From contig JAGAJF010000050.1 of the NCBI GenBank assembly GCA_017829005.1, positions 1 through 38,661 of the forward strand: a stretch of DNA of 38,661 nucleotides. The letters run 5' to 3'. The notes under the pieces were generated by a model. That model saw nothing but the letters and a program-made list of their open reading frames with translations, was not told the origin of the DNA and ran no database searches. Position numbers and translations under genes: made by a program. Of this stretch, positions 1 to 38,661 are shown piece by piece. This DNA comes from Oscillospiraceae bacterium (GTDB lineage: Bacteria > Bacillota > Clostridia > Oscillospirales > Ruminococcaceae). Numbering within the stretch: position 1 is the stretch's first letter; the number at the start of each line of letters is the position of its first letter.

Positions 1-873
1 GCTCTGCATACCGCTATGAAGGGCACCATCTTCACCAACGTTGCCATCAACAACGAGACCAACACTGTTTGGTGGGAAGGTATGGACAAGAATCCTCCCG
101 TTGACGCTACCGAATGGAAGGGCGCCAAGGTAAACGGTGTAGAATTCACCTCCGTTATGGGCGCTGACGGCAAGCCTCAGAAGCTCGCTCACCCCAACTC
201 CAGATTTACTGCTCCCGCTCACAACTGCCCCTGCGTATCTCCCGAGTTTGACAACCCCAAGGGCGTTCCCGTTTCCGCTATCATCTTCGGCGGCAGACGT
301 GCTTCCACAACTCCTCTCGTATATCAGTCCTTTGACTGGACTCACGGCACATATATGGGCTCTGCTGTTTCCTCCGAGACAACAGCTGCAGCTACAGGCG
401 CAGTAGGCGTTCTCCGTCACGATCCTATGGCTATGAAGCCCTTCATCGGCTACAATGTTGGCGATTACTGGGCACACTGGCTCGAGATGGGCGAGAAGCT
501 GGGCGACAAGGCTCCCAAGATCTTCAACGTTAACTGGTTCAAGCAGGACGAGAACGGCAACTTTATGTGGCCCGGCTTCGGTGACAATATGAGAGTTCTC
601 GACTGGATCATCAAGCGCTGCGAGGGTACTATCGATGCTGAGGAGACTGCTATCGGCTACCTCCCCAAGAAGAGCGATATCAACCTTGCAGGTATTGAGG
701 ACGAGGTTACTCCCGAGATCATGGACAAGCTCCTTGCTGTTGACACAGATCTCTGGAAGAAGGAAATTGCCGAGATGAGAAGATACTACGATGAGGACAT
801 CACCGCTAAGGGCGGTCACGTTCCCGCAGCTCTCTATGCTCAGCTCGACAAGATCGAAGCAAGACTTGGCTGA
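1..873 (+). CDS. pckG: Phosphoenolpyruvate carboxykinase (GTP), C-terminal part
   Basis: Interconverts oxaloacetate and PEP with GTP/GDP in the cytosol, linking C4 and C3 metabolism. In many rumen and gut anaerobes it works in the CO2-fixing direction. The frame is open from the first base, so about 290 C-terminal residues of a roughly 600-residue enzyme are visible. Family signatures seen are FGGRRASTTPLV, the WTHGTYMGS/SSETTAAA block and the KPFIGYNVGDYW segment. The first Met in the window lies at position 16, but the preceding codons (ALHTA) continue the family sequence, so the true start is upstream of the window. A strong terminator follows 31 bases after the stop, so this is the end of its transcription unit. 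The length and motifs argue against the ATP-type enzyme. Confidence 0.96.
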   Translation, partial: ALHTAMKGTIFTNVAINNETNTVWWEGMDKNPPVDATEWKGAKVNGVEFTSVMGADGKPQKLAHPNSRFTAPAHNCPCVSPEFDNPKGVPVSAIIFGGRRASTTPLVYQSFDWTHGTYMGSAVSSETTAAATGAVGVLRHDPMAMKPFIGYNVGDYWAHWLEMGEKLGDKAPKIFNVNWFKQDENGNFMWPGFGDNMRVLDWIIKRCEGTIDAEETAIGYLPKKSDINLAGIEDEVTPEIMDKLLAVDTDLWKKEIAEMRRYYDEDITAKGGHVPAALYAQLDKIEARLG

Positions 874-903
874 TCTTCCCGATAAATTCTATAAATAATT
901 CTG

Positions 904-936
904 AAGCACCTCTGCAATTTCGGCGGAGGTGCTTTT
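904..936 (+). terminator. Rho-independent terminator of pckG
   Basis: A perfect 9-bp stem (AAGCACCTC/GAGGTGCTT) with a 13-nt loop ends in a short U tract, 31 nt after the pckG stop. Confidence 0.85.
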
Positions 937-981
937 AGTTTAAAATTAGGAATAATATTTATTGACATTTTTTGAAAAAGC

Positions 982-1010
982 TTGACAAATGGCAGGCTGT
1001 GGTGTATAAT
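982..1010 (+). promoter_or_regulatory. Consensus sigma-A promoter of the wall-binding protein gene
   Basis: TTGACA (982-987), a 17-bp spacer and TATAAT (1005-1010) match the consensus exactly. The predicted start near 1017 leaves a leader of about 29 nt before the TTG start codon. This suggests strong expression of the downstream surface protein. Confidence 0.85.
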
Positions 1011-1045
1011 GTTGTAAACAAAATCTATTAAGGAGCTGACCTAAA

Positions 1046-1864
1046 TTGAAATTAAACGCATTTAAAAAGACGGCAGTTATCTGTATGACAGCAGCGGCTG
1101 TATTATCCGCCTCTGCCACCTGCTTTGCTGCCGAATGGAAAGAGACCGACAAGGGTATTTCTTACATAAACGACAGCGGCAAGGCTGTAACGGGTATGCA
1201 GGAGATAGATGGCGAGACCTATTATTTTAACAGCAAGGGCATTATGAAGAAGGGCTGGCTTACCACAAAAACGGGCAAAAAATATTACTTTAATTCCGAC
1301 GGAACTATGCGTACAGGCTGGCTGAAGCTCAAGTCCGGAAAATATTATTTCTCCAAGAAGGGCGTTATGTGCACAGGCAGCGTGAAGATCGACAGAAACT
1401 ACTATTTCTTCGATGACGAAGGCGTTATGCTCACAGGCTGGCAGGACGTTGACGGTACTGACTACTATTACTGCTCCGACGGCAAAAGAGCTGTTAACAA
1501 GACTGTTACCATTGACGGCAAAAAAGTAAAATTCGACAAGAACGGCAAGGTCAAGACCGGAAACAGCTCCTCAGACAGCAAAAAGGTCGTGAAGGAAGAG
1601 GAGAAGATCCTTCCCGAGGAGATCGTTGTTACCGATACCGAATTTACCATCAGCAAGGGTGCAAAGTTCAAGCTTGCATATGGCTTTAAGCCTCTCAAGA
1701 CCAATTGCACCGATGTAACCTTCAAAAGCTCAAATCCCAAAGTAATTACTGTAAACAACAAGGGCGAAATAGAGGCTCTTAAACAAGGTAAGGCGAATAT
1801 TACCATTACTTCTAAGGAGAATGTGTACGTTTACGTTGTTCTGGAAATTACTGTTGAAGGATAA
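1046..1864 (+). CDS. Secreted cell-wall/glucan-binding repeat protein with C-terminal Big_2-like domain
   Basis: Predicted exported surface protein of 272 residues. Residues 1-28 form a signal peptide (KK, hydrophobic core, cleavage near CFA/AEW). Residues 30-172 hold about six choline/glucan-binding-type repeats (YYFNSxGxMxxGW pattern: GETYYFNSKGIMKKGW, GKKYYFNSDGTMRTGW, GKYYFSKKGVMCTG and others). A Ser/Lys/Glu-rich linker follows, and residues 190-272 look like a bacterial Ig-like group 2 domain (SSNPKVITVNNKGEIEALKQGKANITI). The start is TTG, supported by AGGAG at 1031-1035 with a 10-nt spacer. No catalytic domain is visible, so a role in binding teichoic acid, glucan or another wall polymer is inferred from the repeats. 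It is monocistronic between its own consensus promoter and a strong terminator. Confidence 0.85.
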   Translation: MKLNAFKKTAVICMTAAAVLSASATCFAAEWKETDKGISYINDSGKAVTGMQEIDGETYYFNSKGIMKKGWLTTKTGKKYYFNSDGTMRTGWLKLKSGKYYFSKKGVMCTGSVKIDRNYYFFDDEGVMLTGWQDVDGTDYYYCSDGKRAVNKTVTIDGKKVKFDKNGKVKTGNSSSDSKKVVKEEEKILPEEIVVTDTEFTISKGAKFKLAYGFKPLKTNCTDVTFKSSNPKVITVNNKGEIEALKQGKANITITSKENVYVYVVLEITVEG

Positions 1865-1876
1865 ATTATTTCTTTA

Positions 1877-1913
1877 CTCCGAGACCGTCAGACGGTTTCG
1901 GAGCATTTTTTTT
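1877..1913 (+). terminator. Strong terminator of the wall-binding protein gene
   Basis: A 13-bp stem with a one-base loop centred at 1890 (CTCCGAGACCGTC paired with GACGGTTTCGGAG, one G-T pair) is followed by a T-rich tail. It abuts the terminator of the convergent gene. Confidence 0.85.
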
Positions 1914-1914
1914 C

Positions 1915-1947
1915 AAAAAAAATTCCCCTGCCGTATGACAGGGGAAT
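1915..1947 (-). terminator. Terminator of the minus-strand lipoprotein gene
   Basis: A 9-bp stem (ATTCCCCTG/CAGGGGAAT) is followed on the minus strand by a run of seven or more T. It lies 18 nt after the lipoprotein stop, back to back with the plus-strand terminator. Confidence 0.85.
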
Positions 1948-1965
1948 GAAAATATGTATTGCTTA

Positions 1966-2619
1966 TCAGTTTTTCTTCTTAGCAGCCACAGCGATAACGC
2001 CGATAACTACGATAACAATTCCGACTGTGATAAATATTGCGGCGAAATTTACCTCGGTGGACTCACAGGAGAAGGTACATTCCTTTGAAGGGTCAACATT
2101 GAAGGTGATGCTGCCGTCATCTCCGATGGTGCCGCCCTCGCAGTATTTAACGGTGCCGGGCATTCTGAGAGTGAAGTCAACAGCGATCATATCCGAAGCC
2201 ATTCCTGCGTATTCGCCTGCGTCATCGCCCATCAGAGGGGGCATAACGGCGTCAAAGGTGTATGTGGAAACGAAAAGACTGCTTTTCTTCGCTGCCTTTG
2301 CCGAGGTGAACAGACTGGTGCCGTCCTCGCTGAGAGTGGTAAGCTCGGCGCTCAGCTCCTCATAGCTGCTGTAATCCTCGGTATAATCATAGCCGATGTA
2401 GTCCTGACCATTAACGGTGAAGTGCTTGACCTCATATTCGGAATCAGCAAAATCCTCCTCGGTGCAGTATTCGGAAGACATACCGTAGGACAGGGAAACC
2501 GAGCCTGTTTTATTGCTTCTCATCTCAACTCCCAGACCGATATACATACAGCCCGAAAGTCCTGCTGCCATAAGGACGCTGCAGAGCGCCGCCCCTATTT
2601 TTTTAATAAGCTTATTCAT
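1966..2619 (-). CDS. Membrane-anchored lipoprotein of unknown function
   Basis: A 217-residue protein with a type II signal peptide: KK, hydrophobic core and lipobox LSGC with Cys24. A second, C-terminal membrane segment lies near residues 190-212 and ends AAKKKN. The middle is acidic and Tyr/Ser-rich and should be outside the cell, held at both ends. The ATG at 2619 is preferred because GGGGG lies 8 nt upstream; an in-frame ATG at 2634 would lie upstream of that site. It has its own terminator, and its start is divergent from the GNAT gene. The layout resembles the poorly characterised lipoproteins with a C-terminal membrane helix of Firmicutes (LppM-like architecture), but no family can be assigned firmly from sequence alone. 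Confidence 0.75.
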   Translation of the reverse strand: MNKLIKKIGAALCSVLMAAGLSGCMYIGLGVEMRSNKTGSVSLSYGMSSEYCTEEDFADSEYEVKHFTVNGQDYIGYDYTEDYSSYEELSAELTTLSEDGTSLFTSAKAAKKSSLFVSTYTFDAVMPPLMGDDAGEYAGMASDMIAVDFTLRMPGTVKYCEGGTIGDDGSITFNVDPSKECTFSCESTEVNFAAIFITVGIVIVVIGVIAVAAKKKN

Positions 2620-2739
2620 AATATTTACCCCCATAATTTATTTGGATATTCAGACAAAATCTGTAGAAACATTATATCACAAAAATAATTTTATTGCAAT
2701 AGTAATTTTACAATTTTACAGAAAATTCCCATTCGGGTA

Positions 2740-2768
2740 TTGAAAATTATGTCAGGATAGGGTATTAT
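2740..2768 (+). promoter_or_regulatory. Promoter of the PAT-like acetyltransferase gene
   Basis: TTGAAA (2740-2745), a 17-bp spacer and TATTAT (2763-2768) lie in the AT-rich divergent gap, about 30 nt before the start codon. Confidence 0.6.
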
Positions 2769-2798
2769 AATTATAATATATGAAAAGGACAGATGAAA

Positions 2799-3299
2799 AT
2801 GCATATCAGAAAAGCTGTGGAAAGTGATATCCCGAGACTGCTGGAAATTTACAATTACGAAGTCATAAACGGAGTTTCCACCCTCGACCTCACTCCAAAG
2901 AGCCTTGAGGAGTGGGAGACGTGGTTTGCCCTTCACCAAACTTCAAAGCATCCGCTGCTCATTGCCGAAACGGACGGCAAAATATCGGGCTATGCCACCC
3001 TTTCGCCCTACAGGCAGAAGGAAGCCTACAAGACTACCGCCGAGCTGTCGGTATACATTGCTCCCGAATTCAGGCGGCAGGGGGTGGCTTCGGCGCTTAT
3101 GGAGGAGATACTGGGGCTTGCCCGTGAGAACGGCTCTCTTCATCTTATCGTCTCGGTCATAACCTCGGGAAATGCAGCCAGCGAGGCTTTGCATAAGAAA
3201 TTCGGCTTCTCATATTGCGGAACTATCCACGAAGCAGGCTTCAAGCACGGGGAATTTCGGAGCATTGACAATTATGAGCTGCGGCTGTCGGATATATAA
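2799..3299 (+). CDS. GNAT acetyltransferase, phosphinothricin N-acetyltransferase-like
   Basis: A cytosolic enzyme predicted to acetylate a small amine, probably an amino acid analogue, from acetyl-CoA. The 166-residue length and layout match the PAT/bar-like branch: IRKAVESDIPRLLEIYN start, STLDLTP, WETWFALHQ, the TTAELSVYI strand, acetyl-CoA loop RRQGVAS (about residues 92-98), the N-AS-ALHKKFGF helix and GTIHEAGFKHGEF at the C terminus. The ATG at 2799 is preferred, since AAGGA at 2785-2789 is 9 nt upstream. An alternative ATG at 2793 would leave only 3 nt. The true substrate (phosphinothricin, methionine sulfone or sulfoximine, or another amine) cannot be read from sequence. The TAA stop overlaps the first base of a MITE-like element. 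Confidence 0.85.
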   Translation: MHIRKAVESDIPRLLEIYNYEVINGVSTLDLTPKSLEEWETWFALHQTSKHPLLIAETDGKISGYATLSPYRQKEAYKTTAELSVYIAPEFRRQGVASALMEEILGLARENGSLHLIVSVITSGNAASEALHKKFGFSYCGTIHEAGFKHGEFRSIDNYELRLSDI

Positions 3300-3459
3300 T
3301 ACTAATTCCACATCGTTCTATAGACAAGGACGGCAGATAGAATTTCGTCAATCTAGGAAAGCGACTGCAGGAGGGCTTGCCGCCCGGCAAAGGAGCTTGA
3401 CGACGAGTGACGAAATTATAGCTGTCGTATCTGTCTATAGGTTGATGCGGAATTAGTAT
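3299..3459. repeat. 161-bp MITE-like inverted-repeat element, copy 1
   Basis: The element begins ATACTAATTCC and ends GGAATTAGTAT. Its two ends are imperfect inverted repeats of about 52 bp (roughly 42 matches), with a small central hairpin (TTGCC/GGCAA), so the whole unit can fold into one long stem. It has no coding capacity. A second copy of identical length lies inverted at 13725-13885 and differs at only two positions. This copy starts at the last base of the acetyltransferase stop codon and may act as its transcript end. Non-autonomous mobility is inferred from terminal repeats plus near-identical copies; no transposase is present in the window. Confidence 0.85.
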
Positions 3460-3521
3460 AAGCTTCGGGCTGAGTAAATTCCAACTTAAGACTCGCAAAA
3501 CGCTTAAAGAAGGGGAGGGGT

Positions 3522-4685
3522 ATGGAAATGAAAGCAAAAAACAGCGGCAGGCATTATGTTTTGTCGGCAGTTTCTGCATGGCTTGCTCTTGTGGGTTTAT
3601 TATGCATAGGCTTAGGAATTATAACTGATTACATAGAGACCCGACAGGTCAGACAGGCATCGGACAATGCTGTGAGATACATTCAGAACAAATATGGAAT
3701 AACAGCCGAGGTTATAAAGGTTAACGAAAGGCTTTCACCCGACGACGGCAAGCGCCGTATCCAAATGAGCTGCAATGATAAGAGCTTTATAGTCTGCGCC
3801 GAGGATATGTGTGACAGTGATTTCGGGAGGGACAGCTATCAGTATGACGATATAGCGGCAGCCTTTGCCGAGAAGATAAGCTCAGAGCTTCAAGGCGGCA
3901 TTTTTGTGCGGTCACAGGTAGAAAACACCGAAACCTTTGATGACAGAAGCGTGTATTGGGGGACGATCTTGTTTGATACATATTTTGACGGCACAAATCT
4001 CGACGAGATAATGAATGAGAATTTCAGCGGCTATCTGACTATGCTGCTGTACGATACAGACCTTTCGGAGCATTCGGAACTCATAAAGTGGCTTTGCGAC
4101 CACCGCTTTGATCTGGAGCTTGTGTGCCTGGACACTAAGGAGCATATGGAGGAGTTTTCGGGATTTATTTCGTCAAATGTGAATTATTATGGTATCAGCC
4201 CCGTGTATTACAAATATTATGCTCCCCATTTAACAGACTATCTAAAAGCGAAAGACGGCGTTATAACTCAGTCGGGTGTGGATATTCGGCTGAAGGCTGC
4301 CCATGAATTCAGCTATTGTCGGTTTGAGGACAATGAAGAGAAAGCTTTTCCAAAGACTCCGGAAAATGATGATCTTGGTATGGAGATATCAGAGTATGAT
4401 GTACTGGGTGAGGTGTATGAACACCGTGTCGATAAGGATATCATAAAGACTCCCATATCTCAGGAGTACTGCTTTAATAATAAAGAGGGCAGGACGTGGA
4501 TATATTATCCTCTTGACAAGCTTGAAGGGTATAAATTGGAGGATATCGCTCTTGTATACACCCATATAAGTGGTGTTACCAATGATATTATCAGACCGAA
4601 GAAATGCGGCGATTATGCTGTGTTTGAATGTCTGCACTCAAATACGGTGCTTTTCTTCAGACTTGTGGATTATCCCGAAAATTAA
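3522..4685 (+). CDS. Membrane-anchored protein of unknown function
   Basis: 387 residues. One N-terminal membrane segment lies near residues 14-36 (hydrophobic VSAWLALVGLLCIGLGII), after a short basic tail. The large remainder is acidic, rich in Tyr and Asp, and presumably extracellular. No catalytic motif or known domain was recognised. A good ribosome binding site (AAGGGGAGG) precedes both the ATG at 3522 and another ATG at 3528. The first has 3-6 nt spacing and the second about 9 nt, so 3528 is an acceptable alternative. The gene follows the MITE-like element without an obvious promoter of its own and is followed directly by the rnpB promoter. Confidence 0.7.
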   Translation: MEMKAKNSGRHYVLSAVSAWLALVGLLCIGLGIITDYIETRQVRQASDNAVRYIQNKYGITAEVIKVNERLSPDDGKRRIQMSCNDKSFIVCAEDMCDSDFGRDSYQYDDIAAAFAEKISSELQGGIFVRSQVENTETFDDRSVYWGTILFDTYFDGTNLDEIMNENFSGYLTMLLYDTDLSEHSELIKWLCDHRFDLELVCLDTKEHMEEFSGFISSNVNYYGISPVYYKYYAPHLTDYLKAKDGVITQSGVDIRLKAAHEFSYCRFEDNEEKAFPKTPENDDLGMEISEYDVLGEVYEHRVDKDIIKTPISQEYCFNNKEGRTWIYYPLDKLEGYKLEDIALVYTHISGVTNDIIRPKKCGDYAVFECLHSNTVLFFRLVDYPEN

Positions 4686-4712
4686 ACTTTCCGAAACGTT
4701 CGCATTTTTCCC

Positions 4713-4741
4713 TTGACAGCATACCGAAAATATGTTAAAAT
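4713..4741 (+). promoter_or_regulatory. rnpB promoter
   Basis: TTGACA (4713-4718), a 17-bp spacer and TAAAAT (4736-4741). The -10 ends 7 nt before the predicted 5' end of RNase P RNA at 4748, as expected for a direct start. Confidence 0.8.
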
Positions 4742-4747
4742 ATCCTT

Positions 4748-5083
4748 GCGAGTAAGCTATGCGGTTGAACTCTTTTTGAGTTAGGAAAGTCCGGGCATCA
4801 CAGAGCAGGGTAGCTGCTAACGGCAGCCGAGGGCGACCTTAGGGAAAGTGCAACAGAAATATACCGCCCCCTTCGGGGTAAGGGTGGAAAGGTGAGGTAA
4901 GAGCTCACCGGAGCGGTGGAGACACCGCTGCCGTGTAAACCCTATCCGATGCAACGTCTATTGGTACGTGTACGTCAATGTCTGCTCGGCAGGCGTACCG
5001 TAATGACGGCTAAAGCGTTTCGGCGACGATTCGCTCAGATAGATTTCCGCACACGACAAAACCCGGCTTATCGGCTTAGTCGC
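4748..5083 (+). ncRNA. rnpB: RNase P RNA, class A
   Basis: Catalytic RNA that removes 5' leaders from pre-tRNAs. Hallmarks seen are the conserved 5' core GAGGAAAGTCCGGGC-like segment (here TTAGGAAAGTCCGGGCATC, 4781-4799), the GGGTGGAAAGGTGAGGTAAGAGCTCACCG-type region at about 4883-4912, and the 3' core AGATAGATTTCCGC followed by ACCCGGCTTATCGGC. The P1 helix pairs GCGAGTAAGC (4748-4757) with GCTTAGTCGC (5074-5083) with one mismatch, which fixes both ends. The GGCTTATCGGC-type 3' segment and the overall order point to class A rather than Bacillus-type class B. A T tract follows directly at 5085-5091. Confidence 0.95.
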
Positions 5084-5100
5084 ATTTTTTTGAATTTGAG

Positions 5101-5128
5101 GGCGCAGAGGCTTTTTCTGCGCCTTTTT
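5101..5128 (+). terminator. Terminator downstream of rnpB
   Basis: A 7-bp GC-rich stem (GGCGCAG/CTGCGCC) with a 9-nt loop is followed by TTTTTG, 17 nt after the RNase P RNA 3' end. Confidence 0.85.
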
Positions 5129-5152
5129 GTTTGCGTTTTTTTGCGGCACTTA

Positions 5153-5181
5153 TTGCAGATCGATTAAATTTGTGATATAAT
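5153..5181 (+). promoter_or_regulatory. Promoter of the mazG-like accessory run
   Basis: TTGCAG (5153-5158), a 17-bp spacer and TATAAT (5176-5181) preceded by TGA, an extended -10. The start codon is about 43 nt downstream, with GAGGGG as ribosome binding site. Confidence 0.7.
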
Positions 5182-5224
5182 CTGAATAGTGAGATATTTT
5201 GGTAATGTTATGAGGGGATAATTT

Positions 5225-5551
5225 ATGAGCGGCTTGACTTTTGAAAAAATGCAGGAAATGCAGAAGAGACTGCAGGAAAAATATTATGATAAATGGGGCG
5301 GCTTATCTCCCGATAAGTCTCGTGAAAAGCTTCTTTGGCTGTACGGCGAGCTTGGCGAAGCGGCTGACGTTATCAAGAAAAAGGGCAGCAGTGAAATAAT
5401 GTCCGATGAAGCTGTGCGGCGGCATTTTATTGAGGAAATGTGCGATGTTCTGATGTATTATAATGATGTTTTGCTGTGCTTCGATATTTCTCCCGAAGAG
5501 CTTGAAGAGATCTACTTTGAAAAGCATAACAGTAATATGGGGCGATGGTAA
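5225..5551 (+). CDS. MazG-like nucleotide pyrophosphohydrolase
   Basis: Small all-alpha NTP pyrophosphohydrolase of 108 residues, predicted to hydrolyse (d)NTPs or modified nucleotides to the monophosphate plus PPi. The metal-binding pattern of the MazG superfamily is visible as ExxE in GELGEAADVIKK (Glu42, Glu45) and ExxD in EEMCDVLMYY (Glu71, Asp74). The conserved tail is PEELEEIYFEKHNSNMGRW-like. It is a single-domain form, not the long double-domain MazG. It is the first gene after a good promoter, and the next gene starts one base after its stop, so they are co-transcribed. The physiological substrate cannot be deduced. Confidence 0.85.
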   Translation: MSGLTFEKMQEMQKRLQEKYYDKWGGLSPDKSREKLLWLYGELGEAADVIKKKGSSEIMSDEAVRRHFIEEMCDVLMYYNDVLLCFDISPEELEEIYFEKHNSNMGRW

Positions 5552-5552
5552 T

Positions 5553-5990
5553 ATGGAAGAAAAAACAGAACTTGAAAACGGGAAAATTGTTATAAGAACT
5601 GCCGGGCTGTCGGACGCCGAACTGCTTTTGTCCTTGGACAGGCATATAAGCAGATCGGAGCTTGAAAGCATTATCGGGCTTGGACGGGTATTTATTCTTG
5701 AGTGCGGCGGCAGCTTTGCGGGGTGGCTCAGATACGGTTTATTCTGGGATAACACGCCCTTTATGAATATGCTTTTTCTCCTTGAGGAATATCGGGGCAG
5801 GGGATTTGGAAAAATTATTGTAGAATTTTGGGAGCGGAAAATGGCTGAGTATGGCTATGCCGAGGTAATGACTTCAACCGCTTCCGATGAGTATGCACAG
5901 CATTTTTATAACAGGCTGGGTTATTCGACTGTGGGGGGCTTTGCTCCTTCGGGGGACCCTTTTGAGCTGATACTTACGAAGAAAATCTGA
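5553..5990 (+). CDS. GNAT family N-acetyltransferase
   Basis: 145 residues. The acetyl-CoA-binding motif A is clear: FLLEEYRGRGFGKIIVEFWE with RGRGFGK at 81-87. It is followed by the family's motif B region YAQHFYNRLGY. The acceptor is unknown; the N-terminal half is short and gives no clue. The ATG at 5553 is chosen because it lies one base after the mazG-like stop with purine-rich GGGGCGATGG upstream. The longer open frame from 5463 lies inside the mazG-like gene and reads as non-protein sequence. Translational coupling with the upstream gene is likely. Confidence 0.85.
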   Translation: MEEKTELENGKIVIRTAGLSDAELLLSLDRHISRSELESIIGLGRVFILECGGSFAGWLRYGLFWDNTPFMNMLFLLEEYRGRGFGKIIVEFWERKMAEYGYAEVMTSTASDEYAQHFYNRLGYSTVGGFAPSGDPFELILTKKI

Positions 5991-6024
5991 CGGCTGAAAT
6001 TATGAGCAGAGGGGAGAATTTTCA

Positions 6025-6513
6025 ATGAACAGGTTATGCGGCTACATAAAAGAGCAGGCGGAGATAAACTTTTTAAATCTTGAAACGGCTTTAAAGACCT
6101 ATGACAGAAATGCCCTTGTATGCGGTGCGCCGGGGTGGAGATATGCTTATCACGCCATTCATTCGGCGGACAAGTGGTTTTTTAATCCCAATGAATACGA
6201 GGAGCCGCCTTTTCATAAGGAGGGTATGGACAACCCCGACAACCCCTGTGATGATATTTTAAGCGACAGTCAGCTCCTTGAGTATCTGAATGATGTGCGG
6301 CTGAAAACTCGTGCTTATATTGAGGGGCTTACGGACGATATGCTTTATGAAAAGCCAAGTAATTGCGGGTTTACCCGTTTTGAGCTTGTGCTTTTGCAGT
6401 TTCGGCATATTTCATTTCACACGGGTATGATTAACGGGCAGACTGTGGAGCGGACGGGGAGATTTCCCGTTTATTCGGGGGCTGTGATAAGACAGGGGCC
6501 TTATGATGAGTGA
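6025..6513 (+). CDS. DinB-like four-helix protein
   Basis: 162 residues, predicted all-helical and cytosolic. It resembles DinB/YfiT-like putative metalloenzymes: a GWRYAYHAIHSADKWF segment (His43, His46) and a C-terminal QFRHISFHTGMINGQ segment (His128, His132) give the histidine arrangement used for metal binding in that superfamily. The catalytic role is unknown; some relatives are thiol transferases for low-molecular-weight thiols. It starts 34 nt after the GNAT stop with an AGGGGAG ribosome binding site, so it is probably in the same transcription unit. Assignment is by motif recognition only. Confidence 0.65.
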   Translation: MNRLCGYIKEQAEINFLNLETALKTYDRNALVCGAPGWRYAYHAIHSADKWFFNPNEYEEPPFHKEGMDNPDNPCDDILSDSQLLEYLNDVRLKTRAYIEGLTDDMLYEKPSNCGFTRFELVLLQFRHISFHTGMINGQTVERTGRFPVYSGAVIRQGPYDE

Positions 6514-6534
6514 GTATATTAAGGAGATGTTATA

Positions 6535-8016
6535 ATGACAGGCAAGCAGAAGAAAAAATGGGAAGAGGTTTATTCAAATATGCTGGCAATTACAAGCCTG
6601 CAGCCTTGGGAGAAAATTTCCGAAAGCGTTCCGCTGATATACCACAAAAAAGACTGCGACGAGCCTGTGGTTTTCAGTATATGGGGATATTCGTCGGATA
6701 TCTGCGGTGTTGCCTGCTATTTCAGCTTTCACGATTACCTTTGCGCTATGAAGCGTTTGAAAAGCAAAAATCTTAAAAATGAGCCGATATTTCTTTTGCA
6801 GAATATGATACTGGGCTTATGGGGAGATCGTGAAGAGGTGAGCAAGGAGAACAAGGAGCTTATTAAAGAGCTAAGCTTAAAGTTCCGTGGAAAGGGCGGC
6901 TGGCTTTTCTTTGAGACATATGCGGAACGCTGTGAGCCTCGTTTTCTGACCTATGAGGAAACGGTGCTTCTTGCGGACGCTCTGGGCAATCTTTGCCTTA
7001 TGCTGGAAGCGGTTTTCAAAAAAGGTCTTAAAGTTGATTTTGAAAACGGTGAAACGGTGCAGCGCAGTTCCGGTGATGATGGCGTGTGGTATAACGCTGC
7101 TGTTGGGTATAAGAATATACAGGAGCTGCTTCCGGTCACTGTTATTTCACAGTCAGAGCAGCTTGACGCTCTTGCGGCAATGCCTGCAGGCAGCAGAACG
7201 GTGGAGCTTGACGAACGCTGTATGCCTGTTCCTGCCAGAGATGATAAAACAGGGGTGGCATATTGTCCGCTGCTTATTTCGGCGGCAGACTCAACAAGCG
7301 GTGAACCGCTTGTTTTGCGGTATGTATCCTATGATGAGGACAGGGAGGACGCATTGTATGATGTGATCGAAGAGATTGCCGAGAAATTCGGAAAGCCTAA
7401 GCAGATAAAGATAAACGATGAGTTTACAAGATGGTCTATCGGAGATTTCTGCGAAAAGGCAGGCATTAAGCTTAACTGTCAGCAGAAGCCTTTGAAGCAG
7501 ATAGATAAAATTATGTCGGAGGCTTTCAGCGACAGCGGTATCTTTGATGTGCCGACAGAGGAGGAGCCTGAACGGGAAGAAAAAAGCAAGGTCATAAATA
7601 TTGACAGGAGAAACACTCAGACCCTTGTTATAGCAGTTTCTCTCGGAAAGGGCTGCTACCGTCACATTAAAATTTCGGGGGGCGCAACTCTGGAGGAGCT
7701 TCACAGCGTGATACTTGACGCCTTCGGCTTTGAGGACGATCACGCTCACGTATTTTTCCTAAATAACAAGGCGTGGAGCGACGAGGGATATTATTCAAGG
7801 TATATTGAGGACGAGGAAAGATTTTCCTGCGATGTCACTCTGTCACAGGCACTTGAAGAAAAGCAGAAGTTTTTGTATATTTTCGATTTCGGCGACGAGT
7901 GGCGTTTTCAGTGCAGAGTGCTGAGTATTAAGGGCGAGGCTTGCTCCGAGGCGGAGATAGTCCGCTCGGTGGGGGAGGCACCCGAGCAGTATCCCGATTA
8001 CGAGGACTTTGAGTGA
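6535..8016 (+). CDS. PRiA4b (ORF-3-like) domain protein with N-terminal DUF regions
   Basis: 493 residues, no signal peptide or membrane segment. Residues about 358-490 form a PRiA4b ORF-3-like domain (pattern: KISGGATLEELHSVILDAFGF, DDHAHVFFLN, QKFLYIFDFGDEWRFQ, followed by an acidic tail PEQYPDYEDFE). The first 290 residues resemble uncharacterised regions found fused to this domain (DUF7309/DUF6930-like; that name is tentative). The ATG at 6535 has AAGGAGATG about 6 nt upstream. The TGA stop overlaps the ATG of the next gene (TGATG), indicating translational coupling. Function is unknown; PRiA4b proteins are widespread on plasmids and in accessory regions. Confidence 0.7.
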   Translation: MTGKQKKKWEEVYSNMLAITSLQPWEKISESVPLIYHKKDCDEPVVFSIWGYSSDICGVACYFSFHDYLCAMKRLKSKNLKNEPIFLLQNMILGLWGDREEVSKENKELIKELSLKFRGKGGWLFFETYAERCEPRFLTYEETVLLADALGNLCLMLEAVFKKGLKVDFENGETVQRSSGDDGVWYNAAVGYKNIQELLPVTVISQSEQLDALAAMPAGSRTVELDERCMPVPARDDKTGVAYCPLLISAADSTSGEPLVLRYVSYDEDREDALYDVIEEIAEKFGKPKQIKINDEFTRWSIGDFCEKAGIKLNCQQKPLKQIDKIMSEAFSDSGIFDVPTEEEPEREEKSKVINIDRRNTQTLVIAVSLGKGCYRHIKISGGATLEELHSVILDAFGFEDDHAHVFFLNNKAWSDEGYYSRYIEDEERFSCDVTLSQALEEKQKFLYIFDFGDEWRFQCRVLSIKGEACSEAEIVRSVGEAPEQYPDYEDFE

Positions 8017-8909
8017 TGACAGATGATATAATTGATAAGATCACAGAGTGCCTTCAAATGGTCTCTGAGGATTTTCGGGGATATTATAATGTTGAGACTG
8101 GCGAAATACTTTGGATATCGGAGCTTGGTGGCCTTGGAGAAGAAAAGCTTAACGAGCTTGAGGACAATCCGGATAACTATATTAGTCTGCCAACACGGTA
8201 TGATATTGACGAATACTCTATGATGGACGAATTTGCATATCAATATCCCGACGCTGTGATAAGTAACAAGCTTCGTGAGGACCTTTGCGGCAGGGGAGCC
8301 TTTCGCAGATTTAAGGACAGCGTTTTTCGTTTCGGGATACGTGAAGAGTGGTTTAAGTACCGTGATGAAAAATACAGAGAACTGGCTGAGGAATGGTGTG
8401 TAAGAAATGGTCTTGTTAAGCCTCGTACACCGAAAATCCTGCTGACGGCATTTAAAGGTACATCAAGCGAAAAGGTGATCGGCTGCTTTAATGAAGCTTA
8501 CCGCAGGCTCATTCTTGAGAATGACAAGGTCATCAGTGTAAATCAGCTTATTTCAGAGCTTGAAAATGATAGGTTTGACTATGTGATAAGCTTCGGTCAG
8601 AAGCCTGTTATCAAGGATAAGATTTATGTCGAATGTTCGGGCAGGCTGGGAGATACGGAATATGAAACGGATTTTGATATTATAAGGCTTGTTTCGGCTT
8701 TGAAGCATAACGAATTTTCGGTTCATATTTCAAATAATGCGGGAACGTCTTACTGCAATAACCTTTATGCCCGGGGACTTAAAATTATCCTTGAGAGGGC
8801 TTATAAGGGCAGAATGGTTTTTATTCATATCCCTTTTGAAAAGAACATTTCGGATCTTAATGATTTTTCCGACAGGCTTATCAAAGCAATACAGGAGCTT
8901 GAGAAATAA
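8016..8909 (+). CDS. UPF0158 domain fused to a pyroglutamyl-peptidase I-like domain
   Basis: 297 residues in two parts. Residues 1-135 match the UPF0158 family (YNVETGEI start, Asp/Tyr-rich middle, hallmark GRGAFRRFKDSVFRFGIREEWFKYRD, ELAEEWC). Residues 139-295 resemble pyroglutamyl peptidase I (peptidase C15): KILLTAF start, DYVISFGQKP, YVECSG (Glu206), SNNAGTSYCNNLYARGL (Cys247) and VFIHIPF (His271). The Glu/Cys/His order matches the C15 catalytic triad, so the domain may be active on N-terminal pyroglutamate, although the first loop is shortened. A GTG at 8013 is also in frame, but the ATG at 8016 overlapping the upstream stop is the likelier start. It is the last gene of the run and is followed by a terminator. 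Confidence 0.7.
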   Translation: MTDDIIDKITECLQMVSEDFRGYYNVETGEILWISELGGLGEEKLNELEDNPDNYISLPTRYDIDEYSMMDEFAYQYPDAVISNKLREDLCGRGAFRRFKDSVFRFGIREEWFKYRDEKYRELAEEWCVRNGLVKPRTPKILLTAFKGTSSEKVIGCFNEAYRRLILENDKVISVNQLISELENDRFDYVISFGQKPVIKDKIYVECSGRLGDTEYETDFDIIRLVSALKHNEFSVHISNNAGTSYCNNLYARGLKIILERAYKGRMVFIHIPFEKNISDLNDFSDRLIKAIQELEK

Positions 8910-8910
8910 A

Positions 8911-8950
8911 AAAATCTGCGGCTTTTCCTGCTTGTACGGGGAAAGCCGCA
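8911..8950. terminator. Bidirectional terminator between convergent genes
   Basis: The stem TGCGGCTTTTCC/GGGGAAAGCCGCA has a short loop. A run of seven A upstream gives a good T tract for the minus-strand LysR gene; the plus-strand T tract is weaker. Confidence 0.75.
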
Positions 8951-8961
8951 TTTGTGTAATG

Positions 8962-9888
8962 TCATATCTGCACATTCTCAAGATATTTTTTTACGTTTGC
9001 GATATAATCCTCCGCTATATCGCTGAGGCGGCTGTGTTTTTTGGTGATGTAGCCTATTTCCATTGTGGCGTTTCGGTTGTTTTCGTCCTCACGGAAGGGA
9101 ACCGCGATGAATTCCGAGCCGTTAAGCGCCTCGCAGATTATTCCCGAGCAGAGGGTGTAGCCGTTAAGTCCCACCATTAGATTCAGCTGGGTGGCACGAT
9201 CATTGGCGGTGATGGTACGGGGATAGTCGTTTTCGCTGAGTATCTCCTCAGCCAGAAATACAGAGCTTTGGGCGCCCTGCTCAAAGGACAGGCAGGGATA
9301 GTCCCTGAGCTGCTCCAGAGAAATTGACGGCTCCTTTGCAAGGGGGTGGTTTTTCCATAGATAGACATAGGCACGGCAGTTTATCAGGGGGAAAAATTCA
9401 AGGTCGTTTTCATTTAAAAGCTTGGCGATCAGCTTGCGGTTGTAGTCGCTTTTGTAGAGTATGCCTATCTCGCTTCTGAGATTGCCTGTGTCGGATATTA
9501 CCTCAAGGGTCTTGGTCTCCCGAATGGCAAATTCAAAGTTTATGGTGTCGTATTTTTTTACCGTTTCCACGAATGCCTTTACCGCAAAGGAATAATGCTG
9601 TGTGGAGACGCCGAATTTGCGCTTGAATGCTCCTCGGGCGGTGTATCTGTCCGTTAATAGCTCGTACTGCTGATAGAGCTGCCTTGCCCGTATGAGAAAA
9701 TCAGCACCCTCGTTTGTGGATACCACACCCTTGCTTGTGCGGCGGAATATCATTATGCCCAGCTCCTTTTCAAGCTCCTTTACGGCACTTGTAAGTGATG
9801 GCTGGGAGACGAAAAGCTCCTCTGCCGATCTGTTCATCGAGCCTGTGTCAGCTATGGTTATGGCATATTTTATCTGCTGCAAGGTCAT
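8962..9888 (-). CDS. LysR-family transcriptional regulator
   Basis: 308 residues. The N-terminal winged helix-turn-helix is typical (MTLQQIKYAITIADTGSMNRSAEELFVSQPSLTSAVKELE, then GIMIFRRT). A periplasmic-binding-protein-like effector domain follows. The ATG at 9888 is preferred, because AAGGAG lies 11 nt upstream and touches an alternative in-frame GTG at 9900. It is divergent from an SGNH hydrolase and the methionine importer genes. By the usual LysR arrangement it may regulate that unit and perhaps the sulfur operon beyond. The effector (a sulfur metabolite such as an O-acetyl amino acid or methionine) is inferred from context only. Confidence 0.9.
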   Translation of the reverse strand: MTLQQIKYAITIADTGSMNRSAEELFVSQPSLTSAVKELEKELGIMIFRRTSKGVVSTNEGADFLIRARQLYQQYELLTDRYTARGAFKRKFGVSTQHYSFAVKAFVETVKKYDTINFEFAIRETKTLEVISDTGNLRSEIGILYKSDYNRKLIAKLLNENDLEFFPLINCRAYVYLWKNHPLAKEPSISLEQLRDYPCLSFEQGAQSSVFLAEEILSENDYPRTITANDRATQLNLMVGLNGYTLCSGIICEALNGSEFIAVPFREDENNRNATMEIGYITKKHSRLSDIAEDYIANVKKYLENVQI

Positions 9889-9969
9889 AATTCGGGTCAC
9901 TCCTTCGGGGGTGTTTTTTTGTGCAGTTTCACAAATATTATTTTATATAAACAAATGTTCTGAAATATA

Positions 9970-9998
9970 TTGACAAAACGGGTCAAATGTGCTATAAT
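9970..9998 (+). promoter_or_regulatory. Distal consensus promoter, SGNH/metNIQ unit
   Basis: TTGACA (9970-9975), a 17-bp spacer and TATAAT (9993-9998) with TGC just before it (extended -10). A transcript from here would carry a leader of about 195 nt before the SGNH gene. Confidence 0.7.
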
Positions 9999-10123
9999 GT
10001 GAATGTGATTTGGGTGAGTGGGACGGTTTTTTCTTTTCTGCAATTATAATTATAGCCTGTTTTATTTTTAAAGTCAAGGCTCGTTATAAATATAATCTAT
10101 AACTGAGTATAGAAAATATGAAT

Positions 10124-10152
10124 TTCACTTATATGAAAAACTGTGCTATAAT
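10124..10152 (+). promoter_or_regulatory. Proximal promoter, SGNH/metNIQ unit
   Basis: An extended -10 TGC-TATAAT (TATAAT at 10147-10152) has a poor -35 (TTCACT, 10124-10129) at 17 bp. A weak -35 beside a LysR gene fits an activator-dependent promoter. Confidence 0.55.
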
Positions 10153-10200
10153 ACATACATAGACCAAAGGAAAGCTTCGAAAGAAAGGAGGGCAGGCAGT

Positions 10201-10821
10201 ATGAAAAATCTTTTATGCTTCGGCGATTCAAATACATACGGCTACGACCCCGAAACAAAGCTGAGATACGATTTCAGCGAGCGCTGGACGGGTATTCTGA
10301 GCCGCAGTCTCCTTCCTCTCGGAGTTCATGTGGACGAGGAGGGGCTGTGCGGCAGGACTACGGATTTTGACGATATGTACCGCCCCGGCAGGAAGGGCAG
10401 CGATGTTCTTCCTATTCTCCTTGAGAGCCACACTCCCGGGTATGTGATAATTATGCTGGGTACTAACGACTGCAAGAGCTGCTATAAAAACAGCCCCGAT
10501 GACATTGCGGCAGGAGTTGAAAAGCTGGTAAGGCAGGTCAGGGAATATAACGGGAATGTGAAAATTCTCATTGTCTCGCCCATTCATCTTGCGGAGGGCG
10601 TGGGCGAAAAGGGCTATGACGAGGAATTTGACGAAAACTCCGTGAAGGTTTCAAGGGGGCTGAGGGAAGCGTATTTCTCGGTTGCGAAAAGAACGGGCTG
10701 CGATTTTCTTGCGGCTTCCGAATTTGCTTCTCCCTCCGCCGCTGACAGGGAACATCTTGACAGGGCAGGTCACAGGCAGCTTGCAAGCGCCATATTCGGA
10801 AAAATTCGGGAGGCTGTATAA
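10201..10821 (+). CDS. SGNH/GDSL-family hydrolase
   Basis: 206 residues, cytosolic (no signal peptide). All four SGNH blocks are visible: GDSNTYG with nucleophile Ser10, Gly51 in GLCGRTT, Asn89 in GTND, and DREH (Asp182/His185). The pattern is close to the arylesterase/acyl-CoA thioesterase-like branch of SGNH hydrolases. The likely reaction is hydrolysis of a small ester or thioester. The ATG has a strong AAAGGAGGG site upstream. The metN-like TTG start follows immediately after the stop, so it is co-transcribed with the methionine importer. A role as deacetylase or thioesterase for an acylated amino acid would fit the context, but this is inference. Confidence 0.85.
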   Translation: MKNLLCFGDSNTYGYDPETKLRYDFSERWTGILSRSLLPLGVHVDEEGLCGRTTDFDDMYRPGRKGSDVLPILLESHTPGYVIIMLGTNDCKSCYKNSPDDIAAGVEKLVRQVREYNGNVKILIVSPIHLAEGVGEKGYDEEFDENSVKVSRGLREAYFSVAKRTGCDFLAASEFASPSAADREHLDRAGHRQLASAIFGKIREAV

Positions 10822-11832
10822 TTGATACAGATTGAAGATCTTTCAAAAACATTTCACACCGCCGCCGGTGAATTTACCGCTCTTTCAGATGTGAATTTAA
10901 CGGTGAACGATGGTGAGATATTCGGTATAATCGGACTTTCGGGTGCGGGAAAAAGCACGCTGGTCAGGTGTATAAATTATCTTGAGGTGCCCACAAACGG
11001 CAGGGTGGTCATTGACGGCGACGAGCTGGGTAAGCTTTCCAAAAAGGAGCTGCTTATCAAAAGACGGAGCATTGGAATGATATTTCAGGGCTTTAATCTT
11101 CTGGAGCAGAGGACAGTTTTAAAAAATGTCTGCTTTCCCCTTGAGATAGCCAAAATGCCGAAGAGCGACGCTGTGAAAAGGGCAAGAGAGCTTCTTGCGC
11201 TGGTGGGGCTTTCGGACAAGGAAAATTCATATCCCTCTCAGCTTTCGGGCGGGCAGAAGCAGCGTGTTGCCATTGCAAGGGCGCTGGCGGCGGAGACAAA
11301 ATATCTGCTGTGCGACGAGGCTACAAGTGCACTTGACCCCGACACCACCCGCTCCATTCTCGAGCTTCTGAAAAAGGTGAACAGAGAGCTGGGAGTTACC
11401 ATAATCGTTATCACCCACGAGATGAAGGTGATAGAAAGCATCTGCGACAGGGCGGCTGTTATTGACGGGGGACGCATTGCCGAGCTGGCGGCGGTAAGCG
11501 AGCTTTTCGCTTCTCCGAAGTCGGACATTGCCAGAAAGCTTATCCTTCCATCGGTGAACACTGCAAGCGAGATAAAGGGCGGCAGGGTGATACGAATCAC
11601 CTTTGACGGGGAAAATTCCTTCAAGCCCACGGTTGCAAATCTTATCCTCACCTGTCAGGCTCCTCTTAACATTCTGAAAGCGGACACGGAGGATATAGGC
11701 GGGGTTGCCTGCGGATATATCATTCTCGGGCTGCCCGATGATACGGCTGTTGCCGACAGGGTGATAAGATATCTTGAGGATAATAATATCAGTTACAGCT
11801 TCGGCGAAAGTGAGGTGGAAAAGAATGTCTGA
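10822..11832 (+). CDS. metN: Methionine ABC importer ATP-binding protein MetN
   Basis: 336 residues. ABC ATPase signatures are Walker A GLSGAGKST (38-46), signature LSGGQKQR, and Walker B LLCDEATSALD followed by a switch His in VITHE. The C-terminal part (about 256-330) is the NIL/ACT-like domain (IRITFDGENSFKPTVANLI) that binds methionine and gates transport in MetN proteins, so this is a methionine rather than a generic amino-acid transporter. The start is TTG, right after the SGNH stop, with GGGAGG 8 nt upstream. It overlaps metI by 8 nt. The complex imports D/L-methionine or related compounds at the membrane. Confidence 0.93.
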   Translation: MIQIEDLSKTFHTAAGEFTALSDVNLTVNDGEIFGIIGLSGAGKSTLVRCINYLEVPTNGRVVIDGDELGKLSKKELLIKRRSIGMIFQGFNLLEQRTVLKNVCFPLEIAKMPKSDAVKRARELLALVGLSDKENSYPSQLSGGQKQRVAIARALAAETKYLLCDEATSALDPDTTRSILELLKKVNRELGVTIIVITHEMKVIESICDRAAVIDGGRIAELAAVSELFASPKSDIARKLILPSVNTASEIKGGRVIRITFDGENSFKPTVANLILTCQAPLNILKADTEDIGGVACGYIILGLPDDTAVADRVIRYLEDNNISYSFGESEVEKNV

Positions 11833-12499
11833 GCTTCTCATTAAGCTTTGGGAGTCGGGGACTATTCAGAAGGGCATATGGGAAACGGTTTATATGACTT
11901 TTATATCCGCATTCTTTTCCTATCTCATCGGGCTGCCCCTGGGGATCCTGCTTAATGTTACCGACAAGGACGGTATTCACCCTATGCCCTGGTTATACCG
12001 CATTTTAAGCATTGCGGTGAACATTTTCAGAAGTATTCCCTTTGTTATTCTGATGGTGGCTATGCTCCCTGTGGCGAAGCTCATTACGGGAACAAGCCTC
12101 GGAAACAGGGCTATGATAGTTACGCTTATTATTGCCGCTGCGCCTTATGTGGCGAGAATGGCGGAGTCCTCCTTCAAGGAAGTGGGGGGCGGCGTTATTG
12201 AGGCGGCTAAGTCTATGGGCGCTTCGGATATGCGGATAATCTGCAGGGTGCTTATCCCCGAGGCTAAGCCTTCGCTTATTGTGGGCAGCGTTATTTCCCT
12301 GGTGACTATTCTCGGCTACTCTGCTATGGCGGGTACTATCGGCGGCGGCGGTCTGGGTATGATAGCTGTAAGCTTCGGTTATCAGAGATTTAACGATGAT
12401 ATTATATGGGTATGCGTTCTGCTTACCATTGTCATTGTGCAGATAATTCAAGAGGTGGGTATGCTTATCGCAAGAAAGACCGACAAGCGTATCAGATAG
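11825..12499 (+). CDS. metI: Methionine ABC importer permease MetI
   Basis: 225 residues with about five membrane segments. The ABC permease EAA loop is present (EVGGGVIEAAKSMGASDMRI). The typical MetI ending segment GGGGLGMIAVSFGYQRFNDDIIW is also visible. The ATG at 11825 overlaps the metN stop by 8 nt and has AGGTGG upstream; the longer open frame from 11774 lies inside metN. It pairs with MetN in the membrane. Confidence 0.93.
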   Translation: MSELLIKLWESGTIQKGIWETVYMTFISAFFSYLIGLPLGILLNVTDKDGIHPMPWLYRILSIAVNIFRSIPFVILMVAMLPVAKLITGTSLGNRAMIVTLIIAAAPYVARMAESSFKEVGGGVIEAAKSMGASDMRIICRVLIPEAKPSLIVGSVISLVTILGYSAMAGTIGGGGLGMIAVSFGYQRFNDDIIWVCVLLTIVIVQIIQEVGMLIARKTDKRIR

Positions 12500-12513
12500 A
12501 AAGGAAACACAGA

Positions 12514-12579
12514 ATGGTACGGAATTTTGAGTCTCTCGTAAGAGCAAATTTCAGGTTCGGGCGAATGCGGCGATGTTGA
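12514..12579 (+). CDS. Possible 21-residue small ORF between metI and metQ
   Basis: An ATG preceded by AAAGGAAA (12500-12507) opens a 21-codon frame, rich in Arg (five of 21 codons) and ending Arg-Arg-Cys-stop. No family is recognisable. It has a plausible ribosome binding site and could be a leader peptide or coupling ORF for metQ, or simply chance. It contains no run of Met codons, so classic methionine attenuation is not supported. Confidence 0.25.
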   Translation: MVRNFESLVRANFRFGRMRRC

Positions 12580-12635
12580 CATTTGCTGTTATCGGAAAAA
12601 CTAAAATTTGTTATTTATGAAAGGAAATCACTATT

Positions 12636-13541
12636 ATGAAAAATCTTAGAAAAACATTTGCATTTATTTTAACTCTCGCTCTTTCCGCTGCTGTTACGGG
12701 CTGCGGCGCTTCGACAGGCAATACGGAAACTCAGACATCTGCTTCGGAAACTCAGAGCGCTGCTTCTGAGTATGCTGAGACAGAGGCAGCTTCAGGTGCT
12801 CTTGAAAAAATCGTGGTGGGTGCTACTTCTACTCCTCACGGAGAGATACTTGAGCAGGTAAAGGACGATCTTGCAGCGGCAGGCTATGAGCTTGAGATAG
12901 TTATTTTTGATGACTATGTACTGCCAAACACTTCTCTTAATGAAGGCTCTCTGGACGCTAACTATTTCCAGCACACACCTTATCTGAACAGCTTTAACGA
13001 GGCTAACGGAACGGATATTGTTTCCGCCGCTTCTATCCACTATGAGCCTTTCGGACTTTACGGAAATGGTGTTGCGTCCGTATCGGAGGTTCCCGAGGGT
13101 GCGACCATCATTATCCCTGCGGACGACAGCAATGAGACAAGAGCGCTGCTCCTTCTCGAGCAGGAAGATCTTATCAGTCTTCCCGAGGGGGCAAATGCGG
13201 TTGACGGCGTTACTACTCTTGACATTGTGGACAACAAGGGTTACAATATAATTACCGTTCAGGCTGACACCGTTGCGGCTCAGTTCGGAAACAGCGACAC
13301 AGGCTCTCTGGCAGTCATCAACGGAAACTATGCTCTTGCGGCAGGTCTTAACATTGCCGACGCTCTGGCTGTTGAGGACGCTTCGGGCAGTGCCGCTCAG
13401 ACCTATGCTAACATCATTGCCGTAAGAAAGGGCGATGAAACAAGTCCCAAGACTGCCGCTCTTGTGGGTGCCCTCAAGACCGATAAGGTTAAGAAGTACA
13501 TTGAGGACACTTACAACGGCGCTGTTGTGGCTATATTCTGA
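12636..13541 (+). CDS. metQ: Methionine-binding lipoprotein MetQ
   Basis: 301 residues. Type II signal peptide with lipobox AVTGC (Cys23), then a Ser/Thr/Glu-rich tether to about residue 55. The mature NlpA/lipoprotein-9 domain follows: IVVGATSTPHGEILEQVKDDL, NTSLNEGSLDANYFQHTPYL and ATIIIPADDSNETRALLLLE are family hallmarks. It delivers methionine to MetNI from the outer face of the membrane. The ATG has GAAAGGAA upstream. It lies 136 nt after metI, a gap that could hold an internal promoter or processing site, and it ends with a terminator. Confidence 0.93.
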   Translation: MKNLRKTFAFILTLALSAAVTGCGASTGNTETQTSASETQSAASEYAETEAASGALEKIVVGATSTPHGEILEQVKDDLAAAGYELEIVIFDDYVLPNTSLNEGSLDANYFQHTPYLNSFNEANGTDIVSAASIHYEPFGLYGNGVASVSEVPEGATIIIPADDSNETRALLLLEQEDLISLPEGANAVDGVTTLDIVDNKGYNIITVQADTVAAQFGNSDTGSLAVINGNYALAAGLNIADALAVEDASGSAAQTYANIIAVRKGDETSPKTAALVGALKTDKVKKYIEDTYNGAVVAIF

Positions 13542-13566
13542 TATGCCCCGATGCATTAAAATAATT

Positions 13567-13611
13567 TGCCTGACCCTGTGGGAATGCTCCGACAGGGTCG
13601 GGAGCTTTTTG
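13567..13611 (+). terminator. Terminator of the metNIQ unit
   Basis: The stem GACCCTGT/ACAGGGTC, with a 12-nt loop, can be extended by flanking pairs and is followed by TTTTTG. An alternative GCTCC/GGGAGC pairing ends in the same T tract. Confidence 0.7.
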
Positions 13612-13643
13612 TTTATTGAAAAAATTTTTCAAGGTGGTTTTTT

Positions 13644-13724
13644 GTGAAGAAAAATCCTTTATCCCTGTTATTTCTGCAATGCTTCTTATGCTTTCGGGCT
13701 GCGAGCTTTACGGCATTACAGCTG
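13644..13724 (+). pseudogene. Decayed lipoprotein gene interrupted by a MITE-like element
   Basis: A GTG start with AAGGTGG 6 nt upstream opens KK-rich sequence, but a one-base shift in the A run at 13649-13653 separates the start from the signal peptide frame. In the shifted frame the sequence reads SFIPVISAMLLMLSGCELYG, a textbook lipobox. Restoring one A would join the two. The frame then runs into the MITE-like element at 13725. A short stretch after the element (ENIFSDGFNG, then stop) might be a remnant of the same gene. It is read as a dead lipoprotein gene with two lesions; a sequencing error in the A run is an alternative for the first. Confidence 0.55.
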
Positions 13725-13885
13725 ATACTAATTCCGCATCAACCTATAGACAGATACGACAGCTATAATTTCGTCACTAGTCGTCAAGCTCCTTTGCCGG
13801 GCGGCAAGCCCGCCTGCAGTCGCTTTCCTAGATTGACGAAATTCTATCTGCCGTCCTTGTCTATAGAACGATGTGGAATTAGTAT
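13725..13885. repeat. 161-bp MITE-like inverted-repeat element, copy 2
   Basis: This is the reverse complement of the element at 3299-3459, same length, with only two differences (one in the CACT[A/C]GTCG segment and one in CCC[G/T]CC). Termini are ATACTAATTCC and GGAATTAGTAT. It interrupts a lipoprotein-like signal peptide ORF. The two copies are in opposite orientation, about 10.3 kb apart. Confidence 0.88.
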
Positions 13886-14036
13886 GAAAATATCTTTTCG
13901 GACGGGTTTAATGGCTGATTTATGTTAGATAACGTGGCGGTATTTCTTTGACAGAGTGGAAGATTTAGCAAAAAATAGGAAAGGATTTACAGTGATATTT
14001 GGCTAATATGTATAAATTCGCTAAAACTATATAAAA

Positions 14037-14053
14037 CCTATTGACATAGTAGG
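14037..14053. promoter_or_regulatory. Candidate Rrf2-type operator overlapping the -35
   Basis: CCTA (14037-14040) and TAGG (14050-14053) are symmetric around 14045, with the -35 TTGACA between the arms. The AACCTAT/ATAGTAGGAA look is reminiscent of IscR/CymR-like sites. The Rrf2 regulator at the end of the operon is the natural candidate to bind here. This is inference from position and symmetry. Confidence 0.4.
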
Positions 14054-14069
14054 AATAACGTGATATAAT
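14041..14069 (+). promoter_or_regulatory. Consensus promoter of the sulfur operon
   Basis: TTGACA (14041-14046), a 17-bp spacer and TATAAT (14064-14069) preceded by TGA (extended -10). It drives the nine-gene run starting at 14121. Confidence 0.85.
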
Positions 14070-14120
14070 ATCAGTAGTCTCAGGGGAGACGGTAATCCTT
14101 ATTTTTACGGAGCTGATAAT

Positions 14121-15356
14121 ATGAATTTTAACACCGCTCTGCTTCATCAGAGCTTTGACGGAGAAAAGTCCACAGGCTCGACCCTTGCTCCAATATTCCA
14201 GTCAAGCGCTTTCGCTCACGAATCGGCGGAAAAGCTTGAGGCGGTATTCAACAACAAGGCTCCCGGTTTTGCTTACACCAGGATAAGCAATCCTACCGTT
14301 GACTCCTTCGAAAAGCGCATTGCCGCATTGGAAAAGGGTATCGGCGCGGTTGCCTGTTCCTCGGGCATGGCGGCGGTCACCATGTCGCTTTTGAACATTT
14401 TAGAGTCGGGTGACGAGCTGATTGCAGGCTCGGCTCTGTTCGGAGGTACCATTGACCTTTTCTGTGACCTTGAGGCTTTCGGCATAAAGACCGTTTTCGC
14501 CGACGAGGTGACGGCGGAAAGCGTGGAAAGGCTTGCTACAGACAGGACAAAGGCTGTATTTACCGAGCTTATCGGAAATCCCAAGCTTAATGTTACGGAC
14601 ATAAAAGCAGTTTCCGAGGCGGCTCACAAACGGGGTATTCCCCTTATTATCGACAGCACCACCGCAACGCCTTATCTTATAAATCCCTTTGATTTCGGGG
14701 CGGACATTGTTATCCACTCCTCTTCAAAATACATAAACGGCAGCGGAAACTCCATCAGCGGCGTGATAATCGACAGCGGCAGCTTTAAGTGGGACCCGAA
14801 GCGATACAGGGGATTTGAGGAATATAAGAAATTCGGAAAATTTGCTTATCTTGCTAAGCTTCGAAACGGCATATGGAGAAATGCGGGTGCCTGTCTTGCG
14901 CCGATGAACGCATATCTCAATTCCATAGGGCTTGAAACCTTAGGACTTCGAATGGAAAGGCTTTGCTTTAATGCAAAAAAGCTTGCGGAGTTTTTTGAGG
15001 CGGACGGAAGAGTTACGGTAAATTATCCCGCTCTTGAGTCAAATCCCTATCACCGGCTTACGGAGAGGGAGCTTAAAGGAATGGGCGGCGCTATAATCAC
15101 CATTCGGGCAGGCAGCAAGGAAAAGGCATTTAAGCTTATAAACAGTCTTAAATATGCCTGCATAGCTACCAACATCGGAGATGTGAGAACTCTTGTTATC
15201 CACCCTGCAAGTACCATTTACACTCACAGCACCATAGAGCAGCAGGTGAATGCGGGAGTTTATGAGGACACCATTCGCATAAGCGTGGGCATTGAGGATA
15301 TTGACGATCTAATTGCCGATTTCAGGCAGGCTATTGATAAAACGGAGGTTATTTAA
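14121..15356 (+). CDS. metY: O-acetylhomoserine/O-acylhomoserine sulfhydrylase-like PLP enzyme (MetY type)
   Basis: 411 residues, Cys/Met-metabolism PLP family, fold type I. Visible are YTRISNPTVD (phosphate-binding Tyr52/Arg54 of the neighbouring subunit), SSGMAA, the PLP-ring Asp178 in IIDST, and the Schiff-base Lys203 in HSSSKYINGSG. The 411-residue length and the NGxGxSISG-like segment favour sulfhydrylases over cystathionine synthases. It should transfer sulfide, or protein thiocarboxylate sulfur, to O-acetylhomoserine to make homocysteine. The downstream ThiS-like carrier, E1 and JAMM protease support the thiocarboxylate route. First gene of the operon; GGAG lies about 9 nt before the ATG. 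No acyltransferase making the acceptor lies nearby. Confidence 0.88.
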   Translation: MNFNTALLHQSFDGEKSTGSTLAPIFQSSAFAHESAEKLEAVFNNKAPGFAYTRISNPTVDSFEKRIAALEKGIGAVACSSGMAAVTMSLLNILESGDELIAGSALFGGTIDLFCDLEAFGIKTVFADEVTAESVERLATDRTKAVFTELIGNPKLNVTDIKAVSEAAHKRGIPLIIDSTTATPYLINPFDFGADIVIHSSSKYINGSGNSISGVIIDSGSFKWDPKRYRGFEEYKKFGKFAYLAKLRNGIWRNAGACLAPMNAYLNSIGLETLGLRMERLCFNAKKLAEFFEADGRVTVNYPALESNPYHRLTERELKGMGGAIITIRAGSKEKAFKLINSLKYACIATNIGDVRTLVIHPASTIYTHSTIEQQVNAGVYEDTIRISVGIEDIDDLIADFRQAIDKTEVI

Positions 15357-15357
15357 T

Positions 15358-16218
15358 ATGGCAGTGGATTATGCAACTCTTAAAAAAGGCGGATTTATGC
15401 GCCAGAAGCAAAAGAATAATTTCTCGCTGAGACTTCGTGTTGTGGGCGGAAACGTTACGGCGGTTCAGCTTGCGAAAATTGCCGAGGTAGCGGAGAAATA
15501 CGGTGACGGTCACGTTCATCTTACTTCCCGCCAGAGCGTTGAGATACCCTTTATCAAGCTTGACGACATTGACGAGGTAAAGGCGGCGCTTGCAGAGGGC
15601 GGAGTTGAGCCCGGAGTATGCGGTCCGAGAGTAAGAACGGTCACTGCCTGTCAGGGTGAGGCTATTTGTCCCTCGGGTTGTATTGATACCTACGCTCTTG
15701 CAAAGGAGCTTGATGAAAGATATTTCGCAAGGGAGCTTCCCCACAAGTTCAAATTCGGAATTACGGGCTGTCAGAACAACTGCCTTAAAGCAGAGGAAAA
15801 CGACCTGGGCATCAAGGGCGGTATCAAGGTAAAATGGCGTGAAAGCGACTGCATTAACTGCGGCGTTTGCGAAAAAGCCTGCCGTGTGGGTGCGATAGAG
15901 ATAAAGGACGGAAAGATTTCCGTTGATGAAGCTAAGTGCAATTTCTGTGGAAGATGTGTCAAAGCCTGTCCCACCGACGCATGGGATACTGTTCACGGAT
16001 ATATCGTTTCCTTTGGCGGACTTTTCGGAAACAGCATAAGCAAGGGCGAGGCTGTTATCCCCTTCATTGAGGACAAGGAAAAGCTTCTGAAAATATGCGA
16101 CACTGCTATTGAGTTTTTCGGGGAAAATGCAAATCCCGGAGAGAGGTTCAAGTTCACCCTTGACAGGGTAGGCAGAGATAAATTTGAAAAGAAAATTCTG
16201 GAGGTTTACAATGGCTGA
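15358..16218 (+). CDS. Compact siroheme sulfite/nitrite reductase-like protein with two [4Fe-4S] ferredoxin clusters
   Basis: 286 residues. The sulfite/nitrite reductase core has the paired cysteine motif CQGEAIC (Cys98, Cys104) and CQNNC (Cys138, Cys142) that binds the siroheme-coupled 4Fe-4S cluster. A ferredoxin insert follows with CINCGVCEKAC (165-175) and CNFCGRCVKACP (194-204). It contains one reductase half instead of the usual two, like AsrC or the small archaeal Dsr-like proteins. Predicted role: six-electron reduction of sulfite to sulfide for the sulfur carrier. No AsrA/AsrB electron donor is adjacent; the thioredoxin/thioredoxin reductase pair or ferredoxin may supply electrons. 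The ATG at 15358 has GGAGG 9 nt upstream, one base after the metY-like stop. Confidence 0.88.
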   Translation: MAVDYATLKKGGFMRQKQKNNFSLRLRVVGGNVTAVQLAKIAEVAEKYGDGHVHLTSRQSVEIPFIKLDDIDEVKAALAEGGVEPGVCGPRVRTVTACQGEAICPSGCIDTYALAKELDERYFARELPHKFKFGITGCQNNCLKAEENDLGIKGGIKVKWRESDCINCGVCEKACRVGAIEIKDGKISVDEAKCNFCGRCVKACPTDAWDTVHGYIVSFGGLFGNSISKGEAVIPFIEDKEKLLKICDTAIEFFGENANPGERFKFTLDRVGRDKFEKKILEVYNG

Positions 16219-16462
16219 GATAGATTTTAACATTGACGATAATGTGGATATTACCGATGTGGTCTGCCCCACAACTTTTGTAAAGGCAAAGGTGGCTCTT
16301 GAGGAGCTTGACGACGGACAGATACTTGCGGTTAAGATGAATGACGGTGAGCCTGTTCAGAACGTTCCCAGAAGCATTAAGGAAGAGGGTCATCAGATAC
16401 TAAAGCTCATCAACAACGAGGACGGCACCTACACTCTCATTGTAAAAAAGGTCGGTGACTGA
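16211..16462 (+). CDS. TusA/SirA-like sulfur carrier protein
   Basis: 83 residues. The TusA-family motif VVCPTTFVKAKVALEELDDGQIL contains the conserved Cys-Pro (Cys19-Pro20) that carries a persulfide in the family. It should receive sulfur from the reductase or a desulfurase and pass it on, possibly to the ThiS-like carrier. The second position after Cys-Pro differs from classic CPxP (CPTT), so it belongs to a divergent branch. The ATG at 16211 overlaps the upstream stop by 8 nt and has GGAGG 7 nt upstream, so it is translationally coupled. Confidence 0.82.
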   Translation: MAEIDFNIDDNVDITDVVCPTTFVKAKVALEELDDGQILAVKMNDGEPVQNVPRSIKEEGHQILKLINNEDGTYTLIVKKVGD

Positions 16463-16463
16463 G

Positions 16464-16778
16464 ATGGCGGTTCGGGTAAGTACAGATACCTTTGAGAAAG
16501 AGGTAATAAATGCGGGCGGGGCTGTTATTGCGGATTTTTATTCCGACAGCTGTGTTCCCTGCAAAAGGCTTTCTCCCGTTCTTGCGGAAATTGAAGAAGA
16601 GCAGGGTGACAAGGTCAAGCTTGTTAAGGTAAACATCAATTTTGACACTGAGCTTGCGGAAAAATACGGTGTTATGTCCGTTCCCACACTCATATTCTTT
16701 GGGGACGGAGAGGAAAGATCCCGCATAAGCGGTGCGGTGAAAAAATCCGAGATACTTTCGGAAATAGAAAAAATCTGA
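16464..16778 (+). CDS. Thioredoxin-like protein with atypical SCVPC site
   Basis: 104 residues, complete thioredoxin fold: buried Asp24, active site SDSCVPCKRLSP with Cys30/Cys33, cis-Pro74 in VPTLIFF. The usual Trp before the first Cys is replaced by Ser, and the inner dipeptide is Val-Pro rather than Gly-Pro, which should shift redox potential and partner choice. It lies one base after the TusA stop and four genes before a thioredoxin reductase in the same operon, so a dedicated reductive or sulfur-relay role is likely. An earlier GTG (16455) overlaps the tusA-like gene and is less likely. Confidence 0.87.
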   Translation: MAVRVSTDTFEKEVINAGGAVIADFYSDSCVPCKRLSPVLAEIEEEQGDKVKLVKVNINFDTELAEKYGVMSVPTLIFFGDGEERSRISGAVKKSEILSEIEKI

Positions 16779-16802
16779 TCATAATATAAGGAGAAAAATG
16801 CT

Positions 16803-17012
16803 ATGAATATCACAGTTGCAGGAGAGAAAAAAGAGGTAAAGGACGGTCTTACCGTTGCACAGCTGGTTATTGACGAAAAGGTGGAGACTCCCGAATACGT
16901 TACCGTTACAATAAACGATGAATTTGTTGAGAGCGGCGCTTTTGAAAGCACCGTTTTAAAGGACGGGGACAGTGTTGAGTTTCTGTATTTTATGGGCGGA
17001 GGTTCCCTTTGA
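16803..17012 (+). CDS. ThiS/MoaD-like ubiquitin-fold sulfur carrier (HcyS-like)
   Basis: 69 residues with the beta-grasp pattern MNITVAGEKKEVKDGLTVAQLV ... DGDSVEFLYFMGGGSL. The conserved di-Gly is not terminal: the protein ends Gly65-Gly66-Gly67-Ser68-Leu69. Carriers of this type need trimming before activation, and a JAMM protease two genes downstream can do it. After trimming to Gly-Gly, the C terminus would be adenylated by the E1-like enzyme and converted to a thiocarboxylate that donates sulfur to MetY. AAGGAG lies about 8 nt before the ATG. ThiS for thiamine synthesis is less likely because of the tail and the neighbours. Confidence 0.85.
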   Translation: MNITVAGEKKEVKDGLTVAQLVIDEKVETPEYVTVTINDEFVESGAFESTVLKDGDSVEFLYFMGGGSL

Positions 17013-17047
17013 TAAAACCCGTAACTTTTGAGAAAGGATAGATATAA

Positions 17048-17872
17048 ATGGCATTTACAAACGAACAGCTTGAAAGATATTCCCGTCACATAATCCTCAA
17101 AGAGGTGGGTGCAAAGGGACAGAAAAAGCTTCTTAATGCAAAGGTTCTCATTATCGGTGCGGGAGGTCTGGGCGCTCCTGCGGCAATGTATCTTGCGGCG
17201 GCGGGAGTTGGCACTATCGGTATCGCAGACGCTGACGAGGTCGATCTTTCAAATCTCCAGCGGCAGATAATCCATTCCACCGCCGATATCGGCAAGGCTA
17301 AGGTGCAGTCCGCTAAGGAAACTATGGAGGCTATAAACCCCGATGTTACGGTGAAAACCTACCGCACCTTCGTTACAAGCGAGAACATTTCCGAGCTTAT
17401 TGCGGACTATGATTTCATCATTGACGGCACGGACAATTTCCCTGCAAAGTTTCTTATAAACGATGCCTGCGTTATGGCGAAAAAGCCATTCTCCCATGCA
17501 GGAATTATTCGATTCAAGGGTCAGCTTATGACCTATGTTCCGGGACAGGGTCCATGCTACCGCTGTGTTTTCAAAAATCCACCTCCAAAGGACGCTGTTC
17601 CCACCTGCAAGCAGGCAGGCGTTATCGGTGCAATGGGCGGCGTTATCGGCAGCTTGCAGGCTATGGAGGCTGTTAAATACATTATCGGTCAGGGCGAGCT
17701 TCTTACGGGATATCTGCTTACCTATGACGCCCTTACAATGGAATTTCGCAAGGTAAAGCTCCCTTCGGACACTTCAAAGTGCGCTGTCTGCGGCGAGCAT
17801 CCCACAATTACGGAGCTTATCGATTACGAGCAGCATGAATGCGACGGCGTTCATCTTACCAACGAGGACTGA
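17048..17872 (+). CDS. E1-like (ThiF/MoeB/HesA) carrier-activating enzyme (HcyF-like)
   Basis: 274 residues. ATP-binding GAGGLG (37-42), Arg72 in NLQRQ, Asp130 in DGTDNF, structural zinc cysteines CYRC (170/173) and CAVC (245/248), and the Cys187 in PTCKQAGVIG. It adenylates the C terminus of the ThiS-like protein so that sulfur can be attached. It has no rhodanese domain, so sulfur must come from another protein such as TusA or the sulfite reductase. It begins 36 nt after the carrier gene and ends 7 nt before the JAMM gene. A MoeB or ThiF role is possible by sequence alone but not supported by the neighbours. Confidence 0.88.
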   Translation: MAFTNEQLERYSRHIILKEVGAKGQKKLLNAKVLIIGAGGLGAPAAMYLAAAGVGTIGIADADEVDLSNLQRQIIHSTADIGKAKVQSAKETMEAINPDVTVKTYRTFVTSENISELIADYDFIIDGTDNFPAKFLINDACVMAKKPFSHAGIIRFKGQLMTYVPGQGPCYRCVFKNPPPKDAVPTCKQAGVIGAMGGVIGSLQAMEAVKYIIGQGELLTGYLLTYDALTMEFRKVKLPSDTSKCAVCGEHPTITELIDYEQHECDGVHLTNED

Positions 17873-17878
17873 TTTAAA

Positions 17879-18292
17879 ATGATAACCTTAAAAAGAGCCG
17901 ATTTTGATACAATTCTCAGGCACGCGGAAAGCGTTCTTCCCGAGGAAGCCTGCGGACTTATTGCGGGGGAGATAACCGAAGGCGGAAAAACGATAAAAAA
18001 GGTCTATATCCTTACGAACATCGACCACTCCAACGAGCATTTTTCCCTTGACCCCAAGGAGCAGCTGGCGGCGGTGAAGGATATGCGTGCAAATGGGCTT
18101 GTTCCTCTGGGCAACTGGCATTCCCACCCCGAGTCTCCCTCCCGTCCCTCCGAGGAGGACAAGCGCCTTGCCTATGACAGCAAGGCAAGCTATCTTATCC
18201 TTTCTCTGATGGACAGGAATGCCCCTGTTCTCAACTCCTTTAAGATAACGGGGGATAATGCGGAGAATGAGGGTATAATAATTACAGACTGA
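17879..18292 (+). CDS. JAMM/MPN+ zinc metalloprotease (Mec+/HcyD-like)
   Basis: 137 residues. The JAMM zinc motif is complete: Glu23 in PEEACGL, His81-x-His83, x7-Ser91-x2-Asp94 in HSHPESPSRPSEED. Known relatives hydrolyse the peptide bond after the di-Gly of small ubiquitin-like sulfur carriers or remove amino acids from them (Mec+ on CysO; HcyD on HcyS). Here it should release Ser-Leu or Gly-Ser-Leu from the GGGSL tail of the carrier encoded upstream, or release homocysteine from a carrier adduct. It is co-transcribed, 6 nt after the E1-like gene. Confidence 0.87.
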   Translation: MITLKRADFDTILRHAESVLPEEACGLIAGEITEGGKTIKKVYILTNIDHSNEHFSLDPKEQLAAVKDMRANGLVPLGNWHSHPESPSRPSEEDKRLAYDSKASYLILSLMDRNAPVLNSFKITGDNAENEGIIITD

Positions 18293-18312
18293 TTTTTTTG
18301 GAGAATAGCAAA

Positions 18313-19236
18313 ATGATTTATGATACCATAATAATCGGAAGCGGATCGGCAGGTCTTTCGGCGGCTATATATGCCTCACGTTCGGAAATGGATTTTATCG
18401 TTATCGAGAAAATTTTTATGGGCACGGGTCAGATAGCCGAGAGCGAACGGGTGGATAATTATCCCGGGCTTTACGGCGAAAACGGATATGATCTGGGCGA
18501 GAAATTCCGAAGTCACGCCGAGACTCTGGGAGCAAGATTTATCGAGGGCGAGGTAACGAAAATATCTCCCGCAAAGGGCATATACACCGTTTATCTGCAG
18601 GACGGCAGCGAGTTTGAGACAAAGACTGTCATCTTTGCCGCAGGAGCTTCTCACCGAAAGCTTGGGATAAAGGGCGAGGAAGAGCTGTCGGGCAGGGGAG
18701 TTTCCTACTGCGCCGTATGCGACGGAGCTTTTTATAAAAACAAGGTGGCTGCTGTTGTGGGCGGCGGAGATACGGCTCTGGGAGATGCTCTTTATCTTTC
18801 AAAGATAGCGAGCAAGGTTTATCTTATTCACAGAAGAGATGAATTTCGTGCAAACAAGTCCCTTTGCAGTAAGGTGGCTGAGACTGAAAATATCGAAACG
18901 GTGATGAATGCCGTTCCTGTGGAGATATTCGGCGACAAACGTGTGGAGGGTATCAGGATAAACCATAACGGCAGGGAAGAAGCTCTTGAAGTAAACGGAG
19001 TATTTGTGGCTGTGGGAACTGTTCCTGGCAGCGAGCCATTAAGCGGCGTTGTTAATATGGACAGCGGCGGGTATATCATTGCAGGGGAGGACTGCATTAC
19101 CTCCGATAAGGGCATTTTCGCCGCAGGAGATGTGCGCACAAAGCCGCTCAGGCAGGTCGTTACCGCTGCTGCTGACGGCGCAAACAGCATTTACTCCGCA
19201 GAAAAATATATCTCACAGCTTTCAGTGAGGAAATAA
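18313..19236 (+). CDS. trxB: Thioredoxin reductase-like flavoprotein
   Basis: 307 residues. FAD site GSGSAG (9-14), redox pair CAVC (Cys133/Cys136), NADPH-binding VVGGGDTALGDALYLSKI with HRRDEFRA, and C-terminal FAD motif GIFAAGDVRTKPLRQVVTAAADG. It should reduce the operon's thioredoxin with NADPH or a ferredoxin-type donor. Start: TGGAG lies 9 nt before the ATG at 18313; a TTG at 18298 is also in frame but lacks a site. NADPH use follows from the HRRDEFRA motif; a ferredoxin/flavin variant cannot be excluded. Confidence 0.9.
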   Translation: MIYDTIIIGSGSAGLSAAIYASRSEMDFIVIEKIFMGTGQIAESERVDNYPGLYGENGYDLGEKFRSHAETLGARFIEGEVTKISPAKGIYTVYLQDGSEFETKTVIFAAGASHRKLGIKGEEELSGRGVSYCAVCDGAFYKNKVAAVVGGGDTALGDALYLSKIASKVYLIHRRDEFRANKSLCSKVAETENIETVMNAVPVEIFGDKRVEGIRINHNGREEALEVNGVFVAVGTVPGSEPLSGVVNMDSGGYIIAGEDCITSDKGIFAAGDVRTKPLRQVVTAAADGANSIYSAEKYISQLSVRK

Positions 19237-19292
19237 AGCTGTAGCTTTGGTCGCTTTCCACGTTAAACGATAAAACTGTTGAGGTGAAAGAA

Positions 19293-19709
19293 ATGCTCGT
19301 CACAACAAAAGGAAGATATGCTCTGCAGGTAATGATAGATCTGGCGGAGCATTACAGCGGCAAGTGCATACCCGTCAAGGACATTGCAGGGCGGCAGGAG
19401 CTGTCAATAAAATATCTTGAGCAGATTATGCCTGTTCTCACCAAAGGTGACCTTGTTTTCGGTGTTCACGGAAAAAACGGCGGATATATGCTTAAAAGAC
19501 CTCCCGAAAATTACAGCGTGGGGGAGATACTCCGTGTTGCGGAGGGCGATCTTGTTCCCGTGTCATCTTTGAAGGAAAATAATCCTTCTCAGGATAACAG
19601 GACTATGAAGATGTGGGAGGATTTCTACAAGCTCACAAATGATTACTTTGACAGCATTTCCATTGCAAGCCTTATCCACAACGGCGGAGATTACGATTAT
19701 ATAATATGA
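19293..19709 (+). CDS. Rrf2-family transcriptional regulator (CymR-like, no Fe-S cysteines)
   Basis: 138 residues. Rrf2 winged helix: MLVTTKGRYALQVMIDLAEHY, then ELSIKYLEQIMPVLTKGDLVFGVHGKNGGYMLKR. The protein has a single Cys (25) and lacks the three-Cys cluster site of IscR, so it does not sense Fe-S directly. This resembles CymR, the cysteine-metabolism repressor of Firmicutes. It is the last gene of the sulfur operon and is the best candidate to bind the dyad at the operon promoter. ATG at 19293 with GAGGTG 7 nt upstream; the open frame's GTG at 19284 overlaps that site. Confidence 0.88.
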   Translation: MLVTTKGRYALQVMIDLAEHYSGKCIPVKDIAGRQELSIKYLEQIMPVLTKGDLVFGVHGKNGGYMLKRPPENYSVGEILRVAEGDLVPVSSLKENNPSQDNRTMKMWEDFYKLTNDYFDSISIASLIHNGGDYDYII

Positions 19710-19712
19710 GAA

Positions 19713-19756
19713 TAAAATATCCCGTCAGACCCTTGAGCCTGACGGGATATCTCTTT
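19713..19756. terminator. Bidirectional terminator between the sulfur operon and sugar ABC genes
   Basis: A perfect 12-bp stem (ATATCCCGTCAG/CTGACGGGATAT, arms 19717-19728 and 19739-19750) lies between convergent genes. It has TATTTTATT on the minus side and CTCTTT on the plus side. Confidence 0.75.
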
Positions 19757-19763
19757 AACTTGA

Positions 19764-20624
19764 TTATTCTTTTACAGAGCCGTTTACAAGACCTGCATAG
19801 ATCTGCTTCTGGAGTGTGAGGAAGATGACCAGAGCAGGAATGATACAGATCACGATACCTGCAAAGATTATCTCCCATTTAGCTCCGTAGGGACCCATAA
19901 AGCGGTAGAGCGATGTGGAGACCACTGACAGCTCTTCGCTGGGCATATAAAGCTGGGGAGTGTAGAAGTCGTTGTAAATGCTGATTACCTTGATGATAAG
20001 AACTGTTGCGATAGCGGGTTTAAGCAGGGGAAGGATTATCTTGAAGAAAACCGTAAAATAGTTTGCTCCGTCAATGATGGCGCTCTCGTCAAGGGAGTAG
20101 GAGATGTTGTCCAGAAACTGCATAAAGATGTAGATGGAAACAATATCCGTACCGATGTAGAGGATTATGGGAGCTGCCATAGTGCCCACAAGGTGGAAAT
20201 TGTTCATAATGCGGTAAACCGTTACCTGCATAGAGATAGCAGGGAAAAGCGTGGCAAGCAGGAACGCTGCCTTGAGGACCTTGCCGAGAACAGTCTTGAA
20301 ACGCTGGAGAACATAGGCAGTCATTGTACCTACGATTATCGTTCCCGTACAGGATATCACTATGATTATCGCTGTGTTTTTCAGACCTAAAAGAACCTTG
20401 CCGTCAATGAAAGCGGTTTTGTAGTTTGACCATTCAAACTTTGTGGGAAGTGCAAAAACATTGGAAGAAAGGAACTCCGTATTGTTCTTGAAGGAGCCTA
20501 AAAATACCACCACAAGGGGAATGAAAACCACAAGGCAGGCAATGACGAGAATAGCATATTTCAGGACGGTAAAAAGCTTCGGGACAAAGCTATAGCTGTC
20601 ATTTTTTATCACTGCTTCAGCCAT
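19764..20624 (-). CDS. Carbohydrate ABC transporter permease (MalG-like)
   Basis: 286 residues, six predicted membrane segments. The EAA loop of sugar importers reads DESAIIDGANYFTVFFKIILPLLKP. C-terminal VNGSVKE fits the MalG/LacG family (AGLVNGSVK ending). It forms the translocation pore with the MalF-like subunit encoded one base upstream. No ATPase gene is in the cluster, so a shared MsmK/MalK-type ATPase elsewhere is expected. Confidence 0.9.
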   Translation of the reverse strand: MAEAVIKNDSYSFVPKLFTVLKYAILVIACLVVFIPLVVVFLGSFKNNTEFLSSNVFALPTKFEWSNYKTAFIDGKVLLGLKNTAIIIVISCTGTIIVGTMTAYVLQRFKTVLGKVLKAAFLLATLFPAISMQVTVYRIMNNFHLVGTMAAPIILYIGTDIVSIYIFMQFLDNISYSLDESAIIDGANYFTVFFKIILPLLKPAIATVLIIKVISIYNDFYTPQLYMPSEELSVVSTSLYRFMGPYGAKWEIIFAGIVICIIPALVIFLTLQKQIYAGLVNGSVKE

Positions 20625-20625
20625 T

Positions 20626-21555
20626 TTACTTATCCTCCTTGAGAACCAGCTTTTGGATTATGGTGACGACCACTATGATGAGGAACAGCACCACAGCCAT
20701 TGCCGAGGCAAGCCCGACTTTCTGGAACTTGAATGCCGTTTCTGTGGTCTGGATAACGAATGTACTTGAACCGAACCGTCCGCCTGTAACGATAAAAGGA
20801 ATTTCGTAAACGCTTATGGCACCCTTGACCGCAAGTATCATCTGGAGAAGGATAATGGGTCTGATACCGGGAGCGATTATGTAGCGGAAAACCTGGAAGC
20901 GGTTTGCGCCGTCAAGATCTGCGGCTTCGTAAATATCGGGGGAGATGGACTGTATCGCACCGATGAACATTACGATATCAAATCCGATGTATCTCCATAT
21001 GGAAACGAACACGAGGCAGATGTTGACAAGCCCCTCTGTGGAGAGGAATTTTACGGGGTCTCCTCCGAAAAGTGTAATGATGGAGTTGAGAGTTCCGTCG
21101 GTATTGGTTATGCCGTCGCCCTTCTGGAAAAATCTGCGGAAAATAAGTGCCACCGCAACAGTATTGATCATATAGGGAAAGAACACAACTCCCTTAAAGA
21201 AATTGGAAAATCTGATCTTTGAGCAGAGTATCGTTGCAAGAAACAGAGCAAGTCCAAGCTGTATAAAGGAGCCGAAAAGGTAGTAAATACTGTTTTTGAA
21301 GGCTGCAAAATATTCCGGTGTGGTAAATACTGTCTTGTAATTTTCGAGCCCCACGAACTTGACGTTTACACCGAACTGGTCTCTTTCCTCAAAGCTGAAC
21401 TTGACCATTTCTGCAGCGGGAATGTAGGTGAAGACTACAAGAAGCAGTGTGGGAATAAGCAGGAAAAGACAGACTGTTATCATCTTTTCGATATAAGCCT
21501 TTGAGAGCTTGTTTCTTGGAGCAAGACGCTCGGGCGTATTAGTTTTTTTAGTCAA
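20626..21555 (-). CDS. Carbohydrate ABC transporter permease (MalF-like)
   Basis: 309 residues, six predicted membrane segments, with EAA loop EAADLDGANRFQVFRYIIAPGIRP. The N terminus has a cytosolic extension of about 25 residues before the first segment. It pairs with the MalG-like subunit. The start is ATG, about 160 nt downstream of the binding-protein gene and behind two hairpins likely to lower expression relative to the binding protein. Confidence 0.9.
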   Translation of the reverse strand: MTKKTNTPERLAPRNKLSKAYIEKMITVCLFLLIPTLLLVVFTYIPAAEMVKFSFEERDQFGVNVKFVGLENYKTVFTTPEYFAAFKNSIYYLFGSFIQLGLALFLATILCSKIRFSNFFKGVVFFPYMINTVAVALIFRRFFQKGDGITNTDGTLNSIITLFGGDPVKFLSTEGLVNICLVFVSIWRYIGFDIVMFIGAIQSISPDIYEAADLDGANRFQVFRYIIAPGIRPIILLQMILAVKGAISVYEIPFIVTGGRFGSSTFVIQTTETAFKFQKVGLASAMAVVLFLIIVVVTIIQKLVLKEDK

Positions 21556-21605
21556 AGCATATCCCTCGTTTTCGGGTTATTTTCGTGTTTGATGTGAACA
21601 TAGCT

Positions 21606-21663
21606 CATACCCGGTGGTATGAATATACCGTATCATTCTGCGGTGTGAAGATGCACCGCAGAA
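21606..21663 (-). other. Two intergenic hairpins between the binding-protein and permease genes
   Basis: CATACC/GGTATG (21606-21621) and a perfect 10-bp stem TTCTGCGGTG/CACCGCAGAA (21636-21663) lie in the 164-nt gap. Neither is followed by a T tract in the operon direction. This looks like an RNA stabiliser or partial stop that lets the binding protein be made in excess over the permeases. Nothing else is seen in this gap. Confidence 0.6.
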
Positions 21664-21719
21664 AAATACAGTATTGTGGAGAGAAAGAAAAATTTAAAGA
21701 AGGAAGCGTGGATTAAAAA

Positions 21720-23168
21720 TTAGCCGAGAATAGAATCTCTGGAAGCAGCCCAGGCAGCGTTAACGTCAGCAGCGATCTTGTCATATTCCTCTCTGCCCTG
21801 ACCGTTGAATGCAGCCTCAGCCATTCTGAACTTGTAGTTTGTGGAAGCGTCGCCCCAAGGATCAACCTCGGAAGCCTTAGCTATCTCGTCCCACTTGCCG
21901 ATGAGGTCAGCAGGAGTGGGGTTCTCAACGAAGAGCTGTACGCCCAGCTCGTCAAAGGAGGAAAGGGTCTCAGGCATTGCAGCTCCCTTGAGACCGGAGA
22001 TCTCGCCCTCGTTCTGAGCAAATCCTGAATCTGTGCAGAACCATTCTGCATAAGCCATAGCAGCGTCAAGGTTTGAGGAATTCTTGTTAACGCTCATCAT
22101 ATAGTCGTTGGAAGAAACGGAATAGATCTTGCCGTCAATGCTGTTGGGGAAGGGCATATATCCGACATCGGCAGGATCTGCGCCTACCTGAACAGCAGCC
22201 TCCTGGAACTGGCTGATAGCCCAGGAACCGAGAACCATTGTAGCGATCTTGCCCTGTGCGAATGCGGGCTTGCAGCCCTCCCAGTCAGTTGTCATAGGAT
22301 CTTCCTCGTGGAGAGTGGGATCGGCATAGATGTCAAAAAGTGTGCCGTAAACAGCGTCATAGGGGCTGCCCTTTGAGAAGAGATCGTTCTTTTCGGTAAG
22401 GAGCTTGGTGTTGTAATCGGGATCGCCGGAAGCACCTACTACGAGAGACTGCCACTGAGTAATACACCAGCTTGCGTTATAGTTGGTGTAGTAGGGTATA
22501 GCGTCGGTGTTCTGTTCGATCTGCTTGAGGCAGGAGAGGAACTCCTCTGTAGTTGTGGGGAGAGTTGTAATTCCTGCGTCAGCCCATACCTTCTTGTTGT
22601 AGAGGATACCCGAAGCTGTACCGCCTGTAGGAAGTGCATAAACCTGACCGTCAACGCTGTAGTTTTCCAGCCAGTAGTATTTCTGAGAAAGCTCGTCATA
22701 GGAGCCGAAGGGAGCGAAGAAGTTGGGAAGATCTGCCTGCTTGAGAGCCTGAGGAGTCATAACAACATCACCGTAGTTGTCGGACTGCATCATTGTAGCG
22801 ATGTCATCTGCATAGTTTGTAAAGGACTGATACTCAACTGTTACATTAGGATAAAGAGCGTTGAAGCCTTCGGTGAGCTTAGCCATTGTGCCGTCCTGAT
22901 CTCTGTCGGTGCGGTGGTGAAGTACCTTGATGGTGCCGCTCAGCTCTCCTGTGCTCTCGCCTGCGGGAGCAGCATCGCCGTTACCGGGAGCAGCATCGCC
23001 GTTATCGGCAGCAGCTGTTTCGCCGCCTGCAGCAGCGGTAGTCTCGCCTGCGGGAGCGCTTGTTGTCTCGCCGCCCTGGTTTGCACTGCCTCCGCAAGCG
23101 GTAAGAACTGTTCCTGCCATTACAACTGCGGCGCACATAGCTGCCGTTCTCTTAAACTTTGTGTTCAT
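21720..23168 (-). CDS. Carbohydrate ABC transporter substrate-binding lipoprotein
   Basis: 482 residues. Type II signal peptide with lipobox VLTAC (Cys25), then a low-complexity Gly/Ala/Thr tether to about residue 85 (repeated GNGDAAP). The mature domain is a family-1 sugar-binding protein: IKVLHHRTDRDQDGTMAKL, NFGDVVM-like segment, LPTGGTASGILYNKKVWADAGI, and SWAISQFQEAA. The substrate cannot be deduced. The ATG at 23168 has GGAGG 9-10 nt upstream. The first gene of the operon, it is divergent from a LacI regulator that probably controls it. Confidence 0.92.
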   Translation of the reverse strand: MNTKFKRTAAMCAAVVMAGTVLTACGGSANQGGETTSAPAGETTAAAGGETAAADNGDAAPGNGDAAPAGESTGELSGTIKVLHHRTDRDQDGTMAKLTEGFNALYPNVTVEYQSFTNYADDIATMMQSDNYGDVVMTPQALKQADLPNFFAPFGSYDELSQKYYWLENYSVDGQVYALPTGGTASGILYNKKVWADAGITTLPTTTEEFLSCLKQIEQNTDAIPYYTNYNASWCITQWQSLVVGASGDPDYNTKLLTEKNDLFSKGSPYDAVYGTLFDIYADPTLHEEDPMTTDWEGCKPAFAQGKIATMVLGSWAISQFQEAAVQVGADPADVGYMPFPNSIDGKIYSVSSNDYMMSVNKNSSNLDAAMAYAEWFCTDSGFAQNEGEISGLKGAAMPETLSSFDELGVQLFVENPTPADLIGKWDEIAKASEVDPWGDASTNYKFRMAEAAFNGQGREEYDKIAADVNAAWAASRDSILG

Positions 23169-23237
23169 TTTAATGACCTCCATTAAAAATTTAGCATTGT
23201 GTGTTATTCATTGCCTGTGGTTTTCTGCGATAGTTTC

Positions 23238-23265
23238 ATTATAGATAATTTCAGTGATAAGTCAA
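23238..23265 (-). promoter_or_regulatory. Promoter of the sugar ABC operon
   Basis: On the minus strand TTGACT (23260-23265), a 16-bp spacer and TATAAT (23238-23243). It leaves a leader of about 65 nt before the binding-protein ATG. Confidence 0.7.
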
Positions 23266-23606
23266 GCAAAAAACTAAATAGCGGCATTTCACACAGCAGG
23301 ATTTTGTTAGCTTTGTAAATATTTCACAAACATAAGAAAATTATCACAAATATTTGTTTGTAATAACAAATATAGAACACTCTAATTGTGAATTATGACC
23401 GAATAAATTAACATCTTTTTTGAAAATATAAATTTTTGACATAATAAGAAAACGATTGCACGTCCTGTATTTATATTCAAGAAATATTATATTCACATAA
23501 AGTTAAGAAATTAAAACTAAATTAGTCTTGAGAATAGGCTAACAAAATGAAAACACGGCAAATTTTAGCCTGAAAAACGTTTACTAAATTAAGCTAAAAA
23601 TAGTGC

Positions 23607-23635
23607 TTGAAAAGTTCGGGATAATATGCTAAAAT
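23607..23635 (+). promoter_or_regulatory. Promoter of the lacI-like gene
   Basis: TTGAAA (23607-23612), a 17-bp spacer and TAAAAT (23630-23635) with TGC before the -10. The AAACGTTT dyad lies about 20 bp upstream, well placed for autoregulation. Confidence 0.65.
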
Positions 23636-23681
23636 TAGTTTGTAAATTTACTCTGAGACAGCGCGCGGGAGGCGAAAAAAC

Positions 23682-24692
23682 TTGGCAAAAAGCGTAACTA
23701 TGCGTGATATAGCGGCAAAGCTGGGAATAAGCGTGGTATCGGTGTCAAAAGCGTTTTCGGGGCAGAGCGGCGTCAGCGAGGAGCTGAGGCAGAAAATACT
23801 CAGGACCGCCGAAATAATGGGCTATAAATATGGTACCGAAGCGAAAAAGAAAAAGACCCTCAGCGGAAATATCGGTATCATCGTAGCCGAGCGGTATATG
23901 TCGGAAAACTCCTTTTACTTTAAATTTATGCGTGGCATATCCACAGCTCTCCAGCAGCGCAAGCATTACGCATTTTTCCATACTCTCACCTCGGGCAACG
24001 AGGAAAAAGCGGTGCTCCCCGATATTTTTTTTCACCAGAGGGTAGACGGTATTATTATCTTAGGACAGATATCCGATAAATATATAAACGCCGTTTTAAA
24101 CACCAAAATTCCCGTGGTGTTCCTTGATTTTTACAATCAGCTCACCGCCGAGAGCTGTGTGGTAGGCGACAGCTTCTATGCGACCTACGAGCTTACCAAT
24201 TACCTTATCGACAACGGTCATCGTGAGATAGCCTTTGTGGGCAATATCCACGCCACCAGCAGTATCCAGGACAGATATTTAGGCTATGCCAAATCCCTTA
24301 TCGAGCATAATATCCGCCTTTCGGACTACTATATCATAAGCGACAGAAATGCGGAAACAGGCGAATTTATCCCCCTTGAGCTGCCCATAGTAATGCCCAC
24401 CGCCTTTGTCTGCAACTGTGACGAGACAGCAAGCAGACTTATTGCACTGCTTGCCGAAAAGGGCTATCGTGTACCCGATGATATTTCTGTAACAGGCTTT
24501 GACAATTCGGTCTACAGCAGCATAACCGTCCCCAACATCACCACCTTTGAGGTAAATACGGAAAAAATGTCAACCATAGCCGTAGACGCCCTGCTTTCAA
24601 AGATAAAGACCCCCTCCGAGCAGATAGGAATGATACAGGTCAAGGGAAAGATAATCTTCAAGGACACTGTTGCGTCACTGAATTTTAAATAA
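23682..24692 (+). CDS. LacI-family transcriptional regulator
   Basis: 336 residues. N-terminal LacI helix-turn-helix with hinge: VTMRDIAAKLGISVVSVSKAFSGQSGVSEELRQKI, then the sugar-binding core (GIIVAERYMSENSFYFKFMRGI, VDGIIILGQ, DNGHREIAFVGN, DISVTGFDNSVYSSITVPNITTFEV). The recognition helix has SVVSVSKAF rather than the more common SxxTVSRxL. Start is TTG with GGGAGG 9 nt upstream; the ATG at 23700 would cut into the HTH. It presumably represses the divergent sugar transporter until its sugar binds. Confidence 0.92.
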   Translation: MAKSVTMRDIAAKLGISVVSVSKAFSGQSGVSEELRQKILRTAEIMGYKYGTEAKKKKTLSGNIGIIVAERYMSENSFYFKFMRGISTALQQRKHYAFFHTLTSGNEEKAVLPDIFFHQRVDGIIILGQISDKYINAVLNTKIPVVFLDFYNQLTAESCVVGDSFYATYELTNYLIDNGHREIAFVGNIHATSSIQDRYLGYAKSLIEHNIRLSDYYIISDRNAETGEFIPLELPIVMPTAFVCNCDETASRLIALLAEKGYRVPDDISVTGFDNSVYSSITVPNITTFEVNTEKMSTIAVDALLSKIKTPSEQIGMIQVKGKIIFKDTVASLNFK

Positions 24693-24741
24693 AAAATTCC
24701 GCCTCAATACAGCACATAAAGCCGTATTGAGGCGGATATTT
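24691..24741. terminator. Bidirectional terminator between convergent lacI-like and baiN-like genes
   Basis: A perfect 12-bp stem CCGCCTCAATAC/GTATTGAGGCGG (24699-24710, 24724-24735). AAAAAATT on the left gives a minus-strand T tract; ATATTTTAT follows on the right. Confidence 0.82.
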
Positions 24742-24743
24742 TA

Positions 24744-25973
24744 TCACATATTTATTCCTGCGGCATAGCCCGTAGAAAAAGCTATCTGTAAATTAAAGCC
24801 ACCCGTGTAAGCGTCAACATCAATGACCTCTCCCGCAAAATAAAGCCCCTTGACTATCTTTGACTCCATAGTTTTGGGATTTATCTCGCTGACATTCACG
24901 CCGCCTCCCGTAACGATAGCCTCGTCAATGGAACGAAAATCCTTGATAGTCACCGTCAGATTTTTAAGCAGATGTAAAAGCTCCGTCCGTTCTTTCTTTG
25001 ATATCTGATTGACCTTCTTTTCGCCGGGGATGCCCGAAAGCCTTACAATAACGGGAATAAGCTTTGCGGGCAAAAGCTTTCCCAGACTGTTGATAAAATC
25101 CCTGTTGGCATTTTCGGCGAAATCCCTTTGCAGCCTGCTGTCAAGAGTTTTTTCGTCTAAAGCGGGCTTTAAGTCGATAATAAGCCTGTATCTGCCCCGC
25201 TCCATTTTCCGTATATGCCCCGAAGCGGATAATACCAGAGGTCCCGACACTCCGAAATGGGTAAACAGCATTTCTCCCATTTCCGAGAAAAGCTTTTTGC
25301 CGTCAGAGCTGTCCAGAAGAGTGAGGGTAACATTTTTCAGGGAAAGCCCCATAGCCTCCCTGCACCAATCCTCCTCGCTCACCATAGGAACAAGTGAGGG
25401 ACGAAGGGGAATGACCTTGTGACCAAGCTCCTTTGCGAACCGATAACCGTCCCCGTCCGAACCCGTTTTCGGATAGGAGCGTCCCCCCGAAGCGATAAGC
25501 ACCGAATTTGCGTGATAAGCCGCACCATCGGCAGCAACTCCCGTAACAGCGCCGTTTTCCGTAATAATTCTCGTGACTTTTGCATTTTTGACGGTTATCC
25601 TGTCCGACCGCTCCTTGATAGCCCTCTCGAAAGCGATAACAATATCCTCCGCCCTGTCGCTTACGGGAAATACTCTGTTGCCCCGTTCTGTTTTAAGGGG
25701 AACGCCAAGATTTTCAAAAAAGCTCATAGTGTCCGAGCAGTCAAATGCGGCATAGGAGGAATAGAGAAATCTGCCGTTGCAGGGAATATTTGCAAAAAAA
25801 TCCTCTTTGATGCAGTTATTCGTAACATTGCAGCGACCCTTTCCCGTAATGAGGAGCTTTTTACCCACACGTGGATTTTTCTCAAAAAGGATAACGGATT
25901 TTCCGTAATCTGCTGCCGTCACCGCCGCCATAAGCCCCGCAGCGCCGCCGCCTATAATAATGCAGTCTGCCAT
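24744..25973 (-). CDS. BaiN/HI0933-family FAD-dependent flavoprotein
   Basis: 409 residues. N-terminal FAD-binding GGGAAG (8-13), family motif KKLLITGKGRCNVTN, middle ASGGRSYPKTGSDGDGY, and C-terminal VTGGGVNVSEINPKTMESKIVKGLYFAGEVIDVDAYTGGFNLQ, a hallmark of this family (YhiN). BaiN in Clostridium reduces bile acid intermediates; most family members are uncharacterised NAD(P)/FAD oxidoreductases. Last gene of the long minus-strand run. A specific substrate cannot be assigned. Confidence 0.9.
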   Translation of the reverse strand: MADCIIIGGGAAGLMAAVTAADYGKSVILFEKNPRVGKKLLITGKGRCNVTNNCIKEDFFANIPCNGRFLYSSYAAFDCSDTMSFFENLGVPLKTERGNRVFPVSDRAEDIVIAFERAIKERSDRITVKNAKVTRIITENGAVTGVAADGAAYHANSVLIASGGRSYPKTGSDGDGYRFAKELGHKVIPLRPSLVPMVSEEDWCREAMGLSLKNVTLTLLDSSDGKKLFSEMGEMLFTHFGVSGPLVLSASGHIRKMERGRYRLIIDLKPALDEKTLDSRLQRDFAENANRDFINSLGKLLPAKLIPVIVRLSGIPGEKKVNQISKKERTELLHLLKNLTVTIKDFRSIDEAIVTGGGVNVSEINPKTMESKIVKGLYFAGEVIDVDAYTGGFNLQIAFSTGYAAGINM

Positions 25974-25994
25974 AAAAAATGCTGCCTTTCGAAT

Positions 25995-26525
25995 TTATTT
26001 TGTAATTTCCGAGCCTTCCGTCAGAGGAGCCTTGCAGTAGCTGCACCTTTTGCCCTCTGCACTTCCGGTCACCCTGTTAGATGCGCCGCAGCTCCTGCAG
26101 GTAACGAACCGATAGCCGTTAATGAGCCTCAGTCCGCCCTTGTCCCGGGATAAAATTTTTACCCTGCCCTCAGCTCTGTCAATGTAAATATTGTTCAGAT
26201 AATCCTTGTCAATAAGCTCCTCAAGCTCTCTCACAGCCTGCTCAAGAGGAATGTTCATAGTCCTTGCGATATCCGAAAGCACCGATTCGGGCTTGTCCGC
26301 AAGGCACATAGCATAGACCTCTGCACGATTCCGAAGCTTTCTCTTGTGCTTGGAGGAAAGTATCATAGCAATGCCGATACCGAGACAAGCGCAGCCGAAC
26401 GGAACATTATCTCTGTGTTCCACTCTTGCGGCGCTGGCAAATATTCCAAGCACGCAGAAAGCCGACCACAGCACACCAACCGTCATAAGAGCCTTTTCAA
26501 AAAATAACCCGATAAGCTTTTTCAT
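25995..26525 (-). CDS. Small membrane protein with winged-helix and zinc-ribbon regions, unknown
   Basis: 176 residues. Two membrane segments near residues 12-33 and 42-57, a basic KHKRKLRNR stretch, then a region resembling a PCI-type winged helix (ESVLSDIARTMNIPLEQAVRELEELIDKDYLNNIYID). A C-terminal zinc ribbon with CRSC and CSYC pairs follows (about residues 142-162). It may be a membrane-tethered nucleic-acid- or protein-binding protein. No family name can be assigned with certainty. ATG start, 15 nt after the regulator gene. Confidence 0.65.
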   Translation of the reverse strand: MKKLIGLFFEKALMTVGVLWSAFCVLGIFASAARVEHRDNVPFGCACLGIGIAMILSSKHKRKLRNRAEVYAMCLADKPESVLSDIARTMNIPLEQAVRELEELIDKDYLNNIYIDRAEGRVKILSRDKGGLRLINGYRFVTCRSCGASNRVTGSAEGKRCSYCKAPLTEGSEITK

Positions 26526-26540
26526 CTCACCACTCCCGAA

Positions 26541-27419
26541 TTATAAGCTAAAATCCTTGTCATCGGTTTTTTCGTAGACCTCGTATCTCTCCCAAATTTC
26601 CTCAAGCCGCTCGAAATTCTTGGAAACATACTCCTGCTTTCTCATACCCACCGCCGAGATAAGTGCATTTATAAGGCTCATAGGAGCCACAAGTGAATCC
26701 GCAAAGGAAGCCATATCGCTGTGTGCCAGCAGCAGATGATCCGCATACTGAGCCAGAGGAGAAGCCTTGCTGTCGGTAATTGCAATGACCCTTGCGCCGT
26801 TCTCGTGAGCGTATCTGAATGCTTTAACGGTGTGCTTTGAATATCTGGGGAAGCTTACGCCTATCATAATGTCCCCCTCGCCGATACCGAGAATTTGCTC
26901 GAACATTTCGCTTGTACTTGTGGTGTGGATAATTTTAACGTTGTCAAACATAATGTTAAAGTAGAAAACGATAAAACGAGCCAGCACCGAAGCCGACCTT
27001 GCACCGATAACGTAAATGTTCTTAGCGGCAACAAGAGCATCAACAGTAGTGTAGAAGCTGTCCTTGTCAATTTCCTCAAGAGTCTTTCTTATCTGCTCGA
27101 TGTCGAAATTCAGAACTCTGTTAAGAACGTCCTCGCCTGCAAGCTGATCGTTCATCACATTCATACGCTGAACGGTGGTAAGCTTGTTGCTGGTAAATTC
27201 CTTCAAAGCCTTCTGCATTTCGGGATAGCCCTCAAAGCCCAGCTCCGTAGCGAAGCGTACAACGGTAGATTCGCTGACGCCCACGATATTTCCCAGCTTT
27301 GAAGCAGTCATAAAAGCCGCCTTGTCGTAGTGACCGAGAATGTATTCGGCGATTTTCTTGTGACCCTTGGATAATTTCGGAAGTCTTTCCGTAAGCATAG
27401 CAGGCAGATTATTCTGCAT
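26541..27419 (-). CDS. RpiR/MurR-family regulator with SIS domain
   Basis: 292 residues. N-terminal RpiR-type HTH (LSKGHKKIAEYILGHYDKAAFMTASKLGNIVGVSESTVVRFATELGFEGYPEMQ) and a C-terminal SIS sugar-phosphate domain (KNIYVIGARSASVLARFIVFYFN, GDIMIGVSFPRYSKHTVKAF, VIAITDSKASPLAQYAD). Such regulators sense phosphosugars. No sugar gene is beside it in this run, so its target is unclear. The ATG at 27419 is preferred (GAGGGG 6 nt upstream); a TTG at 27437 is in frame. Confidence 0.88.
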   Translation of the reverse strand: MQNNLPAMLTERLPKLSKGHKKIAEYILGHYDKAAFMTASKLGNIVGVSESTVVRFATELGFEGYPEMQKALKEFTSNKLTTVQRMNVMNDQLAGEDVLNRVLNFDIEQIRKTLEEIDKDSFYTTVDALVAAKNIYVIGARSASVLARFIVFYFNIMFDNVKIIHTTSTSEMFEQILGIGEGDIMIGVSFPRYSKHTVKAFRYAHENGARVIAITDSKASPLAQYADHLLLAHSDMASFADSLVAPMSLINALISAVGMRKQEYVSKNFERLEEIWERYEVYEKTDDKDFSL

Positions 27420-27457
27420 ATTAAGCCCCTCTTTCAATTCATTTTTTATGATATATA

Positions 27458-27664
27458 TTATTCATCCCAAAGGGAATTTTGAAGCGATAAAATTTCCTTT
27501 CTCCGCATTTGGGTGGCAATGTCATCGGTAATATAAACATCATTTGAAAGGATAATAACATCACCCTCACGACAGTCCTTGACCATATCCGAGGAAACGG
27601 TAAATTCTCCGCTGTCGCCCGAAATGACCGCCATATCACCTTGCACCTTTTCAAGAATAAGCAT
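27458..27664 (-). CDS. DUF3006-family protein
   Basis: 68 residues, short beta-rich protein (EKVQGDMAVISGDSGEFTVSSDMV ... REGDVIIL) matching the small DUF3006 family. Its ATG overlaps the stop of the metallo-beta-lactamase-fold gene by one base (TAATG), so the two are translationally coupled. DUF3006 genes often sit next to ComEC-like hydrolases in Firmicutes. Function unknown. Confidence 0.75.
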   Translation of the reverse strand: MLILEKVQGDMAVISGDSGEFTVSSDMVKDCREGDVIILSNDVYITDDIATQMRRKEILSLQNSLWDE

Positions 27665-28659
27665 TATGAACCGCCTCCCTGTTTAGAAACATACAGCCTT
27701 TCGCCGTCGGAATAAACGGAAACAGCACCGCAAAGGTCTGTTCGGTAAATGCTGCCCGTGTATTTCTCCAGCCTGTCCAGCGTCTCCTCGTGAGGGTGAC
27801 CGTAGGAATTGCCCTCGCCGCAGGAGATAACGCAAAGCCTCGGCGTAATTTTCTCAAGCAACTTATCCGAAGATGAGGACGAGCTTCCGTGATGCCCTGC
27901 CTTGTACGCCGTAACATCAATATCCTGTCCGCTTTTTATCAGCGCCTTTTCCCCGTCCTCGGAGAGATCCCCCGTAAATAGCCAGGAAATGCGGTTGTAG
28001 TCAATTCTCACGCAAACGGAGTAATCATTCAGGTCATCAAACTCTGCCCCGTCAACGGGAGCAAGAATGGTCATGGTCACAGGCAGACCGCCAATTTCCG
28101 CAATGTCATAAACCGTTCCCGCCTTAGCCGCAGTCAGCTTCATACCGCCGTTTTTCACAGCCTTGAGAAAATTCTCATAAACCTTAGTGGTGGGGACCAT
28201 ATTATCGGGCAGCTTCGGAACAATTATCTTCTCAGCCCCAATTTCCGATACCACCTCCGCCATACCGCCGATGTGGTCTGAATGAGGGTGAGTGGCAATG
28301 ATGTAATCAAGTCTCGTAATGCCCCTGTCCTTCAGATAGGAAACCACCTTGCCGCCGTATTCCTTCTCGCCTGCATCAATAAGAACGCTTTTCCCACCTG
28401 CCAAAATGAGGATACTGTCCCCCTGCCCAACGTCAATAACGTGAACCGCAAAATCCCTCGCCTCATCGGGAACAGTTCCCCCATCGGGCATATCGGGGGG
28501 CGTAAAACCAATTGCCTGCTGAACATCACCAAGCGACACCCACCCCGTCTCAATGAGAACGCCGAGACAAATGCCCACGCACATTACCATAATGAGCAAG
28601 GCGGTGGGAAGTATTTTAAGAAGCCTGCTTACCGACCCCGTCTTTTTTCCTTTTGCCAT
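27664..28659 (-). CDS. ComEC/Rec2-like metallo-beta-lactamase-fold hydrolase, membrane-anchored
   Basis: 331 residues. One N-terminal membrane segment (about residues 12-36), then an extracellular MBL domain: DVGQGDSILI, metal motif HPHSDH (His124, His126, Asp128, His129), LFTGDLSEDGE, and KAGHHGSSSSSSDKLLEKI. This matches the stand-alone ComEC C-terminal-domain-like family (ComEC/Rec2-related), which may act as nucleases. It lacks the ComEC channel, so it is not a full uptake protein. The start overlaps the 3' end of ygiQ by 31 nt. Confidence 0.88.
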   Translation of the reverse strand: MAKGKKTGSVSRLLKILPTALLIMVMCVGICLGVLIETGWVSLGDVQQAIGFTPPDMPDGGTVPDEARDFAVHVIDVGQGDSILILAGGKSVLIDAGEKEYGGKVVSYLKDRGITRLDYIIATHPHSDHIGGMAEVVSEIGAEKIIVPKLPDNMVPTTKVYENFLKAVKNGGMKLTAAKAGTVYDIAEIGGLPVTMTILAPVDGAEFDDLNDYSVCVRIDYNRISWLFTGDLSEDGEKALIKSGQDIDVTAYKAGHHGSSSSSSDKLLEKITPRLCVISCGEGNSYGHPHEETLDRLEKYTGSIYRTDLCGAVSVYSDGERLYVSKQGGGS

Positions 28660-30536
28660 CTGTCATTCCTGCCTTTTGAACGGGTATTGTTTCTGCCCGA
28701 AGGTTTTGATTTCGCCGCTTTTTCTCTCAGATAAGCATTGTACTGCTCGTCGGGACGAACAAGACATTCCTTTCCGTTGCCGATAAGGTCGGTGCGGTGC
28801 GCCTTGATAAGCGCCTCAATGCATTTTCTCTGATTTTGGGGACGAAAATATTGAAGCAGCGCCCTCTGCATACCCTTTTCCTCAGCCGTTCTCGGAACAT
28901 ACACCTTTTTCATTGTGTAAGGGTCAAGCCCCGTGTAAAACATACAGGTGGAAATAGTTCCGGGAGTGGGATAAAAATCCTGCACCTGCTCGGGGCGCAT
29001 TTTAAGGCTCTTGAGAAAAAGCGCCAGCTCCACCGCCTCATTCAGCGTGCTTCCGGGGTGAGAGGACATAAGATAGGGAACAAGATACTGCTCCTTGCCG
29101 ATCTTCCCCGTCATTCTGTAAAACTTGTCCTGGAACTTTTTATAAGCCTCAATATGCGGCTTGCCCATCATATCAAGCACCGCCGCCGAACAATGCTCGG
29201 GAGCGACTTTAAGCTGACCGCTCACGTGATGCTCTATAAGCTCACGCATAAACTCCTCGTTCTTATCCTCAATCAGATAATCATATCGAATACCGCTTCT
29301 GATAAATACCTTTTTAACGCCCTTTATCTTCCGAATTTCACGAAGGATATCAAGATACTCGGTGTGATCCACCTCAAGATTTTTGCATGGCTCGGGCGCA
29401 AGACATTTTCTTCCCTTGCAAAGCCCATTTGTCAGCTGATGAGTGCAGGAGGGCGCACGGAAATTTGCCGTAGGACCTCCCACATCGTGAATATACCCCT
29501 TGAAATTCGGCAGCTTTGTCAAAAGCTCCGCTTCCCTGAGAATACTCTCCTTGCTTCTCACCGAAATTCTCCGTCCCTGATGCAGAGCAATGGAGCAGAA
29601 ATTGCAGTTACCGAAGCACCCCCTGTTGTGGGTAATGGAAAACTCCACCTCCTGTATCCCGGGGACGCCGCCCTCCTTCTCGTAAATCGGGTGATAAGTC
29701 CGCATATAAGGCAGCTCATAAACGTGGTCAAGCTCTGGAGTGGTAAGGGAATAAGCAGGAGGGAGCTGCACCAGCATTTTGCTTGTCTGCTTTTGTATAA
29801 TGGTCTTGCCGTATATCTCGTCCTGCCAGTCATATTGTATCTTGCACGCCTTAGCATACTCTTCCTTGTGTTCCCTAACCTGCATAAGGGAAGGACATTC
29901 CGCCGCCCCGTAAGGGGTCTCCCTCGGGTCACAAAGATACGCCGTACCTCTTATATCCCGAAGCTCGGAAATTTTCTCACCCTTCGCAAGCCTTGTGCAA
30001 ATTTCAACTATCTGATGCTCGCTCATTCCGTACATAAGCAGGTCTGCGCCGCTGTCCTCAAGAATAGACGGCCGCACAGCGTCGTCCCAGTAATCATAAT
30101 GAGCAAACCGCCTGAGAGAAGCCTCAAGCCCGCCGATTGCCACAGGCATATCCTTGCCGAAAATACGCTTTATAGCCTGTGAATAAACGATAGTGGCACG
30201 ATCGGGACGCTTTCCCGCCTTGCCTCCTGCTGTGTAAGCGTCATCGGAACGCTTTTTCTTGGCACTTGTGTAATGCGCCACCATGGAGTCAATATTTCCC
30301 CCCGTAATGAGGAAAGCGAATTTGGGCGCACCCAGCTTTTTAAAATCCCTGTCACTTTTCAGGTCGGGCTGAGCAATAATGCCCACAGTAAAGCCCTGAT
30401 CTTCTATCATACGTGAAATAATGGAAATTCCGAAGGAGGGGTGGTCTACATAGCTGTCCCCTGTAATGCAGATAAAGTCAAGCTGCTCTATCCCTCTCTC
30501 ATTCATATCCTCTTTTGAAATTGGTAAAAATGGCAT
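28629..30536 (-). CDS. YgiQ-family radical SAM protein
   Basis: 635 residues. The radical SAM CxxxCxxC motif is in RGCFGNCNFCSIALHQGR. N-terminal B12-binding-like region with DSYVDHPSFGISIISRMIED and AIGGLEASLRRFAHYDYWDD, and C-terminal PEHCS, YLMSSHPGSTLNEAVEL, QDFYPTPGTISTCMFYTG, all family hallmarks. The product is uncharacterised biochemically. The basic KSKPSGRNNTRSKGRNDRW tail is compositionally biased and overlaps the start of the next gene. Confidence 0.93.
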   Translation of the reverse strand: MPFLPISKEDMNERGIEQLDFICITGDSYVDHPSFGISIISRMIEDQGFTVGIIAQPDLKSDRDFKKLGAPKFAFLITGGNIDSMVAHYTSAKKKRSDDAYTAGGKAGKRPDRATIVYSQAIKRIFGKDMPVAIGGLEASLRRFAHYDYWDDAVRPSILEDSGADLLMYGMSEHQIVEICTRLAKGEKISELRDIRGTAYLCDPRETPYGAAECPSLMQVREHKEEYAKACKIQYDWQDEIYGKTIIQKQTSKMLVQLPPAYSLTTPELDHVYELPYMRTYHPIYEKEGGVPGIQEVEFSITHNRGCFGNCNFCSIALHQGRRISVRSKESILREAELLTKLPNFKGYIHDVGGPTANFRAPSCTHQLTNGLCKGRKCLAPEPCKNLEVDHTEYLDILREIRKIKGVKKVFIRSGIRYDYLIEDKNEEFMRELIEHHVSGQLKVAPEHCSAAVLDMMGKPHIEAYKKFQDKFYRMTGKIGKEQYLVPYLMSSHPGSTLNEAVELALFLKSLKMRPEQVQDFYPTPGTISTCMFYTGLDPYTMKKVYVPRTAEEKGMQRALLQYFRPQNQRKCIEALIKAHRTDLIGNGKECLVRPDEQYNAYLREKAAKSKPSGRNNTRSKGRNDRWQKEKRRGR

Positions 30537-30554
30537 ATCATCACCCGATAAAAC

Positions 30555-30866
30555 TTATTTTAAAAATACGAACACAACATAGCTTATAAGCCATATCACA
30601 GCAGTCACTGTCCAGAACGCCATAAATCCCTTGCCTGTAAGTATTTTGGGAATAGCTTTGTCCATATCCTCTTTTTTCACATAGAGATTTGTAATAATGC
30701 TTACGCTGTTTATAAGCATGGACAGGGCAAAGCACAGATAAGGAATATCTGCATTCTGTGTAATGCCGCATAAAAACAGCACCGTCAGCACCGCCGACAA
30801 TAAAAATAAAAAGGGCAGTGCAATAATCGAAATTACTCTCAGCTTGATAAGAGCATTGCGTTCCAT
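30555..30866 (-). CDS. Small integral membrane protein, unknown
   Basis: 103 residues with three predicted membrane segments (about 10-33, 40-60, 80-101). No domain recognised. The ATG at 30866 is preferred because AAGGGAG lies about 11 nt upstream. A second candidate ATG at 30887 has a poor site. The longer open frame reaching 30971 overlaps the upstream gene. It sits between the larger membrane unknown and ygiQ and is probably co-transcribed with both. Confidence 0.6.
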   Translation of the reverse strand: MERNALIKLRVISIIALPFLFLLSAVLTVLFLCGITQNADIPYLCFALSMLINSVSIITNLYVKKEDMDKAIPKILTGKGFMAFWTVTAVIWLISYVVFVFLK

Positions 30867-30891
30867 GTTATCGACATCTCCCTTCATCGGC

Positions 30892-31752
30892 TCATTTCCC
30901 ACTATTGAGCAGCTTGTAAATTCGCGGAACGACCATGCTGCTGTCCTTGGGCACATCTTTAGCATGGTCATACATTATCGTGCTGTCCGAACCGCCGTCC
31001 TTGTACTCAATCAAATATTTCCTGTAGCCGCCCCGTGAGATGCCGTAATACTGAACCTCAAAGCTCTGCGCTTCGTCAAGACCGTCATATATTTCCCTCT
31101 CGGGCATATAAATGTCATTCCACTCGGTTATAAGCACCTCGTCGCAGAACTCTGTAAACTCAGCCGCCTTTTCCTCGGAAAAAACATTACTTATCCTCTC
31201 GGAAACCTGATATTCACCGTCCCGCTTGAATGAATATGTCTCAATTGCCGCCGTCCTGTTTTCCATATCCACCGTGTAAACGTAATATTTCACAGCATTG
31301 CTGCCTGTGGATATCTCAACGCTGAGACGTGAAATATCCGCCGCCGAATGGTTCTCGGACACACTTATCTCCGAGGGCTCCTCAAGCATTGTCCGAGGTG
31401 CAGAAAACGCCACCGCCGCCGTAAGCATGACCACCGCCTCAAAAACGGTTATGACTACGGAAATGAACCGTTCAGCGAAAGCATATCTGCCCTCGCCCTT
31501 TGCACGGAATTTGCAGAATTGCCCCACCGCAAACGGAGCGAGAAGAATAAATGCAGCGGCACGGGGCAGCCCTGTGTTGTCACTTCCCGCAAGAAGAATA
31601 TACAGAAGGAGATATATCATATATCCCCAGTCTATGACCGTTTGGGCTATCCTCCCCACAGGGAAAGAAGTCTTTCGGGAGACTTGAATTTCTGGGGGTC
31701 TGTTATCAACAGCAATGCTATCCGCAGACGGCTTCATAACCTTGTGTTTCAT
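30892..31752 (-). CDS. Membrane protein with large C-terminal domain, unknown
   Basis: 286 residues. Three membrane segments near 43-57, 65-79 and 95-115, then about 170 residues of soluble, beta-rich sequence (YYVYTVDMENRTAAIETYSFKRDG, FEVQYYGISRGGYRKYLIEYKDGG). No motif recognised; the C-terminal part is presumably outside the cell. It lies between fic and the small membrane protein. An AAGGGG site lies about 13 nt upstream, longer than usual; an in-frame ATG at 31737 is an alternative start. Confidence 0.65.
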   Translation of the reverse strand: MKHKVMKPSADSIAVDNRPPEIQVSRKTSFPVGRIAQTVIDWGYMIYLLLYILLAGSDNTGLPRAAAFILLAPFAVGQFCKFRAKGEGRYAFAERFISVVITVFEAVVMLTAAVAFSAPRTMLEEPSEISVSENHSAADISRLSVEISTGSNAVKYYVYTVDMENRTAAIETYSFKRDGEYQVSERISNVFSEEKAAEFTEFCDEVLITEWNDIYMPEREIYDGLDEAQSFEVQYYGISRGGYRKYLIEYKDGGSDSTIMYDHAKDVPKDSSMVVPRIYKLLNSGK

Positions 31753-31785
31753 ATACTTGCCCGTCCCCTTTTGGATTTGCTCGGT

Positions 31786-32538
31786 TTATTTTTGTCTCCC
31801 CAAAGCCCTTTGCCAGGTCTTTTCCGTCTCATATTTCAGAAACTCGTACAAAGGCAAAAGCTCCTCTTCCATGTCATATTTCTCCAAAGTCTCATAATAA
31901 AGCCGCTTGTCCTCGTCATAAATGATAACAGGCGGGTGCCCGTTTATCATCAGAAAATAGTTTAGCAAAGTCCGCCCCACACGACCGTTGCCGTCCGCAA
32001 ATGGGTGAATGTACTCAAACCTTGCGTGAAAATATGCCCCAAGCTTTAAAATATCCTTTCCCTCATTTTCGGAAAGCTCGGAAAGAAGCTGGGAAAGCTC
32101 TGTTTCCACATCTTCGGGAGCAGCACCCACTTCATTTCTGCCGGTCACATAATCGTGCTTTTTAAACTCTCCCGCCCGCTCACCGTTTTTCAGAAACCGT
32201 CCCTCGTCATAAGTTCCCGAAACGAGAATAAGGTGAATTTCCTTGATAAGCGGAATCGAAAGCGGCTCTCTCTGGATAATTTTCTCCTTGAGAAATTCAT
32301 AGCAAAGCTTCTGATTTTGCTGCTCAAAAATAGCACGAACATCTCCCGTATAACCCGAAACTCTGCCGTTTTCAAAAATCTCTCTGGTGTCGTGATATGA
32401 GATATCCTGATTTTCGATACGCCCCGAGTTGTATGCAAATAAAATGCGGAAGCTGTCAAGATGACAGTCAATATCGGAGGGCGTTTTTATATCGAATGAA
32501 CGCCATAATGAAATGGCTTTATCATAAATGCTTTCCAT
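31786..32538 (-). CDS. Fic/DOC-family AMPylase-like protein with N-terminal inhibitory motif
   Basis: 250 residues. The Fic signature is complete: HPFADGNGRVGR (178-189), so adenylyl or nucleotidyl transfer to a protein hydroxyl is expected. Near the N terminus SGRIEN (Ser38-Asn43) matches the (S/T)xxxE(G/N) inhibitory helix of class II Fic proteins, whose Glu blocks the active site until released. No separate antitoxin is needed or seen. The ATG at 32538 is 8 nt after the ftsK stop, with GAGGAG 11 nt upstream; a GTG at 32550 touches that site. Target unknown. Confidence 0.88.
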   Translation of the reverse strand: MESIYDKAISLWRSFDIKTPSDIDCHLDSFRILFAYNSGRIENQDISYHDTREIFENGRVSGYTGDVRAIFEQQNQKLCYEFLKEKIIQREPLSIPLIKEIHLILVSGTYDEGRFLKNGERAGEFKKHDYVTGRNEVGAAPEDVETELSQLLSELSENEGKDILKLGAYFHARFEYIHPFADGNGRVGRTLLNYFLMINGHPPVIIYDEDKRLYYETLEKYDMEEELLPLYEFLKYETEKTWQRALGRQK

Positions 32539-32546
32539 CGTATAAA

Positions 32547-35333
32547 TCACTCCTCAAAAGGCACATCGTCCTCCGAAACCTCCGCCGAAGCGGAAGAACC
32601 GCCGTTTCCGCTGAGCTTTCTCTGCAAAAACATCTCCCTCGTCATAAGCACCTGTCTGGGCTTAGCCCCCTCAAAGGGACCCACAACACCCAGCTCCTCA
32701 AGCTCGTCCATAATGCGGGCAGCCCTGGCATAACCAAGCTTTAGCTTTCTCTGGAAATAGGAAACGGAAACGCCCGCACCTCCTGCGTCCACCGCACATT
32801 CAATTGCACGGTCAATAACGTCCTCGTCCGAACCCTCGTAGCTCTTGCCATTGTCCTGAGGCTTCTCCTTTTCGCCCTTAGGCTGAGGAATGTTCTGCTC
32901 AATTTCCTTCATAATGTCATCGCTGTAGGTAACATCACCCGCACCGTTCTTGATGAAGTTCACCACTGCCGTGACCTCCTTGTCGGAAGTAAAGCAGTTC
33001 TGAACACGCACAGGCTTTGCATAGCCCGTAGGGAAATATAAAAGGTCGCCGTTACCCAGCAGCTTCTCGGCACCTATCTCATTGATAATAGAACGTGAGT
33101 CAATACCCGAAGCCACCTTGAGGGCAATACGTGAAGGAATGTTTGCCTTGATAAGACCCGTGATAACGTCAACCGTAGGTCTCTGGGTAGCAATAATAAG
33201 GTGCATACCCGCCGCACGTGCCATCTGAGCCAGACGGCAAATGCTGTCCTCCACCTCACCCGCCGCCGCCATCATCAGGTCGGCAAGCTCGTCAATAACG
33301 ATAACGATACGAGGGAGCGGCTCAACCCCCTCAGTCTCCGCCGCCATCTCATTGTAGCCTTTAAGGTCACGAACATTGTTGTCCGCAAAAAGCTTGTATC
33401 TCTTGAGCATTTCCTGAACCGCCCACGCCAGCGCACCTGCCGCCTTGCGGGGGTCTGTAACAACGGGAATGAGCAGATGAGGAATGCCGTCATAAATTTT
33501 AAACTCAACCACCTTCGGGTCAATAAGCACCAGCCTTACCTCGTCGGGAGTAGCATTGTAAAGAATGCTCATAATAATGCCGTTTGTGCAAACGGATTTA
33601 CCCGAACCGGTAGTACCCGCAATAATAACGTGAGGGAGCTTAGCAATGTCGCCCAGGATTATCTCGCCGTCAATATTCTTGCCCACCGCAAAGGTAAGCT
33701 TGCTCTCGGCATTTTTAAATTCCTCGGTGTCAAGCACATCACGAAGGGTAACAATATCCTTTATCTTGTTGGGGACCTCAATACCCACCGCCGCCTTGCC
33801 GGGAATGGGAGCCTGTATACGAACACCCGCCGCCGCAAGATTAAGAGCAATGTCGTCAGACAGACCGGTAATTTTGGATATCTTAACGCCCGCATTAGGC
33901 TGCAGCTCATAACGAGTTACCGTAGGACCTCTGTGAATGTCAACAATTCTCGTCATAACACCAAAGCTTTTGAGGGTCTCCACAAGAGTGTCCGCATTCT
34001 GCTTCATCTCAGCCTCTGCTTCCTCGGCATTAAGCTCATTGGAGGATTTTTTCAGAAGCTCCATAGGGGGAATGACATATTCGGCAGGAGCGGTAACATT
34101 CTCAGCGATCTCGTTCTGAATGTCCTGAGCCGTAGTCTCGGGCATATCAAGGTCCTCGTCATCGCCAATTTTGTTTGAAGCAAGAGTGGAACCCTTCACC
34201 TTGTCATTCTTTTTAAACAAAGGAATGCCCCCCGAGGATCTTGCAGGCTCATTTGCACCGCCCGAAACGGGAGCAGGCTCACCCTGAGAAACAGGCTTAG
34301 TGACCGCCTTTTTGATTATAGAAGCAAGATCGTCCTGCTTATCGGACTTGCTCTCCGCTTCATTTGCGGAAACAGCGGCAGCAGCCTTGGCAGCCTGTCT
34401 CTGAGCATTGCTTTCCTCAATGGAACGAGCAATGGCATCTGCCTCAAGCTCCACAGTGCTCTTGGGCTTCTCAGGCTCGGGAGCGACCTCCGCAGGCTTT
34501 TCTTCTATAGGCTTTGTCGCCTCGGCAGCCTTTTTCTTGCCGAAGGGCAGGGGAATGTCAATGTTGAAATCCTTCCGCTTTTCCTCGGCAGCAGCTTGGG
34601 GAACGTCCGCATTGGGAAAGCTCTTGGGCGTAGTCTGAGTATTAACGTTAACCGCCTTCTTAGGCTGCTTTTTAGCTCCCGGAGGAGGAACGAACTCCTC
34701 CACCTCCTCATACTCGGGACGGGCAGCGTCCGCAGCGGCGAAAATATTTTTAATAGCCCTGAAAACGTCCACAATAGTCTTGTTAGCAAGGAGCATGGTG
34801 AAAACAAACGCAAGGATAATAACGATAATAGCCGCACCCGTCTTGCCGAAAAGCTTGAGCAATGGAAGTGCAATAACAGCGCTGAAAAGACCGCCGCCGT
34901 GCATAGCCTTGCCGTCCTCAAAAAGGTCGGTAAGGAGCTTTCCGAAGGTAATGTCGGGGTCAATAGGTTCGGAGAAAAAAATCTGAATGACCGCACAGCA
35001 CAAGAGTACCAGCAGCAAGCCCTGGGCCACCTTGCCCGAAACGGTTTCCCTCTCGGTGTCCTTTGATATCATAACCGAAGCATAAATGAGAATGGGGGGC
35101 ACAAGCACCGCACCCACGCCGAAAAGACCTAAAATGATGTTATGTATGGCAAGCCACGCCGACTCGCCCTCGAATAGCAGAAACGCAAGAATGAGAATGC
35201 CTGCAGCGAAGATCACTGTAGACCACAGCACCCTGTCATTTGCACGCTTTGCCTCCATTTCCGCCTTGGTGGTTCTCCCTTTAGCGGAAGACCCCTTTTT
35301 ACCCGATGATGAAGCTTTTTTGGGAGCTGCCAC
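32547..35333 (-). CDS. FtsK/SpoIIIE-family DNA translocase
   Basis: 928 residues. Basic N terminus, four or five membrane segments within residues 34-185, then a long Ala/Lys/Glu-rich linker to about residue 460. The hexameric motor carries Walker A GTTGSGKS near residue 574 and Walker B IVIDELADLMM, and a C-terminal gamma winged helix (DRAIECAVDAGGAGVSVSYFQRKLKLGYARAARIMDELEELG) reads KOPS-like sequences. It pumps DNA across the septum during division or sporulation. GTG start with AAAGGAAG 8 nt upstream. The neighbouring tepA supports a SpoIIIE-like identity, but FtsK versus SpoIIIE cannot be decided by sequence alone. Confidence 0.93.
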   Translation of the reverse strand: MAAPKKASSSGKKGSSAKGRTTKAEMEAKRANDRVLWSTVIFAAGILILAFLLFEGESAWLAIHNIILGLFGVGAVLVPPILIYASVMISKDTERETVSGKVAQGLLLVLLCCAVIQIFFSEPIDPDITFGKLLTDLFEDGKAMHGGGLFSAVIALPLLKLFGKTGAAIIVIILAFVFTMLLANKTIVDVFRAIKNIFAAADAARPEYEEVEEFVPPPGAKKQPKKAVNVNTQTTPKSFPNADVPQAAAEEKRKDFNIDIPLPFGKKKAAEATKPIEEKPAEVAPEPEKPKSTVELEADAIARSIEESNAQRQAAKAAAAVSANEAESKSDKQDDLASIIKKAVTKPVSQGEPAPVSGGANEPARSSGGIPLFKKNDKVKGSTLASNKIGDDEDLDMPETTAQDIQNEIAENVTAPAEYVIPPMELLKKSSNELNAEEAEAEMKQNADTLVETLKSFGVMTRIVDIHRGPTVTRYELQPNAGVKISKITGLSDDIALNLAAAGVRIQAPIPGKAAVGIEVPNKIKDIVTLRDVLDTEEFKNAESKLTFAVGKNIDGEIILGDIAKLPHVIIAGTTGSGKSVCTNGIIMSILYNATPDEVRLVLIDPKVVEFKIYDGIPHLLIPVVTDPRKAAGALAWAVQEMLKRYKLFADNNVRDLKGYNEMAAETEGVEPLPRIVIVIDELADLMMAAAGEVEDSICRLAQMARAAGMHLIIATQRPTVDVITGLIKANIPSRIALKVASGIDSRSIINEIGAEKLLGNGDLLYFPTGYAKPVRVQNCFTSDKEVTAVVNFIKNGAGDVTYSDDIMKEIEQNIPQPKGEKEKPQDNGKSYEGSDEDVIDRAIECAVDAGGAGVSVSYFQRKLKLGYARAARIMDELEELGVVGPFEGAKPRQVLMTREMFLQRKLSGNGGSSASAEVSEDDVPFEE

Positions 35334-35406
35334 TTTTTTATCTTCCTTTCTTTTAAAAACCGTCCATATTTATATCTGAAATAGTGAATTTATGTGTATT
35401 ATTACA

Positions 35407-35435
35407 ATTATAGCACAATCGTTTCCGAAAATCAA
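35407..35435 (-). promoter_or_regulatory. Promoter of the ftsK/spoIIIE-led run
   Basis: Minus strand TTGATT (35430-35435), a 17-bp spacer and TATAAT (35407-35412) with TGC before it (extended -10). About 75 nt upstream of the GTG start. Confidence 0.75.
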
Positions 35436-35485
35436 TTGACATTTCATACGAATTTACGTCTGAAAATTCAGAACATCTGTACCAA

Positions 35486-36367
35486 TCATCCGATAATAAT
35501 GGGACTGCCTGTCACAAGCTCGTAAATTCCCACGCCAATGACCATAATACCGAGAATGAAGGTATACACCGCAAAAATGCCGAATTTGTCCGACTTCATC
35601 AGCCACTTGATAAGCCTTATGGCAAAGTAGCCAGAAACCGCCGCCACAGCCATGCCGATAAGCAGGGGAACAGGCTCAAAGCTCATATCTCCGCCGCCCA
35701 TATCCATAAGCTCGGACAAAGCCCCCGCTAAAATTACGGGAATGCCGAGAATGAAGCTGTACTCCACAGCGTCCTCTCTTTTAAGCCCCGACATCAGCCC
35801 TGCGGAAATGGTAGAACCCGATCTGGAAACACCGGGCAGCAGCGCCACGCCCTGAAAAAATCCGATAACAAGAGCGTCCGTCACCGTAGTCTCGCCGCCT
35901 GTTTTGCCGTCACCCTTCTTTGCAGTCTTACGGGCAGCCCTGTCGCCCATGGTGAGGATAGCCGCCGTGTAAAGGAAGCAGATACCCTCCGCAATAATGT
36001 CGCTGTCCGAGGAAACCGCCGTAAAGAAGTCCTTGAAGATGTAAAATGCAAACAGGGGCAGTATGGACACGATTATCATAAGTATCATACGCCTGTTTCC
36101 GTCTCCCACCTTAAAGGTGAACTTCCCCGTAAAAATATCCTTGAGCATAGCAAGCGCCTCAAGAATAAGCGCCCATATCTTCTCACGAAATGCAATGAAA
36201 ACGGCGATAAGCGTGCCGATGTGGAGAGCAATGGTGGTAAACACCGCCTCATCTCCCGTCACTCCCGTAAAATGCTGAAAAAGCGAGAGATGCCCCGAGC
36301 TTGAAACGGGCAGAAACTCTGTAGCCCCCTGAATAATTCCCTGAATGATAGCTTCAAAAATTGTCAT
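35486..36367 (-). CDS. uppP: Undecaprenyl-diphosphatase UppP (BacA)
   Basis: 293 residues, about seven to eight membrane segments. It recycles the undecaprenyl carrier lipid by dephosphorylating the diphosphate, needed for peptidoglycan and other wall polymers, and confers bacitracin resistance. Active-site motifs are EFLPVSSSGHL (Glu17, His26) and LPGVSRSGST. The hydrophilic loop at about residues 145-165 is Lys/Gly-rich. ATG at 36367 with TCCTTT complement (AAAGGA) 9 nt upstream; a TTG at 36385 is in frame. Its leader contains a hairpin and a tandem repeat. Confidence 0.95.
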   Translation of the reverse strand: MTIFEAIIQGIIQGATEFLPVSSSGHLSLFQHFTGVTGDEAVFTTIALHIGTLIAVFIAFREKIWALILEALAMLKDIFTGKFTFKVGDGNRRMILMIIVSILPLFAFYIFKDFFTAVSSDSDIIAEGICFLYTAAILTMGDRAARKTAKKGDGKTGGETTVTDALVIGFFQGVALLPGVSRSGSTISAGLMSGLKREDAVEYSFILGIPVILAGALSELMDMGGGDMSFEPVPLLIGMAVAAVSGYFAIRLIKWLMKSDKFGIFAVYTFILGIMVIGVGIYELVTGSPIIIG

Positions 36368-36387
36368 TATGTAAGATCCTTTCAAAT

Positions 36388-36403
36388 GCGGGTGACGACC
36401 CGC
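36388..36403 (-). other. Hairpin just upstream of the uppP ribosome binding site
   Basis: A perfect 6-bp GC-rich stem (GCGGGT/ACCCGC) with a GACG loop ends about 5 nt before the AAAGGA site. It could influence translation initiation of uppP. Confidence 0.5.
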
Positions 36404-36410
36404 GGCGAGA

Positions 36411-36590
36411 CGTTCTATAAGTTTATTTGGGTGTCATACTGTCGGCTCGGTAACGGCAGGCTGAGCCTGCAGCCACTCGTTCTGTAGTTTATTTGGGCGT
36501 CATACTGTCGGTTCGGTAACGGCAGGCTGAGCCTGCAGCCACTCGTTCTATAGTTTATTTGGGTGTCATACTGTCGGCTCGGTAACGGCA
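36411..36590. repeat. 66-67 bp tandem repeat, 2.7 copies
   Basis: Units begin CGTTCT at 36411, 36478 and 36544. Each contains TTTATTTGGGTGTCATACTG, a TCGG[C/T]TCGGTAACGGCA segment and, in the first two, a GCAGGCT-G-AGCCTGC palindrome. Units 1 and 2 differ by a few substitutions and one base in length; unit 3 stops at 36590 before the palindrome. It lies in the gap upstream of uppP, transcribed if the promoter is beyond it. Confidence 0.85.
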
Positions 36591-36614
36591 CATATATGTA
36601 ACCCGATAAATTGT

Positions 36615-36724
36615 TTCTTTATTCTTTTAAAGTGTAAAATGAAAAACACAGCCCATAGGACATTTTCAATTTAACACTTTAAAGAATAAAGAATAAAGAA
36701 TAAATAATAAAGAATAAATAATAA
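36615..36724. repeat. Long inverted repeat plus AATAAAG-rich microsatellite
   Basis: Arms 36615-36645 and 36663-36693 (about 31 bp each, near perfect apart from small indels) enclose a 17-nt loop. The right arm runs on into repeated AATAAAG/AATAAAT units to 36724. It sits 25 nt beyond the tepA stop, so it is transcribed as the 3' region of tepA, but there is no clean T tract for a standard terminator. Confidence 0.75.
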
Positions 36725-36749
36725 AGTTAACCGATATGTGTGCGTAACG

Positions 36750-37511
36750 TTACTTGTTCTTGTTCTCATCGGGATAACGAGGCTCACCCGTCTCAATAAG
36801 CTCATACAGCGCCTCGACAGCATCGGAAAGACCGCCCAGCCTGTCGATAAGACCCTCTTTTACCGCCGTTTCCCCGTCAATGACCGTGCCCATATCCAGC
36901 ACCAGCTCACCCGTGTTCATCATCAGCTCGGAAAACCTCTCGGGAGAGATGCGGCTGTTTCGGCACACAAAATCGGTTATCCGCTTCTGCATAGCCTCGA
37001 AATAGGAAAGGGTCTGAGGAACGCCCAGCACAAGCCCGTTCATACGCACAGGGTGAATGGTCATGGTGGCGCTGGGAACGATATAGGAAAGCTTAGCCGA
37101 TACCGCCAGCGGCACACCGATGGAGTGACCTCCGCCCAGCACCACCGAAACGGTAGGTGTCTTCATACCCGAGATAAGCTCCGCAATGGCAAGTCCTGCC
37201 TCCACATCGCCGCCCACAGTATTCAGAATAATAAGCAGCCCCTCAATGGAGCGGTCCTGCTCGATAGCCACCAGCGCAGGCATAATATGCTCGTACTTAG
37301 TGGTCTTAGTCCCCGGGGGAGCGGCGTAATGCCCCTCTATCTGCCCGATAATGGTCAGACAATGGATAAGGTGCTTGGAATTTTCCGAGACCGCCTGTCC
37401 CGCCCGTTCAATAAGTTCCGCCTTGTCGATAAGCTCGGAAGCGGCTGAGTTTTCATCGTCCTCCGTGCTTTGGCTGTATTTTTTATCCCACACCGAAAAA
37501 ACCTCCCGCAA
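36750..37511 (-). CDS. tepA: TepA/ClpP-fold protease-like protein
   Basis: 253 residues. ClpP/SppA-like crotonase-fold serine protease: [20 protein letters not shown], nucleophile Ser130 in [11 protein letters not shown], and His153 in [10 protein letters not shown]. The family name comes from Bacillus TepA (YmfB), a translocation-enhancing protein encoded next to spoIIIE, and here uppP and the ftsK/spoIIIE gene follow. Protease activity toward signal peptides or spore proteins is proposed in the family. ATG start with GCGGGAGG complement upstream (GGGAGG, about 5 nt). Confidence 0.85.
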
Positions 37512-37571
37512 TTCATAATATACCTATTATCTCTGTTTAATGCGGAAATATTCCCGGGTGCATATAATTAA

Positions 37572-37600
37572 ATTATACATCACAATTTCATCAATGTCAA
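37572..37600 (-). promoter_or_regulatory. Consensus promoter of tepA
   Basis: Minus strand TTGACA (37595-37600), a 17-bp spacer and TATAAT (37572-37577). About 60 nt upstream of the ATG. Confidence 0.85.
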
Positions 37601-37882
37601 TGAATTTTTGCAGGATTGCAAGTTTATAGCTGCAAAAAATTGCATTTTTGACCAAAAAGCCTTTGGAACTGACTGAAAACCTCCCGAAGCTGCATTAAAA
37701 AACGGCGAATGTCAACCGATGCCATATTCCGTCCGAAGTCGGCAAACCGTGTAAATAAGCCGTTAAGCCAATTTTGACGAATGAGAAACGGTTTGTGTCA
37801 CGTCATGTGAAAAAAATTAAAAAAATCTTTGATTAACCGAAATATACGGGATTTGTTCTAACCCAAAATAACGCAAAAACTA

Positions 37883-37911
37883 TTGCAAAATATAATAATA
37901 CGTGATAATAT
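37883..37911 (+). promoter_or_regulatory. Likely promoter of spo0A
   Basis: TTGCAA (37883-37888), a 17-bp spacer and TAATAT (37906-37911) preceded by TGA (extended -10), about 59 nt before the ATG. No convincing sigma-H site was seen. Confidence 0.5.
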
Positions 37912-37969
37912 TATGTCAACGGGTGAATAAATCACAAGTAAAAAACATAAAAAGAAAGGAAGCAGGACA

Positions 37970-38661
37970 ATGAATGAAAAAATTAAGGTGATTATAGGAG
38001 ACGAAAGCAAGGAGTTTGGCTGTATGCTTGCAAATTCTCTGAGAGGAAGAGGATTTTTTGCGGTAACGAGAGACAGCGACGGACTTGCGCTCCTTGAAGC
38101 GATACGCAGCGAGGAGCCCGATGTGGTGATAGTTGACAGCATAATCCCGGGAATAGACGCAGCGGAGCTTATCAAGCGGTGTCAGAGCTTTGTACATAAG
38201 CCCTTTTTCATCGTCACCTCCGCCTACAGGAATATGTTTGCGGAGCGGCAGATAATGTCAATGGAGAATGCATATTTTATGCTCAAGCCCTTCGACTGCG
38301 ATATGCTGGTGAACGTTATCCGCAGCGCAGCACAGATGGAGCTGCCCCCCGACGACCCCAGACTTAAAGAGGATATGAAAATGGTGGTAACGGAAATAAT
38401 CCACCAGATAGGCATACCCGCCCACATCAAGGGCTATCATTATCTGAGAGAAGCCATACTTCTGAGCCTTGAGGACGAGGAAATGCTTGAGAGCGTAACA
38501 AAGCTTCTCTACCCCACAGTGGCAAAGCGCTTCAACACCACCGCCTCACGTGTGGAGAGGGCTATCCGCCACGCCATCGAAACTGCATGGGACAGGGGAG
38601 ATCTTGACACTATCCAGAATCTTTTCGGCTACACCGTCAGCGTAGGCAAGGGCAAGCCCAC
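37970..38661 (+). CDS. spo0A: Sporulation response regulator Spo0A, N-terminal and most of the effector domain (partial)
   Basis: The frame starts at an ATG at 37970 with AAAGGA upstream and runs off the window end; 230 codons are visible. Receiver domain: acidic pair Asp11/Glu12, phospho-acceptor Asp56 in VIVDSIIPG, conserved TS in VTSAY and Lys in LKPFD. Linker, then the Spo0A DNA-binding domain: [43 protein letters not shown], and [14 protein letters not shown], almost identical to known Spo0A. The domain's last residues are missing. Master regulator of entry into sporulation and stationary-phase genes in Clostridia; some gut relatives keep it with an unclear spore phenotype. Confidence 0.95.

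Follow-up and report, generated by a model that had tools for sequence, protein, structure and literature searches.

A route to homocysteine in which sulfur is carried as a thiocarboxylate on a ubiquitin-like protein is said to have been demonstrated in Wolinella succinogenes; the work, by Krishnamoorthy and Begley in 2011, reportedly describes protein-thiocarboxylate homocysteine synthesis involving HcyS, HcyF, HcyD, MetY and Sir. Related gene neighbourhoods were catalogued by Iyer, Burroughs and Aravind, and we take their rows 4c and 4d to represent cysteine synthesis of the CysO-CysM-Mec+ type. Row 4e of the same catalogue, as the paper's main text describes it, comprises W. succinogenes and six low-GC Gram-positive bacteria, and its neighbourhoods always contain SirA (equivalent to TusA), and in rows 4c and 4d the carrier, E1 and JAB proteins are accompanied by a cysteine synthase (Iyer et al. 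2006, PMC1779556).

Below, we describe an operon from the genome of a gut member of the Clostridia, an Oscillospiraceae bacterium (assembly GCA_017829005.1), the window being the whole stretch of 38,661 nucleotides of contig JAGAJF010000050.1 that was analysed. Its likely task is the conversion of sulfite to homocysteine, from which methionine is made, by way of a thiocarboxylate on a small ubiquitin-like carrier protein.

Organization of the operon

Nine tightly packed genes, all on the forward strand, occupy positions 14,121 to 19,709, as judged from open reading frame positions and Pfam families, and each gene product has a Pfam match to its own broad family (Table 1). The single direction given in the initial annotation is thereby confirmed. 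That annotation also described 8-nt overlaps or short gaps throughout. Short gaps are the rule: 1 nt between MetY and Sir and between TusA and Trx, 24 nt between Trx and the carrier, 35 nt between the carrier and E1, 6 nt between E1 and JAMM, 20 nt between JAMM and TrxB (5 nt if the TTG start is used) and 56 nt between TrxB and Rrf2 (47 nt if the GTG start is used). The overlaps reduce to one, of 8 nt, between Sir and TusA. We infer that the nine genes form one operon. Purifying selection acts on all of them: compared with a near relative (locus L041), dN/dS is 0.00–0.15 and protein identity is 87–100%, TrxB being covered only to position 19,173.

Table 1. Features of the operon and its upstream region.
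Feature	Position	Strand	Basis
Operator-like element CCTATTGACATAGTAGG, over the -35 box	14037..14053	+	Exact match to CCTATTNACNTANTANG
Promoter TTGACA-17-TATAAT	14041..14069	+	12/12 consensus match
MetY-type sulfhydrylase, 411 aa, loop-deleted	14121..15356	+	PF01053 377.8 bits
Compact sulfite reductase (Sir), 286 aa, two extra 4Fe-4S motifs	15358..16218	+	PF01077 101.8, PF03460 80.9, PF00037 52.2
TusA/SirA-like sulfur relay protein, 83 aa	16211..16462	+	PF01206 66.9
Thioredoxin (Trx), 104 aa, CVPC	16464..16778	+	PF00085 84.4
ThiS-like carrier, 69 aa, ends MGGG-SL	16803..17012	+	PF02597 45.5; TIGR01683 62.7, cut-off 37.45
E1-like adenylyltransferase, 274 aa	17048..17872	+	PF00899 297 bits
JAMM metalloprotease, 137 aa	17879..18292	+	PF14464 86.7
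Thioredoxin reductase (TrxB), 307 aa (312 with TTG start at 18298)	18313..19236	+	TIGR01292 345.2, cut-off 343.45
Rrf2-family regulator, 138 aa (141 with GTG start at 19284)	19293..19709	+	PF02082 99.6; TIGR00738 108.5, cut-off 73.3

Between positions 13,500 and 20,000 there are 16 promoter-like sites (shuffled controls: mean 7.9, sd 3.0). Only the site at 14,041–14,069, with perfect -35 and -10 boxes, scores 12/12, in agreement with the one consensus promoter originally proposed. A riboswitch or T-box leader was also considered and rejected, the only Rfam match above gathering score in the window being RNase P. Family models identify a MetQ gene just upstream of the operon, and its neighbours are presumably MetN and MetI, making a metNIQ-like set.

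The regulator does not reach the CymR model NF047409 (101.3 against a cut-off of 195) and is assigned at the level of the Rrf2 superfamily only. Exact matches to CCTATTNACNTANTANG number two genome-wide, the second lying on another contig (C29, 25,147–25,163) ahead of aprA of an aprAB-cysDN set; it should be noted that the motif was drafted from the operon and a few relatives, so that these match by construction. With up to one mismatch the pattern has six sites in the genome, the same number as its reversed control (six); the one-mismatch sites were set aside for want of any excess and the two exact sites were kept. The suggestion that the Rrf2 protein is a dedicated regulator is consistent, circumstantially, with the presence of the operator-like element, the pairing of the two being putative.

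Genes for sulfite reductase, TusA, thioredoxin and thioredoxin reductase

The twelve cluster cysteines of Sir are near-invariant in an alignment of 53 rows, and the protein does not reach the AsrC model TIGR02912 (164.3 against a cut-off of 324.1). Similarly near-invariant are C19-P20 of TusA (76 rows), C30 and C33 of Trx (63 rows) and C133 and C136 of TrxB (40 rows). It is plausible that Trx and TrxB serve as a dedicated reductant.

In L041, sulfate uptake genes and aprAB-cysDN lie within the same cluster, whereas in the genome studied here it is C29, and not the neighbourhood of the operon, that holds the sulfate transporter genes along with aprAB-cysDN and siroheme-like genes. The operon had been described as a more complete module; that description does not hold as it stands, the sulfate genes linked to the cluster in L041 being missing from it. 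The absence of sbp-cysTWA and aprAB-cysDN beside the operon does not reflect loss of sulfate assimilation, a possibility rejected when both sets were found on C29. Nor do the scores favour a straightforward relocation of these genes from the cluster to C29: with L041 queries, the C29 copies score far below the L041 copies (Sbp 624 versus 792; AprA 984 versus 1269; CysN 973 versus 1243) while the nine operon genes retain the high identity to L041 given above.

MetY, the carrier and its probable processing proteins

On TIGR01326 the operon MetY scores 435.3, under the cut-off of 495.1. A loop of approximately 10 residues is missing from it, as it is from the solved chain 3ri6, which we take to be the W. 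succinogenes enzyme; both MetY paralogues of the genome retain the loop. Nine other solved chains that align across the whole stretch are 10–13 residues longer than 3ri6, whereas 2cb1 and the methionine gamma-lyases align to only part of it and are uninformative on the loop. The deletion is present in 69 of 69 rows (the operon protein and 68 aligned relatives). The YHG string was not found in five Fibrobacter MetY paralogues, which stayed outside the alignment.

The genome also encodes CysK (contig C67) and two further MetY-type enzymes, so the carrier route may be redundant. It has a MetA-type acyltransferase (437.3 bits, under the cut-off of 495), and MetX is counted as not detected, its best match being 18.6 bits under a strict cut-off that none of 14 controls passes.

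The operon carrier continues with Ser-Leu after MGGG, where the other ThiS of the genome stops, and all 78 named relatives having a carrier show 1–10 residues after this motif. The second ThiS gene sits ahead of two other genes, presumably thiG-like and thiH-like, and a thiamine role for the operon carrier was rejected on this account. Near-invariant residues are again found in E1 (C187 and four zinc-site cysteines, 81 rows), in which no rhodanese domain was matched with Pfam, and in JAMM (E23, H81, H83, S91 and D94, 78 rows), which has its metal and catalytic residues.

Recurrence in other genomes

As gene-order comparison shows, the order MetY-Sir-TusA-Trx-ThiS-E1-JAMM is repeated in gut and rumen bacteria. 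The 80 named loci are the best 80 of at least 530 confirmed relatives of the operon E1; they are not independent, and counts from them lean to close relatives. Of these best 80, 65 extend 3.4 kb or further upstream of E1, and all 65 have TusA and the carrier there, with MetY in 61, Trx in 56 and Sir in 48; downstream, among those of the best 80 with room, JAMM is found in 75 of 76 and TrxB in 35 of 70. Across the host's own taxonomic order, few genomes have JAMM (9 of 295, including this one). The remark that few examples are characterised in Firmicutes does not hold for gene clusters, six low-GC Gram-positives being listed in row 4e of Iyer et al. (PMC1779556) and dozens having emerged from one scan.

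Some relatives have an encapsulin-cysteine desulfurase pair in the place of Sir, ahead of MetY-TusA-Trx-carrier-E1-JAMM, an arrangement seen in Ruminococcus flavefaciens-type and some other gut genomes. Family 2A encapsulin with a cysteine desulfurase cargo stands before the same block in those relatives, and not in the present window. In nine of nine named genomes searched that have the desulfurase directly before MetY no Sir-like gene was found genome-wide; three of three Sir-type controls were positive. We suggest, tentatively, that MetY-TusA-Trx-carrier-E1-JAMM forms a unit for making homocysteine that can draw on either of two interchangeable sulfur donors, Sir or the encapsulin with its packaged desulfurase. 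Strict exchange is weakened because four Fibrobacter loci (L060, L062, L070 and L076) have the encapsulin cluster together with Sir in the locus or genome. In the encapsulin case, sulfur taken from cysteine would leave the shell for TusA and move on to the carrier and into homocysteine; encapsulin sulfur would gain a biosynthetic destination, and the constant presence of TusA with the block would be explained. Serine O-acetyltransferases and rhodaneses are named among the enriched neighbours of family 2A encapsulins (PMC8049743, PMC8346489). Among the papers listed, titles and the beginnings of abstracts revealed none tying encapsulin to this homocysteine pathway, and nothing relevant was found on HcyS/HcyD/HcyF by name.

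Proposed pathway and alternatives

In the preferred scheme, products of aprAB-cysDN and the sulfate transporter would supply sulfite, which Sir would reduce to sulfide. JAMM would remove the Ser-Leu tail of the carrier and E1 would adenylate the exposed glycine end. Sulfur would reach this end either straight from Sir or by way of a persulfide on TusA, giving carrier-COSH; Trx, itself reduced by TrxB, would resolve a step involving an acyl-persulfide or a persulfide. MetY, in its loop-deleted form, would then join the carrier thiocarboxylate to O-acetylhomoserine, and JAMM would free homocysteine. The Rrf2 protein probably represses the promoter via the element overlying the -35 box, of which aprAB-cysDN has the other copy.

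It might be argued that MetY uses free sulfide from Sir, and that the carrier, E1 and JAMM merely share the operon and perform some other thiolation, of tRNA or a cofactor. MetY does score nearer to other MetYs (8sf5, 379.4; 7kb0, 372.7) than to 3ri6 (292.7), with the same top order from a profile; the carrier and E1 also pass the general ThiS, ThiF and MoeB models; and in two loci (L028 and L031) the stretch read contains carrier, E1 and JAMM but yields no match to MetY. We nevertheless regard this as unlikely, since MetY accompanies the block in nearly all of the 65 loci counted above from the best 80 of at least 530, the loop is missing from the operon MetY and all 68 of its aligned relatives, and a separate ThiS stands beside thiG-like genes. 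That the product is cysteine, made from O-acetylserine as in the CysO-CysM-Mec+ route, seems very improbable. The name of TIGR01326 (O-acetylhomoserine aminocarboxypropyltransferase/cysteine synthase) would permit it, as would rows 4c and 4d (PMC1779556), where a cysteine synthase goes with carrier, E1 and JAB; against it, the operon enzyme belongs to the Cys_Met_Meta_PP family rather than PALP, its E1 lacks the rhodanese of row 4c, CysK is encoded elsewhere and metNIQ-like genes lie immediately upstream.

If the thiocarboxylate scheme is right, the ubiquitin-like homocysteine route is a recurrent means of sulfite assimilation in gut and rumen bacteria, where general family models label its parts merely as sulfhydrylase, ThiS, ThiF/MoeB and JAB. 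For TusA, thioredoxin and an operator of the Rrf2 type, the operon suggests roles that are open to experiment, and its relatives suggest that the same carrier machinery may be preceded by either of two donors, sulfite reductase or a cysteine desulfurase packaged in encapsulin.

Comparison with known systems

The same five core genes as in Wolinella (carrier, E1, JAMM, MetY and Sir) occur together in the operon. The match claimed for this core appears well supported at sequence level: the carrier extends past its glycines, JAMM has the expected residues, E1 is present and MetY lacks the loop, as in 3ri6, although its overall score is higher with 8sf5 and 7kb0 than with 3ri6. The carrier tail of Wolinella is reportedly one alanine, whereas that of the operon is Ser-Leu; further differences are the Trx and TrxB genes of the operon, the Rrf2 gene linked to it and the location of the sulfate genes on another contig.

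Rows 4c and 4d share with the operon the carrier and JAB, and in 4c the E1, but they contain a cysteine synthase instead of MetY, the E1 of 4c is fused to a rhodanese, and the main text names neither Sir nor SirA for them (PMC1779556). No PALP-family cysteine synthase is present in the operon, its PLP enzyme being of PF01053. Row 4e is closer. Its make-up in that text, a ThiS/MoaD-like carrier, JAB, a rhodanese-less E1, SirA, sulfite reductase and O-acetylhomoserine sulfhydrylase, is found in full in the operon, which differs in possessing a thioredoxin, a protein unmentioned in the main text (PMC1779556). TusA, proposed initially as an addition to the Wolinella core, is not one, the constant SirA of row 4e applying to W. 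succinogenes as well, according to the same text (PMC1779556). The operon is therefore a gene cluster of a type already known, here found in many gut and rumen bacteria.

Gene content and conservation

The nine genes claimed for the operon are all present on the forward strand, each with a family match (Table), and the consensus promoter proposed ahead of them matches at 12 of 12 positions. The spacing had been described as 8-nt overlaps or short gaps throughout; the gaps are indeed short (1 to 56 nt), but the 8-nt overlap occurs only once, between Sir and TusA. Directly upstream is a metNIQ-like methionine ABC transporter, in which MetQ was recognized by family match and the names MetN and MetI are presumed. 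An Rfam scan of the window returned nothing above the gathering score except an RNase P RNA.

Table. Features of the window, with family scores in bits
Feature	Position	Match
RNase P RNA gene, bacterial class A	4749-5086	259.1
metNIQ-like transporter genes	10822-13541
Stretch upstream of MetY	13995-14124	L041 3020-3149 (upstream of sbp), 86.9%
Promoter	14041-14069	12/12
Nine-gene operon, + strand	14121-19709
MetY		PF01053 377.8
Compact sulfite reductase (Sir)		PF01077 101.8; PF03460 80.9; PF00037 52.2
TusA		PF01206 66.9
Thioredoxin (Trx)		PF00085 84.4
ThiS-like carrier		PF02597 45.5
ThiF/E1		PF00899 297
Prok-JAB (JAMM)		PF14464 86.7
Thioredoxin reductase (TrxB)		TIGR01292 345.2
Rrf2 regulator		PF02082 99.6
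Site of aprAB-cysDN in L041	19209-19270

Relative to L041, a locus of an Oscillospiraceae MAG (apparently the same contig as L139, the two being of equal length), dN/dS for the nine genes is 0.00-0.15 (dS 0.27-0.52), with the comparison of TrxB stopped at 19173 owing to its different end; E1 is 99.6% and TusA 100% identical in protein sequence. Among the best 80 of at least 530 confirmed E1 relatives on genome contigs, a set biased to close relatives and including near-duplicates (L057 and L058), the 65 loci with 3.4 kb or more of sequence ahead of E1 have TusA and the carrier there in every case, MetY in 61, Trx in 56 and Sir in 48; JAMM is found in 75 of 76 loci with room for it and TrxB in 35 of 70. 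With the window's own genome counted, JAMM occurs in 9/295 genomes of the order (E 1e-6) and 9/20 of the genus (E 1e-10).

Fibrobacter records within L059-L076 have E1 proteins 88-89% identical to that of the window, a likeness across phyla that suggests transfer among rumen bacteria. In the stretches read, L028 and L031 have carrier, E1 and JAMM, and L032 has TusA, JAMM and E1, with no MetY match found. The MetY match of L094 (7730-8300) is split into two weak fragments of 195 and 40 bits, which may reflect a disrupted gene or an error in the sequence. A second ThiF-family match, on contig C45 of the window's genome (L004), has one TAA inside its reading frame.

Conserved residues and the carrier tail

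Residues with at least 97% identity and at most three gaps in alignments of the window and the named relatives are C19 of TusA, C30 and C33 of Trx, E23, H81, H83, S91 and D94 of JAMM, C187 together with C170, C173, C245 and C248 of E1, and the twelve cluster cysteines of Sir; their roles are presumed. The window carrier ends in MGGG-SL. All 78 carriers of the named relatives (none was found in 2 of the 80 loci) have 1 to 10 residues after MGGG, and 53 have a single one; the other ThiS of the window's genome, ahead of a thiG-like gene on contig C107, terminates exactly at MGGG. This pattern would be expected of a carrier that is trimmed by JAMM ahead of the E1 step. The nearest solved chains to the carrier, 2k5p and 3cwi, are labelled as thiamine-biosynthesis proteins, and 2k5p likewise continues past MGGG; the nearest to JAMM, 2kks, is labelled uncharacterized.

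The MetY loop

Both MetY-type paralogues of the window's genome have a PNPSYHG-type segment of which about ten residues are absent from the operon MetY. This part of the protein spans 30 residues in 68 of the 69 operon MetYs (that of the window among the 69) and 28 in the remaining one, whereas the two paralogues have 40 and 41. The chain 3ri6, which we take to be the Wolinella enzyme, covers this region with zero net insertion, whereas it is 10 to 13 residues longer in 8sf5, 7kb0, 4kam, 8erb, 8eqw, 8wko, 8ovh, 2ctz and 4oc9; matches to 2cb1 and the methionine gamma-lyases cover only part of the stretch. The whole-protein scores of 8sf5 and 7kb0 exceed that of 3ri6, which ranked seventh, and do so again when the query is a profile built from 18 operon MetYs, which would count against a single origin of the loop loss.

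Loci with an encapsulin and a cysteine desulfurase

Sir is missing from the operon in 17 of the 65 loci (from the best 80 of at least 530 E1 relatives). In L047, L048, L049, L052, L063, L071, L093 and L098, MetY is immediately preceded by genes for a family 2A encapsulin and a cysteine desulfurase, which occupy, as in L030, the place of Sir ahead of MetY-TusA-Trx-carrier-E1-JAMM. In L049 (R. flavefaciens ATCC 19208; region 2533-13237) the shell reaches 483.8 against a cut-off of 380, and the desulfurase cargo 790.5, slightly below its cut-off of 800. L053, apparently the same record as L145 from the window's own genus, has a desulfurase directly before MetY at a contig edge.

Genome-wide searches with the window Sir (E 1e-15; controls positive, 3/3) gave no match in nine encapsulin/desulfurase genomes, L053 counted, or in L119 and L120, though a gene lost in an assembly gap, or a sulfite reductase too distant for this cut-off, could escape such a search; in the other six of the 17 (L046, L060, L062, L075, L076 and L108) the searches did find Sir. 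L030, L051 and L055, which resemble the encapsulin/desulfurase loci, lie outside this search. A strict exchange of Sir for the encapsulin pair is opposed by Fibrobacter L060, L062, L070 and L076, which have the encapsulin cluster plus Sir in locus or genome. In the portions of the literature available, two encapsulin papers included, no link of encapsulin to the carrier-sulfur homocysteine pathway was found.

Sulfur supply and regulation

The order in L041 is metNIQ, sbp-cysTWA, eight enzyme genes, aprAB-cysDN and Rrf2; the window lacks sbp-cysTWA and aprAB-cysDN, one on each side of the enzyme genes. Since the stretch just upstream of its MetY matches the one upstream of sbp in L041 (Table), MetY here occupies the position that sbp has there behind this promoter. 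Both sulfate sets are on contig C29 of the window's genome, clearly more diverged from L041 than are the nine window genes, and the genes between them would read as siroheme synthesis (hemA, sirC, hemC, cobA/hemD, hemB, hemL). The genome also encodes a MetA-type acyltransferase (437.3 bits, under the cut-off of 495), as well as CysK and two further MetY-type enzymes, so the operon route could be dispensable.

Overlapping the -35 box of the operon promoter is the element CCTATTNACNTANTANG. The 2.88-Mb draft genome has two exact copies, this one and C29:25147, directly before aprA; with at most one mismatch there are 6 matches, equal to the reversed control. Of 66 named loci (two more, at contig edges, were put aside), 34 have the element in the 300 bp ahead of MetY or Sbp: 32/43 of Sir type, 2/14 with encapsulin or desulfurase matches and 0/9 without Trx. 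Across the first 30 loci the motif gave 12 matches, against 0-3 for ten shuffled motifs. An Rrf2 protein is its likely reader, by analogy with C. thermocellum, where an IscR-like motif precedes sulfate transporter genes and negative regulation by an Rrf2 protein encoded close by has been proposed, according to the portion of that study available (PMC3848806). In many related loci the Rrf2 gene is distant, or none lies within the stretch read.

Proposed mechanism and known systems

The biochemistry of protein-thiocarboxylate homocysteine synthesis has reportedly been worked out in Wolinella. As predicted from the gene set, JAMM would trim the carrier, E1 would adenylate it, and a thiocarboxylate would form with sulfur from Sir, directly or via TusA; Trx and TrxB would resolve a mixed-sulfide step, O-acetylhomoserine would receive the sulfur through MetY, and JAMM would free homocysteine. 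This whole scheme is the most likely one. According to a review, an electron provider of unknown identity is required for release of the human MOCS2 thiocarboxylate (PMC10135228). Molybdenum cofactor synthesis, which uses a related carrier, may bear on the operon TusA, as E. coli TusA is linked to that synthesis (PMC3831636).

The initial annotation's Wolinella-like core reading stands, but it overstated the novelty. The available text of Iyer et al. 2006 (PMC1779556) describes the same gene neighbourhood, in which E1 is never with rhodanese and SirA is always there, with hosts including W. succinogenes, G. metallireducens and six low-GC Gram-positives. The window operon belongs to that type, and is a further example of an already known gene cluster.
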